From the NCBI RefSeq assembly GCF_000337615.1, contig NZ_AOII01000046.1:660-64659 (forward strand): a DNA stretch of 64,000 nucleotides, read 5' to 3'. Position numbers and translations under genes: made by a program. Shown piece after piece: positions 1 to 64,000 of this stretch (the stretch's first letter is position 1; every line of letters starts with the position of its first letter). The DNA is from Natrinema pallidum DSM 3751 (GTDB lineage: Archaea; Halobacteriota; Halobacteria; Halobacteriales; Natrialbaceae). The notes under the pieces are model-generated. The model was not told the DNA's origin. It searched no databases and was given only the letters and a program-made list of their open reading frames with translations.

Positions 1-387
1 CCATCCGCCAAACAGACCGCCTATGGAGCCAGTTATCCCACCCATTGCGAATATAACCATAGTGAATAAAATTGTGAAAAGAGCAAGCACGATTGAGGAA
101 GACGTATTGGTAGTTGAAGTAGTGATATCTGAGATACCGAGAATATACGCTGGTAGTGAACCAATTAAACCAGCATAAAACCCAGCCATTGATGCGCGTA
201 AGGATGTTTCGTTAGCGAGGTATCCTGAAACAATCCCCCCGAAAAAGACTAATCCGAGTGTGAAGGATTCTCCCGAAGTATGATATATGTTATATACTAT
301 GGTCAATGGAATTGAGATAAGTCCACCAACGAGGGCGCACTTCAATATTTCATTTATCTTTTTATAGAATGGGGGCATTCCAACCAT
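1..387 (-). CDS. DUF5518-like membrane protein, C-terminus cut by window edge
   Basis: An open frame begins at an ATG at 387-385 (MVGMPPFYKKINEIL) and runs off position 1, giving 129 codons. It has hydrophobic stretches (CALVGGLISIPLTIVYNI, LGLVFFGGIVSGYL, MAGFYAGLIGSLPAYILG, then a long hydrophobic segment before GGITGSIGG), so about four membrane helices. The small-residue pattern and the GYLA motif after helix 2 resemble the haloarchaeal DUF5518 membrane proteins of unknown function. A TATA-like tract lies about 38 bases upstream of the ATG and a GGAG about 14 bases upstream. Base composition is clearly AT-richer than the rest of the window, which suggests acquired DNA. The family assignment is by eye. 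Confidence 0.6.
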   Translation of the reverse strand, partial: MVGMPPFYKKINEILKCALVGGLISIPLTIVYNIYHTSGESFTLGLVFFGGIVSGYLANETSLRASMAGFYAGLIGSLPAYILGISDITTSTTNTSSSIVLALFTILFTMVIFAMGGITGSIGGLFGGW

Positions 388-566
388 TTTCTGTGTGTTC
401 TCCAATAATGTCCTATAGTATAAATCTTAGTCTCCATTCAGCAAAACTGAATCCATCGGTATCACGTAGAACAGTCAGTTATAACCACGATTGGCCGAAT
501 TTATATAATATAGATTAAAACTAGTAGTTCTGGAAATGTAAATAGCACAATACTCATTAGAATAAC

Positions 567-687
567 AGCGCTCCAGCAGCGAACGGCACTTTCTCTCGGT
601 GATTATCGTGTTTATCGGCCTCGACGGTACCGCGAACGCGACCCCGAGGATCACGCCAGCCAATGCTGTAACGACGAGTGATGCCAC
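567..687 (-). pseudogene. Truncated second copy of the LysE-family gene (N-terminus only)
   Basis: The frame starting at the GTG at 687 reads MASLVVTALAGVILGVAFAV and closely matches the start of the intact LysE gene at 1779 (MASPVTTTLAGVVFGLALAA). Nucleotide similarity runs from about 567 to 740, so it includes the sequence upstream of the start, while the protein match ends after about 31 residues. Beyond that the frame is scrambled and a stop follows. The glycine of the conserved PGP motif is lost (PSRP). This is the remnant of a duplicated or recombined LysE gene, joined to AT-rich DNA at about 567. Confidence 0.7.
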
Positions 688-1009
688 GCGTTCTTGGTCG
701 TAGCGAGGCGAATTGGTGTGAAAAGCGTAGTGACTTCGGCCGAATGGAGAGACGGCGTAGCCGGTCGACTGACCCGCCTAACGAGATTTGAATTTCTTAT
801 AGAGAAACCTACATTTCGGACCGTGTCTCGTCCCACATCGGGCCGCCTTGTTCCGTTGAAGATAACGTGCGAACTGCTAGTACCACTGATTATTTGCTGT
901 GTACTCCTAATACCACGTATAAACGAGACTCGAGTTGCTGTTGTGACGGGCGGCGGTCGCTCACCACAGTTGTGACTCGAGCAATCGGTCGGGCCGGGAC
1001 GGGAACGCG

Positions 1010-1105
1010 ATGAATCATCGAACGCTCCTCGCGCCGGCCGTCGGCATGCTGGCGCTGGTCGGCTGCCTCGACAGCGGTACCGAGAACGGCGAGACCGCTC
1101 AGACG
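1010..1105 (+). pseudogene. Lipoprotein N-terminus remnant
   Basis: The ATG at 1010 opens a typical lipoprotein leader, MNHRTLLAPAVGMLALVGC, with a lipobox (ALVGC) followed by a short acidic linker. At about 1100 it runs into the 3' end of the oppositely oriented LysE gene, and the remaining frame (to 1231) is only antisense of LysE. The mature domain of the lipoprotein has therefore been lost at the junction with LysE. A fortuitous small lipoprotein cannot be excluded. Confidence 0.5.
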
Positions 1106-1779
1106 AACTGGAGCGACCCCATCGCGAGAAAGAGCAGGCCGAACCCGACGAGGACGACCGCACTCAGTGTTGCGATCGCGGGTGCGAAGGCGTCGACGCG
1201 CTTCCCCGCCGCGACCAGCGCCGCCGGATAGGCGACGACCCAGATCGCGATCCCGCCGAAGAACCCGAGTAGCAGCGCCGGTGACCCGGTCTGAACGACT
1301 AACGTCCCTCCGAGTGCCTCACCCACGACTGGGGCGTACGATAACACGTCGAGCGTTCCCGACTCGAGCAGGCCGACGCCGACGGTGAGCCAGAAGCCGA
1401 TCTGATAGGGGTTGGTCAGAGAGAGGACGAACGTTTTCCGGAATCCCGTGGCAGCGGCCCGACTGGCGTCGGTAAACGACGTGGTGGCCCGCGCGTCGTC
1501 GATCGCACCGCTGGCGAAGTACAACATCAGACAGCCGCCGGCCAGATAGAGCGCCGGGCGGACCGCCGGGACGCTGTCGAGAACGGCGACGAGCCCCGCA
1601 AGGGTGAGAACGAAGAAAATCGCGTCCGCCAGCATCGCGCCGAGTCCGGCCCGGAACCCGGCCGCCCAGCCGCGGACCACGCTCTCCTCGGCGATGATCG
1701 CGTTCATCGGTCCCGGCGGAGCCGCAAGCGCGAGTCCGAAGACGACGCCGGCCAGTGTAGTGGTAACGGGCGAAGCCAC
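1099..1779 (-). CDS. LysE family transporter
   Basis: 226 residues from a GTG start (MASPVTTTLAGVVFGLALAAPPGPMNAIIAEE). The early PPGPMN motif, the glycine-rich first helix and six hydrophobic segments match the LysE/RhtB amino-acid exporter superfamily, whose members export amino acids or other small solutes across the cytoplasmic membrane. Length is normal for the family. The substrate cannot be told from sequence. The same GTG start and upstream region are duplicated in the broken copy at 567-687, which supports this start. The 3' end abuts a truncated lipoprotein gene, a sign of rearrangement. Confidence 0.85.
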   Translation of the reverse strand: MASPVTTTLAGVVFGLALAAPPGPMNAIIAEESVVRGWAAGFRAGLGAMLADAIFFVLTLAGLVAVLDSVPAVRPALYLAGGCLMLYFASGAIDDARATTSFTDASRAAATGFRKTFVLSLTNPYQIGFWLTVGVGLLESGTLDVLSYAPVVGEALGGTLVVQTGSPALLLGFFGGIAIWVVAYPAALVAAGKRVDAFAPAIATLSAVVLVGFGLLFLAMGSLQFV

Positions 1780-1884
1780 GAGTCTCAGTCTCGATTGGGC
1801 GCGCCGCCGTCAAAAGCGCAGTGATCGACTCGAGCCGGCGGTTAGCGGTGCCGACCGCCGGTGCCGGTTCGACGGACCGTCCGA

Positions 1885-2067
1885 TCACTCCGACTCCGTC
1901 GTCGGTTTCGTCGGCTCCTCGAGTGCGCCGGGCGCGATCGAACACCCACAGGGCGTCGCGATCCGTTCGAACGGGCCGCGCATCGTCACCTGTGAGACCG
2001 GGGTCCCACAACGAGGGCAGTCGGGAAGCGACGGCCGTTCATCGGTATCGCCAACTGAGTCGGTCAT
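1885..2067 (-). CDS. Small zinc-finger protein
   Basis: 60 residues from the ATG at 2067 (MTDSVGDTDERP). It contains CPRCG and, 22 residues later, CGCS, giving a CxxC...CxC arrangement that could bind one zinc ion. Haloarchaea encode many such short zinc-finger proteins; their partners are mostly unknown. A further upstream in-frame start exists at 2127, but the acidic Met-Thr-Asp start is the more typical one. Function not recognised. Confidence 0.65.
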   Translation of the reverse strand: MTDSVGDTDERPSLPDCPRCGTPVSQVTMRGPFERIATPCGCSIAPGALEEPTKPTTESE

Positions 2068-2436
2068 CGATGCCACCTCGAACCGGTGGGACGAAGCGGG
2101 CGTTCGTGGACGTGGGTGCTCGAACACGGCCGTCGAATCGATCGAGCGGTCAATATGACGGTAGCGTTCCGTTGCTGGTACTTATATCTATTGAATACTA
2201 GCCTAGAAAATAATCTCGGCCCGTTCGCCCCCCGATTAGGGGTCCGTATCGACAGCCGCCGAGCGTGTTGGGCCCGACTGCGTCCCGTTGCTCGAGGGAC
2301 TGGACCCGGTTGTTCGACGCGCGGACCAGTGTTTTCTTTTCGTTTCGGATCGTGGGCTGACACGTAATGAGGGACCGGACCCGGTTCGAAACGCCCGAAC
2401 GGAGTCCCCGTGCCCGACCCGTGGAGGCGTATCAGA
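2068..2436. other. Intergenic region, promoter area of tlpA-like gene
   Basis: No supportable gene. It separates the divergent zinc-finger and TlpA-like genes. An AT-rich tract around 2181-2215 (cttatatcta and following) looks like promoter DNA but lies over 200 bases from the downstream ATG. The rest shows no repeat or RNA signature that I can see. Confidence 0.5.
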
Positions 2437-3057
2437 ATGAGACGACGCGAACTACTCACTGGCATCGGTAGCGTCGGCGTTCTCACCGGTGGAGCCGGTG
2501 TCGTCCTCGGCGGACTGCCGTCGTTCGGGGACGAACCGGCCGCCGAGTCAGAACCCGACGAGGGATCGGAATGGCCGATCGAGATAGCGACGCTCGACGC
2601 TCGAGGGAGCGAGGCCGGGACGATAGTGGTCCCCAACGACGGGATCACGGTCGCCGAGTTCTTCGTCACGGGCTGTGGCCACTGCCAGGCACAGATGCCA
2701 CGCCTCGCCGAGGCCCAGTCGCGACTCGTCGACGACTACGGAGAGGACCTCACGGTCGTTTCCGTCACCTATCAGTCGACGGACTCGCTCCCGGACGACG
2801 AACTCCGGACGTGGTGGCGAACCCACGACGGCAACTGGGCCGTCGCGCGCGATCCGGAATCGTCGCTGGCGGCACACTACGGCATCATCGGCTATCCGGT
2901 GACGGCCGTCATCGACGAAACGGGCGAGAAACGCTGGGAGAAACTCGGCGTCGAGTCAAGCGACGCCATCGTGCAGGCAGTCGAGGCAGCCTTCGAGTCG
3001 TTCGAACGGGATCACGGACCCTCCGGAACCGCGTCGAACGACTCGACGACGGCCTGA
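2437..3057 (+). CDS. TlpA-like thiol-disulfide oxidoreductase, Tat-exported
   Basis: 206 residues from the ATG at 2437. The N-terminus MRRRELLTGIGSVGVLTGG is a twin-arginine signal/anchor. The mature part is a thioredoxin fold: FFVTGCGHCQAQMPRL carries the CGHC redox pair at about residues 80-83, and GYPVTAVIDETG supplies the cis-proline loop. This places it in the TlpA/ResA/AhpC-TSA group, which reduces or isomerises disulfides outside the membrane, often for cytochrome c or Cox assembly. A GTG-initiated longer form from 2410 exists but would bury the Tat motif. The gene stands alone and converges on topA. The specific client protein is unknown. Confidence 0.85.
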   Translation: MRRRELLTGIGSVGVLTGGAGVVLGGLPSFGDEPAAESEPDEGSEWPIEIATLDARGSEAGTIVVPNDGITVAEFFVTGCGHCQAQMPRLAEAQSRLVDDYGEDLTVVSVTYQSTDSLPDDELRTWWRTHDGNWAVARDPESSLAAHYGIIGYPVTAVIDETGEKRWEKLGVESSDAIVQAVEAAFESFERDHGPSGTASNDSTTA

Positions 3058-3120
3058 TGGGTCGTTTCGGCGTGACTTCGAGCCCGAACGACGGGTGCGC
3101 CGAGAGCCCGACCGAGGACA

Positions 3121-5652
3121 CTACGCCTTCGCCTGCCAAGTCCGGATGCGATCGGCGCTGACTCCTTCAACGTCCTCAGCGACGGCATCAGGGTCGGCGT
3201 CGGTCAGGTCCTCGAGGTCCTCGATCCCCGCGTCGGCGAGTTTCTCGACGGTCTTCGCGCCAACCCCGTCGAGCGCCTCGAGATCGGATCCCGACTCGCT
3301 CTCGCGGGCCTGGAACTCCTGATAGTTACAGATCGGGCAGCCGAGTTCCCAGGGGTCGTCGCCGCTGTGGACGACGAGTTCGGGCAGGTCGTGTTCCGCA
3401 CAGCGCTCGTCGGTGACCTCGATCTCGCCGCGGCGGGGCAGGGGCAGCGAGTACTCGCAGTCGGGGTAGCGCGTACAGCCCACGAGGCGGGAGCCGCTCT
3501 GGAGGGTTTTGACTGCTAACTCGCCCCCGTGTTCTTCCCCGCAGTCCGGACACTCGCCCAGCACCGGCCCTTCGCCGGCGTCTTCGGCCTTACAGAGCGG
3601 GCAGCCGTGGACGAACGTCTGGCGGCCCGCGAGCATCTTGACCTCGTGTAGGTCGTGCTCCGCACACTCCTCGTCGAGGATGAGCGGCTTGCCGGTCGAG
3701 GGCAGCGGCAGCGTGTTCTCGCAGTCGGGGTAGCCGTCACAGCCGATGAAATAGGAGCCGTGGCGGCTCCGGCGCACGAGCAGGTCCTCGCCACAGTCGG
3801 GACACGGTCCCAGCCGCTTGTCGTCTTTGAGCGACTTCCGGAGGTGATCGCCGATCTCCTCGCGCGAGTCCGCGAGGTTCTCGAAGATTTCCTCGAGCAT
3901 CTCGCGAGACTCGTCGGTCACGTCGTCTAAGGTCGCCTCGCCGTTGGCGATGGCGTCCATGTCCGCCTCGAGCTGGGCGGTCATCTCCTCGCTGACGATC
4001 CGATCGGCGTAGCTCTCGGCCGCGTCGACGACGGCCATCGCGAGCTTGGTCGGGCGCGGCGGATCGCTCTCGATGTACCCCCGATCGTAGAGTTTCTCGA
4101 GGGTGTTATGGCGGGTCGACTTCGTCCCGATCCCCATCTCCTCCATGGTCTCGATGAGCCGCGACTGGCCGTAGCGACGGGGCGGCTGGGTCTGTTTGTC
4201 CTCGAGTTCGACATCGGAGAGCGCCAGAGTCTCGCCCTCGTCGACATCGGGGACGTAGTTCTCCGTCGTACTGAAGTACGGGTAGACGTCGTGGTAACCG
4301 GGTTCGACGAGGCGTTTGCCGTTCGCCTTGAGCCGGTGGTCGTCGGTCTCGGCAACGACCTTGAGGTGTTCCCAGACCGCGGCGTCGGCGACGGTCGCGT
4401 AGAACCGCCGGACGACGAGTTCGTAGACCTCCCACTCGTCGTCTGAGATGTCGCCGCGGCTCGGGATCTCGCCGGTCGGGTGAATCGGCGGGTGGTCGGT
4501 CGTCTCCTCGTCGCCTTCCGTCGGCGTGATCTCGTCGGCCTCGAGCAGCGACTCGGCGCTGTCCCCGAGCGACGGATGGCTGACGAACTCGTCTAAGAGC
4601 TCTTCGGGATCGAGGTCGTCGGGATAGACGGTGTTGTCGGTCCGCGGATAGGTAATGTAGCCGGCGGTGTAGAGGTCCTCGGCGATCGACATCGCCCGTT
4701 TGGCCGAGTAGCCGATGGCGCTCGCCGCGCGGATGAACTGGGTCGTGTTGAACGGCTCCGGCGGCGTATCGGTGCGGGTTCGCCGGGTGACGTCGACGAC
4801 GGTCGCGCTCTCGCGCTCGGCGAGCGTCTCGTAGACCTCGTCCGCGATATCTTCCTCCCAGACGCGCTCGGCCTCGTTGTCGTCCTCGTCGCGGTAGAAG
4901 TACTGGGACTCGAAGGCGGTGTCGTCGTCTCGCGGTTCCTCACCGCTCGACGTCTCCGAGGCGCGTTGCGCCTCGCTCTTCGTGAGGTCCGCGAAGATCT
5001 CCCAGTAGTCCTCCGGATCGAAGGCTTCGATCTCGCGCTCGCGATCGACGATCAACTTCAGCGTCGGCGACTGTACCCGGCCGACGGAGATGAAGTCGTC
5101 GCCCAACTGGCCCGCGGACAGTGAGAGATAGCGAGTGAGCGCGGCCCCCCAGACGAGGTCGATGATCTGGCGGGCCTCGCCGGCGGCCGCGAGGTCGAAG
5201 TCGAGGTCGTCGGGTTCGTCGAACGCGTTCTGCACTTCGTTTTCCGTGATCGAGGAGAACCGAACCCGGCGGATCGGTACGTCTTCGTCGACGTTCCGGA
5301 CGATGTCGTAGGCCTCCTTGCCGATCAGTTCCCCCTCACGGTCGTAGTCCGTCGCGATCGTCACGCGCTGTGCCCGACGGGCCAGGAGTCGCAGCGTCGC
5401 AACGATGTTCTCCTTCGTCGCCGTCTTCTCGACGTCGGCACCGATCAACTCGACCGGTTCGACGTCCCGCCAGTCGGAGTACTCCGACGGGAAGTCGACC
5501 CCGACGACGTGGCCCGACAGCCCAACACAGCGCTTGCCGCCCCACTCGTAGATGTTGACGCCGTTCTCTCGGCTCGAGTCGTAGGTCCCGCCGGAAAGGA
5601 TGTCGGCGATCCGGCGGGCCGCGTTGTCCTTCTCCGTGATGATCAGCTCCAC
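3121..5652 (-). CDS. topA: DNA topoisomerase I (type IA)
   Basis: 843 residues. The Toprim domain begins at once (MELIITEKDNAARRIADIL), and the catalytic tyrosine lies in the GYITYPRTDNTVY motif. After the core come four cysteine modules: two classical CPxCG...CxxYPxC zinc ribbons (about residues 605-650 and 695-730) alternating with CAEHDL...GCPxC modules. The protein ends with a helix-hairpin-helix region (LDGVGAKTVEKLADAGIEDLEDL). This is the usual haloarchaeal enzyme that relaxes negative supercoils by transient single-strand cleavage. The start is fixed by the conserved Toprim motif at residue 1. Confidence 0.97.
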   Translation of the reverse strand: MELIITEKDNAARRIADILSGGTYDSSRENGVNIYEWGGKRCVGLSGHVVGVDFPSEYSDWRDVEPVELIGADVEKTATKENIVATLRLLARRAQRVTIATDYDREGELIGKEAYDIVRNVDEDVPIRRVRFSSITENEVQNAFDEPDDLDFDLAAAGEARQIIDLVWGAALTRYLSLSAGQLGDDFISVGRVQSPTLKLIVDREREIEAFDPEDYWEIFADLTKSEAQRASETSSGEEPRDDDTAFESQYFYRDEDDNEAERVWEEDIADEVYETLAERESATVVDVTRRTRTDTPPEPFNTTQFIRAASAIGYSAKRAMSIAEDLYTAGYITYPRTDNTVYPDDLDPEELLDEFVSHPSLGDSAESLLEADEITPTEGDEETTDHPPIHPTGEIPSRGDISDDEWEVYELVVRRFYATVADAAVWEHLKVVAETDDHRLKANGKRLVEPGYHDVYPYFSTTENYVPDVDEGETLALSDVELEDKQTQPPRRYGQSRLIETMEEMGIGTKSTRHNTLEKLYDRGYIESDPPRPTKLAMAVVDAAESYADRIVSEEMTAQLEADMDAIANGEATLDDVTDESREMLEEIFENLADSREEIGDHLRKSLKDDKRLGPCPDCGEDLLVRRSRHGSYFIGCDGYPDCENTLPLPSTGKPLILDEECAEHDLHEVKMLAGRQTFVHGCPLCKAEDAGEGPVLGECPDCGEEHGGELAVKTLQSGSRLVGCTRYPDCEYSLPLPRRGEIEVTDERCAEHDLPELVVHSGDDPWELGCPICNYQEFQARESESGSDLEALDGVGAKTVEKLADAGIEDLEDLTDADPDAVAEDVEGVSADRIRTWQAKA

Positions 5653-6031
5653 CGGGGGTCACCTCCCGCTTCGCGAGCGTCCGGCTGCCGTCGTCGCGGA
5701 CGAGTGTCGGTCATCGTCGGTCGGTACGATTGAGTCGCTGATAACGCTTTCGCCAAAACCGACCGACAGCGCGGGTGTGCGTGTGATCGCGGGCTCGCGT
5801 GGGCGTGTGCGAGAGGACCCTGCGGAACGACCACCCTGCGCCAGCGAGCCGAGGCTGGTTCGACGCGCGAACGAGAACGCAACAGTGAACGAGCCGAAAT
5901 CCGACGGACCAGGACCTCGAGGCGGAAATCCCCTCCGAATGTGCGTTTCCGTGAGTCTCTCACGAAAGTTGTATATGTTCCGATCACGGCTGCGATAGGC
6001 TTTTCACTACCAAGTCATACCACTTAGTTGT
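5653..6031. other. Divergent topA/thi4 intergenic region
   Basis: 379 bases with no supportable gene. Toward thi4, a TATA-like tatatg at 5972-5977 lies 55 bases before the ATG, implying a short leader. The last 30 bases before thi4 contain a loose AAGT...ACTT dyad (within 6001-6030), a possible site for the thiamine regulator ThiR encoded at 17279-18178, but the dyad is weak. I see no THI-box riboswitch sequence. Confidence 0.4.
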
Positions 6032-6961
6032 ATGAGCGAATTCGAGCAGTTCAGTCAGGTCGGCGAAGCCGACGTCACCCGCGCGATCGGACAGGAGTGG
6101 ACCGAGGAGTTCATGGATTTCTCGGACTCGGACGTCATCATCGTCGGCGGCGGCCCCTCGGGGCTGACCGCGGCGAAGGAACTCTCCGAGCGCGGCGTCC
6201 AGACGATGGTCGTCGAGAAGAACAACTACCTCGGGGGCGGCTTCTGGCTCGGCGGCTTCCTGATGAACAAGGTCACCGTGCGTGACCCCGCACAGAAGAT
6301 CCTCGAGGATCTCGACGTGGACTTCAAGCAGTCTCAGGACAGTGAGGGGCTGTACGTCGCGAACGGTCCCGAGGCCTGTTCCGGGCTCATCAAAGCCGCC
6401 TGCGACGCCGGTGCGAAGATGCAGAACATGACCGAATTCACGGACATCGTCATCCGCGAGGACCACCGTGTTGGAGGCATCGTGATGAACTGGACGCCGG
6501 TCCACGCCCTGCCGCGCGAGATCACCTGCGTCGACCCGATCGCGGTCGAGGCCGATCTGGTCATCGACGCGACCGGCCACGACGCGATGGCGGTCAAGAA
6601 ACTCGACGAACGTGGCGTCCTCGACGCGCCGGGCATCGGCGACGCCGAGGCGTCGGCGACCGGTATGGACCAGACCGGCGACGACTCCTACGGCGCGCCG
6701 GGCCACGACTCGCCGGGCCACGACTCGATGTGGGTCGGCAAGTCCGAGGACGCCGTCGTCGAACACACCGGCCTCGTCCACGACGGCCTCATCGCCACCG
6801 GGATGGCTACCGCGACGACCTACGGCCTGCCGCGCATGGGGCCGACCTTCGGCGCGATGCTCGTCTCCGGGAAGCGGGCCGCCCAGGAAGCGCTGAACGA
6901 ACTCGAGATCGATGCCGATCCCGTCGAACTGACTTCGCGCGCGGCTCCCGCCGACGACTGA
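6032..6961 (+). CDS. thi4: Thiamine thiazole synthase Thi4 (cysteine type)
   Basis: 309 residues. A Rossmann NAD-binding motif ([17 protein letters not shown]) starts at residue 35, followed by the family signatures [15 protein letters not shown] and, near the C-terminus, [20 protein letters not shown]. Cys166 lies in ITCVDPIAV, aligned with the sacrificial sulfur-donor cysteine of yeast THI4 (CMDP) and of Haloferax volcanii Thi4. The enzyme is thus expected to make adenylated thiazole from NAD and glycine using its own cysteine sulfur, as a single-turnover enzyme, rather than sulfide as in His-type methanogen homologues. A Gly-His-Asp-Ser linker (GHDSPGHDS) near residue 230 is a halophile insertion. 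Confidence 0.95.
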
Positions 6962-7820
6962 GCAGCGACCAGTTCGGACGTGTGGGTTCGCGGCCGAATC
7001 GAACGCCGGGAAGCGAAACCGCGCCGTTGGTTTCGCGGCCGGTCGACTGAGTGAGGTGTGACTGGTTCGAAGAGGACTCCTCGAGAACCCGCGTCACCGT
7101 TCGCTAGCCCCGCCTGAAACGAGTAACACACTGCTTGCAAACCGTCGTCGATGGGGCGGGTGTGACGTCTCAAAAGAAACGCAAACACTGTTTCCGAGCG
7201 ATCTCGCTAGCCATATCTGACTGATTATTTGCTGAGAGTTACTATCTGTCCTATCGATATATTCGTCTCTGTATAATTCAGCCGACGATCCGTCCCGGGA
7301 TTCGTGACGTGGAGTGAGGCCGGACTGGAACCAGAACCCGGCTCACGTCGCGATCGACGAGCGCGTGCCCGGTTCGACGGCGGTCGGGAGCCTCTGTGCA
7401 CTGTCGCCGACTCCGGTCCGAGCAAGCGACTGGCTGCGAAATACGAGCCGACACCGGCGTCACTAGCCGTTCTTCACTGGTTGTCACGGGCCACACGATC
7501 TCTCCGATACCACGTTATACAGCGCCATGGTGGCATAGTTCGCTGCCCGACGCCGTCAACGACGTGTGACTCCGCTTCCAGAGACGACCGACACGGAGAT
7601 CGGAACGACCCCATATCAGATAACAAATCTGGGAATAAAGAGATCATCGTCGTCTTCGAACTGTTTCGGTACCTCTCGAGAAGAAACTACTAGATGGTTT
7701 CTCTGCTGTTCTCGTTCGCAGTCTCAATCGACGGATGAGTGTCGCTCGGCGTCGGTTCGCCGAACGGAACGTCCCCGGACGATCACGGTGTGGACTGCGA
7801 GCCGACGCAGCGTCGGCGGG
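6962..7820. other. 859-base region without a recognisable gene
   Basis: The frames here have random-looking composition and no family signature. There is an AT-rich patch at about 7205-7280 and another at 7610-7690, either of which could hold promoters or be the remains of old insertions. I see no tRNA, inverted repeat pair or transposase fragment. Confidence 0.5.
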
Positions 7821-9284
7821 TCAGCCGAAGAGTTGACGCATCATCGGGTGCATCTCCATGAGTTGCTCCTCGGCGATTTCCTCGTAGAGTTTGTACGTGA
7901 TGCTCACCGTGAGCAGCAGTGAGGTTCCCGAAATCCCGCCGATGGTGCCGAGCATATTCGCGAGCACGGCCAGGATACCGACGAGCAGGCCGCCGAGGAC
8001 GGCGACCTGCGGGATGTACCGTTCCATGACCTGCTCGATGACGCCGACGTTCTGGCGGAAGCCGGGGATCTGCATTCCGGAATTGTCGATCTGTCGAGCC
8101 GTCGATTCGGGCCCCATATCGGCGGTTTCGACCCAGAAGACCGAAAACACGATCCCGCCGCCGAGCATGAACACGAGGTCGATCGCCACGCGGAGGATGA
8201 CCTGCCAGGGATGCTGTGTCACATTACCAGTCCACCACATCCACTGCCGCGGGGTGTGGATCGGGTTCAAATAATAAAACAGTCCATCGACAGGGCTCCC
8301 GTTCGCGTAGACACCGAGCCACGCGGGGAGGGCGTCTCCGAACTGCCGGTACAGAATGCGTCCGAGGAACTGGATATTGCCCTGTAGCGCGCGGACGAAA
8401 ATCAGCGGGAGGACGCTCGCATAGATGAGTTTGACCGGGAACCGTCCGCGAGCGCCCTTGACTCGAGCATGCGAGAGCGGAATCTCGACGCGAACGCTCT
8501 CGGCGTAGACGACGATCGCAAAGATCAGCAGCGTCGTCAGGAGTCGAACGATGTTGCCGACGCCGAACAGCAACGACTGGAGTCCCGCTTCGGTGAGCGG
8601 CGAGCCGACCTGAATGTCGCCGAGCAGGATTTCGACCCAGGCGGTCACGACGCCGGGTTGCTGGCCGGTGAGTCCGGGAATCGAGAGCAGCCCGCCGATG
8701 AGTTTTTGACTCACGCCGGCGACGATAAAGAGCCCGACACCGCTCCCAACGCCCCACTTGCTGATGACTTCGTCCATGAGCAAGATCAGGACGCCGCCGA
8801 CGAATATTTGAGCGAATATGAGCCACTTGACGACGCTCTGTGGAACGCTCAGTGCGTGAGCGATGCTCGGATCGACCGGCAAGAACCCGCCCGCGAACAC
8901 CATCGGAAGGCCGGTCAGGCAGATCATGACGATCACCAGTAGCTTCTGTAGTCCCTGATAAAGCACCTGATCGCGCGGATCGTCGGTATCGAGCCCCAAC
9001 AGGTTCGCGCCGCCCAACAGCTGTAAGACGATACTCGCAGTCACGATCGGACCGATACCGAGCTGGAGGATCGTCCCCTGTCCACCCGCCAAAATCGATC
9101 GGAACTGACCGAAAATATCGCTTCCCTGATCAGCGCCGAAGAGGTAGACATTGGACAGGAAGAAATACAAAACGAGCGTGCCGGCCGTCCAGGCGAGTTT
9201 CCGACGGAACGGGACGTGTCCCTCGGGGCGGCGGACGGTCGGCATGCGAACGAGGATCGGTTCGGCTGCTTCTTTCCAACTCAT
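7821..9284 (-). CDS. secY: Preprotein translocase subunit SecY (probable paralogue)
   Basis: 487 residues from the ATG at 9284; the N-terminus MSWKEAAEPILVRMPTVRRPEGHVPFRRKL is the usual haloarchaeal SecY start, so the TTG 33 bases upstream is rejected. Ten membrane segments are visible. Conserved channel elements include QLGIGPIVTASIVLQLLGG (plug region), VEIPLSHARVKGARGRFPVKLIYASVLP (loop before TM7), NSGMQIPGFRQNVGVIEQ and the C-terminal EEIAEEQLMEMHPMMRQ. SecY forms the Sec protein-conducting channel with SecE and Sec61-beta. Unusually, no ribosomal protein, adk or cmk gene is near; instead a JAB-like gene and a DUF106 insertase lie upstream on the same strand. This suggests a second, dedicated SecY, but that needs the full genome. 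Confidence 0.93.
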   Translation of the reverse strand: MSWKEAAEPILVRMPTVRRPEGHVPFRRKLAWTAGTLVLYFFLSNVYLFGADQGSDIFGQFRSILAGGQGTILQLGIGPIVTASIVLQLLGGANLLGLDTDDPRDQVLYQGLQKLLVIVMICLTGLPMVFAGGFLPVDPSIAHALSVPQSVVKWLIFAQIFVGGVLILLMDEVISKWGVGSGVGLFIVAGVSQKLIGGLLSIPGLTGQQPGVVTAWVEILLGDIQVGSPLTEAGLQSLLFGVGNIVRLLTTLLIFAIVVYAESVRVEIPLSHARVKGARGRFPVKLIYASVLPLIFVRALQGNIQFLGRILYRQFGDALPAWLGVYANGSPVDGLFYYLNPIHTPRQWMWWTGNVTQHPWQVILRVAIDLVFMLGGGIVFSVFWVETADMGPESTARQIDNSGMQIPGFRQNVGVIEQVMERYIPQVAVLGGLLVGILAVLANMLGTIGGISGTSLLLTVSITYKLYEEIAEEQLMEMHPMMRQLFG

Positions 9285-9496
9285 CGGTACCACGTCGGCG
9301 TCGAATGTAGTCGACAACGATACCCGCGGCCGATAAGAACGGGAGTGTCAGTATGGTATCTCATACGCTTCTCTGGAGTTGATACTCACGCCGCAACCGG
9401 GCGAATCCGCGTCGAAGCGAGCGTCTCGACTCGACGTAGACTGCCGGCTGCCGACTGAGTGCTCGTGTCCGACTTGAGCGAGAGTCGATAAAAATA

Positions 9497-10183
9497 CTAG
9501 TGATTCGCATCCGGCAGCGACTCGTCGGGCGGTACCGCATCGATCACCCGCATCGGACATCGCCGTCCGAACCGATCGAAGGCCGCAATCGAGTCCTCGT
9601 CCCACGGAGGCACGGCGACGAAGACGATCCCGTGGAGATCGTCGCGTTTCGTAAGTCGAAGCTCCGAGAGCGGATGGGTAACGAATCGACCGTGCGTCCG
9701 TGTCGGTGGGATCTGCAATTCCATTCCGAAGACGGTACTGACGGAGTTCCGGCCTTTGGGCAGATAGAAATGCGTGAAGACGGGCATCGATTCGGGGATG
9801 TCGGCGCGACTCGAGATCCGACTGGCGGGCGTCACGGCCAATCCGATCGAAAGCGACTCCGGTTCGGCGCGGCGAGCCGTCTCGAGCAGCGTTTCGAGGA
9901 GCGGCCGCGTGATGTACACCTGATGCCGGTCATCCGTCGGCGAGACCGGCTGTGATGAGAGTGCTGCCGAAACGCCCGTCCGATCACTGGCAACCGCACC
10001 GAGTCCGGCGACGACGCCGAGGAACTCGAGGTCCAGATCGATCGCGATCCCCGGACCGGACACCGGCACGTTCGAGAGGAGATCCATCGTACTTCCGACG
10101 AGGCCGACCGCACACAGACAGACACCGATCGAGAACACTGCACCTGAGAGCCGAGAGTCGAAGTCGATGCTCACAAGCGACAT
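9497..10183 (-). CDS. Membrane-anchored protein with degenerate JAB/MPN-like domain
   Basis: 228 residues. Two hydrophobic segments (GAVFSIGVCLCAVGLVGS and FLGVVAGLGAVAS) occupy the first 70 residues. The rest reads like a JAB/MPN fold: YITRPLLETLLETARRAEPE (opening strand and helix), then VTHPLSELRLTKRDDLHG, where a histidine is followed after seven residues by Thr and then Asp. This mirrors the JAMM pattern H-x7-S-x2-D, but the first histidine of the HxH pair is valine. Metal-dependent isopeptidase activity is therefore doubtful. The gene lies between DUF106 (121-base gap) and secY (212-base gap) on one strand, which suggests a role with that translocon. Family call is inference. Confidence 0.55.
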   Translation of the reverse strand: MSLVSIDFDSRLSGAVFSIGVCLCAVGLVGSTMDLLSNVPVSGPGIAIDLDLEFLGVVAGLGAVASDRTGVSAALSSQPVSPTDDRHQVYITRPLLETLLETARRAEPESLSIGLAVTPASRISSRADIPESMPVFTHFYLPKGRNSVSTVFGMELQIPPTRTHGRFVTHPLSELRLTKRDDLHGIVFVAVPPWDEDSIAAFDRFGRRCPMRVIDAVPPDESLPDANH

Positions 10184-10283
10184 GGTTGAGTGACTCCACC
10201 GGTCGACGGTCGTGCGTCCCGGTCGTCGTATCGACGGACCCGCGCCCGCGGATGCGGTGACCGACCGGAGTCCGATCGGCGTT

Positions 10284-10308
10284 GTAACAATGACTTAGCC
10301 ATTGTTAC
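10284..10308 (-). terminator. Hairpin at the 3' end of the DUF106 gene
   Basis: A perfect 9-base stem (GTAACAATG / CATTGTTAC) with a 7-base loop. It overlaps the TAA stop codon of the DUF106 gene at 10305-10307. No clear T-run follows on the minus strand, so it may be an attenuator or processing site in a three-gene transcript rather than a true terminator. Confidence 0.45.
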
Positions 10309-11201
10309 GAGGATGGGGATGCCGGCTGGATGGCGAGCGTTTTCCGAATGATCTGCCGGGACGCCATCGAGCACAGGAAGTACCAGACGATCCACGTCGC
10401 CATCGGACCGACGAGGGGGTCTTGCCACGAGACAGCGCCGGCAAGCGGAACGACGAGTCCGGTCTCGCCGGCTCCGAGGTGTCCGCCACGGACCTTCCAA
10501 CGGAGCCAGAGGAACACCGGAATCGTCAGCAACATGATCCAGACCATCGGTCGGAACTGCAGTTTGAACATGCCCAGTTGATCGCCGGCGGCCGCCATCT
10601 GTTCTTCCCGAATCCGCTCGAGCGCTTCTTCATCGCCCCGTTCTTTGGCCGCTTTCTGTCGCTCTTGCAGGTCGCTCATCCGCTCCTGATACGCCTGTAA
10701 CTTCTCGGTGTTCGTGAGCCGCGCCTGTAGAACGGTCGAATAGAGGCCGGTCACGATCGCGAGGAGGATGATGACCGCGTAAAACGGGAGGGCATCGGTG
10801 ATCGGTGCGAGAACGAGATCGTCGACCGACGCGACCGTATTCCGAATCCCCGTGTTCCAGTATCCCATAAAGAAGGCGAGTGCCGTCAGCCCGACCGCCT
10901 TGTCGTACCAGGCCCACGGTTCGGCTTCGATCTCGTCCTCGTTTTCGTCCGGTCCCGAACCTTGGTCGGTGTCCTCGAGTTCTCGCTGGATGCGGTTCGG
11001 GTCGGCGAGCACGAATCCGCTGCTCTCCGCCACGAGCGTCCCGGTTCGGATCAACCGTCCCCACTGGTCACTCGATAGCGCGTCACTCACGTCGGCCCAC
11101 TGCAACTCCTCGCGTCCACTGTCGCTCCGTTCGAACACGACTGCGATGGCGTCACGCATCGCTGGCTCCTCGAGAAGCGACGCTAACTGCGGTTCTGGCA
11201 T
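10305..11201 (-). CDS. DUF106 membrane insertase (EMC3/TMCO1 homologue)
   Basis: 298 residues. A soluble N-terminal domain (residues 1-80, LQWADVSDALSSDQWGRLIRTG, winged-helix-like) precedes an acidic linker and the membrane domain: TM1 around VGLTALAFFMGYW, TM2 LPFYAVIILLAIVTGLYSTVLQ, a charged coiled-coil (NTEKLQAYQERMSDLQERQKA...), then FRPMVWIMLLTIPVFLWLRW and WIVWYFLCSMASRQIIRK. This is the archaeal DUF106 family of the Oxa1 superfamily, related to EMC3 and TMCO1, which inserts membrane proteins. In haloarchaea a DUF106 gene normally sits near the ribosomal secY with adk and cmk. Here it pairs instead with the stand-alone SecY, so it looks like a paralogous partner. Confidence 0.88.
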   Translation of the reverse strand: MPEPQLASLLEEPAMRDAIAVVFERSDSGREELQWADVSDALSSDQWGRLIRTGTLVAESSGFVLADPNRIQRELEDTDQGSGPDENEDEIEAEPWAWYDKAVGLTALAFFMGYWNTGIRNTVASVDDLVLAPITDALPFYAVIILLAIVTGLYSTVLQARLTNTEKLQAYQERMSDLQERQKAAKERGDEEALERIREEQMAAAGDQLGMFKLQFRPMVWIMLLTIPVFLWLRWKVRGGHLGAGETGLVVPLAGAVSWQDPLVGPMATWIVWYFLCSMASRQIIRKTLAIQPASPSS

Positions 11202-11639
11202 AGCCGTACGTAGACGTTATCTCAGAGAGTTATCAACGCTTCCCATCGTCGGCGACCGAGAACCGAAGCGACTGCGAGTCGAATCCGCCAGCGAGACACG
11301 CACGACCGATACGGGAGTCAGCAACGACACCGTACGGTCGCTGGGACCGAACTCGCGAGCAGGACAACAGGGTTGGAACCGAAGACCGTCGGCCGGCGAC
11401 GACTCGTGGTTCGGCACTCTGGGCAACGGTTACCGAGCCGACGTGGTGAGACGGAGCCGTAACAACCACTAAGTCATTGTCAAGGCAGGATCGGGCTGGA
11501 CCGGGACCAGGGGTACTCCTCCGATCGGAGCGCGTCGGTCCGCAGGCCGCGGCACGACGTGTCGTCCGACTCGTTCCAGCTGAGAACAGGGGGACGCGAC
11601 CTGTCGTGTGCCTCGCGGGTAACACCGACTCTCCGCGGG
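11202..11639. other. Intergenic region without recognisable gene
   Basis: 438 bases. No frame has a family signature or convincing codon pattern. It presumably includes the promoter of the DUF106 gene (AT-richer stretch at 11208-11235). Confidence 0.4.
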
Positions 11640-11858
11640 TCAAATATCGATCTCGACGGTTTCGGTTTCGGTACAGTTCGGACACGTTAACCGATAGAGG
11701 ATGTGGCCGGACCTGGGTTCCGTCTCGACGTGTGTTTGCCACTCGCTGTCGAGGACGGTGTCTTCGAAGCCACAGCCGTGACACGTCTGTCGCTTGTGTT
11801 CCAGACTCTTCGTAAACGCGTCGACTCCCTTCTGGTGGTGCTCGGTGAAGTCGCTCAT
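11640..11858 (-). CDS. Small zinc-ribbon protein
   Basis: 72 residues from the ATG at 11858 (MSDFTEHHQKGVDAF); a GTG codon directly before it is not needed. CHGCG and, 30 residues later, CPNC make a four-cysteine zinc ribbon (CxxC...CxxC) around a strand-rich middle (TEPRSGHILYRLTC). It resembles the short haloarchaeal HVO_0649-type zinc-finger proteins. Its role is unknown; such proteins are suspected to mediate nucleic-acid or protein contacts. AT-rich promoter DNA lies upstream (11880-11925). Confidence 0.7.
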   Translation of the reverse strand: MSDFTEHHQKGVDAFTKSLEHKRQTCHGCGFEDTVLDSEWQTHVETEPRSGHILYRLTCPNCTETETVEIDI

Positions 11859-12011
11859 CACGTGAGTATATCAGCCCGACTCACTTAACCATATCTAAAA
11901 ATATACATTGATATACTAGACGGTCGTCCCGACTCTCCTGTCCGCACCTGTCCATGGGGCGCGCATTCACGGCGGACCCGGCAGCTTGCCCACGGAAGCG
12001 GCGGACCTGAC

Positions 12012-13799
12012 TCAGGACGCTGTCTCGGCGTCGATGTCGTGGGAGACGACCTGCCAGTCGGCCGGCGACAGTTCGTGACCGTCGAACCCCTCGTGTTCGG
12101 GATACGCCGTGAGGACGAGATACTCGGCTCGGTCCCGCAGATAGTCGACCAACGTTCGGAGGTTGTCGCTTGCCAGCCCACCGAGACCGTCGAGGAGCAA
12201 CACCGGAACGCGCTCGTCGACGTCGAACGCGTCGTGGCCAGCGACCGCTGCGACGAGTCCCAGGACCTCCCGTTCGCCCTCGCTGAGCGCGTCCAGTCGC
12301 GCTTCGCGGCCGTCCCGGGCGACGACGAGGTCGAACCCGCTCGTAAGACGGGCCGTCTCGAATCCCGTGTCGAATCGCTCCAGGAGGTCGTTGAGCGCGG
12401 TCGAAAACGCCTCGCGGGTGCGCCGTTTGATCTCCGTCTTGCGACCCCTGAGTTCGGATATCTCCGCCGTCAGCGACGCGTACTCGTCGTCCAGCGTCGA
12501 CAACTGGTCCGCCTGCGCCTCGGCGTCCTCGAGATCCGCACGAACCTCCGCTAACTCCGTTTCGGTATATTTGATCTCGCTTTCCAGTTCCAGCACTCGC
12601 TCTTCGGTCGCGTCCACCGCTTCGGCGAGTGTCTCGATACGCGACGCCAGTTCCGACCGCCGTTCCCGGGCGCTTTCCAGACTCTCTTCGGTCTCTGCCA
12701 GTCGCGATTCGAGAGCGCCGATACGATCGGTGAGTTCCGTCTCACGCCGGCGAGCCTGCCGAATCTCGTCGCGTTTCGCTTCGAGCGTTGCGACTCGCTC
12801 CCGGTACTCGTCGGCTTGCGAGTCGAGTTCCCCGATCCGCTCGTCGAGCGCCGCTAACTGCGCCTCGATCTCGTCGCGTGTGGCATCCTCGCCGCAGAGC
12901 CAGCACGTTACTGTGTCCGCGAGCACGTCGTGGGAAACGTCGGTCAGCAGTTCGGTGCGACCCTCATCGAGGACGCGCTTGTTCGCCTCGTAGACCGACT
13001 GCAACAGTTCGACGTCCCGCTCTACGTCACGGCGATCCTCGTGGAGCGTCTCGAGTTCGCGTTCGATGTCCTCGCTCGATGGAACCGAGAGCGCCTCGAG
13101 TTCGGCTTGCGTCTCCGACAGCGTCTCGCGGACGCGCTCGGCAGTCGTCTCGAGGCGGTCGATGCGGGAATCGATGCGATCGCGCTCCACGCGCAGTTCG
13201 CTCAACTGGTCTCGGGAGTCCGAGCTACCGCCGGTCTCGTCGTCGAGATCGGCTCGCTGGGCGTGCAGTTCGTCGAGCGTCGACTCGAGGTCCGTTACTC
13301 GAGTCCGGAGCTGTGGCAGTCGGTCGGCGGCGTCCGCCGCTCGGTCGCGTTCCGTCTCGACCCGTTGTCGTTCCGCTTTCAGGTCGGCGATCCGTTCGTC
13401 GATGTTTTCGAAATCCAGCGGCCGCGTGAGGAGGTGGTCGATGGTCTCGCCGTTTCGAACGGCCCGTCGGATCTCGTTGGTTTCGTCGAGCGACGCGAAC
13501 AACGTCGCGCACACCCGATCGTATTCGTCGTGGAGATACGGGGTTCCCGTCCGGGAGACTGACCCGTCCGTCCGCTCGAGGGTGACGGCGATCTCGTCGT
13601 CGGCCGTGGTGACGGTGACCCGACCGGTCGCCTGCCCCTCGGTGAGCGGCGTCGCCGTGCCGAGCGCCGTTTCGATGCTCGCGAGAAAGCTGGATTTCCC
13701 CTGCCAGTTGGACGCTCGGACGACGTTTACGCCCGGTTCGATGCGTGCCTCTCCCTCCCGAATACCGGCGATGTTCTCGATGGAGAACTGCCACGTCAT
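12012..13799 (-). CDS. Archaea-specific SMC-related (mini-Rad50) ATPase
   Basis: 595 residues. The ABC ATPase head is split between the ends: Walker A NWQGKSS at residues 31-37 near the N-terminus, and signature LSEGEREVLGLV followed by Walker B VPVLLLDGLGGL near the C-terminus. Between them lie two long Glu/Arg-rich coiled coils flanking a zinc hook CWLC (Cys299 and Cys302), the Rad50 dimerisation element. The protein is about 300 residues shorter than Rad50, and no Mre11 gene is adjacent. Its start overlaps the rdfA stop by four bases (ATGA), so the two are co-translated. This matches the SMC-related proteins that accompany RdfA in haloarchaea. It probably acts on DNA or on chromosome or cell-shape control with RdfA. 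Confidence 0.88.
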   Translation of the reverse strand: MTWQFSIENIAGIREGEARIEPGVNVVRASNWQGKSSFLASIETALGTATPLTEGQATGRVTVTTADDEIAVTLERTDGSVSRTGTPYLHDEYDRVCATLFASLDETNEIRRAVRNGETIDHLLTRPLDFENIDERIADLKAERQRVETERDRAADAADRLPQLRTRVTDLESTLDELHAQRADLDDETGGSSDSRDQLSELRVERDRIDSRIDRLETTAERVRETLSETQAELEALSVPSSEDIERELETLHEDRRDVERDVELLQSVYEANKRVLDEGRTELLTDVSHDVLADTVTCWLCGEDATRDEIEAQLAALDERIGELDSQADEYRERVATLEAKRDEIRQARRRETELTDRIGALESRLAETEESLESARERRSELASRIETLAEAVDATEERVLELESEIKYTETELAEVRADLEDAEAQADQLSTLDDEYASLTAEISELRGRKTEIKRRTREAFSTALNDLLERFDTGFETARLTSGFDLVVARDGREARLDALSEGEREVLGLVAAVAGHDAFDVDERVPVLLLDGLGGLASDNLRTLVDYLRDRAEYLVLTAYPEHEGFDGHELSPADWQVVSHDIDAETAS

Positions 13800-14554
13800 A
13801 ACGGGATAGCAGCGGTCGCGACCGCCTCGACGAGGTACGGGTCTTCGAGAAGGGCCGTCCGAATCCCCTCGAGGAGTCCGTACGGAACCGCGAGGAGGGA
13901 CAACGCGTTCCGCCCCTGCTCCCGCATCGACTCGTCCGGCTCGGCGTCGACGTGCGTCTCACAGACGTACCCGCGTTCGACCGCGTCCGCGAACGGGACC
14001 CGAACCGAACACTCCGGACAACTCAGTTTGACCTGTACGTCGACGTCCGCTTGCTCCCCGTTCCGGAGACGGCCCTTCGAGGTGAGCGACGACAGTACCG
14101 ACTGGGCCTTTTCGGTGGCCCGTTCGCGAGCCATCCGGACGGTGTCCGTCTCCCAGTCCGTGTCCGCCGACTGCGTGTCCTTTTCGGCCTCGAGACAGTC
14201 CTTGAGGTGGTGACGCATCGTGCTCCAGGAGGGCAGTTCGCTATCGATCTCGTCGATATCGAGCCCATCCGTGGCGAGATCGGCCGCGAGTTCGTCGCGG
14301 TGGAGCGTTTCCTCGCCCGTAATGAGTTCGTATTCGCGGTCCAGATGGACGGTGACGGTATCTCGGTCGTGCTCCTCGTAGAGCCGTTTCAGGAGCCGTT
14401 TGTTGAACCACTCCGTGAGGGCTTTGTATCCGTCGGCGGACCGGCCGTCCGAACCGGTCCAGCGCGCCACCAGATACTCGTTGACGGAATCGTACTCCGG
14501 GACGGGGACGGTCAGAGAATGGCGTTCGATAAGGGTATCGACCTTACATCCCAT
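13796..14554 (-). CDS. rdfA: RdfA family protein (rod-determining factor)
   Basis: 252 residues. The opening GCKVDTLIERHSL and the following LVARWTGSDGRSADGYKALTEWFNKRLL match the RdfA family, named for a Haloferax volcanii factor needed for rod-shaped cells. The C-terminal part holds a zinc-ribbon-like set (Cys179, Cys182, Cys198, His201) after a helical middle. The arrangement (HTH-like N-terminus plus zinc site) suggests a DNA- or protein-binding adaptor for the downstream SMC-related ATPase, whose start codon it overlaps. Haloarchaeal genomes often carry several RdfA/SMC pairs; which pair controls shape here cannot be told. An AT-rich promoter-like tttatt sits about 35 bases upstream. Confidence 0.85.
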   Translation of the reverse strand: MGCKVDTLIERHSLTVPVPEYDSVNEYLVARWTGSDGRSADGYKALTEWFNKRLLKRLYEEHDRDTVTVHLDREYELITGEETLHRDELAADLATDGLDIDEIDSELPSWSTMRHHLKDCLEAEKDTQSADTDWETDTVRMARERATEKAQSVLSSLTSKGRLRNGEQADVDVQVKLSCPECSVRVPFADAVERGYVCETHVDAEPDESMREQGRNALSLLAVPYGLLEGIRTALLEDPYLVEAVATAAIPL

Positions 14555-15240
14555 CGTTGTGGTCTGTTCGAACGGAGGGTCCGACCGCTAATAAACGTGA
14601 TTACTACACGCCCGGACCGTCCGGAAACGGGGCAATCGCGCTGACGGCGTGGCCTCCGGGAACTCTCGCCGCCAGTCCCGCGCAGCTACGGCAGTTTGCT
14701 TGTGAACCGCGCCTTATAGTAGGTGGTATGATGTAACACTCATAGAGGTATTCATGGAATCATATGATTTTGGGGCAGGAGACCGGAACCGGGATACTAG
14801 CAACCGATACAGCGGTCATGATCGTCCTCCGGCGGTCGTCTTCGTACAACCTCCAACCGGTCGCCGAGCCCATTGTTCGCACACACATCGCGTTCAACTG
14901 GACTAGCGGCGCGTAGTCGGTTTCCCCCGAGAGGGACAAACCAACTGTCGGGCGGTCTCGAGTCGTCGGACTGGGTTCGATGGAAGCGGTCTCATCCGAA
15001 CTGCTCTCGTCTCGGCGTACGGATCGCCGAACGCAACTAACCATAGTATATCATATCATTCGGTGAAATAGTACTGTTATTTATGTATCGGGTCTCTGAG
15101 TGAGCGGCCGGTTTCGGTTGTGAGACACCGATCTCGACCCAGCCGTCGGTACGCGGACCGGCCCGCGATTCATGCCGCTCGAGGCGACGGCTCCCATCCC
15201 GCCGTCGACGGGGCGACCGATCGAACCACAATTGTTTCAC
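14555..15240. other. Intergenic region without recognisable gene
   Basis: No convincing coding frame. It has AT-rich stretches at 14710-14770 (cttatagtagg and following) and 15035-15095 that look like promoters without an obvious downstream gene, so a small RNA is possible but unsupported. The nearest genes are rdfA (leftward) and the DUF6775-like gene (rightward). Confidence 0.4.
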
Positions 15241-15256
15241 CCAGTGGTACCACTGG
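15241..15256. promoter_or_regulatory. Perfect 16-base palindrome before the start codon
   Basis: CCAGTGGTACCACTGG is perfectly self-complementary and ends 7 bases before the ATG at 15264. In a haloarchaeal promoter this position is the transcription start/early leader, where a repressor dimer would block transcription. It is a candidate operator; the regulator is unknown. Confidence 0.45.
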
Positions 15257-15263
15257 CTAGTAT

Positions 15264-16031
15264 ATGGTCGAACGTCTCATCTGCTATCGATCACCCTCGA
15301 CGACGGCCGCGGTCGACGACATCGCAGCCTGGCTGCGGGCGCGGCTCGACGCGACTGTGGCCGTCCGCGATCGGTTCCTCGATGTCCACCGCACGGACGA
15401 CCTCGCCGAGCGGTTCGCCGAGGCGCGAGTTCCATCCCCCTACGAGCGCGAGACGGGCAACACGATGCTCGGTACGATCCGATACGAGGAGCGGGCGCTC
15501 GAGACTCCCGATCGCGAGGGCGGGGTTCTCTACGACGGCGTCGGGGTACAGCGCGCGCTCAACGCCGCGCTCCCCGCCGACGAGCGCGGACTCGAGACGC
15601 TGCACGTTGCGATTCTCGACCGCGCCATCGGGACGTGGGGCGACCACGACGGGCGCTGGCACAAGCGCGTGACCGTCCCCGGCCAACCGGCGCTGGTATC
15701 GGTTCCGGGGCTCTACGAGGCCCCCGCCAAGCCCGAGGCCTACTATAAGGAAAAACAGCGCCACGCCCTCCTCTCCGGCGACGCGCCGCCGCGGGAAGTC
15801 CTCGAGAACCAGGTCAACGGCGACTTTCTGGTCGCCGACGACCCGCGGACCACCGAGGCCCTGAAGGGGTACGTGCTGCAGGCGTTTCACTACCTCGAGA
15901 CCGGCGAGGCGTTCTGCGACCGGGAGGACTGTCGGCTCTTCAACGCCCACCGGCAGCCGGAACTGATCGACGCCCAACTTCGTGACCCCGCGTTCTGTGC
16001 CGCCCACGCCGACCTGTACGATCGACCCTGA
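15264..16031 (+). CDS. Hypothetical protein, DUF6775-like (putative metallopeptidase annotation)
   Basis: 255 residues. No signal peptide or membrane segment. The C-terminal third has GYVLQAFHYLETGEAFCDREDCRLFNAHRQPELIDAQL...FCAAH, a cysteine/histidine-rich tail reminiscent of archaemetzincin C-termini and of the haloarchaeal DUF6775 family, annotated as putative metallopeptidases. However, there is no HExxHxxGxxH zincin motif in this protein, so peptidase activity is not supported by what I can see. The middle YDGVGVQRALNAALP and YEAPAKPEAYYKEKQ are probably family-specific. The start codon follows a 16-base palindrome that may be its operator. Confidence 0.6.
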   Translation: MVERLICYRSPSTTAAVDDIAAWLRARLDATVAVRDRFLDVHRTDDLAERFAEARVPSPYERETGNTMLGTIRYEERALETPDREGGVLYDGVGVQRALNAALPADERGLETLHVAILDRAIGTWGDHDGRWHKRVTVPGQPALVSVPGLYEAPAKPEAYYKEKQRHALLSGDAPPREVLENQVNGDFLVADDPRTTEALKGYVLQAFHYLETGEAFCDREDCRLFNAHRQPELIDAQLRDPAFCAAHADLYDRP

Positions 16032-16093
16032 GTCGGTGCCGGGACGACGAACCGGTGCGTACTTTTGTGCGAGTCCGCGAGCGACAACACACA

Positions 16094-16504
16094 ATGAGTA
16101 CGGAGTTCACTCACGAGGTCCCCGTTCGCTTTCGGGACCTCGACCCGTTAGATCACGTCAACCACGCCGTCTACGCGAGCTATCTCGAGGCGGCCCGGAC
16201 CGCTTACATCGAGGAGGTGCTGGGCGTGCCCGAGGCGGACATCGCCTTCGTGGTCGCGACGCTCGAACTCACCTACAAGCGACCGATCACGTACGACGAC
16301 GAGCCGGTCGTGGCCCTCGCTGTCGCCGAACTCGGCGACTCGAGTTGTACCATGGAGTACGAGATTCGCGTCGACGGTGCGGTCGCCGCAACGGCCGAGA
16401 CGACGATCGTCCACATCGATCACGAGACCGACGAACCGATGCCGATCCCGCCGGCCATCCGCCGACGGCTCCGCGAGTACAGCGACGCCGAAGCGCCCGC
16501 GTAA
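16094..16504 (+). CDS. Acyl-CoA thioesterase, hotdog fold (4HBT/FadM-YbgC type)
   Basis: 136 residues from the ATG at 16094 (MSTEFTHEVPVRFRDLDPLDHVNH). The RFRDLDPLDHVNHAVYASYLEAAR signature is the hotdog active-site helix of 4-hydroxybenzoyl-CoA thioesterase-like enzymes, with Asp in DPLDHVNH as the expected catalytic residue. It should hydrolyse a CoA thioester in the cytoplasm; the acyl group is unknown. A GTG-initiated form from 16055 would add 13 unlike residues and is rejected. It lies 62 bases after the DUF6775-like gene. Confidence 0.88.
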   Translation: MSTEFTHEVPVRFRDLDPLDHVNHAVYASYLEAARTAYIEEVLGVPEADIAFVVATLELTYKRPITYDDEPVVALAVAELGDSSCTMEYEIRVDGAVAATAETTIVHIDHETDEPMPIPPAIRRRLREYSDAEAPA

Positions 16505-16532
16505 TCGCCGCCGGTCGACATCGACCCCCGGC

Positions 16533-17258
16533 TCACGGCTGGGGATCGATCGATCGCTCCGGGAGTGTTCCGCCGGTAAGACGGACGACCCCGAATACGT
16601 GGGTCTCGTCGGCGACGGCAACCGCGCGCTCGCGGAGGCGAGCGTGTGCGGCACCGATCTTCTCGTCGAGCCGACGATGCGGCTCGCTCTCGTAGCGGAG
16701 TTGCGTCGTCGGCGGCGTCGAGAGGATGACGATCGCCCGGAAAACGGCGTTGACCGGCGGGGCGTACCACTCCCCGCTTCTGGCGGCGTTGGCGAGGACG
16801 ACGGTCCCGTCGGCTCCGACGAGGTCACACCAGTCGTCGACCGCGCCCGCTGGCTCCGCGAGCATGCCGACGACGAACGTCGCGAGGACGGCGTCGACAT
16901 CCCTGGCGGTCGTGTCCAGCACGCCGGCACCGTCACGCCCTCCACCGACCGGTGGCTGCGTCGCATCCCCCTGCAGGACGTGGACGTTGTCGTACGCCGC
17001 TGTCGCCGCACGCGCCCGCTCGAGTACGGGTCGCGTAACGTCGAGTCCGATCACGGTCCCCTCGGGCCCGACCCGCTCGCGGAGGACGGGGAGGTTCGCG
17101 CCCGTTCCGCAGCCCATCTCGACGACCGTATCGCCGGGCTCGAGGCGGCAGGCGGCGGCCGCCCGATCTCGGAGGCGGGCGATACCCGGCGTTCGTCGCG
17201 CGATCAGATCGTAGAGGCGTGCCCAGCGACCGTAGAACTCCCGTGCTGACTCCGTCAT
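16533..17258 (-). CDS. Class I SAM-dependent methyltransferase
   Basis: 241 residues. Motif I VVEMGCGTGANLPVLRERVG and the acidic GLDVTRPVLERAR strand identify an S-adenosylmethionine-binding Rossmann fold of the UbiE/Methyltransf_11 type. The N-terminal FYGRWARLYDLIARRTPG is typical of UbiE-like proteins that modify lipids or quinones. The substrate is not determined. It lies 20 bases upstream of the ThiR gene's far end and on the same strand. Confidence 0.85.
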   Translation of the reverse strand: MTESAREFYGRWARLYDLIARRTPGIARLRDRAAAACRLEPGDTVVEMGCGTGANLPVLRERVGPEGTVIGLDVTRPVLERARAATAAYDNVHVLQGDATQPPVGGGRDGAGVLDTTARDVDAVLATFVVGMLAEPAGAVDDWCDLVGADGTVVLANAARSGEWYAPPVNAVFRAIVILSTPPTTQLRYESEPHRRLDEKIGAAHARLRERAVAVADETHVFGVVRLTGGTLPERSIDPQP

Positions 17259-17278
17259 GCTTCGTTGTCGGGGGCCGT

Positions 17279-18178
17279 TCAGACGAGCGATCGAAGCGTG
17301 TCCGCGACCGACTCCGCGTCCGGGCCGAGGACGTAAATCAGCGGTTCGATTCCCATGCCGCCGGTCTGGTAGAGTACCGTCGCCTCGGGTTCGTCCTCGA
17401 TCGCCGCGCCGACGCTCGAGGCGACATCGCCGGATTCGTCGAACTCGGCGGCGACGTGGCCCTGCTCGGTCAGGTCATCGACCAGGCCCGGCTCGTACGT
17501 GATGTTGATCGCCGCCGAGACGTCCGCACCGTGGCGGCGAGCGGCCAACAACACTCGCGCGACGTGCTCCGAGACGCCGAACTCGGGGTCCGCGGGGACC
17601 GTTGCGCGACCTTTCACGTCGAAGATCCGTCCGGGGACGCCCGCGACGTCGTCGACGTCCTCCGCGTCGGGCGTACAGGCAACCAGGTTCGAGCCGACGG
17701 CGGGGATCAGGCTCGTAAACCCGCTTGCGGTCTCGAGCATTCCCAGGCCTCGTCGCAGCGACGAGAGTACCCGCTCGCTGGTCCGAAGGTCGCTTTCGGG
17801 ATCGTGGACGCGGAAACTCGCGCCGTGATCGGCGAGTTCCGGCACGGCCTCCTCGTGGAGTTGGGCGAGCAGGTCCCCGCCGGACTCGAGGTCGCGGATC
17901 AGGACCTCGATCTCGATGAGCGCTTGTACCGGCGAAATCTCGCCGGCCGCCAGTCCGGTGCCGAGTTCGTCGACGAGATCCAGCACCCGGTCGTCCGCGG
18001 CGATGCGGTCGTTGACCGTTACGTCGCCGTGGGCGTACTTCGAGACGGCGCTCTGGCTGATGCCGAGCACGTCGGCGACCTCGCTTTGCGTGAAGCCTCG
18101 CTCTCGGAGATCACCGGCGAGCAGCGAGCGGACGGTCGGAAGGAACTCGTCTACGACGATTTCTTCGACGAATTGCAT
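17279..18178 (-). CDS. thiR: Thiamine regulator ThiR (HTH plus ThiN domain)
   Basis: 299 residues. An N-terminal Xre-like helix-turn-helix (GFTQSEVADVLGISQSAVSKYAHGD, about residues 28-52) is fused to a long C-terminal ThiN (thiamine-phosphate synthase-like) domain, with signatures such as IPAVGSNLVACTPDA, GVSEHVARVLLAARR and TVLYQTGGMGIEPLIYVLGP. Such fusions are the archaeal repressors ThiR, which sense thiamine phosphate and repress thiamine genes. A target in this window would be thi4 at 6032. Enzyme activity of the ThiN part is usually lost in the regulators. Confidence 0.85.
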   Translation of the reverse strand: MQFVEEIVVDEFLPTVRSLLAGDLRERGFTQSEVADVLGISQSAVSKYAHGDVTVNDRIAADDRVLDLVDELGTGLAAGEISPVQALIEIEVLIRDLESGGDLLAQLHEEAVPELADHGASFRVHDPESDLRTSERVLSSLRRGLGMLETASGFTSLIPAVGSNLVACTPDAEDVDDVAGVPGRIFDVKGRATVPADPEFGVSEHVARVLLAARRHGADVSAAINITYEPGLVDDLTEQGHVAAEFDESGDVASSVGAAIEDEPEATVLYQTGGMGIEPLIYVLGPDAESVADTLRSLV

Positions 18179-18313
18179 TCGTTGCCCGACGGTACGGCGG
18201 GCGACGGGATAACTTGTGGGTCCCGCCTCGAGGGGACCAACGGCGGGACGGCCCGCTCTCTCGGGCGATCGTATCGAAACGGGCGCGACGCGATAGCGGC
18301 GCTATGCGACGCC

Positions 18314-18919
18314 TTAGACGGCGACGGGGACGATCATCGACGCGAACTCGTAGGCGAAGACGTGGTTGAGCAGGACGTAGGTGACGACGCCGAGGAAGAG
18401 GCTCAGAATCCACGCGCCGGCGGCGATACGGCCCACTCTGGCGTGTGGCGTCTCCCGGAGTTCCGCGGGCGTGTGACTCAGCCCGAGGATCAGGGCATAG
18501 AGGACGACCGGGACCGAAACGATCGAGAGGAGGATATGGATCGCCAGCATGACGAGATACGGGTAGTAGGCAATCTTGGGGCCGACGAACTCCTTGGTCC
18601 CGCCGCCGCCGACCTTGAGCAGGTAGACGACCAGAAAGCCGAGGATCAACACGAACCCGCTGACCATCGCCAGCCGGTGTTTCTCGACGTTGCCGGCGCG
18701 GATCCAGTACCAGCCGAGCAGCAAGACGACCGTCGCGGTCGTGTTGATGACTGCGATCACGTGAGACAGCAGATTGACCTGTGCGTTCGTCAGGTCGGGA
18801 TAGATCGGAACGTCCAGCAGAAACGTCCCGAGCACCAGCGCGTACCCGACGATCGTCAGGAAGATCGTTGCGCCCACCGGTTGCTGCCGGAGTCGCCGTT
18901 TGGCGTCAGCGGTTGCCAT
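18314..18919 (-). CDS. DUF420 membrane protein (CtaM-like)
   Basis: 201 residues with about five membrane helices (VGATIFLTIVGYALVLGTFLL, VNLLSHVIAVINTTATVVLLLGWYWI, LAMVSGFVLILGFLVVYLLKV, YLVMLAIHILLSIVSVPVVLYALILGL, WILSLFLGVVTYVLLNHVF). Conserved histidines in NLLSHV, KHRLAM, AIHILLS and LNHVF match the DUF420 family, known in Bacillus as the cytochrome c oxidase assembly factor CtaM. It likely helps build a heme-copper oxidase. No oxidase subunit gene is next to it here. Confidence 0.85.
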   Translation of the reverse strand: MATADAKRRLRQQPVGATIFLTIVGYALVLGTFLLDVPIYPDLTNAQVNLLSHVIAVINTTATVVLLLGWYWIRAGNVEKHRLAMVSGFVLILGFLVVYLLKVGGGGTKEFVGPKIAYYPYLVMLAIHILLSIVSVPVVLYALILGLSHTPAELRETPHARVGRIAAGAWILSLFLGVVTYVLLNHVFAYEFASMIVPVAV

Positions 18920-19080
18920 TATCGGACGTTAGGAACACCGCCGTATCATGCTTGCTGTTCCGGGTGCGATCCGATAGAGCCCGCTCCGGAGCGCGATCGT
19001 ACCTGGTCGATCCCCCGCTGAAGCGTTCGCTGCGGGCGAACCGGATCGCGGGCAGCCACGACCATCCGTCGAGGGGAACG

Positions 19081-19374
19081 TCAGTCGGCCGAGTCAGTCG
19101 GCTCGCCGAGCGTTACCCGTCCGTCCTGATCGACGGTTACATCGTAGCTACAGAAGGAAAACGAGACCGTCCCCCCGGGCCTGCTCGCACCGTTGGACCG
19201 GTCCGCGAAGAGCGCGTCCAGTGCCGCCGGATCGATGACAGCGTGGAGGGATTGGTAGTCCGGTGGCGAGATCGCCGCCGGCGAAACGCCTTCCGCTTCG
19301 GCGACCGCTTCGATCACTGCTTGGCTCGGTGCTCGTCGGGACGACGAGCCGACGCTACCGTCACCCTCCACCAT
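19081..19374 (-). CDS. HalOD1 domain protein
   Basis: 97 residues from the ATG at 19374 (MVEGDGSVGSSSRRAPSQ). The sequence AVIEAVAEAEGVSPAAISPPDYQSLHAVIDPAALDALF followed by GGTVSFSFCSYDVTVDQDGRVTL is the haloarchaeal output domain HalOD1, a small domain found alone or at the ends of haloarchaeal signalling regulators. Function is not defined. Longer in-frame extensions upstream (to 19581) overlap the 3' part of leuS on the same strand and are rejected. Confidence 0.8.
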   Translation of the reverse strand: MVEGDGSVGSSSRRAPSQAVIEAVAEAEGVSPAAISPPDYQSLHAVIDPAALDALFADRSNGASRPGGTVSFSFCSYDVTVDQDGRVTLGEPTDSAD

Positions 19375-19492
19375 CGTGTTTGCGTCTTCCGAAGCCGATT
19401 GAATAAAACTGTCCTTCCCGAGTTTCCGGAATTGCTCACGCGGACCGTATCCACGCCGCCGAGTAGCGGCACATCGCCCCGGCCGGCGGCCC

Positions 19493-22240
19493 CTAACTGA
19501 TTCGAATCGCGGGTTTGCCGGGTCGGGCTTTGGCGGCCTGCGCGTCGTCGCCGGTGGCCCGTCGAACGGTGACGGCCGCATCGAACTCGTCGGTGACGAG
19601 CCAGGACGCGCGGTCGAGAACCGCCAGTTCGTGATCCGCGCTTCGTCCCTCCTCGCCGTCCTCGCCGTCGCGTCCGACGAGTTCGCCCGCGAACGCCGCG
19701 ACGCGAGCGGGATCGGGGGCGGCGACCGACTCGTCCGCGAGAACCGCGTCGACGATCGAGTCGACGGGGTCGGACCCGTCGTCCCCGCTGGCGGTCCGGC
19801 CCGCCAACTCGGCGGCCCGGTACTTCCAGTCGGGTGCGAGGATCAGTTCGATCCGTTCGGGGTCGTCGATGTCGGCGATGCCGACGATATCTCGAACGTC
19901 CTCGAGCGTGCGATCGACCAGTCGGCGCTCGAGCCGATACCGCGAGGCGTCGCGGTTTGGCTCGGGCCAGTCGGCCTCGACGGCGAGCCCGTCCCCGCGG
20001 AGTTTGTTCCAGAGTTCTTCGCCGAGGTGGGGTGCCATCGGGGCGATCAGCGCGGCCAGGGTCAGCAGGCCGCGCCGGTAGACGTCACCGTGTGGGCGGT
20101 CGTACTCGCGATAGCGCCGGAGCAGACGTGCCAGCTCCCGGATCTCGGTCGCGGCACGGTGGAACCGGTACCGGTCGTACTCCGCCGTGACCGCGGCGAT
20201 GGTTCGGTCGATCTCCCGAGCGACGTACTCGTCGTGGTCTCGTCGCTCGACGCGGGCATCGCCTTCCTCGACGAAGGCAGTCGCCATCCGGTAGAGGGTC
20301 TGCTGGAGATCGTAGGCTCCGCGGACGTTGTTGGCGGTCCACTCGAAGTCCTGTTCGGGATGCGCCGCCGAGAGGACGAACAGCCGCGTCGTCTCCGCGC
20401 CGTACTCCTCGGGGGTGACGACGTTGCCTTTCGAACTGGACATCTTCTCGCCGTCGTACAGCACCGTCCCCTGGCTCATGAGCTCGCGGATCGGCTCCCG
20501 CCGCTCGAGGAGATCGAGATCGGCCAGCGCCTTCGTGAAGAAGCGAGTGTACAGCAGATGCAGGCTGGCGTGCTCGTCGCCGCCGACGTAGAGATCGATC
20601 GGCAGCCAGTCGTTCGCGATGTCGGTCTCGAACGGCGCGTCCGTGAGAGTCGGCGAGAGGAAACGCAGGTAGTACCACGAGGAATCGACGAACGTGTCCA
20701 TCGTGTCCGTTTCGCGCCGAGCGGGCCCGCCACAGTCCGGACAGGTCGTCTCGGTCCACTCCTCGGCCGCGTCCAGCGGGTTCCCCGTGGTCCGGACGAA
20801 CTCCGGTAGCTCGATCGGGAGGGCCTCGTCCGACACCGGAACGCGTCCGCACTCGTCACAGTGGACCATCGGGATCGGCGTCCCCCAGTAGCGCTGGCGG
20901 GAGATCAGCCAGTCTCGAAGCCGGTAGGTGACATCGTCCGCGAGCGCGTCGTGGTCAGCGACGATCCGCTCGCCGGCCACCCCGCTCTCGAGGCCGTCGT
21001 ACTCGCCGCTGTGCTCGAGGACGCCCGCGCCGGTGTACGGGTCGCCTTCGTCCGTTTCGGTCCCACTACCGCCGTTGTCGTCGGCGTCGGGAACGATCAC
21101 GCGCTCGATCGGTAGGTCGTGCTCGCGTGCAAACGAGTGGTCGCGCTCGTTGTGCCCGGGAACGCCCATCACGGCACCAGTGCCGACGTCTTCGAGGACG
21201 TAACCGGCGACGTAGACCGGAAGTTCCGCGCCTGTCAGCGGGTGGACCGCGGTAGCGTCGGTCTCGACGCCGGCAAAACCGACCTGGTCGGGGGCCTGCT
21301 CGCGAACGGTCGCGATGTACTCGGCGACGGCGTCGTCGTCCTCGGCCAGCGCTCGAGCGAGGTCGTGACCCGGCGAGACGGCGAGATAGGTCGCGCCGTA
21401 GATCGTCTCCGGGCGGGTGCTGAATACGTCGACGGCTCGGTCGTCGTCACCGTCGCCGCTCCTGCCAGCGCCGCTGTAACCGGCCACGTCGAACGTGATC
21501 CGTGCCCCTTCCTGCCGCCCGATCCAGTTGCGCTGGATCTCGCGGACGCCCTCGGGCCACCCCTCGAGATCGTCGAGCCCTTCGTGGAGTTCTTCGGCGT
21601 AGTCGGTGATCGTAAAGAACCACTGATCGAGTTCCCGTCGCCCGACTGGGGTCTTACACCGCCAGCAGACGCGATCGCCGTGGCCGCTCGCCTGATCCGA
21701 GGACTCGCTGCGTTCGTCCTCGTGATCGACGACCTGCGCGTCGGCCAGTACCGTCTCGCAGTCGGGACACCAGTTGACCGTCGCCGCCTCGTACTCGACG
21801 AGCCCCGCCTCGTAGAGGCGCTTGAACAGCCACTGATTCCACCGGTAGTACTCGGGCTCACAGGTCGTAATCTCCCGTGACCAGTCGTAGCCAAAGCCCA
21901 TCGTCTCGAGTTCCTCGCGCATGCGCCGGATACACGCCTGGGTCCAGGACTCGGGGTCGGTCCCGCGGTCGAACGCCGCGTTTTCGGCGGGGAGGCCGAA
22001 CGCGTCCCACCCCATCGGGTGGAGGACGTCGTCGCCCCGCATGCGGCGATAGCGCGAGTAGGCGTCGGTGATCGCGTAGTTGCGGACGTGCCCCATGTGG
22101 AGCGTGCCCGACGTGTAGGGAAACATGCCGAGGACGTAGGTCGGGTCCGTGGCGTCGGCATCGAGCGCGTAGACGTCGTCGCGCTCCCAGACGTATTGCC
22201 AAAACTCCTGAACCTGTGCGTGATCGTAATGACTCGTCAT
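19493..22240 (-). CDS. leuS: Leucyl-tRNA synthetase (bacterial-type)
   Basis: 915 residues. The class I signatures are present: TLHMGHVRNY (HIGH) near residue 46 and EKMSSSKGNVV (KMSKS). The catalytic core phrases LFKRLYEAGLVEYEAATVNWCPDCETVLA and the zinc-binding CWRC pair match bacterial-type LeuRS, which is known in haloarchaea. The CP1 editing domain is present, with STRPETIYGATY keeping the key threonine and GHNERDHSFA keeping the second aspartate of the usual GHDxRD, while the first is Asn. It charges tRNA-Leu. Some Natrialbales carry two LeuRS genes; whether this is the only one cannot be seen here. Confidence 0.95.
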   Translation of the reverse strand: MTSHYDHAQVQEFWQYVWERDDVYALDADATDPTYVLGMFPYTSGTLHMGHVRNYAITDAYSRYRRMRGDDVLHPMGWDAFGLPAENAAFDRGTDPESWTQACIRRMREELETMGFGYDWSREITTCEPEYYRWNQWLFKRLYEAGLVEYEAATVNWCPDCETVLADAQVVDHEDERSESSDQASGHGDRVCWRCKTPVGRRELDQWFFTITDYAEELHEGLDDLEGWPEGVREIQRNWIGRQEGARITFDVAGYSGAGRSGDGDDDRAVDVFSTRPETIYGATYLAVSPGHDLARALAEDDDAVAEYIATVREQAPDQVGFAGVETDATAVHPLTGAELPVYVAGYVLEDVGTGAVMGVPGHNERDHSFAREHDLPIERVIVPDADDNGGSGTETDEGDPYTGAGVLEHSGEYDGLESGVAGERIVADHDALADDVTYRLRDWLISRQRYWGTPIPMVHCDECGRVPVSDEALPIELPEFVRTTGNPLDAAEEWTETTCPDCGGPARRETDTMDTFVDSSWYYLRFLSPTLTDAPFETDIANDWLPIDLYVGGDEHASLHLLYTRFFTKALADLDLLERREPIRELMSQGTVLYDGEKMSSSKGNVVTPEEYGAETTRLFVLSAAHPEQDFEWTANNVRGAYDLQQTLYRMATAFVEEGDARVERRDHDEYVAREIDRTIAAVTAEYDRYRFHRAATEIRELARLLRRYREYDRPHGDVYRRGLLTLAALIAPMAPHLGEELWNKLRGDGLAVEADWPEPNRDASRYRLERRLVDRTLEDVRDIVGIADIDDPERIELILAPDWKYRAAELAGRTASGDDGSDPVDSIVDAVLADESVAAPDPARVAAFAGELVGRDGEDGEEGRSADHELAVLDRASWLVTDEFDAAVTVRRATGDDAQAAKARPGKPAIRIS

Positions 22241-22457
22241 TGTCGGCGGTGTCCGTTGTTCCCACTGGACGGGCCGGCTATATCATTGTTCGGCCGCCGC
22301 GGCGGCTTCGTCCCGCGTCGCGACCGACGCCGTTCCTCGAGCCCGAAGCGAGCCGATACGAACGGAACGGAGCGCGTATCAGCCGCCACCCGTCGGTTCG
22401 CTCCGCTGTGGGCTGAGCGTAACAAAGCGGGTGGGTCGTCTACGATCGAGCCGTCGA

Positions 22458-23183
22458 ATGGCACGCCTTCCAAACGATATCCCATCGGCGTTTGCGCTGC
22501 TGGTTCCCATCGCGGCCGTCCTGCTCACGTTCGGCGTCCTGACGGTCGTCGTCGCCCCGGATCTGCGGGCGGACGAGACGAATTCGTCCGCCGCTGCAGC
22601 GGAGCGCGACGACGCGTCGGCCGCCGAGTCAACCGCACCGACCGACGACCGCGACGACGCGGTTGTCCCCGAAACCGAGCCCGACTCGAGCCCGGACGGG
22701 GACGACAGCAGTGCGACGGAACCGCCAGCCGACCCGGTGCCGTCGACCGATTCCGACCCGTCGACCGACGACTCCGACGGAGACGACACTACAGCGGACG
22801 ATGCCGCCCGAGCATCGTCGGACGGCCCCGCCGAACCGGCCGAACCAGCCGACTCGGACGACACCGCTGCTCCTGCTGAACCAACCGAACCGGACAGCTT
22901 GGACGAATCAGTTGCTCCGGATGCCCCCTCCGATCCGGACGACCCCGCTGCTCCGGACGACCCAATCGAAGCGGACGCTTCCGACGACGCGGACGACGAC
23001 TTCGGCGGCGATTTCGAGCGAGCGCTCGAGGACGCCGGGCTGGTCGACGATGCGGACGATTCGGCGGCGAGCGACCGCGACTCGTCAGCAGCCGACGAGC
23101 GAGGGCCATCGACCGGGATCGAACGAGGACCGCTGGAGGACCCACGACGCCCGTCAGACCCTGTTGCTCCGTTCGGCGACTGA
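22458..23183 (+). CDS. Membrane-anchored Asp/Ser/Pro-rich low-complexity protein
   Basis: 241 residues from the ATG at 22458 (MARLPNDIPSAFALLVPIAAV); a GTG 27 bases upstream is less likely. One N-terminal membrane helix (FALLVPIAAVLLTFGVLTVVVAP) is followed by about 200 residues dominated by Asp, Ser, Ala, Pro and Thr (DDSSATEPPADP, PAEPAEPADSDD, APDDPIEADASD). It has no folded domain that I recognise. It probably forms an extended, highly acidic stalk outside the membrane. The biased composition also makes it a place where frame reading by codon statistics alone can mislead. Confidence 0.65.
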   Translation: MARLPNDIPSAFALLVPIAAVLLTFGVLTVVVAPDLRADETNSSAAAAERDDASAAESTAPTDDRDDAVVPETEPDSSPDGDDSSATEPPADPVPSTDSDPSTDDSDGDDTTADDAARASSDGPAEPAEPADSDDTAAPAEPTEPDSLDESVAPDAPSDPDDPAAPDDPIEADASDDADDDFGGDFERALEDAGLVDDADDSAASDRDSSAADERGPSTGIERGPLEDPRRPSDPVAPFGD

Positions 23184-23300
23184 CGGTACCGTTCCCCCGC
23201 TCGGGGATCGCCGGCCGCTCCCGGAGCCGTCGATAGCCGTGACAGTTCTCGAGTGCGACACCTGGGGACTGCCTTCTACGAGGCCATCGTAGAAGGGCGC

Positions 23301-24287
23301 ATGGCGACGACCGCACTCGTGACCGGCTGTTCGTCGGGCATCGGCTATGAAACGGCGCGCGCACTGCTCGCGGCGGGGTGGCGGGTTTATGCGACCGCCC
23401 GTGATCGCGATCGGGACGGCCTCGAGCGACTGGCCGACCGCGGGGCCGACATCGTGGCCCTGGATCTGACCGCTCCCGACGATATCGACCGCGTCGTCGA
23501 GCGCGTCCGCGACGAGGCCGGCGGCGTCGAGTGCCTCGTCAACAACGCCGGCTACGGGCAGTTCGGCCCGGTCGAAGACGTACCCACGAGGCTGCTCGAG
23601 CGCCAGTTTGCCGTTCACTGTTTCGGGCCGCACCGACTGATTCGGGCGGTGCTTCCGGGGATGCGCGAACGCGGCAGTGGTCGTATTATCACCGTCACCA
23701 GCGCCGCGGATCGGCTCGCGCTCGCCGGGATCGGTGCCTATACCGCCTCGAAGTGGGCGATGGCGAGTCTGAGCGACGCGCTGCGACAGGAGCTGACCGG
23801 CTCCGGGATCGACGTCGTCGTCGTGCAACCGGGCGTCGTACGGACGCCGTTCTACGACCGCGCCGTGACGGCGGTCGACGACGCGGCCGCGACCGCCCGA
23901 CCAGCCTCGAGCCCTATCGACGGCGCGGCGGCGATGGAGCCGGACCGGCACGGGTCGAGCAGGAACATGACCGTCGTCAGCCCCGCGGGGCACGCCGATC
24001 TCTACCGCATCCTCCGGCGGCTCCGCGCTGTCGAAGGCGGCGGTCCGTTCATCAACGATCCCGACCGGGTCGCCGCGACGATTCGGGAGGCCGCGACCGT
24101 TCCGAACCCCGACACGCACTATCGCGTCGGTCCTGTCCCCGTACTCGGATCGCTATACGGCACGCTCGTTCCGGGCGCGGTACGGGATCGGCTCACCGCG
24201 CTCGGGATTCGACTGGCCGCGAGCGAGCCCGTTCTCGACCTGCTCGAGCGGCGCGCAGCGGACGCACCGCCCGAACGATACCCCTGA
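23301..24287 (+). CDS. SDR family oxidoreductase
   Basis: 328 residues from the ATG at 23301. The cofactor motif ALVTGCSSGIGYETARALLAAG, the NNAGYG motif, the catalytic Ser in TVTSAADRL and the YTASKWA motif (Tyr and Lys) place it in the classical short-chain dehydrogenases. Arg in VYATARDRDR suggests preference for NADP(H). The C-terminal 90 residues extend beyond a minimal SDR, as in the retinol-dehydrogenase-like group. Substrate unknown. In-frame codons upstream to 23253 do not look like SDR sequence. Confidence 0.88.
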   Translation: MATTALVTGCSSGIGYETARALLAAGWRVYATARDRDRDGLERLADRGADIVALDLTAPDDIDRVVERVRDEAGGVECLVNNAGYGQFGPVEDVPTRLLERQFAVHCFGPHRLIRAVLPGMRERGSGRIITVTSAADRLALAGIGAYTASKWAMASLSDALRQELTGSGIDVVVVQPGVVRTPFYDRAVTAVDDAAATARPASSPIDGAAAMEPDRHGSSRNMTVVSPAGHADLYRILRRLRAVEGGGPFINDPDRVAATIREAATVPNPDTHYRVGPVPVLGSLYGTLVPGAVRDRLTALGIRLAASEPVLDLLERRAADAPPERYP

Positions 24288-24325
24288 TCGCGGCGAACAG
24301 CGACGAAAAAGCCGCCTCCGGGTCG

Positions 24326-24787
24326 TTATCGCGTCCCGGCGGCCGTTCCGCGAGGGACGCCGCGACCGGCGGCATAGGCGATATACGCCGACAGCGCCGC
24401 GGCGATGAGTCCCGAGACGATGTTGCTCCAGGCCAGGCCCGCACTGGCGACCTCGAGACCGCTGATCGCGAACTGCCCGCCGATCGCGAAGTGGGAGACG
24501 ACCATCCACAGCGCGAGCAGGGCGACGAGCGACATCACGCCGGTACTGGTCGGGTGGGCGGTGATGATCCGGTAGTAGTTGTATCCTGCCAGCAGGAAGA
24601 TCGCGCCCCCGACCAGCAGGTTGTTCCACAGCATGGACTGCGCCGGGCCATAGACGAACGGTGACGCGGCCAGCCACAGGCCGATCAGCGAGACGAAGCC
24701 GCTCAGCCACTTCTGGCTGTCCGGCTCGCCCTGGTCGCGGGTGTGCGATTCGCCGGCCGCCGGGTCGTTTGTCGTGGATTCGCTCAT
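24326..24787 (-). CDS. SPW-repeat membrane protein
   Basis: 153 residues from the ATG at 24787 (MSESTTNDPAAG). About four membrane helices follow a hydrophilic N-terminus. Repeat-like elements WLAASPFVYG and LAWSNIVSGLIAA, with a GYNYYRI loop between, fit the SPW repeat family of small membrane proteins. Function unknown. It converges on the SDR gene with a 38-base gap. Confidence 0.7.
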   Translation of the reverse strand: MSESTTNDPAAGESHTRDQGEPDSQKWLSGFVSLIGLWLAASPFVYGPAQSMLWNNLLVGGAIFLLAGYNYYRIITAHPTSTGVMSLVALLALWMVVSHFAIGGQFAISGLEVASAGLAWSNIVSGLIAAALSAYIAYAAGRGVPRGTAAGTR

Positions 24788-25387
24788 GGCACTCTCAACC
24801 GGGATTCCCACAGGAACACTCAAAAAGCGCGCCGACCGTTCACGCTCCACTCTCGAAATCCGTCCGGAGATCACGTGTTCGGCGATCGGTCAACGAGCCG
24901 TGAGAGCGGCCAAAACAGCCGTTACGACTCGCCAATCGGCGACTTGCGCTCCCCCGACGGACTGGGTAATACTGTATTACCGGCCGCTCGATTGCACAGC
25001 CGAGTTCTAGTGACGGTATCGCCCCACAGTCCGCCGTCGAAGACGGTTTTCGGTAGTGAAACGGTTTTATCGTCCGTATAGTGAACCCCGGAACCGGGGA
25101 AGAGTCGTGTAATGAATTCACTCGGACGTGACCGATCGAACTCCCGGGCGACTGGACGCTGTCGGCAGGTGATTCGCCAGCACCCCTCGGCACGGGGCCC
25201 GGCCCGAGACTCGTCGGACGCGGCAGCCACACCAGCAGCGTCCGGGACCGAACGTATCGCGACCGGCACCCGCTCGAGCGCTGGCCGACCGAAAGCGGAC
25301 GTGTCCGATGGAGAGCGGAACGCGTCGGTCGCGGACGACGGGACGACGCGCACGTAACAACCGATCACGACTCACAATTCTTCACGT
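24788..25387. other. 600-base intergenic region with a 17-base palindrome
   Basis: No supportable gene. Positions 24965-24981 read GGTAATAC-T-GTATTACC, a perfect 8+1+8 dyad that could be a regulator site, although no start codon lies close. An AT-rich promoter-like tract lies at 25040-25085 (acggttttatcg). The rest has no visible structure. Confidence 0.45.
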
Positions 25388-26380
25388 ATGCGTCGCAATG
25401 TCCAACGACAGCGAACGGAGACCAGATCGATTCGGAGCAGCGTCCAGATTTTGCTCACCGTCAGTGGGATCGTGTTCCTGCTGGCCGGGTTAGTACTCGC
25501 TGCGAGCGGTGCGTCCGTCAGTAGCGCCGTCGGATCGGTCACTGACCGATTCGACGACTCGGATCAGCCGGCCGACGACGGCATCGAGCCGTCGGATGAC
25601 AGCGCTGCGGACGCCGGCAGCGGGAACGAAACCGACGAGACCAGCGGCGAGAACGACGAAAGCGGGGATGGGACCGTTACTGACGGCGAAGGCGACAACG
25701 GTGACAGCGACGAGAGCACCGCTGACGGTGGGGAGAGCACCGACAGCGATGACGGCGAGACGGACGGGGATCGCAGCGACGGCGATACCGATGGCAACGA
25801 GACGGACGGTGATAGCGACGGAGGCAGTGGCGACGGCGATGATGGACCGCACACGGTGACCGTGACCGTGGAAGATCGGGACGGGAACGCGATCGCCGGG
25901 GCCAACGTCAGCCACAATGGGACTGTCGGCAATGGACAAACGACCGACGGCAACGGCGAGGTTGCCTGGGAGGTCGAGAACGGAACCTACGCCGTATCCG
26001 CGAACGCGGACGGGTACCTGTCCGCGGAAGACAGCGTCGACATCGACGGCGGCAACGCGTCGCTCACGCTGACGCTCGAGGAGGAACGCGACGGGTCGGG
26101 AACTGACGACTCGAGCGACGACGGGAGCACGGTGACGTTCGTCGTGGAAGACGGGAACGGCGAACCGCTCGACAACGCGACCGTTGCGCTTGAGCGGGAA
26201 TCGCCGAGTCTGCAGGGGAACGAGCGGAAGACCGTCGATCGGAACGGTGAGGTCGACTTCGAGCGCGAGGACGACGAGTACACGTTTACCGTGATCGTAG
26301 ACGGGACCGAGTCGGACGAGCGGACCGTCGATGTCGATGGTGACACGAGACGGCGCGTGACAGCGACGACTGACCGCTAG
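25388..26380 (+). CDS. Surface protein: Asp-rich stalk plus two Ig/CarboxypepD_reg-like domains
   Basis: 330 residues. A basic N-terminus and one membrane segment (ILLTVSGIVFLLAGLVLAASG) are followed by about 95 residues of Asp/Ser/Gly/Glu repeats (NDESGDGTVTDGEGDNGDSD and similar). Two beta-rich domains follow: VTVTVEDRDGNAIAGANVSHNGT...WEVENGTYAVSANADGY and VTFVVEDGNGEPLDNATVALERE...FEREDDEYTFTVIVDG. Both follow the pattern of carboxypeptidase regulatory-like/PEGA domains, often found in cell-surface proteins. It is probably anchored outside the cell. The ligand is unknown. Confidence 0.7.
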   Translation: MRRNVQRQRTETRSIRSSVQILLTVSGIVFLLAGLVLAASGASVSSAVGSVTDRFDDSDQPADDGIEPSDDSAADAGSGNETDETSGENDESGDGTVTDGEGDNGDSDESTADGGESTDSDDGETDGDRSDGDTDGNETDGDSDGGSGDGDDGPHTVTVTVEDRDGNAIAGANVSHNGTVGNGQTTDGNGEVAWEVENGTYAVSANADGYLSAEDSVDIDGGNASLTLTLEEERDGSGTDDSSDDGSTVTFVVEDGNGEPLDNATVALERESPSLQGNERKTVDRNGEVDFEREDDEYTFTVIVDGTESDERTVDVDGDTRRRVTATTDR

Positions 26381-26872
26381 GGACGGGTCGGTCGCGGTTC
26401 GCTGCTCGTTGTCGCGGTTCGGAACGCCGGTCGTCCCGTCGGCATCACCGACCGCCTTGAGCGCCGAGTGACGCCGGCCCGTTTCCGTGCCGACGGCACC
26501 GCCGCCTCGAGCCCTGGTTCGTCAGCCCATTACTGTCCTCTCGGCGAGCGCGTTCGCTGAACGGCGATCGCCGGATCGACCGTGCGGGCGTCGCCACCGA
26601 GCGCGCGGCTCCGCCCCGTGGGATCGCCCGGCGTTGACTGTCCGGCCGCGGTCGCAACCACGACACTCCCGCCCCCGCGAAGCGGGATACCGCTGATCTC
26701 TCGAGCGGTGTGGTATCGTGTACTCGCTGTACGAGTGGGGGCCTCGGTTCGGAAGAGCAACGGCAGCGCTCGGGGTTCGGCCGTCACGGTCGCCCACGGT
26801 ACCGGTTCGAGAATCGGCGTTCTTCGTTCGAACTGACGCGTCAAAAAGGCGTTATCCGGCGGGCGGGACGGT
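26381..26872. other. Intergenic region without recognisable gene
   Basis: 492 bases of normal GC content between the surface-protein gene and the glmS remnant. No frame shows a family signature. It may contain more decayed DNA from the same accessory patch that continues to the right, but I cannot show it. Confidence 0.4.
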
Positions 26873-27064
26873 CATTCGACCGTGACGCTCTTCGCGAGGT
26901 TGCGCGGTTTGTCGATCGGGCGCTCGAGTTGCGTCGCGGCGTGATAGGAGAGCAACTGGAACTGGACGTTCGCGAGCAAGCCCGCCCAGACGGGATGGGT
27001 GTCGGGAACCGGCAGGTGCGCGTCGGCGACGTGGCGATACCGGCCGTCTACGGCGAAGAAGAGT
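26873..27064 (-). pseudogene. 3' remnant of glmS (glutamine-fructose-6-phosphate aminotransferase)
   Basis: Reading leftward, 63 codons end in IDKPRNLAKSVTVE-stop, the hallmark C-terminus of GlmS, preceded by VWAGLLANVQFQLLSYHAATQLERP from the last SIS-domain helix. Everything upstream is gone: the frame enters a stop at 27065-27067, where an unrelated glycosyltransferase remnant begins on the other strand. The deletion removed about 90 percent of the gene, including both the glutaminase and the first SIS domain. Confidence 0.85.
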
Positions 27065-27377
27065 CAGCATCACTTACTCCCGATACGTCCCGAAGGTATC
27101 GCTGCTGTTGCTGCGCGACTTCCTGTGGCGGTTGCGAGCCAAGTTCCTCGTGCTGGACTTCCACCCGCTGGCGCTCATGTACTGCGTCGGCACGGGACTG
27201 GCAGCGACCGGCATCCTCGCCGTCGTCGTGATGCTGTTTGCGACGCTCTCGACGCTCGGGCGGTCGAGACAGGGGTCGACGATTCTACGCTTGCCCGTCG
27301 CCGGCGTCGCGTTCCTGCTGTTCGCGATGGTCTTCGATATGGCAGAAAGCGAAGCCATTAAAAAGCAAGTACAGTAG
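27063..27377 (+). pseudogene. 3' remnant of a membrane glycosyltransferase
   Basis: About 105 codons read SITYSRYVPKVSLLLLRDFLWRLRAKFLVLDFHPLALMYCVG, then two membrane helices (TGILAVVVMLFATLSTLG and VAGVAFLLFAMVFDM) and end at 27377. The RDFxWRLRxKFLVLDFHPL stretch followed by C-terminal helices resembles haloarchaeal family 2 glycosyltransferases. The catalytic N-terminal domain is absent because the gene starts abruptly at the glmS junction. Expression from the internal TTG at 27108 is possible but would give no enzyme. Confidence 0.65.
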
Positions 27378-27386
27378 TTGCATCGA

Positions 27387-28274
27387 TTACTCCGCCGGCC
27401 TGCGTCCGGTGATCGACGCGGAGACGATGTACTCGTCCAAATCGCGGTCATCACCCCACTCGCGAAGGAACTCCTGTGTCTCGTCTTCGGGTTCGATTCG
27501 AACGTCCTCGAATCCCGCTTCGGTGAGTTGCGATTCCAGTTCCGTGACCGGCGACGCGCCACCGATACACTCAGCGACCGAGTCGAGATCTGCACGTAAG
27601 TTCACGGGAAGTTGATCGCCCAGAACGATGTCCGAAATCGCGAGTCGTCCACCGGGACGAAGTACTCGATAGGCCTCATCAAAGACCTGTTGCTTGTTGG
27701 GCGAGAGATTGAGCACGCAATTGGAGATGATAACGTCAACGGTCTCGTCTCCCACGGGAAGATGTTCTATTTCACCGAGCCGAAATTCTACGTTCTCGGC
27801 ATCACTGTCCGCGATATTCCCTCGAGCCGTTTCGATCATCGCCGGTGTCATGTCGACGCCGATCACGGTGCCGTCGTCGCCGACCTCGTTTGAGGCGAGG
27901 AAACAATCGAACCCACCGCCGGAACCGAGATCGAGGACGGTTTGACCCGAGTCCAGATTCGCGATCGCGGTCGGATTCCCGCATCCGAGGCCGAGATTCG
28001 CTTCCGTCGGAGCCGACGCTATGTCATCGGCGTTGTACCCCACTTCTGCCGCCCATTCTTCCGAGGACTTGTCGTTCGTGCAATAACCGGTCAGTGACGA
28101 TTCGTCCGCTTCAGCGTTCGGCCGGTCTTCTGTCCCGGCACAGCAATCGGTCGTCGTCTCCGACCCACAATCTTCCTCGTCGGCCGCAACTTCGGTGTAC
28201 CGATCACGGACTGTCTCGTGTTGTTCATTAGCAGTGACGGTCGACTCGTCTTCTGATGCGGTGTTTTCGGACAT
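27387..28274 (-). CDS. arsM: Arsenite S-adenosylmethionine methyltransferase
   Basis: 295 residues. SAM-binding motif LDLGSGGGFDCFLA sits at residues 114-127. The As(III)-binding cysteines are visible: Cys65 (LTGYCTN), Cys186 (ISNCVLNLSPNK) and Cys236 (AECIGGAS), matching the ArsM family. An acidic N-terminal extension carries Cys36 and a Cys44-Cys45 pair (TTDCCAGTED); Cys-pair extensions occur in many prokaryotic ArsM. The enzyme methylates arsenite in the cytoplasm. It is the last gene of the operon that runs 29890 to 27387, 86 bases after the permease. Confidence 0.93.
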   Translation of the reverse strand: MSENTASEDESTVTANEQHETVRDRYTEVAADEEDCGSETTTDCCAGTEDRPNAEADESSLTGYCTNDKSSEEWAAEVGYNADDIASAPTEANLGLGCGNPTAIANLDSGQTVLDLGSGGGFDCFLASNEVGDDGTVIGVDMTPAMIETARGNIADSDAENVEFRLGEIEHLPVGDETVDVIISNCVLNLSPNKQQVFDEAYRVLRPGGRLAISDIVLGDQLPVNLRADLDSVAECIGGASPVTELESQLTEAGFEDVRIEPEDETQEFLREWGDDRDLDEYIVSASITGRRPAE

Positions 28275-28360
28275 TGGTAATCTCTGTAAGTTGTGCTATA
28301 TTCGATCCGAGGCCAGCACTCGATCACAGTAGTGATTCGTTTTCATCGTAATTATCCATA

Positions 28361-29317
28361 TCAGGCGATAACGAGGTTGAATATCGTTCCGACGGCGATA
28401 CCGATCACGACGACAGTTCCGCCGTACACGAGCAACAGTCGTCGTTTGAACAGCTTGTTCAGGAGTATCAGGTTCGGGATACTTACGCCGGCACCGCCGA
28501 TGACGAACGCGAGAACGGTTCCGACGGCGATCCCCTGTTCGCTCAACGAGGCCGCGATGGGGAGCATTCCGCTGAGGCTGACGTAGACGGGTGCACCGGC
28601 GAGTGCGGCCAGTGGCACGGCCAGCGGATTCTCGGAACCGAGTACCGTCTGTAGCGTGGCAGCGGGAACGGCCCCGTGAATCAGCGCGCCGATTACCATT
28701 CCGACAATAAGGTAGGGGAGCGTATCCACGAAGAACGTCCACGCCTCGCGTGAGGCCGTTTTGAGGTGTTGTACGTGGGTTGATTCGGCGTTCGCCGTCC
28801 GTCCGGCACAGCAATCAACGGAGCCACCGTCCGCTGCGACGGTCCGATCGTCGTCCACGATACGAACGTCTTTCACCTGATCACTGAGCCCTAACCGGCC
28901 GATGACAACGCCACCGACGACGGCCGCACTGAACGTCATGACGATGTACCAGACGGTCACTTCGACGCCGAACAGGCCGACGAGCAGGACTACGGCGATC
29001 CAGTTGACGAGCGGCGACGCGAGCAGGAACGAAAAGGCGAGTCCGAGCGGTGCACCCGCCTGAAGTAGTCCCGCCAGGACGGGAACGGTCGAACACGAAC
29101 AGAACGGCGTCACCGATCCCAGTCCGGCTGCGGCGATATTGCCGGCGCCGTCGTCGTGACCACGGAGCGTTCGTTCGACTCGCTCCGGAGGAAGGTACTC
29201 CTGTGCGAGACCGACGAGAAACGATGCACCGATGAACAGTGGAACGAGCAGTACTGCGAGGTGCACGAAGTACTCGCCCGAATCGATCGCTGCATCGACG
29301 ATGTTCGGTGGAATCAT
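28361..29317 (-). CDS. arsP: ArsP-like permease (DUF318 family)
   Basis: 318 residues, about eight membrane helices. The motif [26 protein letters not shown] (Cys73 and Cys75) and its partner [22 protein letters not shown] are the signature of the ArsP/DUF318 permeases, which export trivalent organoarsenicals or related metalloids. A soluble central loop (about residues 145-180) contains VDCCAGRTA, a Cys169-Cys170 pair outside the canonical motif. It lies 15 bases after arsR and before arsM, so the product of ArsM (methylated As(III)) is the logical substrate. A general metal permease of the same family is the alternative. Confidence 0.8.
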
Positions 29318-29332
29318 CGCACAGTACCTCGG

Positions 29333-29716
29333 TCAGTCGTCCTCCCGAATCGCGTCCGCGAGGTCGAGCAGTTCGAATACCGCGGTGTCGGCGATCCGGT
29401 AGTAGTTCCACTTCCCTTTTCGTCGTGACTTCACCAGTCCCGCGTCCCTCAATTTGCGGAGATGAGTCGCGACCGTCGACTGCGGCGCGTCCAGAACGAC
29501 CTGCAACTCACAGCCACAGCACTCGGACTCGCGCAAGGCCTCGAGAACGCGAAGCCGGTTCTCGTTTCCGAGAGCCTTAAAGACGGCCTCGCGATCGGTG
29601 ACATCCCGTTCGGACGATCGGACATCCTGCAAGTCGGCGATGCGTTCCTCCGGATCGTCGTACAACCGCTCGAGGGCGTCGTAGACGTCGTCAGGGGGCG
29701 TGTTTGATTCGGACAT
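29333..29716 (-). CDS. arsR: ArsR family arsenic-responsive repressor
   Basis: 127 residues. Winged helix-turn-helix: AVFKALGNENRLRVLEALRESECCGCELQVVLDAPQSTVATHLRKLRDAGLVKSRRKGKWNYYRI. The metal site ECCGCEL (Cys66, Cys67, Cys69) corresponds to the ELCVCDL arsenite site of classical ArsR, here with an extra cysteine. It should repress the operon until As(III) binds. It is the second gene, 21 bases after the Cys-pair small protein; the palindrome at 29891-29900 is a candidate operator. Confidence 0.9.
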   Translation of the reverse strand: MSESNTPPDDVYDALERLYDDPEERIADLQDVRSSERDVTDREAVFKALGNENRLRVLEALRESECCGCELQVVLDAPQSTVATHLRKLRDAGLVKSRRKGKWNYYRIADTAVFELLDLADAIREDD

Positions 29717-29737
29717 CAGTTCACGTATTTGCGTCGT

Positions 29738-29890
29738 TTATTCGCAGCAGTTTTCCGATTCGGAGCCGTCAGTTTCGGATTGGGATTCCACGATATTACT
29801 TCCGCAACAATCGGAGTCACTATCCGGGTTATAGCGGTCAGCAAGCCGATTCCAGATCCTATTAAGGGTGTTCTTTGCCATCTCTGTCAT
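29738..29890 (-). CDS. 50-residue Cys-pair protein heading the ars operon
   Basis: Reading leftward from the ATG at 29890: MTEMAKNTLNRIWNRLADRY, then NPDSDSDCCGSNIVESQSET and DGSESENCCE, TAA at 29738. The first 20 residues form a basic amphipathic helix; the rest is acidic with two adjacent-cysteine pairs (28-29 and 48-49). No known family is recognised. It lies on the same strand as arsR (gap 21), arsP and arsM and is first in the operon, with a 10-base palindrome touching its start codon. Two vicinal thiol pairs suggest As(III) binding, so a chaperone, buffer or sensor role is plausible. The gene is too short for ordinary gene calling. Confidence 0.65.
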   Translation of the reverse strand: MTEMAKNTLNRIWNRLADRYNPDSDSDCCGSNIVESQSETDGSESENCCE

Positions 29891-29900
29891 ATTGTACAAT
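29891..29900. promoter_or_regulatory. Candidate ArsR operator (ATTGTACAAT)
   Basis: A perfect 10-base palindrome ends directly at the ATG of the first ars gene. An 8-base palindrome ATCGCGAT overlaps its right flank (29899-29906). In a leaderless haloarchaeal promoter this is the transcription start, where a bound repressor would block polymerase. Its position is as expected for ArsR autoregulation. Confidence 0.5.
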
Positions 29901-30131
29901 CGCGATCTATTTGAAGCTAGGGGTTGCCGAAATCGATCTCGTCACACCGACGAAATTCGCTGTGATGTGTCGGTCAGCCGCCGGTTAGGAACGCCTATGC
30001 TTCGACTGGTTGCGTTTTGACTGAGACACACCACCAAATACGTCTCCGGTAGTAATCGATGTTCCGTGAAGTGACCTCGTGGATCTCGCTTTTGGTTTGA
30101 GATCGGACCGTTTGTCGACTGCTCGCCTCCC

Positions 30132-30800
30132 TTAGGGCGAGATCAACACGGCTTCCGACTTCACGATTTCTAGCGCGAGTCCGGAGACGAGCAGCGACAG
30201 GCCGGCGACGAACAGCAGGCTTTGGAACCAACTTCGCGTTCGCCGCCATCGTCCTCGAGCGACACCCGTATCGTGGCCGCCCGCGAGCCGATCGGATTGG
30301 GGGCCAGCGACAGCACCTCGAACGGCTCTGCCGGGTCCAGTGCGCCGACGAGCAGCACGAACGTGACGACGATCACGAACCCGGCGGGCGGGACGACTGC
30401 GAGCGCGAGCCACGGGTTCGAGATCGCCGTCGAGAGGGCGACGATGGGAACGGCCGCGAGAACGGTCGTCAGAACTGCGCGACCGAGCCGGGCGTCCGCG
30501 AGCGGATCGAACCCGACGAGTCGAGCGCTCCAGCAGTGGCAGACGAACATCGATCCGTATCCGATGCTGGTCTCGACGGCCGCACCTCGCATCCCGTAGC
30601 GAGGTTGAGTCCCAGATTGAGCAGCGCCGCGCCGCCGGTGGCCGCGACCGGGTATCGAAGCGTTCCCTCCCCCTGCGAGATCGCGAGAATCGGTCGCGCG
30701 AGGGCGAAGCCGAGCGCGCCGGGGAGCAACAGCAACAGGGGCGTGATCGCCGGCTCGGCCTCGGCACCGAAGTAGATGGGAACGGCGACGTCCGGCCACG
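30132..30800 (-). pseudogene. Oligosaccharide flippase pseudogene, C-terminal part, frameshifted
   Basis: Three consecutive frames on the minus strand join into one recognisable protein. The first reads VAVPIYFGAEAEPAITPLL...GFALARPILAISQGEGTLR...ALLNLGLNLA. Near 30600 it shifts to RYGMRGAAVETSIGYGSMF...LVGFDPLADARLG and further membrane helices. Near 30240 it shifts again to WFQSLLFVAGLSLLVSGLALEIV and the stop at 30132. This is the C-terminal half of a Wzx/MATE-type polysaccharide flippase of the kind used in archaeal N-glycosylation or surface polysaccharide export. At least two frameshifts and a missing N-terminus make it non-functional. Confidence 0.75.
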
Positions 30801-31448
30801 TCGTACAGTCGGCGACACGTTCGTTGCCGACCCCCGTTCGACTCACCGTCGCGACCGACGGAGAGCGCGCGTGCGGCCGTGATCTCCGTCCCGCCCGATC
30901 CGTCGATACCGCTTGGACCAACCATAGCGGCCAAATCTGATAGTGAACTGATTATTATGAGGTTGTTAGAACGGGCACAGCGGTGGTTTCGCCCTGTTCG
31001 CACAGTGGCCGCGCGGCCCTCGAGACAGCGTTCGGTACAGCCCGCCGGTTGCGGCACCCGTCACGCCGACGTGGTCGGTGGCGAAGCGCGGACGACCGTA
31101 CTCACCGACCCGTCTCGCGCGAGCGGCCAGCCGTCGAACCACGACCCGACTTCTCACCGCCCCTCGATCGGTTCGGGTCCGATACCGATGTCGCCCACTC
31201 GTTGGTAGACAGGAGACTCGAGGCAGTAACCGACGGGACGCGGGACGAGGCCTGTTCACGTCGTCGGGGCCCGGCGCTGTTCGGGATTCGGTAGGCGTGT
31301 GGCACTCATTCGCGCCTCGAGACGTGAGAACCAGCGAGGCGAGTAGTCGAATGCACGGACACTCGGGCCGCCAGTGGACTGTGGCCGGGGACGCGACGAT
31401 CGAATGGGACCGTCTCGTCGAGAACAAACTGTCGCTTCTGGCGACTGC
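30801..31448. other. Non-coding, probably decayed DNA beside tRNA-Gln
   Basis: About 650 bases with no supportable gene. The stretch directly right of 30800 should hold the missing N-terminal part of the flippase but does not show it in any frame. An AT-rich tract at 30930-30965 could be a promoter. The rest is high-GC and unrecognised. Confidence 0.4.
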
Positions 31449-31490
31449 AGTCCCGGTTGGAGTCGACCCGCGAAGACTCGAATCCACTGG
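31449..31490 (-). repeat. Degenerate copy of tRNA-Gln 3'-end repeat
   Basis: These 42 bases (beginning AGTCCCGGTTGGAGTCGA) align without gaps to 31525-31566, with about 80 percent identity by eye. The first half corresponds to the T-arm and 3' acceptor strand of tRNA-Gln. It is the most diverged of three tandem copies at roughly 76- and 101-base spacings. Confidence 0.55.
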
Positions 31491-31521
31491 ACGATTCGCT
31501 CCACACGTCCGTTCGTCGCAG

Positions 31522-31547
31522 AATAGTCCCGGGCGGATTCGAACCGC
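31522..31547 (-). repeat. Exact 26-base copy of tRNA-Gln 3' end (att-like)
   Basis: Positions 31522-31547 are identical to 31623-31648, which form the 3' end of the tRNA-Gln gene (T-arm 3' strand, acceptor strand, discriminator) plus two flanking bases. Integrases of haloarchaeal elements use exactly this part of tRNA genes, so the copy is a plausible attachment-site remnant. No integrase gene is visible in the window. Confidence 0.7.
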
Positions 31548-31624
31548 GAGGACTCGAATCCTCTCGTCCTCTGGGCTCGACCCGCCGAAGACATTTCGCG
31601 CTCACGGAGTTGTTCGCGCGAAAA

Positions 31625-31727
31625 TAGTCCCGGGCGGATTCGAACCGCCGTCATGGGCTGTCTTCCGTGACGGAACGAACCGAACACGTCCAAAGGCCCA
31701 TATGATTGGCCACTACACCACGGGACT
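31625..31727 (-). tRNA. tRNA-Gln (TTG) with intron
   Basis: Acceptor strands AGTCCCG (31727-31721) and CGGGACT plus discriminator A (31625) pair. The T-arm reads GGCGGTTCGAATCCGCC. The anticodon loop CTTTGGA (anticodon TTG) is closed by TGGGC and GCCCA, but a 30- to 31-base insert sits after the base following the anticodon, the canonical archaeal intron position; it can fold (CCGT...ACGG) as expected for bulge-helix-bulge splicing. Haloferax tRNA-Gln(UUG) also has an intron of about this size. CCA is not encoded. Confidence 0.93.
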
Positions 31728-31885
31728 GCTTACTTCATCTACCGGATAGACTGCCACCGCACAATAGTGTTACTTTTCGTCGTGAGGTGGTGGTGTGTTT
31801 CCGATCACCGATGTCAGCCGCGACTCGGACCGAAAACGCTACTCGTCGCGCAGTTCGAAGCGGCGCGTTCCGTCGTGGACACGCG

Positions 31886-33031
31886 TTACAGGTAGCCTTC
31901 CTCGGCCAGCCGTTCGATACCCTCCTCGAGTCGCGCCTCGCTCGCGGCGTACGAGATTCGCGCGTAGCCGGGGGTCCCGAACGCGCTGCCGGGGACCGTC
32001 GCGACGTGGGCGTCCTCGATCGCGCCCTCGCACCACGCCTGATCGTCCTCGGCTACCGGCAACATCATATAGAACGCACCCTCCGGGACGGCGACATCGA
32101 CATCGTGTTCGGCGAGTAGATCGACGACGAGGTCCCGGCGCTCTTCGAAGGCCGTGACCATCTCCGTGACGGCGGCTTCGGTTTCGAGGGCCTCGAGACC
32201 GGCGTGTTGGACGAAGTTGACGGCCGAGGAGACGGAGTGGCTGTGGAGTTTGCCGGCCTGATCGATCAGCTCCTCGGGGCCGGCGAAATAGCCGAGCCGC
32301 CAGCCGGTCATCGAGTAGGCCTTCGAGAAGCCGTTGACCGTGACGGTGCGGTCGGCCATCCCCTCGAGCGTGCCCAGGCTCGTCGGCTCGACGCCGTAGG
32401 TGATCTCCTTGTAGATTTCGTCGGAGATGACGGTGAGGTCGTGCTCGACGGCGAGATCGCGGACGCCCTCGAGCGCGGCATCGGAGTAGACCGCCCCGGT
32501 GGGGTTCGACGGCGAGTTGACGACCAGCAGTTCGGTCTCGTCGGAGACCGCGGCCGCGAGCTCGTCGAGCGCGGGCTCGAGCTGGAAATCGGTCTCGGAG
32601 AGGTCGACGCGGGTCAGATCGCCGCCGGCCATCTTGACCATCGCCTCGTAGGAGACCCATGCGGGGTCCAGCAGGACGACTTCGTCGCCGTCCTCGACGA
32701 GCGCCTGGACGACCTCGTAGAGGGCCTGCTTCGCGCCGGGCGTGACGATGATCTCGTCCGAGTCGTGCTCGAGGCCGTCGTCGGCCAGTTTGTCGGCGAT
32801 CGCTTCGCGCAACTCGAGGATGCCGGCGGAGGTGGTGTAGCCGGTGTGGCCGGCGTCCATCGCGTCCTTGCCGGCCGCGACGATGTTCTCCGGGGTCGGG
32901 AAGTCGGGTTCGCCGACGCTTAAGTCGACGATGTCTGCGCCCTCGGCCTCGAGTTCGGTGGCGAGCGCGGAGATCGCAAGCGTTGCGGACGGTTCGACTC
33001 GGCTGACGCGGTCGGTGAATTCCATCGTCAT
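31886..33031 (-). CDS. PLP-dependent aminotransferase (aspartate/aromatic type)
   Basis: 381 residues, fold type I. The cofactor lysine lies in VNGFSKAYSMTGWRLGYFAGP. NSPSNPTGAVYSD and ISDEIYKEITY are the conserved Asn and Asp/Tyr PLP contacts, and the C-terminal PGYARISYAAS holds the substrate-carboxylate arginine. This matches archaeal class I/II aspartate aminotransferases (AspB-like); precise substrate is not certain. Its ATG overlaps the ribH stop by four bases, so it is co-transcribed with ribH. Confidence 0.93.
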   Translation of the reverse strand: MTMEFTDRVSRVEPSATLAISALATELEAEGADIVDLSVGEPDFPTPENIVAAGKDAMDAGHTGYTTSAGILELREAIADKLADDGLEHDSDEIIVTPGAKQALYEVVQALVEDGDEVVLLDPAWVSYEAMVKMAGGDLTRVDLSETDFQLEPALDELAAAVSDETELLVVNSPSNPTGAVYSDAALEGVRDLAVEHDLTVISDEIYKEITYGVEPTSLGTLEGMADRTVTVNGFSKAYSMTGWRLGYFAGPEELIDQAGKLHSHSVSSAVNFVQHAGLEALETEAAVTEMVTAFEERRDLVVDLLAEHDVDVAVPEGAFYMMLPVAEDDQAWCEGAIEDAHVATVPGSAFGTPGYARISYAASEARLEEGIERLAEEGYL

Positions 33032-33462
33032 TGGTGGGAATCTACGGCGGAACTGGGGTCGGGTAGTTCGTCGACGAGATCGAGCGCACCGTCGACGGCG
33101 TTCGCGGCGTTCTCGACGCGCTCGCGGGCTTCGGCGGCGGACATGCCGGGGCCGGTCACGCCGAGGGTGACCGGCGTGTCGCGCTCGAGACTCACATCGG
33201 AGAGTCGCTGTGCGGTGGCGTCGGTGATCACCTGATCGTGATCCGTGTCACCGGTGATGACGGTGCCGATGACGACGACGGCATCGACGTCGTCGAGGCG
33301 GGCGAGCCGATCGGCGGCCAGCGGCGCGTCGTACGCCCCCGGCACGTGGACCGTCTCGTGCACCTCGGCACCCGCGGCGGTAGCCGCCTCGAACGCCTCC
33401 TGCTCCATCTGCTCGGTGATCGGTCGGTTGAATTCCGCGACCACCAGTCCGAGCGTGGTCAT
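33028..33462 (-). CDS. ribH: 6,7-dimethyl-8-ribityllumazine synthase
   Basis: 144 residues from the ATG at 33462 (MTTLGLVVAEFNRPITEQM). VHVPGAYDAPLAADRLA and VVIGTVITGDTDHDQVI are the substrate-binding loops of lumazine synthase, with the catalytic histidine in GDTDHDQV. The enzyme condenses the pyrimidine and butanone phosphate precursors of riboflavin. Upstream in-frame codons to 33549 are not conserved-looking. Short gap-free coupling to the aminotransferase is seen; a functional link is not implied. Confidence 0.95.
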   Translation of the reverse strand: MTTLGLVVAEFNRPITEQMEQEAFEAATAAGAEVHETVHVPGAYDAPLAADRLARLDDVDAVVVIGTVITGDTDHDQVITDATAQRLSDVSLERDTPVTLGVTGPGMSAAEARERVENAANAVDGALDLVDELPDPSSAVDSHQ

Positions 33463-33741
33463 AGGCGAGCGGTAGGGAGGACAGGTAAAAGAGGTACCGT
33501 TCTCGTGTGACCGACGCGCCCCGTAACGACACACCGCGGTGTCCCGCACGACGCTCGGTCGTCGGGAACGGACGCTCCGAAATCGGGCACTCGGACCACT
33601 GGACGGGGCAATCGAGGACGTTCGAGGATGTGTGTCGGGGCGACGGCGGACGCGCGAGCAACGGGTTGAGACGGTTCGAGTCAGCCTCGAGAGCGGGCCG
33701 TTTGGGAATTCTTAAGCGCGGGTGTCGACAATCGCCACGCG

Positions 33742-34905
33742 ATGACGACGCTACGAACACCGGGACCGACGATCGGCGTAGTCGGAGGGGGACAGCTCGG
33801 GCGGATGCTCGCCGAGGCGGCCGCGCCGTTGGGCATCGAGGTTGTCGTCCTCGACCCGACGCCGGACTGCCCAGCCGCGCCCGTGGCCCGCGACCAGATC
33901 GTCGCCGGGTTCGACGACGAAGCGGGGATCCGCGAACTCGCCGCGCGTGCCGACGTGCTCACGTTCGAAATCGAACTCGCCGACCAGGACGTGATGGATC
34001 GGGTGAGCGAGGCCACCGAAACGCCGGTGCACCCGAAGCCGTCGACCCTCGAGACGATCCACGACAAACTCGTCCAGAAACGCGAGCTCGCCGACGCCGG
34101 GATTCCCGTCCCGCCGTTCCGCGCGGTCGAGGACGCCGCCGACATCCGTACTGCGATCGACGACTACGGCGCGCCGGTGATGCTCAAGGCTCGAACCGGC
34201 GGTTACGACGGCCGCGGCAACGTCCCCGTCGAATCGAAAGCCAAAGCGGACGAGGCCCTCGAGTCGGTCGCCGGCCCCGCGATGGTCGAATCGTTCGTCG
34301 ACTTCGAGCGCGAGGTCTCGGTCATCGCGGTCAAGGGCGACGACGAGATCGCGACCTTCCCGATCGGGGAAAACGTTCACGAGGAGGAGATCCTCCGGGA
34401 GACCGTCGTTCCCGCACGCTCGAGCGAAACCGTAACCGAGCGCGCTCACGCGGTCGCACGCGACGTGCTCGAGGTAATGGACGGCCGCGGCGTGTACGGG
34501 ATCGAACTCTTCGAAACGACGGCTGGCGAGGTGCTCCTCAACGAGATCGCGCCGCGTCCGCACAACTCCGGCCACTGGACGATCGAGGGCGCGCAAACGT
34601 CCCAGTTCGAGCAACACGTACGGGCCGTCCTCGGCTGGCCGCTCGGCTCGACGGCGCTCCGTTCGCCGACGGTGATGACGAACCTGCTCGGCGATGTGGA
34701 CGACGAACGGCCCGCACAGCTGCGTGGGCTCGACGAAATCCTCGAGACGCCCGGCGCGAACCTCCACTGGTACGGCAAGCGGCAGGTCAGACCCCTCCGG
34801 AAGATGGGGCACGTGACGCTCTCGGCGGGCGATGCTGACGCCTCGCGCGAGGAATTACTCGAGCGTGCGCGCGATCTCGTGGCCGCCGTCACGTTCCGCG
34901 CGTAA
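33742..34905 (+). CDS. purK: 5-(carboxyamino)imidazole ribonucleotide synthase
   Basis: 387 residues. ATP-grasp fold: N-terminal IGVVGGGQLGRMLAEAAAPLGIEVVVLDP, the central ARTGGYDGRGNVPVES loop, and the C-terminal EIAPRPHNSGHWTIEGAQTSQFEQHVRAVLGWPLG are the PurK signatures. It carboxylates AIR to N5-CAIR using ATP and bicarbonate in purine synthesis. purE follows 77 bases later on the same strand. A mild AT-rich tract sits before the start (33715-33735). Confidence 0.96.
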   Translation: MTTLRTPGPTIGVVGGGQLGRMLAEAAAPLGIEVVVLDPTPDCPAAPVARDQIVAGFDDEAGIRELAARADVLTFEIELADQDVMDRVSEATETPVHPKPSTLETIHDKLVQKRELADAGIPVPPFRAVEDAADIRTAIDDYGAPVMLKARTGGYDGRGNVPVESKAKADEALESVAGPAMVESFVDFEREVSVIAVKGDDEIATFPIGENVHEEEILRETVVPARSSETVTERAHAVARDVLEVMDGRGVYGIELFETTAGEVLLNEIAPRPHNSGHWTIEGAQTSQFEQHVRAVLGWPLGSTALRSPTVMTNLLGDVDDERPAQLRGLDEILETPGANLHWYGKRQVRPLRKMGHVTLSAGDADASREELLERARDLVAAVTFRA

Positions 34906-34982
34906 CGCCTTCGGTCCCGGTCGTCACGCTTTCTCGCCTCGGATACCACCGTTTCAAGTCGCTTCCCCGATGATCACCACCC

Positions 34983-35621
34983 ATGAGCGACAGCGTTACC
35001 GACCTGATCGACCGACTCCACGACGAAGCCGAGCAGGACCGTCCGACCGAGGACACGCCGGACGTCGGGATCGTCATGGGAAGCGACTCCGATCTCGAGA
35101 CGATGCTGACCGGCGGGACGCGCCGCGGCGCGTACGATGCCTTCGTGGATGAACTCGGCTTCGCCGAGCAGACCGAGTACGAGTCCCCGCCTGCGGCCCG
35201 GTTCACGTTCGAGACGTATGTCACGTCGGCACACCGGACGCCGGACTTAATGACGGCTTACGCCGAGACCGCCGAGGAGCGCGGGCTCGAGGTGATCATC
35301 GCGGGTGCGGGCGGCAAGTCGGCGGACCTGCCGAACATGACCGCCTCGATCGCGTACCCGCTGCCGGTGATCGGCGTCCCGGTCCAGGAGAAGTCGGTCG
35401 ACAGCGTTATCGGGATGCCGACGGGCGCGCCGCTGGTCGCGGTCGACGCGGGCAAATCGTTCAACGCGGCGCTGTCGGCCGCACAGATTCTCGCCCGGCA
35501 GCACGAGGCCGTTCACGATCGGCTGGTAGCCTATCACGAGAGCCTGCGCGAGGGCGTGGGAGCGGTCTCGCGAGAACTCCACGACGGGGGCACACCGGCG
35601 TTCGGGGATCGGGATCGCTAA
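34983..35621 (+). CDS. purE: N5-CAIR mutase / AIR carboxylase
   Basis: 212 residues. GIVMGSDSDLETM (phosphate loop), TSAHRTPDLMTAYAE (active-site histidine) and IAGAGGKSADLPNMTASIAYPLPVIGVPV (octamer core) are the PurE signatures. An N-terminal extension of about 27 residues and an insertion between GSDSD and the SAHR motif make it longer than the bacterial 160-170 residues. Together with purK it converts AIR to CAIR, so the pair forms one step of purine synthesis. Confidence 0.95.
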   Translation: MSDSVTDLIDRLHDEAEQDRPTEDTPDVGIVMGSDSDLETMLTGGTRRGAYDAFVDELGFAEQTEYESPPAARFTFETYVTSAHRTPDLMTAYAETAEERGLEVIIAGAGGKSADLPNMTASIAYPLPVIGVPVQEKSVDSVIGMPTGAPLVAVDAGKSFNAALSAAQILARQHEAVHDRLVAYHESLREGVGAVSRELHDGGTPAFGDRDR

Positions 35622-35913
35622 TTCGGTGCGGTCACGAGCCGCCGGCGGTCGACGGTCGAGAGCCGGCCGGGGCAGTCGTTTCGATCCGCCCGTGAAAAAC
35701 GAATTACCGCCTCGAGGGCGTTTCGCGGCCGGTTTCGGGCTCGAATAATAGCGTATTACTGCTCCGTTCATGGCCCGGACGGCGACGGCTAGTATACGGT
35801 GATTATTCACGAGGGTCTCCGTTCGCTGAAGTCGCGTCTCGGCCCGTGTTTCCCCGAAAAACAAAGAATCAACCCTTATGTGCGTGCGGTTTGAACCCTC
35901 GAACGTTACGGAG
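35622..35913 (+). promoter_or_regulatory. Intergenic region containing the nuo operon promoter
   Basis: 292 bases between purE and nuoA. An AT-rich stretch aaaaacaaagaatcaa at 35859-35874, directly followed by the TATA-like cccttatgtg, is the most likely promoter, 35-45 bases before the nuoA ATG. A second AT-rich patch (aataatagcgtattac, 35744-35759) is further upstream. No gene was found. Confidence 0.5.
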
Positions 35914-36318
35914 ATGAATGATTGGATCGCCATCGGGGCGCTGGCGCTCGTCGGGGTACTGATACCGTTCGGGATGATGGCGGTATCGTATCTCCTGCGG
36001 CCCACCGTGCCCGAAACGAGCAAACGCGCCACTTACGAGAGCGGCGAGATTCCGACCGGCGGAACGCGCATCCGATTTAATATCCAGTATTACATGGTTG
36101 CGCTGCTGTTCGTCGTCTTCGATATCGAGACCGTCCTCCTCTTCCCGTGGGCGGTCGCCTATCAGGATGCGCTCGCGGCGGATATCCCGCTCGTCCGCGC
36201 GCTCGGGCCGATGCTGTTGTTCGTCGCCATCCTGCTCGTCGGTCTCGCGTGGGCGTGGCGTACGGGCGCAGTACAGTGGGCACGGACACCCCGCCAGCTG
36301 GAAACTGACAGACCATGA
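35914..36318 (+). CDS. nuoA: NADH-quinone oxidoreductase-type complex subunit A
   Basis: 134 residues from the ATG at 35914 (MNDWIAIGALALVGVLIPFG). Three membrane helices; the loop YESGEIPTGGTRIRFNIQYYMVALLFVVFDIETV is the conserved NuoA/ND3 signature that shapes the quinone pocket. It opens an eleven-gene operon and overlaps nuoB by four bases. The GTG-type extension from 35878 lacks similarity to NuoA. Confidence 0.95.
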   Translation: MNDWIAIGALALVGVLIPFGMMAVSYLLRPTVPETSKRATYESGEIPTGGTRIRFNIQYYMVALLFVVFDIETVLLFPWAVAYQDALAADIPLVRALGPMLLFVAILLVGLAWAWRTGAVQWARTPRQLETDRP

Positions 36319-37022
36319 GTAGCGAACAACCACGCCAACAGATCTACGACAGCACCGCACCGTCGACCGACACCCGCGACTCGCGTATCGGTGAGGGTGC
36401 CGACGATCGCTTCAACTCGAAGCTTCGGGAGGCCTTCGGCTCGACGCCGTTCATTCTCACGAAGTTCGACAAGTTCATGAACTGGGTACGGGGCAACTCC
36501 ATGTTCATGCTCCAGTTCGGGATCGCGTGTTGCAGTATCGAGATGATGCACACGTACGCGATCAAACACGACCTGGATCGCTTCGGAGCCGGTGTCCCCC
36601 GGGCCTCCCCCCGACAGGCCGACGTGATGATCGTCCCCGGGACGATCGTCTCGAAGTTCGGCCCCCGCATGAAGCGGGTCTACGACCAGATGCCCGAACC
36701 CAAGTTCGTCGTCGGCATGGGCTCGTGTACGATCTCCGGCGGCCCCTTCCAGGAGGGGTACAACGTCGTCAAGGGTGCCGAGGAGATCATCCCCATCGAC
36801 ATCCACGTCCCCGGCTGCCCGCCGCGGCCGGAGGCGCTCGTCTACGGTATCGCCAAACTCCAAGAGCGGATCCGCAACGGCGAATCCACGCCCGTCGTGG
36901 TCAAGCCCTACGAACTCGAGGAGTTCGGCGAGCTGCCGAAAGACGAACTCGTCCAGACGCTCGCCGACGACATCGACGAGGAAGACCTCGTTATGCGCTA
37001 CAACTGGGCTGATTCACCATGA
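36315..37022 (+). CDS. nuoB: Complex I subunit B
   Basis: 235 residues. The N2 iron-sulfur cluster ligands are visible: tandem cysteines in IACCSIEMM, GSCTISGGPF and VPGCPPRPEAL. The N-terminal 55 residues are a hydrophilic haloarchaeal extension. It sits at the junction of peripheral arm and membrane, passing electrons to quinone. It overlaps nuoA and nuoCD by four bases each. Confidence 0.97.
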   Translation: MSSEQPRQQIYDSTAPSTDTRDSRIGEGADDRFNSKLREAFGSTPFILTKFDKFMNWVRGNSMFMLQFGIACCSIEMMHTYAIKHDLDRFGAGVPRASPRQADVMIVPGTIVSKFGPRMKRVYDQMPEPKFVVGMGSCTISGGPFQEGYNVVKGAEEIIPIDIHVPGCPPRPEALVYGIAKLQERIRNGESTPVVVKPYELEEFGELPKDELVQTLADDIDEEDLVMRYNWADSP

Positions 37023-38674
37023 GTACGGGACTCGAGCGAGAGCCATCGGTCGCGGTGACGGAGGACGAACTCGAGGCGCTGGTCGGTGACCGCGCGCTCG
37101 CGCGTGACGATCACCTGAACGCGCCGGGATTCGTCATTCGGCCGGATGCTGTCCAGGACGTGCTGACGGACCTGCGCGATGAGGCCGGCTTCGACCACCT
37201 CGCGAACCTCACCGCACAGCAGTACGCCGACCGCTACGAGTCGATCTATCACCTCCGAAAATACGCGGACCCGACCCAGGAGGTGTCGATCGTCGTCCCG
37301 ACGACGACCGACGACCCGGTCAGCCAGACGGCCGAACCGGTCTTCCGGACCGCCGACTGGCACGAACGGGAGGCCTTCGACCTCGTCGGCATCGACTACG
37401 AGGGCCACCCCGACCCGCGCCGCATCCTCCTGCCCGAGACCTGGCAGGGCCATCCGCTCTCCGAGGGGTACGACCAGGAGAAGCCCCAGCTCGTGACCCT
37501 GACCGAACACGCCAACCCGGTCCAGCCGGACCACCACGACGACGAGTCGGATACGATGTTCCTGAACATCGGTCCCCACCACCCGGCGACCCACGGCGTG
37601 CTCCACATCGAGACGGTGTTAGACGGCGAGACGGTCGTCGATGTCGACCCCGATATCGGCTATCTGCACCGCTGCGAGGAGCAGATGTGCCAGCAGGGGA
37701 CCTACCGACACCAGATCATGCCCTACCCCGACCGCTGGGACTACGTCTCCGCCGGTCTCCTCAACGAGTGGGCGTACGCGCGCACGGCCGAGGATCTCGC
37801 GGACATCGACGTCCCGGAGTACGCGCAGATCATCCGGACGATGGGCGCGGAGTTGTGTCGGATCGCCTCCCACATGCTCGCGCTTGCGACCTTCGCGCTG
37901 GACGTCTACGGCGACTTCACGGCCATCTTCCAGTACGGCATGCGCGACCGCGAGGTCGTCCAGGACATTCTCGAGGATCTCACCGGCCAGCGGCTCATGT
38001 TCAACTACTTCCGGCTGGGCGGGGTCGCCTGGGATCTGCCCGACCCCCGCGAGGAGTTCATCGAGAAGACCCGCGACTTCCTCGACGGCCTCCCCGCGAA
38101 GGTCGACGAGTATCACGACCTGCTGACCGCCAACGAGATCTTCCAGGTTCGGACCCACGACACGGGTATCCTCGAGCCCGAGGTGGCCAAACAGTACGGC
38201 TGTACGGGCCCCGTCGCCCGTGGCTCCGGGATCGACTACGACATCCGACGGGACGACCCCTACGGCTACTACGACAACCTCGAGTGGGACGTCGTGACCG
38301 AGGACGGCTGTGACAACTACAGCCGCGTCCTCGTACGTATGCAGGAAGTCGAGGAGTCGGCGAAGATCATCGAGCAGTGTCTCGACTTGCTCGAGGACTG
38401 GCCGGAGGACGAACGCACCGTCCAGAGCAACGTCCCCCGGACGCTCAAACCGGACGCCGACACGGAGATCTACCGCAGCGTCGAGGGCGCGAAGGGCGAA
38501 CTCGGCATCTACATCCGTTCGGACGGCACCGACAAGCCGGGTCGGTTCAAGATCCGGAGTCCGTGTTTCCACAACCTCTCGGCGCTGCCAGAGATGTCCG
38601 AGGGCGAGTACATCCCGGACCTGATCGCGTCGCTGGGGAGCCTCGATATCGTGCTCGGGGAGGTGGACCGGTAG
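37019..38674 (+). CDS. nuoCD: Complex I fused subunits C and D
   Basis: 551 residues. The N-terminal 30-kDa (NuoC) part includes EREAFDLVGIDYEGHPDPRRILLPE at about residues 120-144. The D part begins at about residue 178 with MFLNIGPHHPATHGVLHIETVLDGE and contains IGYLHRCEEQM and the C-terminal FKIRSPCFHNLSALPEM, all quinone-site elements of the 49-kDa subunit. A fused C-D protein is known in haloarchaea and enterobacteria. Confidence 0.97.
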   Translation: MSTGLEREPSVAVTEDELEALVGDRALARDDHLNAPGFVIRPDAVQDVLTDLRDEAGFDHLANLTAQQYADRYESIYHLRKYADPTQEVSIVVPTTTDDPVSQTAEPVFRTADWHEREAFDLVGIDYEGHPDPRRILLPETWQGHPLSEGYDQEKPQLVTLTEHANPVQPDHHDDESDTMFLNIGPHHPATHGVLHIETVLDGETVVDVDPDIGYLHRCEEQMCQQGTYRHQIMPYPDRWDYVSAGLLNEWAYARTAEDLADIDVPEYAQIIRTMGAELCRIASHMLALATFALDVYGDFTAIFQYGMRDREVVQDILEDLTGQRLMFNYFRLGGVAWDLPDPREEFIEKTRDFLDGLPAKVDEYHDLLTANEIFQVRTHDTGILEPEVAKQYGCTGPVARGSGIDYDIRRDDPYGYYDNLEWDVVTEDGCDNYSRVLVRMQEVEESAKIIEQCLDLLEDWPEDERTVQSNVPRTLKPDADTEIYRSVEGAKGELGIYIRSDGTDKPGRFKIRSPCFHNLSALPEMSEGEYIPDLIASLGSLDIVLGEVDR

Positions 38675-38675
38675 T

Positions 38676-39797
38676 ATGACCGGTGGCCAGATCGCAGGCG
38701 CGGCCACGTTGCCGTCCGTACCGCCGACGGTGCCGCTACAGGATACCGTCTTGCTTCCCGAACGGCTCGGCGAGCTGACCGGCCTCGACGGGTTCGGCCT
38801 CGGCGGCGAACTGCTCGCGACCTTCATCGCGGCCTTCATCGTCGGCAACCTGATGCTCGCGATGACCGGCGTCGCGGGACCGTGGGCCAAACGGAAGATC
38901 ACCGCCGCGTTCACCGACCGGATCGCCGTGAACCGACTCGGACCGGCAGGGCTCTTCATTATCCTCGCCGACTCGGTGCGGCTCCTCTCGAAGGAACTCG
39001 TCGTTCCGGAAAACGCGGATCGGCCGGCGTACGACCTCGCGCCGATCGTCGTCGCGTCGTCGGCGCTGCTCGGGTTCGCCGTCATTCCGATGGGCAGCGG
39101 GATTCACCTCGCCGACCCGGAGGTCGGGCTGGCATACGTCTTCGCGATCTCGGGGATCGCCAGCCTCGGGTTGGTGATGGCCGGCTACGCGTCGTCGAAC
39201 AAGTACTCGCTGCTCGGCGGCCTCCGCGCGGTGGCACAGAACATCGCCTACGAGATCCCGCTGGTCATCACCGGGATGTCGATCGTGATCTTCGCCGGCA
39301 CGCTGCAGATGGGCGAAATCGTCTCGGCACAGGCGAAACCGCTGCTTACGATCGCGGGGATTTCGATTCCCTCGTGGTACGCGCTGGTCAACCCCTTCGC
39401 GTTCGTCCTCTTTCTGGTGGCGAACTTCGCGGAGGTCGGTCGTAACCCGTTCGACACGCCCGAGGCACCGACCGAGATCGTCGCGGGCTATCAGACCGAG
39501 TACTCCTCGGTCTACTTCGTCTTGATCTACCTCGGGGAGTTCCTCCACATCTTCCTCGGCGGGGCGATCATCGCGACGATCTTCCTCGGCGGCCCGGCCG
39601 GGCCCGGACCGGCGGCGCTCGGCATCGTCTGGTTTATCATCAAGATCTGGGCGGTGTTCTTCGCGACGCAGTGGCTGCGTTCGGCGGTTCCCCGCGTCCG
39701 GATCGACCAACTGATCGAGATCGGCTGGAAGGGCCTCCTCGTCCTCTCCTTTGCCAATCTCGTCTTGACCGCGGCAATCGTGGGGCTGATAGCATGA
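38676..39797 (+). CDS. nuoH: Complex I subunit H
   Basis: 373 residues with about eight to nine membrane helices. DRIAVNRLGPAGLFIILADSVRLLSKE is the conserved first matrix loop, and FAEVGRNPFDTPEAPTEIVAGYQTEYSS is the hallmark acidic quinone-channel loop of NuoH/ND1. The start lies one base after the nuoCD stop; the end overlaps nuoI by four bases. Confidence 0.97.
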   Translation: MTGGQIAGAATLPSVPPTVPLQDTVLLPERLGELTGLDGFGLGGELLATFIAAFIVGNLMLAMTGVAGPWAKRKITAAFTDRIAVNRLGPAGLFIILADSVRLLSKELVVPENADRPAYDLAPIVVASSALLGFAVIPMGSGIHLADPEVGLAYVFAISGIASLGLVMAGYASSNKYSLLGGLRAVAQNIAYEIPLVITGMSIVIFAGTLQMGEIVSAQAKPLLTIAGISIPSWYALVNPFAFVLFLVANFAEVGRNPFDTPEAPTEIVAGYQTEYSSVYFVLIYLGEFLHIFLGGAIIATIFLGGPAGPGPAALGIVWFIIKIWAVFFATQWLRSAVPRVRIDQLIEIGWKGLLVLSFANLVLTAAIVGLIA

Positions 39798-40255
39798 TCG
39801 GGATACTCAAATCGATGGCAACGACGATGAAACACGCACTGGACGGCTCCACCTTCACGGTGGAGTATCCGGAGACCGCACCCGACGTCTCGCCGCGATT
39901 CCGCGGCGTCCACAAGTTCAGTCAGGAGCGGTGCATCTGGTGTCGCCAGTGCGAGAACGTCTGTCCGAACGATACGATCCAGATCGTCACGAACGATCAG
40001 CGACAGGGCGAACAGTACAACCTCCACATCGGCCAGTGTATCTACTGCCGGCTCTGCGAGGAGGTCTGTCCCGTCGACGCCATCCTGCTCACGGAGAACT
40101 TCGAGTTCACCGCGGACACGAAACACGACTTCGTCTACAACAAAGAGCAGCTGAAAGCGGTACCGTGGTACAAGGACATCGACCCGCTCGCCTCCCGTGA
40201 ACCCGACCGGGACGCGTGGGTCGGTGAGGGCGACGGAGAGGTCGACTATCAGTAA
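39794..40255 (+). CDS. nuoI: Complex I subunit I (2x[4Fe-4S])
   Basis: 153 residues from the ATG at 39794. Two ferredoxin motifs are present, CIWCRQCENVCP and CIYCRLCEEVCP, that bind clusters N6a and N6b. Length is normal. With NuoE, F and G absent from the operon, this subunit is the likely entry point for electrons, but its donor is not identified. Confidence 0.97.
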   Translation: MIGILKSMATTMKHALDGSTFTVEYPETAPDVSPRFRGVHKFSQERCIWCRQCENVCPNDTIQIVTNDQRQGEQYNLHIGQCIYCRLCEEVCPVDAILLTENFEFTADTKHDFVYNKEQLKAVPWYKDIDPLASREPDRDAWVGEGDGEVDYQ

Positions 40256-40294
40256 CGGGTCCGCCCGTCCCGCAAACGGGCACTACCAACAACC

Positions 40295-40567
40295 ATGAAC
40301 TACGAGCTGATCGCGTTCGCGCTGTTCGCCGTCGTAACGCTGGCCAGCGCGGTGGGTGTCGTGCTCATGCAGGACCCGTGGCATTCGGCGCTCCTGCTGG
40401 GCGTGGCGCTGCTCAGCGTGGCGGTCCACTACGTGATGCTGGCGGCGGAGTTCGTCGCCATGATGCAGGTCCTCGTCTACGTGGGCGGGGTCCTCGTCCT
40501 CATCACGTTCGCCGTCATGCTGACCCAGCGCGACGACACCGACGCAGACGAGGTGGTACAGGCATGA
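40295..40567 (+). CDS. nuoJ1: Complex I subunit J, N-terminal part (NuoJ1)
   Basis: 90 residues with three membrane helices (LIAFALFAVVTLASAVGVVL, WHSALLLGVALLSVAVHYVML, VLVYVGGVLVLITFAVML). AAEFVAMMQVLVYVGGVLVL is the conserved NuoJ/ND6 segment with the pi-bulge glycines. NuoJ is split into two genes in haloarchaea; this is the N-terminal half. It overlaps nuoJ2 by four bases. Confidence 0.92.
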   Translation: MNYELIAFALFAVVTLASAVGVVLMQDPWHSALLLGVALLSVAVHYVMLAAEFVAMMQVLVYVGGVLVLITFAVMLTQRDDTDADEVVQA

Positions 40568-41001
40568 CGACCGGTCCGAAACTCCGACTCGGCAAGACGC
40601 TGGTGCCGGGACTACTCGCTGTCGGACTGTTCGGTGTGATGGCACTGATCACGCTGAACACGGCTTTCGAGCCGATGACGACGGCTGCGGGTGCCGGCTT
40701 CCCCAGCGACGTCTCGATCACGGCCGAACTCGGCTACGCCCTGTTCGGCTTCGACGAACTGCAGACGATCGGCGGCACGGAACCGTTCCTCGCCGCCGTC
40801 TTGCTCGTCGCCGTCGCGCTCGACGCCGCACTCGACGCCTCGCTCGTCCTCGCGAAACGCGAGGAGGGTGGCGAACCCGTGTCCGCGCTCTCGAGCACCG
40901 GCGAGGCCTCGAGCGACGAGGGCCGGGAGCCGGCCGTCGCCGACGGTGGGAACCGCTCCGATGGCAGCTTCCGGACCCAGACGGGAGGTGAGAACCGATG
41001 A
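40564..41001 (+). CDS. nuoJ2: Complex I subunit J, C-terminal part (NuoJ2)
   Basis: 145 residues from the ATG at 40564 (MTTGPKLRLGKTLVPGL). Two membrane helices (LVPGLLAVGLFGVMALITLN and EPFLAAVLLVAVALDAALDASLVLAKRE) flank a loop; GYALFG plus the second helix match the C-terminal end of NuoJ. A 45-residue Ser/Glu/Gly-rich tail is a haloarchaeal addition. It overlaps nuoJ1 and nuoK. Confidence 0.85.
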   Translation: MTTGPKLRLGKTLVPGLLAVGLFGVMALITLNTAFEPMTTAAGAGFPSDVSITAELGYALFGFDELQTIGGTEPFLAAVLLVAVALDAALDASLVLAKREEGGEPVSALSSTGEASSDEGREPAVADGGNRSDGSFRTQTGGENR

Positions 41002-41303
41002 CCGTCGACGTGCAGTACTACGTACTGCTGTCGATGGCAGTGTTCTGTATCGGACTGTTCGGGGTCCTGACGCGTCGCAACGCACTGTTGTTCCTGATGT
41101 CCGTCGAACTCATGCTGAACGCGGCCAATATCAATCTGATCGCGTTCGCGTTCTATCACGGCAACCTCACGGGGCAGTTGTTCGCGCTGTTTACGATGGC
41201 GCTCGCTGCCGCAGAGGTGGCCGTCGGACTGGGAATCATCTTGGTGCTGTACCGAAACTTCCGTGATGTCGATGTCACGGTTCCGACGACGATGAGGTGG
41301 TAA
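40998..41303 (+). CDS. nuoK: Complex I subunit K
   Basis: 101 residues with three membrane helices. Glutamates in FLMSVELMLNAANINLIAF and TMALAAAEVAVGLGIILVLYRNF are the conserved proton-channel residues of NuoK/ND4L. Length is normal. Confidence 0.96.
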   Translation: MTVDVQYYVLLSMAVFCIGLFGVLTRRNALLFLMSVELMLNAANINLIAFAFYHGNLTGQLFALFTMALAAAEVAVGLGIILVLYRNFRDVDVTVPTTMRW

Positions 41304-41304
41304 G

Positions 41305-43353
41305 ATGGCAGCAACAGCAACAGGACCGTTCGGATTCGCACCGGCGATCGCAGTGTTCCCGCTCGTGGCGTTCGTGATCACGCTCGTCTTCGGGAGGCAT
41401 CTGCCGAAGAAGGGAGCGCTCCCGGGCATCCTCGCCACGGCAGGTTCGCTCGTGGTCTCGTTAGTGATGTTCGCGGCGGTCGCGGGCGGCGACGAGCATC
41501 ACACGACGCTGTACGAGTGGACGTCCGGCGCTGCCACCAGCGAAACCATGGTCGAGGGGATCGAATTCACGTTCGGCATCCTGATCGATCCGCTCTCGGC
41601 GCTCATGCTCGTCATCGTTTCGCTGGTCGCCCTGCTCGTTCACGTCTTCAGTCTCGGATACATGAACGCCGAAGGGGAGACCGGGCTTCGACGATACTAC
41701 GCCGAACTCGGCCTCTTTACCTTCAGCATGCTCGCGTTCGTCTTCGCGGACAACCTGCTGATGGCGTTCATGTTCTTCGAGCTCGTCGGCCTCTGTTCAT
41801 ACCTGCTGATCGGGTTCTGGTTCCGCACGGAATCGGCCCCTTCGGCCGCGAAGAAGGCGTTCCTGGTCACCCGCTTCGGTGACTACTTCTTCCTGATCGG
41901 CGTCGTCGCGATCGCGGCGACGTTCGGGACGGTCGGCTTCGCCGGCGAGGAATCGTTCATCACCGCCGCCGAGACGGCGATCGAGGACGGGACGACCCTG
42001 TTCGGCTTCGACGCCGAGACCTGGGTGACGATTACCGGACTGCTCGTGCTGGGCGGCGTCCTCGGCAAGTCCGCACAGTTCCCCTTCCACACCTGGCTGC
42101 CCGACGCCATGGAGGGCCCGACCACCGTCTCCGCGCTCATTCACGCGGCGACGATGGTCGCGGCCGGGGTCTATCTGGTCGCCCGGATGTTCGGTTACTA
42201 CGCGCTTTCGCCGACCGCGCTGGCGATCATCGCCTTCGTCGGCGGCTTCACCGCCCTGTTCGCCGCGACGATGGCCGTCGTCAAAGACGACATCAAACAG
42301 GTGCTGGCGTACTCGACGATCAGCCAGTACGGGTACATGATGCTCGGGCTCGGCGTCGGCGGCTACGTCGCCGGGGTCTTCCACCTGATGAACCACGCCT
42401 TCTTCAAGGCGCTCCTGTTCCTCGGTGCCGGTGCCGTCATCATTCTGATGCACCACGAACAGGACATGTGGGAGATGGGCGGCCTCAAGGACAAAGCGCC
42501 CGTCACCTACTACACCTTCCTCGCCGGCGCGCTCGCGCTCGCGGGAATCGTCCCCTTCTCGGGCTTCTGGTCGAAAGACGAGGTGCTGTTCGACGCCCTC
42601 GCAGTCGGGCTGGAGCAGCCGGTCATCCTCGCGGCCTACGCGATGGGGCTGCTCGCCGTGTTCTTCACCGGGTTCTACACGTTCCGGATGGTCTTCCTGA
42701 CCTTCCACGGCGAACCCCGGTCGGAGGCGGCCGAGGACCCACACTCGGTCGGCTGGGCCGTCAAGGTCCCGTTGCTCGCGCTCGGGACGCTCGCGGCCGT
42801 CGCCGGCTTCGTGAACCTCGCGCCCGTCGCCGAACTGCTCCACGCCGACATCACCTTCCTCGAGTTCTGGCTGGACGGCGAGTACGGTGCCGTTGAAGGG
42901 CTGACCTACCACGCGTACCACGAAACGGTCGCCTTCGAGGAGGGTGTCATCGGGTCCGAGACGACGACGATGCTGCTGAGCGCGGGACTCTCGCTCGGGC
43001 TCGCACTGGCCGGCGCGTTCACGGCCCATACGCTGTACAACGTGCCCGACCCGTCCCGTCACACGACGAAACTCGGCGGTGCGTACCGCGTCCTGAAGAG
43101 CAACTACTACCAGGACGAGTACCAGGTCTGGCTCGCGGAGGGCCTGACGCTGCCGCTGGCTCGAGCGGCCGACCGCTTCGACCAGACGGTCATCGACGGG
43201 GTCGTCAACGGAACCTCGACGATCAGTTTGTTCGGCAGCGATCGATTGAAGCGGATACAGACGGGTATCGTGACTAACTACGCGGCGCTGTTGGTGGGCG
43301 GGTTCATCGGCTTACTGCTCGTCCTCGGCTATCTTGGAGGGTGGTTCGCATGA
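41305..43353 (+). CDS. nuoL: Complex I subunit L (antiporter-like)
   Basis: 682 residues with about sixteen membrane helices. Antiporter signature LVGLCSYLLIGFWFRTESAPSAAKKAFLVTRFGDYFFLIG, then SAQFPFHTWLPDAMEGPTTVSALIHAATMVAAGVYLVAR and the broken helix region with VKDDIKQVLAYSTISQYGYMMLGLG are typical NuoL. The C-terminal part should form the long lateral helix that spans NuoM and NuoN. It pumps ions with the other antiporter subunits. Confidence 0.97.
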   Translation: MAATATGPFGFAPAIAVFPLVAFVITLVFGRHLPKKGALPGILATAGSLVVSLVMFAAVAGGDEHHTTLYEWTSGAATSETMVEGIEFTFGILIDPLSALMLVIVSLVALLVHVFSLGYMNAEGETGLRRYYAELGLFTFSMLAFVFADNLLMAFMFFELVGLCSYLLIGFWFRTESAPSAAKKAFLVTRFGDYFFLIGVVAIAATFGTVGFAGEESFITAAETAIEDGTTLFGFDAETWVTITGLLVLGGVLGKSAQFPFHTWLPDAMEGPTTVSALIHAATMVAAGVYLVARMFGYYALSPTALAIIAFVGGFTALFAATMAVVKDDIKQVLAYSTISQYGYMMLGLGVGGYVAGVFHLMNHAFFKALLFLGAGAVIILMHHEQDMWEMGGLKDKAPVTYYTFLAGALALAGIVPFSGFWSKDEVLFDALAVGLEQPVILAAYAMGLLAVFFTGFYTFRMVFLTFHGEPRSEAAEDPHSVGWAVKVPLLALGTLAAVAGFVNLAPVAELLHADITFLEFWLDGEYGAVEGLTYHAYHETVAFEEGVIGSETTTMLLSAGLSLGLALAGAFTAHTLYNVPDPSRHTTKLGGAYRVLKSNYYQDEYQVWLAEGLTLPLARAADRFDQTVIDGVVNGTSTISLFGSDRLKRIQTGIVTNYAALLVGGFIGLLLVLGYLGGWFA

Positions 43354-44873
43354 TGATAGAAGCGCTTATCGCTGTCGCACTGATCGGCGCGTTGGTGACG
43401 TTCGTCGCGCCGAATCGCATCGCCGGCAAACTCGCGTTCGTCATCAGCCTCGTGCCGGCGGCGCTCAGCCTGTGGCTGTTCGCCGCCTTCGACGGCAGTG
43501 GAAACGCGTTACTCGACGGTGAGTTGGCGTTCGAATCGCAGGCAGCATGGCTCGAGATCGGTGACCACTCGATCTCGTGGTTCGTCGGCCTCGACGGGAT
43601 CAGCCTACCGTTGGTCGTCCTGACGACGATCCTCTGTACGCTCGCGATCGTCAGCTCTTGGACCCCGATCGACGACCGGGAATCCCAGTTCTACGGACTC
43701 ATCCTCTTCATCGAGGCGAACCTGATCGGCGTCTTCTCGGCGCTCGATTTCTTCCTCTGGTTCGTCTTCTGGGAGGCGGTCCTGATCCCGATGTATCTGC
43801 TGATCGGGATCTGGGGCGGTCCGCGCCGGAAGTACGCCGCGATCAAGTTCTTCGTCTACACGAACGTGGCGTCGCTGGTGATGTTCGGGTCGTTCATCGC
43901 GCTCGTCTTCGGGCTCGGGGATTCGGTCACGTCCTTTGCCCTCCCCGAAATCGCGACGGCGATGCGAAACGGGGGGCTCGATGGGCTCTTCGGGCTCGGT
44001 GGACCCGCCCTGGCATCGGTCGTCTTCATCGGGATGTTCCTCGGGTTCGCGGTGAAGGTCCCGATCGTCCCCTTCCATACGTGGCTGCCGGACGCCCACG
44101 TGGAAGCGCCGACGCCGGCCTCCGTGCTGCTGGCGGGCGTCCTGCTGAAGATGGGGACCTACGCCCTGTTGCGGTTCAACTTCACGATGTTCCCCGAGCA
44201 GGTCGAGGCCTACGCGATTCCGATCGCCGCGATCGCCGTCATCAGCGTCATCTACGGCGCGATGCTGGCGCTCGCCCAGACCGACCTCAAACGGATCGTC
44301 GCCTACTCGTCGGTCTCGTCGATGGGCTACGTCATCCTCGGGCTGGTCGCGTACACCACGTTCGGCGTCGGCGGGGCGACCTTCCAGATGGTCTCTCACG
44401 GCCTGATCTCGGGACTGATGTTCATGGCCGTCGGCGTCATCTACAACGCGACGCACACGCGGATGGTCACCGATATGTCGGGGATGGCAGACCGGATGCC
44501 GATCGCGGTCGGAATCCTCATCGCCGGCGCGTTCGGTTACATGGGCCTGCCCCTGATGAGTGGGTTTTACGGCGAGTTCACGATCTTCTTCGGGACCTTC
44601 GGCTCCGAGTTGCTCGACTACTCGCCGCTGTTTACCTCGCTGGCGATGTTCGGTATCGTCATCGTCGCGGGCTACCTGCTCTTTGCGCTCCAGCGGACGG
44701 TGTTCGGGCCGTATCGACTCGAAACTGACTACGAAGTGAGCCGCGCACCCGTCCACGACATCGCGTCGATGGGCGTCCTGCTGGGACTCATCATCCTTCT
44801 CGGTGTGGCTCCCGCACTGATCTTCGACATGATAACCGACGCAATCGAACCGATCATCGGAGGTGGTCTCTGA
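43350..44873 (+). CDS. nuoM: Complex I subunit M (antiporter-like)
   Basis: 507 residues from the ATG at 43350 (MMIEALIAVALIGAL), overlapping nuoL by four bases. FFLWFVFWEAVLIPMYLLIGIWGGPRRKYAAIKFFVYT and KVPIVPFHTWLPDAHVEAPTPASVLLAGVLLKMGTYALLRFN are the NuoM signatures with the proton-path Glu and Lys. The 3' end overlaps nuoN by one base. Confidence 0.97.
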   Translation: MMIEALIAVALIGALVTFVAPNRIAGKLAFVISLVPAALSLWLFAAFDGSGNALLDGELAFESQAAWLEIGDHSISWFVGLDGISLPLVVLTTILCTLAIVSSWTPIDDRESQFYGLILFIEANLIGVFSALDFFLWFVFWEAVLIPMYLLIGIWGGPRRKYAAIKFFVYTNVASLVMFGSFIALVFGLGDSVTSFALPEIATAMRNGGLDGLFGLGGPALASVVFIGMFLGFAVKVPIVPFHTWLPDAHVEAPTPASVLLAGVLLKMGTYALLRFNFTMFPEQVEAYAIPIAAIAVISVIYGAMLALAQTDLKRIVAYSSVSSMGYVILGLVAYTTFGVGGATFQMVSHGLISGLMFMAVGVIYNATHTRMVTDMSGMADRMPIAVGILIAGAFGYMGLPLMSGFYGEFTIFFGTFGSELLDYSPLFTSLAMFGIVIVAGYLLFALQRTVFGPYRLETDYEVSRAPVHDIASMGVLLGLIILLGVAPALIFDMITDAIEPIIGGGL

Positions 44874-46411
44874 TGGCGGTTCTCGAACTTCCCGACTGGA
44901 TGGCACTCGCACCGGCGCTGATCCTGGCGGGGACGGCGCTCGTCCTGTTCCTGATAGACAGCATCGAGCCCCACTCGACGAACCGTACGCTGTTGTCCGG
45001 TACCGCCGTCGCCGGCTCGCTGTCGTCGCTGGCCGTCGCCGTCTGGTTCACCGTCGCCGGCGTCGGCGCGACGGGAATCGAGAACTACGGCGTGATCGAT
45101 ATCATGGACGGCCAGTTCGTCGTCGACCAACTGGCGCTGTACTTCATGATCATCATCGCGGTCGTCACGGCCCTCGTCACGGTCGCGAGCTACGACTACC
45201 TGCAGGACCACACCTACCAGGCCGAGTATTACTCGCTGGTCGTTCTCGCAGCGACCGGGATGTCGATGATGGCCGCCTCGAACAGCCTCGTGACGATCTT
45301 CATCGCCCTCGAGCTGACGAGCCTGCCGTCGTACGCGTTGGTCGCGATCCTGAAGGACAACCGCGGCAGCGTCGAAGCGGGGCTGAAGTACTTCCTGATC
45401 GGGGCGCTGTCGTCGGCGATCTTCGTCTACGGCGTCTCGCTGGTCTACGGTGCAACCGGCTCGCTGCAACTCACGCGTATCGCCGCGGTTCTCGAGAGCG
45501 GCGACGGAGCCGTCGCCGAAATGGGGGGACTCCTCGGACTCGGCATCCTCATGTTGATCGGTGGGATCGCGTTCAAGACCGCGAGCGTTCCCTTCCACTT
45601 CTGGGCCCCCGAGGCCTACGAGGGCGCGCCCGCACCGATCTCGGCGTTTCTCTCCTCGGCCTCGAAGGCCGCCGGCTTCGTGCTCGCGTTCCGCGTGTTC
45701 ACGACCGCGTTCCCGCTCGAGGCGACGACCGGCATCATCGGCATCGACTGGACGCTGGCGTTTGCCATCCTCGCGATCGTCACGATGACGCTCGGGAACT
45801 TCGCGGCGGCGACCCAGGAGAACGTCAAGCGGATGCTCGCCTACTCCTCGATCGGCCACGCCGGCTACGTGCTGATCGGGCTCGCGGCCCTCTCGGCCGA
45901 CGGCGGGGACCTCGTCATGGGTGCGGCCATGATGCACCTGCTGGTCTACGGCTTCATGAACACGGGTGCGTTCCTGTTCGTCGGACTGGCCGAATACTGG
46001 GGCGTCGGGCGGACCTTCGAGGACTACAACGGCCTCGCCGAGCGAGCGCCCTTCGCCTGCGGCGCGATGGCGGTCTTCATGTTCAGCCTCGCGGGCGTCC
46101 CGCCGTTCAGCGGCTTCTGGAGCAAGTACCTCCTCTATACCGAACTCATCAACGCGGCGGCGGACAACACGGCCTTGCTCGTCCTCGCGGCCGCACTGGT
46201 GATCAACAGCGCGCTCTCGCTGTACTACTACTCGCGGCTGGTCAAAGCACTCTGGATCGAGGAACCGCTTCTCGATCGCGACCGCCTCGCCCAGCCAACC
46301 GGCCTCTACGCGGCGATCATCGCCGCGGCCGTCATGACCATCGTCCTCCTGCCGGCGTTCGGCCCGGTCGCCGACGCCGCGCTCGAGGCGGCCGCCGCGG
46401 TCGTCGCCTGA
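44873..46411 (+). CDS. nuoN: Complex I subunit N (antiporter-like)
   Basis: 512 residues with about fourteen membrane helices. ALELTSLPSYALVAILKDNRGSVEAGLKYFLIGALSSAIFVYG and TASVPFHFWAPEAYEGAPAPISAFLSSASKAAGFVLAFR are the NuoN signatures. It is the last gene of the operon; a short GC-rich gap of 46 bases separates it from the DHH gene. Confidence 0.97.
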   Translation: MAVLELPDWMALAPALILAGTALVLFLIDSIEPHSTNRTLLSGTAVAGSLSSLAVAVWFTVAGVGATGIENYGVIDIMDGQFVVDQLALYFMIIIAVVTALVTVASYDYLQDHTYQAEYYSLVVLAATGMSMMAASNSLVTIFIALELTSLPSYALVAILKDNRGSVEAGLKYFLIGALSSAIFVYGVSLVYGATGSLQLTRIAAVLESGDGAVAEMGGLLGLGILMLIGGIAFKTASVPFHFWAPEAYEGAPAPISAFLSSASKAAGFVLAFRVFTTAFPLEATTGIIGIDWTLAFAILAIVTMTLGNFAAATQENVKRMLAYSSIGHAGYVLIGLAALSADGGDLVMGAAMMHLLVYGFMNTGAFLFVGLAEYWGVGRTFEDYNGLAERAPFACGAMAVFMFSLAGVPPFSGFWSKYLLYTELINAAADNTALLVLAAALVINSALSLYYYSRLVKALWIEEPLLDRDRLAQPTGLYAAIIAAAVMTIVLLPAFGPVADAALEAAAAVVA

Positions 46412-46457
46412 CGCCGACCCGGTAGCTTTTACCCGTCGCGGTCGCAAGCGCCGATAC

Positions 46458-47957
46458 ATGGTTTTTCGGCTCGTGCTCGGCTGCGGGACCGTCTGCCGAC
46501 AGGTCACCGAACGACTGTCCGAGCGCGACGGCGACCGACTGCTCGTCATTACTGCCACCGAGAGCGTCGTCGAGACGCTGCGTGACGAGAGCGTGCCGGC
46601 TCGCAGTGCCGATCCGGCCGATCCCGCCGCCATCGCGAACATCGAACCGCCGGACGTGATCTTCGTCGGCAGCGACCGCACCGACATCAACCGGGCCGCA
46701 CTCCGGGGGGCGCGGGATCGCTTCCCCGACGCGTCGATCGTGGCGTATCTGGGCGGGAACGCGACGGCGGCGGACCGCGATCGGTTCGACGAACTGGCGG
46801 ACGGCGTCGTCGATCCGACGGCCGCGCTCGCGGATCGAGTCCTCGACGGGACGGCCAGTCCGTCGGCCGAAGCCGCCATCGAACTCCGGGAGCAACTCGC
46901 GAGCATCGACGGCCGGCTGGCGGTCATCGCCCACGATAACCCCGATCCGGACGCGCTCGCGAGCGCCGTCGCGCTCGTCGCTCTCGCGGAGTCGGTCGGC
47001 GTCGACGCCGACGCCTGTTACTTCGGCGAGATTTCCCATCAGGAGAACCGGGCGATGGTCAACCTCCTCGAGTTGAACCTGCGAAACATGGCTCCCGACG
47101 ACTCGATCGCGGAGTATTCGGCGTTCGCGCTTGTCGATCACTCCCGGCCCGGGGTCAACGACCAGCTTCCGGGGGACCTCCACGTCGACATCGTCATCGA
47201 TCACCACCCGCCTCGCGGCCCCGTTCCCGGCGAGTTCGTCGACCTCCGGCAGGGTGCGGGCGCGACCAGCACCATCCTGACCGAGTACCTCGAGCGGTTC
47301 GATCTCGAGATCGACGCCGCGACGGCGACGGCGCTGCTGTACGGGATTCGGGTCGATACGAACGACTTCACTCGGGAGGTGTCCCCGGCCGACTTCCGGG
47401 CCGCATCGGCGCTGTGGCCCCGGGTCGATACGTCGCTCCTGCGTCGAATCGAACAGCCCTCTCTGGAAGGTGAGACCCTCGAGACGATCGCCCGAGCGAT
47501 CAAGAACCGAATTCAGCGCGATTCGGTCGCCGTCGCCAGCGTCGGCCGGATCGGCGACCGGGATGCGTTGCCCCAGGCCGCCGATCAGTTACTCGCAATG
47601 GACGGCGTCGACACGACGCTCGTCTTCGGCTTCGCCGACGAGATGGCCTTCCTGTCGGCTCGGTCGCGGGCGGCGGACATCGACTTGGGCGAGACGCTTC
47701 GGGACGCGTTCGACCGGATCGGCAGCGCCGGCGGCCACGCCGACATGGCCGGCGCACAACTCGAGGTCGGCATTCTGGGCAGCGCCGACGACGAGGCGGA
47801 GATCGAGTCGATCGTCAGCGTCGTCGAGGAAGTGATCACGAACCGATTCCTCGAGGCGATCGAAACGCAACCGGGGGTTCCGGTCGGAGCCTACACGCAG
47901 ACCAGCGAGTGGCTGTTCACCCAGCGCGGCGAGCCGGACGACGGCGAGTCGGTCTGA
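46458..47957 (+). CDS. DHH/DHHA1 phosphoesterase with N-terminal RCK-like domain
   Basis: 499 residues. N-terminal RLVLGCGTVCRQVTERLSERDGDRLLVITATE is a Rossmann (TrkA-N/RCK-like) fold to about residue 130. The DHH core follows: VIAHDNPDPDALASAVAL, FALVDHSRPG and IVIDHHP provide the metal-binding Asp and His residues, and GSAGGHADMAGAQLE is the DHHA1 substrate glycine motif. It may hydrolyse a small nucleotide such as cyclic di-AMP or pApA, or short oligonucleotides; which one is not decidable from sequence. Haloarchaea make c-di-AMP, so that activity is worth testing. Confidence 0.85.
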   Translation: MVFRLVLGCGTVCRQVTERLSERDGDRLLVITATESVVETLRDESVPARSADPADPAAIANIEPPDVIFVGSDRTDINRAALRGARDRFPDASIVAYLGGNATAADRDRFDELADGVVDPTAALADRVLDGTASPSAEAAIELREQLASIDGRLAVIAHDNPDPDALASAVALVALAESVGVDADACYFGEISHQENRAMVNLLELNLRNMAPDDSIAEYSAFALVDHSRPGVNDQLPGDLHVDIVIDHHPPRGPVPGEFVDLRQGAGATSTILTEYLERFDLEIDAATATALLYGIRVDTNDFTREVSPADFRAASALWPRVDTSLLRRIEQPSLEGETLETIARAIKNRIQRDSVAVASVGRIGDRDALPQAADQLLAMDGVDTTLVFGFADEMAFLSARSRAADIDLGETLRDAFDRIGSAGGHADMAGAQLEVGILGSADDEAEIESIVSVVEEVITNRFLEAIETQPGVPVGAYTQTSEWLFTQRGEPDDGESV

Positions 47958-48113
47958 CGCGATAGTCACGAGCCGATCGCCAGCGTGTCTCGCGACGAAC
48001 GTGGAAGCGTCCGAGCCGGCAGCGGGTGGTCCGGGCTCGCTCGGGCACCGTTACGATGCGTTGGGGGTGCCGGTGGACTTACGGTTCCGAAGCGAAAACA
48101 TGTCAATAGAGCC

Positions 48114-48497
48114 ATGTCAACAGTGATCGATCCCGAGCGGAGAACGTGGCTAGGTGTGGGCGTCCACGGTATTGGTCTGTTGTTCTCAGTTCTCGGGGTG
48201 GGACTGGCATATCTCGTCTCGAGTACCGATTTCGAGAGACGGAACGCGAAAAACGCTTTGAATTGGCATATTCCGTTCTTCATCGCGTGGAACGGGAGCG
48301 CAGTCGTTGCATTCATCGGCGTCGGTCTCGCATCCGCCGGCACGGCCGGGTCGGTCGTTCCTCGACTCTTGATACTGTTCGGATTGGTCGGGTTTCTGCT
48401 CCTCGGTATCGCCAATCTCGTCGTCTGCTTCGTGGCGACGGGGAAAGCACTCGACGGAGACTCGTGGGAGTATCCCCTCGTCCCCGAACTCGTTTAA
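48114..48497 (+). CDS. DUF4870-like membrane protein
   Basis: 127 residues from the ATG at 48114 (MSTVIDPERRTWLGVGVHG). Four membrane helices with the motif YLVSSTDFERRNAKNALNWHI between the first two; such -A-K-(E)-A-L-N-W segments are typical of DUF4870/Tic20-like proteins of unknown function. It stands between the DHH gene and the CBS-ParB gene on the same strand. Confidence 0.75.
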   Translation: MSTVIDPERRTWLGVGVHGIGLLFSVLGVGLAYLVSSTDFERRNAKNALNWHIPFFIAWNGSAVVAFIGVGLASAGTAGSVVPRLLILFGLVGFLLLGIANLVVCFVATGKALDGDSWEYPLVPELV

Positions 48498-48594
48498 CAA
48501 ACCCCCTGCCGCCTGAAGCGCGACTCCGGGTGCGCGAGTCACGACCGGCAGCCCGGAAGACACGCTTTTCCACGCGGGGGTCCTCGACTCATCC

Positions 48595-49422
48595 ATGGAG
48601 GTCGTGTCGGACCGGACGAAGCCCACGGTCAAAGACTACATGACACGCGACGTGGCGACGGTCTCACCCGACGAGACCGTCGGTCAGGTCGCGACGCGGA
48701 TCGCCGAGAGCGAGCAACACAGCGGTTTTCCCGTCTGCGATCGACGCCGCGTGGAGGGCTTCATCAGCGCCCGCGACTTGCTGCTCGCCGAGGACGACGA
48801 CCCGATTTTCAAAGTCATGGCGACGGAACTGCTCGTCGCTCACCCCGACATGAAGGTAAACGACGCCGCACGCGTCATCCTTCGGTCGGGTATTCAGAAA
48901 CTCCCTGTCGTCGACGACGCGGGCAACCTCGTCGGAATCATCTCCAACGCCGACGTCATCCGCAGCCAGATCGAACGCGCGACCCCAGAGAAGGTCGGGA
49001 AGCTGATGCGAACCCTCGAGCAGATCCACGGGATCGAACTGACGGAGGAGCGCCGGACCGTCCCGCTCTCGGAACTCACGCCCACGCAGGGTCGGGTCTA
49101 CGCCGACGAACTCGAGGGGCGGCGCTACGAACTCGAGCGGGGACTAGCCGAGCCGCTGGTGGTTATCGACAACGGCGGCACGCTCCTGCTGGCGGACGGC
49201 CACCACCGCGTGCTGGCGGCCGACCGGTTGGAGATCGACGAGATGGATGCCTACGTTATCGTTATCGACCACGAAATCGAACTGGGGATGGCTCGGACGG
49301 CCGATAAAGAGGGATTAGAGCGGATCGACGACATCGATGTCGTCGACTACGCACGCCATCCGCTGGTTCAGACGACCAAGCGGCTCCAATCCGACGACGG
49401 ACGCGAAGGCGAAGCCGAATAG
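48595..49422 (+). CDS. CBS pair fused to ParB/sulfiredoxin-like domain
   Basis: 275 residues. Two CBS motifs span residues 10-125 (VKDYMTRDVATVSPDETVGQVATRI and LLVAHPDMKVNDAARVILRSGIQKLPVVDDAGNLVGIISNADVI), a nucleotide-sensing Bateman module. Residues 155-225 form a ParB/Srx-like domain: VPLSELTPTQGRVYADEL, then LVVIDNGGTLLLADGHHRVLAADRL with the DGHHR motif at 201-205. That fold is used by ParB CTPases and by the ADP-dependent serine kinase SerK. The fusion suggests a nucleotide-gated phosphotransferase or switch. Substrate unknown. Confidence 0.8.
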   Translation: MEVVSDRTKPTVKDYMTRDVATVSPDETVGQVATRIAESEQHSGFPVCDRRRVEGFISARDLLLAEDDDPIFKVMATELLVAHPDMKVNDAARVILRSGIQKLPVVDDAGNLVGIISNADVIRSQIERATPEKVGKLMRTLEQIHGIELTEERRTVPLSELTPTQGRVYADELEGRRYELERGLAEPLVVIDNGGTLLLADGHHRVLAADRLEIDEMDAYVIVIDHEIELGMARTADKEGLERIDDIDVVDYARHPLVQTTKRLQSDDGREGEAE

Positions 49423-49523
49423 GGGCTCGACGGCCCGACGCGGCCACACAGTCACGGCGGGCCGACAGTCGCCGCGCGCGAATGCTGGTGAGCGTTATCC
49501 GTGTCCGTACGGTAGCTCGCTCG

Positions 49524-50264
49524 ATGACCGACTCACCGACACCCGACCGCGTCCTCGTCGCCGGTGCCAGCGGGGCGACCGGCGAGGAGTTGCTCTCCGT
49601 CCTCCGACCGACCGATCTCTCCGTTCGCGCGACCACGCGCTCGTACGCTACCGTCGACACGCTCGAGCGCCACGGTGCCGACGAGGTGGTCGTCGCGGAT
49701 TTCTTCGAATCGGCGGACGCCGTCGAGGCAGTCGAAGACTGTGATATCGTCTACTGTGCGGTCGGATCGCCGCCGGGACCGCGCCACGTGATCGGCGGCA
49801 AACTGGTCGATCGAACCGGGGTCATCAACCTCGTCACTGCCGCCATCGGGGCCGACGTGTCCTTTTTCGTCCTCGAGAGTGCGATCGGCGTCGGCAACTC
49901 GAAGGGGGCGCTCCCGCTGCCGACTCGACTCCTGATTCGTGGCTCGTTACGAGCCAAACGCGACGCGGAGTCGGCGCTTCGCCGGTCCGGACTGGCATAT
50001 ACGATCATCCGGCCCGGGAAACTGACGACCGAGCCGCCGAGCGGTGATGTCGTGGTCGGTACGGGCGGTGCGTCCCTCTCCGGATCGATTCCGCGAGCCG
50101 ACGTGGCGCGAGTGATGGCCGCGTCGCCGTTCACACCGGAGGCACGCAACCGGACCGTCGAAATCGTCAGTCGCGACGGCATGTCGAACGCGCCGGCCGA
50201 CCGCGTCGATATCGAGTGGGCCGACGACCGCCTCACGACCGGCCACGAGCACCGCCGGGTCTGA
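49524..50264 (+). CDS. NAD(P)-binding (NmrA/SDR-atypical) oxidoreductase
   Basis: 246 residues from the ATG at 49524 (MTDSPTPDRVLVAGASGATGEELLSVLRP). GASGATGEELL is the glycine-rich NAD(P) motif of atypical SDR/NmrA proteins. The usual YxxxK pair is absent; ESAIGVGNSKGALPLP replaces the catalytic region, and RRSGLAYTIIRPGKLT is the conserved YTIIRPG element. Such proteins can be redox sensors or reductases. In-frame sequence upstream to 49482 is not Rossmann-like. Confidence 0.8.
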   Translation: MTDSPTPDRVLVAGASGATGEELLSVLRPTDLSVRATTRSYATVDTLERHGADEVVVADFFESADAVEAVEDCDIVYCAVGSPPGPRHVIGGKLVDRTGVINLVTAAIGADVSFFVLESAIGVGNSKGALPLPTRLLIRGSLRAKRDAESALRRSGLAYTIIRPGKLTTEPPSGDVVVGTGGASLSGSIPRADVARVMAASPFTPEARNRTVEIVSRDGMSNAPADRVDIEWADDRLTTGHEHRRV

Positions 50265-50530
50265 CGACTTCGCGCCGGCGACCAGCAGGCTCGGTTCGCG
50301 ACGGTGACCCGCTCGAGGGCGGTTCGGACGGATGGGGCCGCTCCGAGTAGTTCCCGACGGCGGTAGTCGCGACGATCAGCCCGAGACCGGCCATCGCCCG
50401 CGGTCCGATACCCGCTCGTCGTCGAACACGGTCGTCCGTACGCGCTCCTGTGCGTCGGCTCTCGTATGGGTGCCGTTACAGCGGCGTGACGCCGTTCAGA
50501 ATCGAATCGCTCGTGAAAAAGATGGCAGAG

Positions 50531-50869
50531 TTAGCCGAACAGTTCGCCGAGGCCTTCGCCCGTCGTCTCGTCCTCGTCGTCGTCCTCCTCCGGTTCGGGT
50601 TCTGCGTCCGCTGCTTCCTCTTCGGCCGATTCCTCCGCCCCTTCTGCCGGTGCTCCCGTAGCACTGTCCGCTGGCACCGGCGCGCCCGCACCGAACGCGG
50701 TGTCTGCGATGGCGTCCTCGATGTCGACATCCTCGAGTGCGGCGACGAGCGCTCGTACGCGGGACTCCTCGATTTCGACAGTGGCAGCCTCCAAGACGTC
50801 GCGAACGTTCTCTTCGGAGATTTCGCTGTCGGCTTCGTGGAGTATGAGGGCTGCGTATACGTATTCCAT
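50531..50869 (-). CDS. Ribosomal stalk protein P1/L12 (stand-alone, divergent copy)
   Basis: 112 residues from the ATG at 50869. [54 protein letters not shown] is the archaeal P1 (aL12) dimerisation domain; then an Ala/Glu/Asp-rich hinge leads to the elongation-factor-binding tail ending GEGLGELFG. In haloarchaea P1 normally follows rpl10 (uL10) in a ribosomal operon; here no uL10, L1 or L11 gene is adjacent, and the helix at residues 22-34 ([13 protein letters not shown]) differs from the usual one. Either the gene has been relocated, or it is a paralogue giving a second stalk type. Confidence 0.85.
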
Positions 50870-51072
50870 CGATCCCACCCGTTCGACTGGTACGCTATCA
50901 ATGCACAAAGAAACACCGTTGGTCAGTGAGAACGACTTATTCGCCTGGGTTCGTGTATTTCGGAACCCGAACGAGACCGTTCGACAAGGACGCGGCGAAC
51001 GCCGAACGAACGGGAGTCACACCTCGGGAAACGTTCTTCCGTGATTGCGGTGTAGCACCGACAGTGATCCCC

Positions 51073-51207
51073 GTGAGCACCGATGAATCCGAGTCCGACG
51101 GGCTGGTGTTGCACCGACGACTATCCGAAAAGGAGCTGTGCTTGCTGCTGTTGATCGGGATTGCTGTCATGATGTCGGTGACCGGCTTCGTCCTCATACT
51201 CAATTGA
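51073..51207 (+). CDS. Possible 44-residue single-helix membrane protein
   Basis: From a GTG at 51073: MSTDESESDGLVLHRRLSEK, then a hydrophobic helix ELCLLLLIGIAVMMSVTGFVLILN to a stop at 51207. An acidic N-terminus, basic juxtamembrane residues and one membrane span are plausible for a haloarchaeal microprotein. The long open frame continues upstream without similarity to anything. Weakly supported. Confidence 0.4.
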   Translation: MSTDESESDGLVLHRRLSEKELCLLLLIGIAVMMSVTGFVLILN

Positions 51208-51223
51208 TTCCGACGGCTGGCAG

Positions 51224-51484
51224 TTACCGATCGACTTCCGTCTCGGACGTCTCGTGTCGCGTCCGTTCGTCGGTTTCGATCACCCGGGCTGCAAACCAGG
51301 TCACGACCCCCAGCGCGCCCATCGTCACCAGCAGGATGGCAAATTGGATCGTCGACTGAAGCGGGTCGAACCCCCACGGGTTGAAGACCGCAAAAACGGC
51401 GACGAAGAAGCCGATGATCGCGAACGGGATCAGGTTGACTGCGAGGTCGAGCGTGATTTCGGCGTCGAAGGCACGTCGGCTCAT
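51224..51484 (-). CDS. DUF6684-like membrane protein
   Basis: 86 residues from the ATG at 51484 (MSRRAFDAEITLDLAVNLIP). Two helices (VNLIPFAIIGFFVAVFAVFNPWGFDPLQ and QFAILLVTMGALGVVTWFAARVI) with the FNPWGFDPLQSTIQF loop fit the DUF6684 family of haloarchaea, often found beside heme-copper oxidase genes. The next gene upstream is another small membrane protein of that kind. Function unknown. Confidence 0.75.
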   Translation of the reverse strand: MSRRAFDAEITLDLAVNLIPFAIIGFFVAVFAVFNPWGFDPLQSTIQFAILLVTMGALGVVTWFAARVIETDERTRHETSETEVDR

Positions 51485-51545
51485 TCGTGTGACAGTGTGG
51501 CGGTGTTTCGAGGTGGCGTCCAACCCATTCGCTGCTCGTTCGATG

Positions 51546-51944
51546 TTATCGCTGTGGGGTTCGTCGACGCTGCAGCAGGCCAGCACCGACGATCGTCACG
51601 AGCCCGCCGAAGACCAGCGCGGTACCGCGATTCGTCAGTCCAGAGAGCGGTTCGAGGAGGCCGATCGTGAGTGTGCCGGTTCCGTGAACGGCCAGAACGA
51701 CACCGATGAGGACGAAGACCGTGCCGAGCGAGGCGGCGACCGGTAGCGGCTGGTCGACGTAGTCGGCCTCCGCCAAAAGCCCGGCAACGCTCGCGGCGAA
51801 CACCACGAGCCCGGCGACGGCGATCGGGACAAGGCCGACGATGATGCCGACTTCTGAGCCGGCGAGCCCGACGGCCACGAGAAGCGGCCACGGTCTCGCG
51901 GCGTCGGTCCGATCGCCGTCGATCCCCCTCGAGTGGTCGACCAT
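51546..51944 (-). CDS. Small membrane protein (Cox-cluster type)
   Basis: 132 residues. Four hydrophobic segments (WPLLVAVGLAGSEVGIIVGLVPIAVAGLVVFAASVAGLL, LPVAASLGTVFVLIGVVLAVHGTG, ALVFGGLVTIVGAGLL). The opening RPWPLLVAVGLAGSEVGIIVGL is typical of small haloarchaeal proteins encoded with cytochrome oxidase genes; I recall a DUF7541-type name but am unsure. It and the following DUF6684-like gene are probably an operon, here without an oxidase. Confidence 0.7.
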   Translation of the reverse strand: MVDHSRGIDGDRTDAARPWPLLVAVGLAGSEVGIIVGLVPIAVAGLVVFAASVAGLLAEADYVDQPLPVAASLGTVFVLIGVVLAVHGTGTLTIGLLEPLSGLTNRGTALVFGGLVTIVGAGLLQRRRTPQR

Positions 51945-51980
51945 ACTCGGCGTTCCACGTCGAGGGGATAGTATCTGGCC

Positions 51981-52293
51981 CTACCGTTCGGTTCTCGGAA
52001 CACTCTTGAGAAACCGAATTTCGAGCCACCGAGCGGCTCGATCCGATCGGTTGGGGGCGGGTTCGTCGCCATCGCTATTATCGGACACCCAGACAGTGCG
52101 GACTCCTGCGTTCGTCCCACCCTTGATGTCCGATTCGAGCGCATCGCCGACGTGAACGGACGTCGCAGGGCTCGCATTGAGCGACTCGAGCGCGCGTTCG
52201 TCACGATTCCGACCGCGCACTGTCGGCTGATCGTCGCTCGTCTCGAAGGCGGGTTCCGTCGAAATCGAAGAGGACCGCCTCGATTCGACTCAT
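51981..52293 (-). pseudogene. HAD hydrolase with deleted core
   Basis: The frame starting at the ATG at 52293 opens MSRIEAVLFDFDGTRLRDER, the HAD motif I with both aspartates, but stops at about 52201. In a shifted frame, ASPATSVHVGDALESDIKGGTNAGVRTVWVSD (the HAD motif IV with its acidic residues) follows at once. About 130-150 residues of cap and core are missing between the two ends. It is an internally deleted, frameshifted HAD gene. A palindromic element lies just upstream. Confidence 0.75.
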
Positions 52294-52303
52294 CGCGTGT
52301 TCG

Positions 52304-52385
52304 ATAGTAGCAACTGAACGTCAATGCACACCTGATCGCAGGACGGTGTGGCGATCAGTATGTAACTCGTTTCAGTTGCGACTAT
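52304..52385. mobile_element. MITE-like palindromic element
   Basis: 82 bases bounded by imperfect terminal inverted repeats of 17-18 bases (left arm from 52304, right arm ending 52385: ATAGTAGCAACTGAACG against the complement of CGTTTCAGTTGCGACTAT). A second, inner inverted pair CTGATCGC (52332-52339) / GCGATCAG (52351-52358) lets the whole unit fold as a hairpin. No reading frame. This looks like a non-autonomous transposable element or palindromic repeat. The flanking duplication was not identified. Confidence 0.55.
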
Positions 52386-52456
52386 AGTCCGTCTTTTTTC
52401 GTTGAAAACCCCGTTGTACACGCCCAGCACGCGAACGATCTGATGTCTGCGACGCG

Positions 52457-53521
52457 CTACTCGTCGCGTTCGATGACGAACTCCGTGAACTCGTTCAACT
52501 TCCGGGTCGTCTCGGCGTCGAAGTCCAGCCCGTCGATCGCACCGCGAGCCTGGGCCGCCAGCTCGAGGGCCTGCTCGCGAGCGTACTCGATACTGCCGGC
52601 CGCTGCGAGTATCTCGAGAGCCTCGAGAATTTCGTCGTCGGTGTTGTCCTCGGCCTCGAGGAGTTCCTGTAGCCGTCGGGCGCGTTCGGGCTCGCTTTCC
52701 TGGATCGCGTGGATGACCATCAGTGTCGTCTTGCCCTCGCGGATGTCGTTGCCGAACTCCTTGCCGAACTCACCGGCCTGGCCGAGCGAGTGCTCGATGT
52801 CCAGGATGTCGTCGCCGATCTGGAAGGCGACCGCGGTCAGTTCCGCGTACTCGGCGACGGCCCGCTCGACTTCGGGTGGCTGGTCGGTGATGATCGCGGC
52901 GAGGCGGGCCACGATCCGGCCGAGACAGCCGGTCTTACACGCACACATCTCGAGGTACTGGTCGGTGGTGATTCGAACCTCGCGTTCGTTGTGCCAGCAG
53001 ATGTCCATCCCCTGCCCGAGGTGCGTGCGGTTGAGTTCGTGCATCAGCATCTCGTAGGCGGCCAGTCGGCGGTCGGCCGGAAGCCCGGCGGGGTCCTGTG
53101 TGAGAACCTTCAGAGGTAAGAAGTACATCGCGTTGCCGGCGTTGAGTGCAATATCGCGCCCGTAGACGCGGTGGAGTGCCGGCTCGCCGCGCCGGATCGT
53201 CGCTCCGTCTTCGACGTCGTCGACGATAATCGTCCCATTGTGCAGAATCTCCGGAATACAGGCGTACGGCAAGTACTCCGCCGGGTCCTCGCCGAATTCC
53301 TCGACGAAGACGAGAAAGAGCACTGCGCGCCACCGTTTCCCGCCGCGGTCGAGGAGATCCCACAGCGGCGTCGCTAACGCACGCTGGATACCGGTCGGAT
53401 CGTACTCGTAGGTGGGCGTCCCGAAGAAAGACTCGAGGTAGTCGGTGTCGATCTCTCGTGGGACCAGGTCGGCGATCGCCTCGTCGACGGCCGGCCGCCA
53501 GTCGGCAAGCGTCTCCCGCAT
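52457..53521 (-). CDS. Polyprenyl (geranylgeranyl-type) diphosphate synthase
   Basis: 354 residues. GGKRWRAVLFL at 60-70 binds diphosphate, the first aspartate-rich motif is DDVED (101-105) and the second is GDDILDIE (Asp237, Asp238, Asp241). These define an all-trans prenyl synthase. Archaea need such enzymes for geranylgeranyl lipid chains and for menaquinone side chains. Chain length is set by residues before DDVED (HNGTIIV), which I cannot interpret surely. The MvaD gene for the pathway's upstream step is about 3 kb away. Confidence 0.92.
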   Translation of the reverse strand: MRETLADWRPAVDEAIADLVPREIDTDYLESFFGTPTYEYDPTGIQRALATPLWDLLDRGGKRWRAVLFLVFVEEFGEDPAEYLPYACIPEILHNGTIIVDDVEDGATIRRGEPALHRVYGRDIALNAGNAMYFLPLKVLTQDPAGLPADRRLAAYEMLMHELNRTHLGQGMDICWHNEREVRITTDQYLEMCACKTGCLGRIVARLAAIITDQPPEVERAVAEYAELTAVAFQIGDDILDIEHSLGQAGEFGKEFGNDIREGKTTLMVIHAIQESEPERARRLQELLEAEDNTDDEILEALEILAAAGSIEYAREQALELAAQARGAIDGLDFDAETTRKLNEFTEFVIERDE

Positions 53522-53659
53522 ATCGAATTCGAGTGCGAGCGGGGTAAAAAAGATTCGCAGTTTGTCGTGTCAACGGGTGGTACCAACCAACGTATCGGGT
53601 CCGGCGGGCCGAGCCGAGCGAGCGATACAGTTACCAGCCCGTCGGCCCACGGTCCACTC

Positions 53660-54970
53660 ATGTCCGACTGGATCGGAACCGTCTTTCGGAGCGATGCGGG
53701 TTGGAATCACCTCGAAGGACTGGTCGATATCGGCAACCGGATGGCCGGCAGCGAGGGCGAACGGGAGGCCGCGGAGCTGACGCGGGACGCGCTGGCCGAT
53801 GCCGGCGCGCGAAACGCCCGACTCGACTCCTTCGAGATACAGGGTTGGACGCGGGACGACAGCGCGATTATGGCCGGCGACACGACACAGGACTGCATCG
53901 CGCTGCCGCGCAGTCCCGACGACCGCGTCGTTGCGCCGCTGATCGATCTCGGCTACGGGCTCCCCGCCGACTTCGAAGCGACCGATGTCGAGGACGCGAT
54001 CGTCATGGTTCGCAGTGACGTTCCGGACTACTACGACCGATACATCCATCGCCGAGAGAAGTACCATCACGCGGTCGAGCAGGGGGCGGTGGGGTTCGTC
54101 TACCGCAATCACGTCGAGGGCTGTCTTCCGCCGACCGGGAGCGTCGGCTGGCACGACGAGCCGATCGGTCCGATTCCGGCCGTCGGCGTCTCGAGCGAGG
54201 TCGGCGCGCGGCTCGGCCGTCGGTTCGACGGCGAGTCGATCACGGTCTCCGTCGAGGCCACTATCCAGCCCGCGGAAAGCCAGAACGTCCACGCTGAACT
54301 CGGCCCCGACACCGACGAGCGCGTCCTCGTGACGAGCCACGTCGATGCCCACGATATCGCGGAGGGGGCGATGGACAACGGTGCCGGCACCGCGATGCTC
54401 GTCGAGCTCGCGACCGCGCTCGCCGCCCGCGAGGACGATCTCGAGACTCGCGTCGAGTTCGTCGGCTTCGGGGCGGAAGAGGTCGGCCTCCTCGGCTCGA
54501 GGCGGTACGCCGAGCGGGCGGATCACGACGCGATCGAGGCGGTCGTCAACAGCGACGGGGTCGTCCGCGATCGGACGCTCTCAATCGTTACCCACGGGTT
54601 CGACGCCTTGGCCGACGCCGCAAACGAGGTCGCGGACCGGTACGATCACCCGATCGGAATCGTCCCCAAGCTCGGCCCCCACAGCGATCACTGGTCGTTC
54701 GTCAAGTGGGGCGTCCCGGGCTGTCACGTCAAGTCGGTGTCGGACGGCGCGGGGCGAGGGTGGGGGCATACCTTCGCCGACACCATCGAGAAGCTCGAGC
54801 CCCGGACCCTGCGCGAACAGGCGATCCTCCTGACCGACTACGTCATGACACTCGCTCGCGAGGACGTGACGGTCGCCCGCCGCGATCACGAGGAGATCGC
54901 GGCCGATCTCGAGTCACAGGACCTCGCCGAAAGCATGCGGATCACCGGCGACTGGCCGTACGACGACTGA
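53660..54970 (+). CDS. M28 family metallopeptidase
   Basis: 436 residues from the ATG at 53660 (MSDWIGTVFRSDAGWNHLEGLV). The zinc ligands of co-catalytic aminopeptidases are visible: TSHVDAHDIAEGAMDNGAGTAMLVE (His and Asp), GFGAEEVGLLGS (tandem Glu), VNSDG (Asp) and GWGHTFADTIEKL (His). A PA-like insertion (VVAPLIDLGYGLPADFEAT...VGFVYRNHVEG) lies in the N-terminal half. No signal peptide, so it is probably a cytoplasmic aminopeptidase. Extra upstream codons to 53567 are not peptidase-like. Confidence 0.9.
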   Translation: MSDWIGTVFRSDAGWNHLEGLVDIGNRMAGSEGEREAAELTRDALADAGARNARLDSFEIQGWTRDDSAIMAGDTTQDCIALPRSPDDRVVAPLIDLGYGLPADFEATDVEDAIVMVRSDVPDYYDRYIHRREKYHHAVEQGAVGFVYRNHVEGCLPPTGSVGWHDEPIGPIPAVGVSSEVGARLGRRFDGESITVSVEATIQPAESQNVHAELGPDTDERVLVTSHVDAHDIAEGAMDNGAGTAMLVELATALAAREDDLETRVEFVGFGAEEVGLLGSRRYAERADHDAIEAVVNSDGVVRDRTLSIVTHGFDALADAANEVADRYDHPIGIVPKLGPHSDHWSFVKWGVPGCHVKSVSDGAGRGWGHTFADTIEKLEPRTLREQAILLTDYVMTLAREDVTVARRDHEEIAADLESQDLAESMRITGDWPYDD

Positions 54971-55048
54971 GACGCAGTCGGGGCGATCGACCGCCGGCAC
55001 GCGATCGACAACCGTACGCTTTTGAGCGGGCCGTGTGAACTGACGGCC

Positions 55049-55861
55049 ATGAATGCCGCGTGGGACGGGGACGACTCCCCCGTCGTCGGCGTCGTCGATC
55101 CCGAGACGGATGCGATCGACGCTATCGAAATCGACACGGCCCTCGAGTCGGTGGTGGCCGACGTCGACGGGACGATCACGAGCGGCACGCTCGAGACCGT
55201 GCTCGCGGCGGAGCCGTCGGTGCTGGTGACGGGCGGCGAGGCGACGCTGTCGGCCGTCGCTCGCGCCGGTGTCGACACCCCCGTGGTCCCGGTCGGCCCG
55301 CTTACCGGGATCGAATCGGTCGACCGCCGGCGGCTTCCCGCCGCGATCGAGGCCGCCCTCGATGGGCGTGCCGTCCGCCGCAAACGCCCCGTTCTGGGGG
55401 TCGTCCTCGAGTCAGCGGACGGCGACGAGTGGGACGTGCCCGCGATCCGGGAGCGCGCCCTGTTCGACGTGACGCTCGTCACCGACGAACCCGCTCGAAT
55501 CTCCGAGTATAGCCTCCGGGATCGAGGGTCGGACGTCGCGACCTTTCGTGCCGACGGCGTCGTGGCGGCGACGCCCGCGGGGAGCCACGGCTACGCGAGC
55601 GCGGTCGACGCCCCGCAGCTCTCGCCGGCCGTCGACGCCGTCGCGGTCGCCCCGATCGGCCCGTTCGTCACCCAGACCAGGCAGTGGGTCCTGCCAACTG
55701 CTGCGCTGACGTTCGCGGTCGAACGCGAGGAGAGCGACGCGAGCCTCGTCGTCGACGGCCGCTCGGTCGGGACGGTCACCATCGGCTCGCAGGTCAGCGT
55801 CTCCCGCGCCGACTCACTCACGATGCTGGCCATCCCGGACGACCGACTCGAGAGCGCGTAG
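55049..55861 (+). CDS. NAD kinase-like protein with altered GGDG motif
   Basis: 270 residues from the ATG at 55049. The fold and the motif ATPAGSHGYASAVDAPQLSP...VAPIGPF match the C-terminal NAD-binding part of ATP-NAD kinases. The catalytic GGDG motif that should be near residue 63 reads GGEAT (Gly62-Gly63-Glu64-Ala65-Thr66), i.e. Asp to Glu and Gly to Ala. The protein may have reduced or changed activity, or sense NAD(P). It is adjacent to, and convergent with, nth. Confidence 0.8.
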   Translation: MNAAWDGDDSPVVGVVDPETDAIDAIEIDTALESVVADVDGTITSGTLETVLAAEPSVLVTGGEATLSAVARAGVDTPVVPVGPLTGIESVDRRRLPAAIEAALDGRAVRRKRPVLGVVLESADGDEWDVPAIRERALFDVTLVTDEPARISEYSLRDRGSDVATFRADGVVAATPAGSHGYASAVDAPQLSPAVDAVAVAPIGPFVTQTRQWVLPTAALTFAVEREESDASLVVDGRSVGTVTIGSQVSVSRADSLTMLAIPDDRLESA

Positions 55862-55899
55862 GATCGAAATACCGGTTCGCTCACCCCGCTATCCGCCAG

Positions 55900-56583
55900 T
55901 TACCAAGGGTCACCGGAGGCCAGATCGATCTCGCTGTCGCCCTTTGCAGACGGGCAGAGATCCGCCAACACGCAGTCGCGACAGTCGGGATTCTGTGCCG
56001 TACAGGTCGCTCGACCGTGATCGATGCAGAGGTGCGTAAATTCCTGCCAGCTGTCTTCGGGCACGATCTCCATCAGGTCCGCCTCGATGCGGTCGGGGTA
56101 CTCCTCCTCGGTCAGCCCGAGCCGACGCGAGAGCCGCTGGACGTGCGTGTCGACGACGATCCCCTCGACGATGTCGTGGCCGTGCTGGAGGACGACGTTC
56201 GCCGTCTTCCGGCCGACGCCCGAGAGATCGGTCAGTTCGGCCATCGTATCCGGCACCTCGCCGTCGTGTTCCTCGAGGATCGACTCGCAGGCGCTACGGA
56301 TGTATTTGGCCTTGTTGTTGTAGTACGTGATCGAGTCCAGATCCGCGGCGAGTTCGTCCTGCTCCGCGTTGGCGTAGTCCTCGGCTCCATCGTATTTCTC
56401 GAAGAGGTGTTCCGTCTCCTGGTTCACCCGCTCGTCCGTACACTGCGCCGAGAGGATCACCGCGATCAGTAACTCGAGGCGATTCGAGTACCGCAGCGAA
56501 ATCGCCGAGTCGGGATACGCCGCCTCGAGACGATCGATGACTGCCTCGGCCTGCGCCTGCGTGGTTTCGCGTGGGGTTCCCAT
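55900..56583 (-). CDS. nth: Endonuclease III
   Basis: 227 residues from the ATG at 56583 (MGTPRETTQAQAEAVIDRL). Helix-hairpin-helix LSGVGRKTANVVL includes the catalytic Lys, and GIVVDTHVQRLSRRLGL the catalytic Asp. The 4Fe-4S site C-x6-C-x2-C-x5-C closes the protein (CTAQNPDCRDCVLADLC). It removes oxidised pyrimidines in base-excision repair. Upstream in-frame codons to 56652 are not conserved-looking. Confidence 0.96.
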   Translation of the reverse strand: MGTPRETTQAQAEAVIDRLEAAYPDSAISLRYSNRLELLIAVILSAQCTDERVNQETEHLFEKYDGAEDYANAEQDELAADLDSITYYNNKAKYIRSACESILEEHDGEVPDTMAELTDLSGVGRKTANVVLQHGHDIVEGIVVDTHVQRLSRRLGLTEEEYPDRIEADLMEIVPEDSWQEFTHLCIDHGRATCTAQNPDCRDCVLADLCPSAKGDSEIDLASGDPW

Positions 56584-56801
56584 AGGAGGGTGGTGGGAAC
56601 CGGTTCGGTTTAGCGTTCGGGTTCCGGATCGGGAGCGCAGCCGGGCGGACACGATCCGCTCCCGGCGTTCGGCCCGCGACTCGAGCGCCGGGCGTAGACG
56701 GCACCGGCAGTGGCCGTTCCGGACGCGAATCGGTGTCCGGTCCCGAAGCCGGTCGGCCGGATGCCGTGAGCTTTAAGCGGGCTTCAACCACCTATGTGCG
56801 T

Positions 56802-57785
56802 ATGAAAGCCACGGCGATGGCCCACCCCATTCAGGGGCTGGTCAAGTATCACGGGATGCGTGACGATATCGAGCGACTCCCCTACCACGACAGTATCAGC
56901 GTCTGTACGGCCCCCAGCCACACGCGAACGACCGTCGAGTTCTCGATGGACCACGACGAAGACACCTTCGTCGTCGACGGCGAGGAACTCGACGGGCGCG
57001 CGTACGAGCGGGTCGAGGCCGTCGTCGAGAAGGCCCGGTCGAAGTCCGACGCCGCACACACGGTGTATCCGGTTCGCCTCGAGAGCGAGAACAGCTTCCC
57101 GACCAATGTTGGGCTGGGATCGTCCTCGTCCGGCTTTGCGGCCGCGGCGATGGCCCTGGCCGAGGCGGCCGAACTCGACGCCTCGAAGGGAGAAATCTCA
57201 ACGATCGCCCGGGTCGGGTCGGCCTCGGCTGCGCGAGCGGTCACCGGTGCCTTCTCGCATCTCCGTACCGGGATGAACGACGAGGACTGTCGCTCCGAGC
57301 GGATCCCCTCGAACCTCCACGAGGACCTCAAGATCATCGTCGGCCTCGTCCCGTATCACAAGGACACCGACGACGCCCACCGCGAGGCCGCCGATAGTCA
57401 CATGTTCCAGGCCCGCAACGCCCACATCCACGAACAGATCGCGAAGATGCGCGACTCCCTGCGCAACGACGATTTCGAGGGCGTGTTCGAACGCGCCGAA
57501 CACGACTCGCTGTCGCTGGCCGCGACGACCATGACCGGCCCCTCGGGGTGGGTCTACTGGCAGCCGGCCACCCTCGCGATCTTCAACAAAGTCCGCGAAC
57601 TCCGCGAGGAGGAGGACATTCCAGTCTACTTCTCGACGGACACCGGTGCCAGCGTCTACGTCAACACCACCGAGGAACACGCCGAGGAAGTCGAGGAGGC
57701 CGTCGCCGACTGCGGCGTTTCTACCACCGTCTGGGACGTCGGCGGTCCCGCTCGACTGTTGGACGAAGACGACCACTTGTTCTGA
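56802..57785 (+). CDS. mvaD: Phosphomevalonate decarboxylase (haloarchaeal MvaD)
   Basis: 327 residues from the ATG at 56802 (MKATAMAHPIQGLVKYHGM). GHMP fold: PTNVGLGSSSSGFAAAAMAL is the ATP loop and STDTGASVYVNTT holds the catalytic aspartate. In Haloferax the homologue uses mevalonate 5-phosphate and gives isopentenyl phosphate, which IPP kinase completes; the same is expected here. It feeds the lipid pathway with the prenyl synthase at 52457. The conserved HxIQGLVKYHG N-terminal loop fixes the start. Confidence 0.94.
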   Translation: MKATAMAHPIQGLVKYHGMRDDIERLPYHDSISVCTAPSHTRTTVEFSMDHDEDTFVVDGEELDGRAYERVEAVVEKARSKSDAAHTVYPVRLESENSFPTNVGLGSSSSGFAAAAMALAEAAELDASKGEISTIARVGSASAARAVTGAFSHLRTGMNDEDCRSERIPSNLHEDLKIIVGLVPYHKDTDDAHREAADSHMFQARNAHIHEQIAKMRDSLRNDDFEGVFERAEHDSLSLAATTMTGPSGWVYWQPATLAIFNKVRELREEEDIPVYFSTDTGASVYVNTTEEHAEEVEEAVADCGVSTTVWDVGGPARLLDEDDHLF

Positions 57786-58021
57786 GACGGAGTTTTGCTT
57801 TGCGGGCCGCCTTTGGCAGCCCTCGGCACAAATTCGATTGAAGACATCCTCCCGTCATCCCGCACACACCTATCGCGCTCGAGCCCATACGCCGACCCAT
57901 GTACGTCGTCGTCCATCGGGAACTCGTCCCGGAGCGGTTCCAGCGCGCTCGATTCGGCCGAACGAGTCTCGCTCGGTCAGCAGCGACCCGCGGCCGGCCG
58001 TGAGACGACCAGCGGACGGGC

Positions 58022-58999
58022 CTACGTCCAGCGATCCAGTCCCGTCTGCGTGACGCTCTCCTCGATGCGTTCGAAGCCGCGTTCGACCTCGCCGGCGTCG
58101 ACGCCCCACTCGTCGGTCACGTACGACTTCGCGGCCTCGAGATCCGGGTCGACGGTCGACTCGAACTCGTAGTCGTCGGTCACGTCGGGGTCCCGGAACA
58201 GCTGTCGGACGCGGTCGCCGTGTTCGACGTGGTCGCCCCGCGCCTCGAGCGCGCTCCAGAGGTCCCCGTGTTCGGTGATCGCCGAAATCGCCGTCTTCGG
58301 CCCGATGCCGGAGACGCCCTCGTTGAAGTCCGTCCCGATGAGGATCGCCGCGTCGATGAGCTGCTCGAGGGTCAGGTCGTGCTGTGCGAGGGTCGCCTCG
58401 AGATCCATCAGTTCGGGGTCACCCTTGCTCGTCAGTTGGCGCAGCGTCAGCGGCGAGCCAAAGAGCAGGGCGTCGTAGTCCTCGGACCCCACGTAGTCGG
58501 CGTCGCCCCGTTTGACCATGTGGGCGGCTTGGGCCTCGCCCTCGGCCGGGGCTTCGACGATCGGCACGTCGAGCAATCGGAGGAGGTCGCGGCTGGTTTC
58601 CTGGATCGTCGGCGTCAACCGCTGGGTTCGGGACTCGAGTTGGGCGATGGCGACAGCGTCGCCCTCCTCGCGAGCGGTCTCGAGTTGCGCCTCGTAGCTG
58701 CGGCGCTGTTCGCGCCGGGATTCGATCTCGTCGTCCTTGAGCTCTGAGGGGCCGCCGTCGAAGACCATCACCGGCGTGATGTCGTGTTCGAAGAACTTGG
58801 GCAGTCCCTGTACGATTCCCACGAGGTTGGCGACCTCGGTCCCGTCGCCGGTCGTGTACTTCGCGCTGTCGGTCCACTTGACCGTCGTCGTCAGATAGCG
58901 GTAGAGCCAGTTGTGCGCGTCGACGGCGACGGTCCCCTCGATGTCGTCGAAGGGAATCTCCTCGATGACGGCGATGTCCCGAAGTGCGGCGTTTCCCAT
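58022..58999 (-). CDS. fen: Flap endonuclease 1
   Basis: 325 residues. XPG N domain: [19 protein letters not shown] and [20 protein letters not shown] domain: [35 protein letters not shown] with the metal-binding acidic residues; helix-hairpin-helix [22 protein letters not shown]. The C-terminus QTGLDRWT is a PCNA-interacting PIP-box-like end. It processes 5' flaps in Okazaki-fragment maturation and repair. Confidence 0.96.
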
Positions 59000-59122
59000 T
59001 GGCCGCTCATTGGGCCGACCGGGATTTGAATCGTTGGCTTCGGCCGCCTGCGGTACCGAGTCGATCAGCGTCGATACAAATCTTTATTCCGGTTACGAAA
59101 TGAATATACACTAATTAATAAC

Positions 59123-60514
59123 ATGAATAACGCCTCGAGCCCTCGCCGTCGAGCAGTACTCGCCGGCGTCGGAACGCTACTCGGCGCGGGCGCGGGCTGT
59201 CTCGGCGCCGATCGGACGCCCGCCGCGAGCGAGGCCGACTGGCGAATGTACGGCCGCGATCCGGGCCGGACACGGTTCGTCCCGGACGCCACCCTGCCAC
59301 GGGACGGCGTCGAGGTCGCTTGGTCGCGCTCGGTCAGTGCGTCCGGGTGGCTCCCGCCAGTCGTCGCGAACGGGACCGTCTACTGCCAGTCAGCCAACGG
59401 CCTGTTCGTCGTCGACGCGGAGACCGGCGACGGTGACGTCTCCAATACCTACGGTGGCTTCGGCCGGAGCGCCGGCCCGATGGCGTTCGCCTCGACGACG
59501 GTCTACCGGGACGGCGTGTTGCTCGTCCCCTACGGTGGCGTGATCGCCGGCTACGCCGCCGACCCTGACGGCTGGCCCGAGAGCGTCTCGGGACTCGGCG
59601 ATGATCTGGCTCGCTGGTGGATCGACGATGAGGGGGTCGATGTGGCACCGCCCGGCGGATTCGGTGCGGATGCGACACTGTCCGGTACACCGGTCGTCGC
59701 GGACGGGACCGTCGTTAGCCTCCATCCGCAGGGAACCGTTTCGGCCGTCACCCCCGACGACGGCAGTGAGTGCTGGCGATACGCCCTCGCGGCCGCCAAC
59801 CCCGACGACGAGTACTCGCTCGTTCCCATCGACCACGTCGTCGACACCACAACCGGGACCGTCGTCGTGAAAGGGCGCGTCCTGGGCGGACCGGTGCTTG
59901 TCGGACTCGACCTCGTGGACGGCACTCGCCAGTGGACCGTCGGCGAGGGACGGACGCTCGAGTGGCGGGTCGAGGCCGGCAACAGCATGACGGCACGCGG
60001 CGGGACGGTCTACACCGTCGGATGGACGGAATCGGACTCGGGACGGGCGGTTCGGATCCGCGAACTCGACGCGGTATCGGGGGATCGCGGCTGGACTCGC
60101 CCGCTCGACCGCGGCGCTCACGTCGGACTCGCCGTCGACGAGACGACCATCTATCACGTCGGCACGATCGAGGCGGACGAGGGATCGGACCCGATCGGCG
60201 TCGCGGCCGTCGACCGTGAGGACGGCGCCGTTCGGTGGACGGAAACCCTCGACGACGCGCCCGGCAGTACCCTGACCGAGGGGGACCCGCCGCCGACGGT
60301 CGCCGGGGATCTCCTGCTCGTCCCTGGCAGTGCGGGCCTCCACGCCCTCGCGACGGCGGACGGCGAACGGCTGTGGACGTTCACGGAAACAGTCGGGACC
60401 TCGGGCGGCGGCGAAATCGAACGCGCCGCCCTGACGCCGGCGATCGTCGCCGGCGACCGTATCGTTATTGGGACGACACTGATGCTCTACGGGCTCGGGG
60501 ACGATGGCGACTGA
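59123..60514 (+). CDS. PQQ-binding-like beta-propeller lipoprotein
   Basis: 463 residues. The twin-arginine motif RRRAVLAGVGTLLGAGAGC ends in a lipobox (GAGC), so it is a Tat-exported lipoprotein. Several PQQ-type propeller blades are visible: LFVVDAETGDGD, TVSAVTPDDGSECWRYAL, LVGLDLVDGTRQWTV, IGVAAVDREDGAVRWTE, LHALATADGERLWTF. It is probably a surface scaffold or binding protein; no cofactor use can be deduced. The start is preceded by AT-rich DNA (ttattccgg...taattaataac). It overlaps the next gene by 11 bases. Confidence 0.85.
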   Translation: MNNASSPRRRAVLAGVGTLLGAGAGCLGADRTPAASEADWRMYGRDPGRTRFVPDATLPRDGVEVAWSRSVSASGWLPPVVANGTVYCQSANGLFVVDAETGDGDVSNTYGGFGRSAGPMAFASTTVYRDGVLLVPYGGVIAGYAADPDGWPESVSGLGDDLARWWIDDEGVDVAPPGGFGADATLSGTPVVADGTVVSLHPQGTVSAVTPDDGSECWRYALAAANPDDEYSLVPIDHVVDTTTGTVVVKGRVLGGPVLVGLDLVDGTRQWTVGEGRTLEWRVEAGNSMTARGGTVYTVGWTESDSGRAVRIRELDAVSGDRGWTRPLDRGAHVGLAVDETTIYHVGTIEADEGSDPIGVAAVDREDGAVRWTETLDDAPGSTLTEGDPPPTVAGDLLLVPGSAGLHALATADGERLWTFTETVGTSGGGEIERAALTPAIVAGDRIVIGTTLMLYGLGDDGD

Positions 60515-61361
60515 CGACTCCGATTCCGACACCGTAACCGAGGGCGAGACGAACTCGGAGCCACTCGTCTCGAACCTCGGGGCCGGTCCCGGTCTCAGGT
60601 CGATTCTCGCGACCGCGTTCGCCCTGCTCCGCGGGCGGCCATCGCTGGCCATCCCATTCGCCGTCGCCGGCGCGCTCGGAGCCACAAGCACGGTCGCCAG
60701 GCTCGAGTCGCCCTATCCAGTCGGCCTCGCCCCGTTTCCCGAGGGCGGCCTGGTCCGGCTCTCGCTGCCGTTCGTCCCGCGGCTCGAGCCGACGGTCGAG
60801 ATGAGTCCCGCGATTCTCACCGGAATGAAACCCCGGTTTCTCGTCTCCTTCGTCGGTTGGCAGGTCGCGATAAGCGCCGCGACGGCGGTCGCGTTCGCCG
60901 GCTGCCTGTGGCTGGCGGACGCCGACACGGACGGGGTCACGCCGCCGCTCGATCGGGTCGCCTGGCTCGTCGCGTACGTCGTCGTCATCGATAGCGTCCT
61001 GTTCGGCGCGCTGTTCCTGTCGAGCCCGGCCAGTGCTGGCGTCGGACTCGCACTCGTGGCGCTGTTCACGCTTGCTCCGTTCCTCGTCTGGCTGTTCGTC
61101 GCTCCCGCAATCATCGTCGTCGGCGGGAAACGACCCATCGCGGCCGTGATCGAGAGCCTCGACTACGCGGTTGCGAGTCCCGGCACCATTCTAGCGATAC
61201 TGGTCGGCCTCGGCTACGTCGGCTACGCACTAACCGGCGTTTCGCGGCTCGCGTCGTCGACGACCGTCGGAGCCACGCTGGCGCCCGTCCTCAGCGCGAC
61301 CGTCACGGGGACGGCCCACGCCGTCGCGGTCACCGCGCTGTATCGGATCCGACTGCAGTAG
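60504..61361 (+). CDS. Multi-pass membrane protein of unknown function
   Basis: 285 residues with about six membrane helices (PFAVAGALGATSTV, SFVGWQVAISAATAVAFAGCLWLA, WLVAYVVVIDSVLFGALFL, GVGLALVALFTLAPFLVWLFVAPAIIVV, TILAILVGLGYVGYALTGVS, and a last one before LYRIRLQ). The central FVAPAIIVVGGKRPIAAVIESLDYAVASPG resembles the repeating unit of DUF7544/glycerophosphoryl-diesterase-like membrane proteins, but I do not rely on that. It is co-transcribed with the propeller lipoprotein. Confidence 0.7.
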   Translation: MATDDSDSDTVTEGETNSEPLVSNLGAGPGLRSILATAFALLRGRPSLAIPFAVAGALGATSTVARLESPYPVGLAPFPEGGLVRLSLPFVPRLEPTVEMSPAILTGMKPRFLVSFVGWQVAISAATAVAFAGCLWLADADTDGVTPPLDRVAWLVAYVVVIDSVLFGALFLSSPASAGVGLALVALFTLAPFLVWLFVAPAIIVVGGKRPIAAVIESLDYAVASPGTILAILVGLGYVGYALTGVSRLASSTTVGATLAPVLSATVTGTAHAVAVTALYRIRLQ

Positions 61362-61374
61362 CCGCGCTATACAC

Positions 61375-61974
61375 TCACTCACAGCCGATCTCCAGCGGAT
61401 CGCACCCTGCCCGCGACTCGAGGAACTGCTCCTCCGCTTCGGAGAGGTCACGGTCGCGGTACTCCTCGAGACCGGCTTGGTACCGCTCTCGATCGGTCCA
61501 CGCCGCGGTTTCGGGATCGTCCGGCGTCGGATACTCGAGGATCAATTCGGCGATCCCCGTCGTCTTCCCGGTGTAGGCGAATCCCGTTCGGTAGAGCGCC
61601 TCGTAGGCGAAGGGGTTGTTGACGGCGATCCGAAGCCGGTCGTAGCCGCGTTCGACGGCGCGGTCCCGAACCAGCCGACAGAGCCGAGGGCCGATCCCCT
61701 CGCCGCGGCGCTCGCGGTCGACGGTCACATAGCGCAGCCACAGGGTGTCCTCGTCGGTCCGATCCGCGTTGAACGCGACGGCCGCGACGAGCCGGCCGTC
61801 GGCCGTCCGCGCCACCGCCTTGCCCGTGTTCGTCATGACGAACTTGCCGGCGTAGCTGAACCGTTCGTGATCGAGTCGGAGTTTGGGGCCGTCCGGTGGC
61901 CACGCGAGCAGTTCGTACTCCACGGGAGTGCTTCGCGAGCGAGCCACTACAATGCACGGGATCGAACCGTCCAT
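61375..61974 (-). CDS. GNAT family N-acetyltransferase
   Basis: 199 residues. RYVTVDRERRGEGIGPRLCRLVRDRAVERGYDRLRIAVNNPFAYEALYRTGFAYTGK carries the acetyl-CoA loop (R-R-G-E-G-I-G) and the beta-5/alpha-4 part of the GNAT fold. The extended N-terminus (YELLAWPPDGPKLRLDHERFSYAGKFVM) and C-terminus (YQAGLEEYRDRDLSEAEEQFL) are haloarchaeal. Acceptor substrate unknown. A GTG at residue 18 (VEYELLAW) is an alternative, perhaps better, start. Confidence 0.85.
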   Translation of the reverse strand: MDGSIPCIVVARSRSTPVEYELLAWPPDGPKLRLDHERFSYAGKFVMTNTGKAVARTADGRLVAAVAFNADRTDEDTLWLRYVTVDRERRGEGIGPRLCRLVRDRAVERGYDRLRIAVNNPFAYEALYRTGFAYTGKTTGIAELILEYPTPDDPETAAWTDRERYQAGLEEYRDRDLSEAEEQFLESRAGCDPLEIGCE

Positions 61975-62042
61975 CCGTCCTGAGATGCCGGTCTGCTAAC
62001 GTAACCAACCCTTTTGGACCCGTTCGTGGTACCGATGGCACG

Positions 62043-62591
62043 ATGAGCGGCGACTCCGAAACGATGGCTGCAACCGGACTCAGCGGCCACACCGACTGGC
62101 TCGTCGGCGGTGCACTGGGCGGCACGATCGGCGCGGTCGCCTTCGGCATCGTCATGTGGCTGCTCGATCCGAACGTGCTCTCGGCCGCGATCCCCGCGAT
62201 ATACGGCCTCGAGCCAGTCGGACCCCTCGGCTGGGGGATTCACGTCGCCCATGGGATCGGTCTCGGGGTCGTCTTCGGCCTGTTGATTACGCGGCCCCTG
62301 TTTCTCGGCATTCTCCGGAGCGACGCCGAGACGGACGCACTCGCCCGAACCAGCCTCGTCGTTCGAACGATCGCTGCCGGGTTCGTCTTCGGGCTCGTCG
62401 TCTGGGCGGTCCTCCCGCTGCTCGTGGTTCCCGTCTGGATGGACACGTTCGGCGGTAGCGGCGGGGCCAACGCCCTCACGTCGGCTGTCGCGGGCAGTCT
62501 GTTCGGCCACCTCCTGTTTGGAACCGTCCTCGGGGCCGTCTTCGCGGCGACCGTCGACCTCCACGACAGAACGGCCGAAATCCCGTTTTGA
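62043..62591 (+). CDS. Multi-pass membrane protein of unknown function
   Basis: 182 residues from the ATG at 62043 (MSGDSETMAATGLSGHTDWL). Four to five membrane helices; WLVGGALGGTIGAVAFGIVMWLL and WGIHVAHGIGLGVVFGLLITRPL contain a histidine pair, and VWAVLPLLVVPVWMDTFGG lies in the middle. I do not recognise the family. It lies on the strand opposite to the GNAT gene, sharing its promoter region (61975-62042). Confidence 0.7.
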   Translation: MSGDSETMAATGLSGHTDWLVGGALGGTIGAVAFGIVMWLLDPNVLSAAIPAIYGLEPVGPLGWGIHVAHGIGLGVVFGLLITRPLFLGILRSDAETDALARTSLVVRTIAAGFVFGLVVWAVLPLLVVPVWMDTFGGSGGANALTSAVAGSLFGHLLFGTVLGAVFAATVDLHDRTAEIPF

Positions 62592-62644
62592 ACCACTATG
62601 GGACCGCGACCACGATCGAAAATCTAATTTAAACACCGCTTCCG

Positions 62645-62680
62645 ATTGCTGTCGCTCGCGAATTTGCTCGCGACAGCAAT
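62645..62680. terminator. 11-base hairpin abutting tRNA-Gly 3' end
   Basis: ATTGCTGTCGC (62645-62655) and GCGACAGCAAT (62670-62680) are perfectly complementary with a 14-base loop. The right arm includes position 62680, the tRNA-Gly discriminator base, so the trailer of the minus-strand transcript would fold back directly onto the tRNA end. It may act as terminator or affect 3' processing. Confidence 0.5.
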
Positions 62681-62750
62681 GCGCGGACCGGGATTTGAAC
62701 CCGGGCCATGAGCTTGGAAGGCTCAGGTCCTACCACTAGACCATCCGCGC
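62680..62750 (-). tRNA. tRNA-Gly (TCC)
   Basis: Acceptor strands GCGCGGA and TCCGCGC pair. D-arm GGTCTAGTGGTAGGACC, anticodon stem TGAGC/GCTCA with loop CTTCCAA (anticodon TCC) and T-arm CCCGGGTTCAAATCCCGG are complete. Discriminator A is at 62680; CCA is not encoded. No intron. Confidence 0.96.
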
Positions 62751-62913
62751 TCATCTCCGTTTTTCCGTTCCATGTTTAAGGCTCTTCCTTTTCCGATCGA
62801 TCCTCGGCTAGCGATTTCGTCTCGGTCCCGTTGCCGCACCGAAAAATAGCGGGTCGGTCGGTATCGGTCACTCCGCGATAAGCGAGTGATCGCCGTGACG
62901 ACGATATTGGACG

Positions 62914-63858
62914 TTACTGCTCGAGAAGCGTGCCGGCGGAGCCGACGGCGATATCGACGGGGCCAGTTGCGATAGCCTTCAGGTTCTCGCCGACCGGGGT
63001 CTTGTTCCGGGCCCACTTGCCGCCCTCGAGTTCGAAGATCGCACCGCCGCTGCCGACGGTGTAGCCGGTGCCGCCCTCAGTTTCGATGTCGAAGAGGGTG
63101 GCGTCGCCGAGGCTCTCGGAGACCCACTGACTCCCGTCGTAGGTGAAGACGGACGCGTTGCCGCCGCTAACGCGGACATCGTCCTTCGCGTCGCTATCGA
63201 GGCCGTAGTAGGCGACGCCGGCGTCTTCGATGCCGATCGGGTCCCAGGTGACGCCGTCGTCGGTGGCGAAGACCTTGCCGTTCGTATCGATAACGTGGCC
63301 CGAGCGCGTGTCGTAGAACTCGATGGCCTTCAGCCCGGAGCCGCTGCCGGGCACCTCGTAGTTCCAGGTGCCTTCCTTGCCGTTGTCGAAGCTGTAGTGA
63401 ATCGCGCCGGAGTCGTCGGCCACGTACACGTCCGCCTCGCCTGCGGGACCGGTAACGGAGATGTCGTTGAAGTTCGCGGTGAAGTCGTTGGGTGCCGAGC
63501 GGTCGATCAGGTTGCCGGTGGTAACGTCGTACTCGCCGACTGCACCACTCGAGCCGACGATCCAGAGTCGTTCGCCGTCGTCGGTGGTGTCGACGCCATA
63601 GAGGTCGTTCCCGTTGCCGGAGGGACCGCCCTGCAGGACGACCTCCCAGCCGTCGGCGGTGCGTTCGATGACCAATCCAGCGCCCGCGACCGCGTGGGGG
63701 TTCGAGGCCGTGGCCGCGACATCGTAGAGCGTGGTGTCGACCGGGGTCTCGATGACCGTCCAGTCGGATTCGGCGGCGGAAACCGTCGCGGGGACGGTAG
63801 CTGCGGCAAGCGATGCGCCTGCGACCTTCAGCGCCGAACGTCGGGTGAAGTCCGTCAT
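62914..63858 (-). CDS. Tat-exported propeller-like protein
   Basis: 314 residues. TRRSALKVAGASLAAATVPATVSA is a clear twin-arginine signal with an AxA-type cleavage site. The mature part repeats short units such as GLVIERTADGWEVVLQGG, LWIVGSSGAVGEYD, VYVADDSGAIHYSFD, GKVFATDDGVTWDPIGI and GGAIFELEGGKWARNKTPVG, like photosystem-assembly YCF48/exo-alpha-sialidase-type beta-propellers. No enzymatic motif is visible. A TATA-like ttttatgtatatc lies about 30-40 bases before the ATG, and three heptamer boxes lie further upstream (63898-63935). Confidence 0.75.
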   Translation of the reverse strand: MTDFTRRSALKVAGASLAAATVPATVSAAESDWTVIETPVDTTLYDVAATASNPHAVAGAGLVIERTADGWEVVLQGGPSGNGNDLYGVDTTDDGERLWIVGSSGAVGEYDVTTGNLIDRSAPNDFTANFNDISVTGPAGEADVYVADDSGAIHYSFDNGKEGTWNYEVPGSGSGLKAIEFYDTRSGHVIDTNGKVFATDDGVTWDPIGIEDAGVAYYGLDSDAKDDVRVSGGNASVFTYDGSQWVSESLGDATLFDIETEGGTGYTVGSGGAIFELEGGKWARNKTPVGENLKAIATGPVDIAVGSAGTLLEQ

Positions 63859-63897
63859 AGCGCATCCGGGGCTGGTGGTGAGATATACATAAAAGCT

Positions 63898-63935
63898 GGA
63901 CGTTCTTCAGACGATTAACGTCCATTCCGGACGTT
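63898..63935. promoter_or_regulatory. Three GGACGTT heptamers upstream of a TATA tract
   Basis: GGACGTT occurs at 63898-63904 and 63929-63935, and its complement AACGTCC at 63917-63923. The last two form an inverted repeat with a 5-base centre. They lie upstream of the TATA-like tract of the Tat-exported propeller gene, where an activator would bind. Confidence 0.45.
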
Positions 63936-64000
63936 TTACTCCATTTCATTCCGTTCTCACTGACTGGTACTCGGCCGAAAAACAGCGTCGTCAGCGGGCT

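Follow-up and report, generated by a model that had tools for sequence, protein, structure and literature searches.

Why should a haloarchaeon possess a second SecY, encoded next to an insertase of the Oxa1 superfamily and away from the ribosomal-protein genes? The question is raised by a 64,000-nucleotide stretch of DNA from Natrinema pallidum DSM 3751 (the window), in which genes for SecY, a JAB-like membrane protein and a DUF106 protein lie in a row, all on the minus strand and without adk, cmk or any ribosomal-protein gene as a neighbour. The preliminary description had drawn attention to this arrangement and interpreted it as a duplicated, self-contained set. The analysis reported here points instead, with a probability only slightly above one half (about 0.52), to the membrane-insertion half of a mobile six-gene cassette that would handle a subset of membrane proteins as an accessory translocon (Table 1).

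Table 1. Features of the insertion and its flanks (window positions)
Feature	Position	Strand	Basis or remark
thi4, left flank of the insertion	6032..6961	+	comparison with congeners
8.3-kb insertion (mobile unit)	6962..15263		between thi4 and a DUF6775 gene
SecY2, second SecY/Sec61-alpha, 487 aa	7821..9284	-	Pfam/NCBIfam
TM-JAB, two-TM hairpin (DUF7860-like) fused to an MPN/JAMM-fold domain	9497..10183	-	alignment, AF2 model, Foldseek, HMM against PDB, hhalign to DUF7860
25-bp palindrome	10284..10308		overlaps DUF106-2 stop codon, ~100 bp upstream of TM-JAB
DUF106-2, paralogous EMC3/TMCO1-type insertase	10305..11201	-	Pfam
25-bp palindrome	11459..11483		upstream of DUF106-2
CxxC zinc-finger protein, 72 aa	11640..11858	-	NCBIfam HVO_0649 zinc finger, under cut-off
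Archaea-specific SMC-related protein (ASRP, Sph3-like), 595 aa	12012..13799	-	NCBIfam NF045487 ASRP, 467.6 bits (cut-off 300)
RdfA (rod-determining factor A family), 252 aa, hydrophobic C-terminal tail	13796..14554	-	Pfam PF21811, 5.1e-37
DUF6775/DUF7001 gene, right flank of the insertion	15264..16031	+	comparison with congeners

The boundaries of the unit emerge from a comparison with three congeners (G003, G026, G020), in which ~12-17 bp separate thi4 from the DUF6775 gene: homology to these genomes ends at 6961 and restarts at 15264. The G+C content is mostly 0.58-0.65 within the insertion and mostly 0.65-0.70 in the flanks. The insertion is clean, containing the genes for RdfA, ASRP, the zinc finger, DUF106-2, TM-JAB and SecY2 and no others, so that SecY2, TM-JAB and DUF106-2 constitute half of the unit. 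Direct repeats, sought at both ends, were not found. SecY2, TM-JAB and DUF106-2 are separated by 121-212 bp and an operon is therefore not evident. The term self-contained does not fit the trio, which lacks a second SecE and is embedded among rdfA, ASRP and the zinc finger; nor is it a simple duplication of host genes, as SecY2 and DUF106-2 belong to clades distinct from their housekeeping counterparts and the unit arrived as an insertion by horizontal movement.

Among 394 genomes of the order, a complete second SecY was detected in 13. Second SecY matches in three further genomes (G214, G312, G348) were rejected as truncated or split canonical copies, and a seemingly decayed second secY in G019 was likewise rejected, its fragments lying at a contig end of the canonical copy. 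In 13 of 13 carriers the second SecY lies beside TM-JAB and within ~13 kb of DUF106-2 and the rdfA-ASRP pair; TM-JAB adjoins SecY2 at all 17 loci. The genes are thus not scattered in relatives, and the proposed combination of a second SecY with an insertase of its own from the Oxa1 superfamily and a further membrane protein proves to be a linked set conserved across three haloarchaeal families (carriers in Natrialbaceae, Haloarcula and Haloferax), often on megaplasmids. The suggested check of co-occurrence across Natrialbaceae shows linkage but a narrow spread: within this family the set is confined to Natrinema and Natrialba, while outside it Haloarcula, Halohasta and Haloferax have carriers too, with rearranged gene order in the Haloferax and Halohasta cassettes. 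The islands additionally carry genes for APC permeases, ABC-2 pairs, PiT, MATE and TrkH. Mobility, residence on megaplasmids and the SMC-like ATPase would also suit a defence or plasmid-maintenance island with this ATPase as effector and the membrane genes in an accessory role. Weak PADLOC matches to SMC-type defence ATPases are in line with such a role; they are, however, generic coiled-coil matches, with none for RdfA, DUF106, SecY or TM-JAB, and a comparison of the cassette with phage records returned no match, on which ground a phage origin was also rejected. A defence or maintenance function consequently appears highly improbable.

SecY2 is a full-length archaeal SecY/Sec61-alpha with plug (Pfam SecY 2.5e-68, plug domain 3.7e-11; NCBIfam SecY equivalog, 335 bits). 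Its start is likely the ATG at 9284 rather than the upstream TTG at 9317, because the resulting N-terminus agrees with that of canonical haloarchaeal SecY. The protein is 98/97% identical to its counterparts in Natrinema altunense/gari and 68-71% to the canonical SecY of its own genome, which carries exactly two copies each of secY and DUF106. The housekeeping secY adjoins rpl15/rpl30, the housekeeping DUF106 adjoins cmk, and the pair is located on contig C67; the other secY near rpl15, for which a search had been proposed, is thus present. Alignment of the two SecY copies, suggested earlier for plug and lateral-gate residues, revealed that the pore ring, the plug region, the lateral-gate Asn and the ribosome-facing loops are kept; the pore-ring hydrophobics I77, V81, V183, I187, I295 and L458 and the gate residue N303 are all present. 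Strong purifying selection acts on SecY2 (dN/dS 0.05-0.07, versus 0.14-0.17 for canonical SecY). One credible SecE is encoded per genome. Haloarcula SecY2 clusters with Haloarcula canonical SecY (support 100/99), and the tree favours two origins of SecY2, with a single clade still compatible (p-AU 0.0525) and gene conversion as an alternative account of the Haloarcula grouping.

The functional core of SecY2 is so close to that of canonical SecY (~219 of 245 strictly conserved columns intact) that redundancy is possible. SecY2 might then be an interchangeable spare adding capacity, or an altered channel resisting an attacker of SecY such as a halocin, with DUF106-2 and TM-JAB merely hitchhiking. 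In other systems channel blockers target the pore constriction, and it is here that both signature changes of SecY2 are found: L296F (17/17) and G455S (16/17) adjoin residues corresponding to the pore-ring positions I260 and L406 of M. jannaschii SecY. These two changes also count as evidence for the accessory translocon. The patchy, mobile distribution is likewise compatible with a spare or replacement channel. This explanation nevertheless seems unlikely given the invariant TM-JAB neighbour, the constant link to DUF106-2 and rdfA-ASRP, the clade-specific substitutions in DUF106-2 and the lack of a known SecY-directed halocin in the cassette.

DUF106-2 displays the features of an EMC3/TMCO1 insertase of the Oxa1 superfamily, namely an EMC3_TMCO1 domain (Pfam 1.9e-43, 148.6 bits), three TM helices and a cytosolic coiled coil, and matches the Mj0480 structure (9e-11, aligned over residues 128-295). 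It forms its own clade apart from canonical DUF106 (support 96/90), characterized by N161R, Y234R, T282R and G124A, the three added arginines being fixed. Seven cassette loci contain DUF106-2 without SecY2/TM-JAB, and in ~9 genomes it resides alone amid housekeeping genes; SecY2 is hence not obligatory for DUF106-2. DUF7860-like two-TM hairpins accompany DUF106-2 either free or fused within TM-JAB, whose N-terminus comprises two membrane helices resembling DUF7860 (hhalign). Pfam returned no match for TM-JAB. Its C-terminal domain adopts the MPN fold of JAMM metalloproteases, as indicated by a match of the AlphaFold model to AfJAMM (Foldseek 6e-7) and by a profile search against the PDB (HMM 4.7e-5). 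The E...HxH...D metal/catalytic motif is absent: HxH reads V168-T-H170 and the base Glu is missing. This loss is common to 13/13 TM-JABs and soluble haloarchaeal relatives, and TM-JAB is, judged by its sequence, a pseudo-JAMM. EMC8/9 was rejected as its closest MPN relative, being absent from the 50 best fold matches and without textual support in the papers searched.

The remaining half of the cassette consists of the zinc-finger gene, which keeps its place in most cassettes, and an RdfA domain protein encoded beside an archaea-specific SMC-related protein. In Haloferax, relatives of RdfA-ASRP are required for rod formation (PMC10869688). This pair might therefore be the core of a cell-shape or cell-organisation module, SecY2, DUF106-2 and TM-JAB serving only to deliver its membrane-bound components. 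Indeed, no part of the cassette is more constant than rdfA-ASRP, and a hydrophobic tail is found on 22/22 cassette RdfAs versus 1/24 other RdfAs. The cassette RdfA clade is not, however, the one tested in Haloferax volcanii, and a SecY of its own is not an obvious need of a shape system; we regard this possibility as marginally less probable than a spare channel. The RdfA fold gave no match in the PDB below E 2.9. A 25-bp palindrome is present at 22 of 23 cassette loci, compared with at most weak matches at 2 of ~40 control loci and merely G+C-rich, chance-like matches in other RdfA clades. Its outer and inner pairs fail to covary, which led to the rejection of an RNA/ssDNA hairpin or attC-like site and makes a dimeric duplex-DNA site more likely.

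According to the favoured accessory-translocon reading, SecY2 would be a functional channel partnered with the host's sole SecE, DUF106-2 a diverged insertase acting beside it much as TMCO1 does with Sec61, and TM-JAB a membrane adaptor whose MPN domain is catalytically dead. Clients would most likely be the multispanning transporters recurring on the islands, the hydrophobic tail of the cassette RdfA, or both; a particular link to Tat-independent proteins, as once suggested, finds no support. RdfA-ASRP may connect the translocon to regulation or to the organisation of the cell; the palindrome is a candidate site for protein binding. A more elaborate version is rather unlikely: one complex would be built from a re-tuned SecY channel, an EMC3/TMCO1-type insertase dedicated to it and an adaptor combining DUF7860 with MPN, switched jointly via the shared palindrome and coupled to a membrane-tethered RdfA-SMC pair, whereby incoming megaplasmid islands would bring their own membrane-protein-building machine.

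Bacteria are known to possess accessory SecY systems. The proposed role of a second SecY for a substrate subset resembles that of SecA2/SecY2, yet the cassette SecY has an insertase of Oxa1 type as its partner, the systems are not homologous as such, and neither a SecA2/SecA-like protein nor a glycosylated adhesin is present in the full cassette gene list. The cassette pair shares families, folds and core residues with canonical archaeal SecY and DUF106 (Mj0480 type) but differs in its separate clades, signature substitutions, sparse distribution and lack of ribosomal-protein context. In the eukaryotic multipass translocon, Sec61 associates with TMCO1-OPTI (GEL), PAT and BOS (PMC9630114). Here, too, a SecY/Sec61 channel is tied to a DUF106/TMCO1-family insertase, the association being one of genetic linkage only, and a two-TM hairpin protein, possibly comparable to an OPTI/EMC6/GET2-like partner, accompanies the insertase; in contrast, the cassette is an extra mobile set on top of the housekeeping pair, without PAT/BOS. 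Like the RdfA-Sph3 cell-shape pair of Haloferax volcanii (PMC10869688), rdfA adjoins an SMC-like gene, whereas the cassette RdfA is of another clade, bears a hydrophobic tail and is joined by a zinc finger, DUF106-2, TM-JAB, SecY2 and palindromes. TM-JAB shares the fold of AfJAMM and other JAMM/MPN proteins but differs in the replaced first His of HxH, the non-conserved catalytic Glu and the two fused TM helices. No published description of a mobile SecY2-insertase cassette was found in the literature.

Archaea nearly always have a single copy of secY, and the rare genomes with a complete second copy offer, in mobile SecY2 and DUF106-2, a natural non-essential genetic system for testing whether archaeal SecY and DUF106 work as one translocon. 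The housekeeping pair, being essential, lends itself poorly to this question, which matters for how the eukaryotic multipass translocon and EMC arose. In addition, a branch of the RdfA-SMC family gains a proposed role and a candidate DNA site.

Exactly two SecY genes and two DUF106 genes are present in the Natrinema pallidum genome (3.9 Mb in 115 contigs). The housekeeping pair lies on a contig, C67, where secY adjoins rpl15/rpl30 and DUF106 adjoins cmk; around the second pair, no ribosomal-protein, adk or cmk genes were seen. The preliminary description had taken SecY2, DUF106-2 and the membrane protein between them (TM-JAB, a two-TM hairpin followed by an MPN/JAMM-fold domain) for a duplicated SecY–insertase set with an extra component. 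The refuting case, a genome with only this secY and one DUF106 gene, does not apply. On the same strand, upstream, genes for a 72-aa zinc-finger protein, the archaea-specific SMC-related protein ASRP and RdfA complete a six-gene cassette (table), the only contents of the 8.3 kb (6962-15263) separating thi4 from DUF6775; in three congeners (G003, G026, G020) this gap measures only ~12-17 bp. The G+C content of the insertion is below that of its surroundings, and GC3 is reduced in its genes (SecY2, 0.78 versus 0.86 for canonical SecY). The same insertion is found at this site in Natrinema altunense AJ2 and N. gari. Unrelated insertions occupy the junction in other congeners (2719-11380 of locus L181 from genome G009; 8095-10025 of L182 from G005), making it a possible hot spot for integration. 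Another rdfA-ASRP pair belonging to the cassette clade, 70% identical, is located at a contig end of the N. pallidum genome (G000:C24:39225-39971; L097/L142), close to genes for an APC permease and a TrkA-like protein; the contig ends before any DUF106 gene. Elsewhere in the window, consecutive genes for an ArsR-type regulator, an ArsP-type permease and a methyltransferase (27387-29716) are likely an arsenic resistance set, and topA is free of the long in-frame insertion, probably an intein, found in N. altunense AJ2 (G008; L076 13723-17859).

Cassette features in the window; SecY2, TM-JAB and DUF106-2 together span 7821-11201
Feature	Position	Strand	Properties
SecY2	7821-9284; start ATG 9284 preferred	-	Pfam SecY 2.5e-68, plug 3.7e-11; NCBIfam SecY equivalog
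TM-JAB	9497-10183, between SecY2 and DUF106-2	-	228 aa
DUF106-2	10305-11201	-	Pfam DUF106/EMC3_TMCO1 1.9e-43
ASRP	upstream of the three genes	-	467.6 bits (cut-off 300)
RdfA	upstream of the three genes	-	PF21811
25-bp palindrome	10284-10308 and 11459-11483		zero expected in window

A survey of 394 genomes from the order found a complete second SecY in 13: Natrinema-type (three), Natrialba (two), Haloarcula (four), the MAG QH_7_65_31 and the Haloferax group (three). The genes are not scattered among these relatives: TM-JAB adjoins the second SecY in 13/13, and both an rdfA-ASRP pair and a further DUF106 gene lie within ~13 kb, the set being divided between two contig ends in the MAG. Four further loci reside on named plasmids of Haloarcula pelagica, Haloferax alexandrinus and Hfx. 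lucentense and on a Halohasta litorea contig. The TM-JAB-SecY2 adjacency is kept in all 17 loci of this mobile cassette and the neighboring genes are reshuffled, the order being DUF106 - ... - JAB - SecY - APC - ABC - rdfA - ASRP in Haloferax and JAB-SecY being divergent from rdfA in Halohasta. In the close rdfA clade, the flanks could be read at 18 loci; 16 carry DUF106-2 within ~7 kb, and seven of these 16 are devoid of SecY2/TM-JAB; a broken TM-JAB relic remains at the Halobaculum magnesiiphilum locus of this clade. Genomes with a second SecY and those with a tailed RdfA coincide far above chance (p ~3e-19, a rough Fisher test uncorrected for relatedness). Some islands also contain TATA-box-binding-protein paralogues (L093 12530-13093; L096 6923-7483; L098 9139-9693), in two cases adjoining the zinc finger gene.

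In phylogenetic trees, SecY2 forms one group comprising Natrinema, Natrialba, the MAG, Halohasta and Haloferax (support 99/98) and another, from Haloarcula, joined to Haloarcula canonical SecY (100/99). SecY2 may have been recruited twice, or once plus gene conversion; a single clade is formally not rejected (p-AU 0.0525). With a dN/dS of 0.05-0.07 versus 0.14-0.17 for the canonical protein, SecY2 is under strong purifying selection. Comparison of the copies revealed that the lateral-gate Asn is retained, as are the pore ring and cytosolic loops. Observed post hoc, only two columns carry a canonical-rare residue in both SecY2 groups: L296F (17/17; elsewhere only in two deep-branching canonical sequences, families f9/f11), corresponding to M. 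jannaschii L261 adjoining pore-ring I260, and G455S (16/17; 0/41 canonical), corresponding to G403, which precedes pore-ring L406 by roughly one turn. A single credible SecE exists per genome, none inside the cassette. All DUF106-2 proteins fall into one clade (96/90) that spans families and is separate from canonical DUF106, with the marker residues N161R, Y234R (29/29), T282R (29/29) and G124A; from alignment to Mj0480, the predicted positions of residues 161 and 282 are close to where TM1 and TM3 end on the cytosolic side. In several Natrialbaceae genomes, a sub-branch occurs singly, surrounded by housekeeping genes; in several genomes of the Natrinema group, a DUF106-2 branch sits between PCNA and an RlmE-type methyltransferase, without rdfA or SecY2 (L079, L080, L084 in G026, G014, G022).

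TM-JAB, for which a Pfam search gave no match, begins with two DUF7860-like helices (hhalign 95.6%), and its MPN domain is closest to AfJAMM. The first His of its HxH motif is replaced by Val/Ile/Leu, and the catalytic Glu is absent. The same active-site defect is shared by a soluble pseudo-JAMM family (~140-150 aa; e.g., L045 1492-1947) lacking Pfam and NCBIfam models, present as one copy in nearly every searched genome and found in 108/119 haloarchaeal relatives. A free DUF7860 gene occurs in several cassettes, including most without TM-JAB. All 22 cassette RdfAs examined bear a hydrophobic tail of 48-62 aa C-terminal to the zinc motif, which is missing from 23/24 non-cassette RdfAs; the RdfA core yields a confident structure model that matched no fold in the PDB. 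RdfA and Sph3 are required for rod shape in Haloferax volcanii, and an SMC-like gene adjoins 78% of RdfA genes (PMC10869688). The cassette RdfA clade differs from that of the rod-shape protein.

The palindrome (consensus TAACAAnnnCTWAGnnnTTGTTA) is present in 22/23 cassette loci, usually in front of DUF106-2 and of TM-JAB and at the DUF106-2 stop codon. It was not found at empty sites, stand-alone DUF106-2 loci or other rdfA clades, with weak matches in two control loci. As its paired positions display no hairpin-type covariation, a candidate dimeric protein-binding site is likelier than a hairpin; its location at module ends would also suit a recombination-boundary role.

In the best-supported view, the cassette would be an accessory mobile translocon for a subset of membrane proteins. 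The data establish linkage, mobility, selection and fold, whereas complex formation, clients and regulation are inferred. SecY2 and host SecE would constitute the channel, DUF106-2 the insertase and TM-JAB an adaptor. The islands recurrently hold multispanning transporters (APC-USP, ABC-2, PiT, MATE, TrkH) and halocyanin, and the hydrophobic RdfA tail is a candidate client. Sec61-TMCO1 of the eukaryotic multipass translocon provides a precedent, and archaeal counterparts of the latter have already been proposed (PMC9630114). No description of a second haloarchaeal SecY or of the six-gene cassette was found in the open-access literature. Because the SecY, DUF106 and RdfA-SMC families are already known, the cassette is regarded as a probable archaeal accessory translocon and not as a new category.
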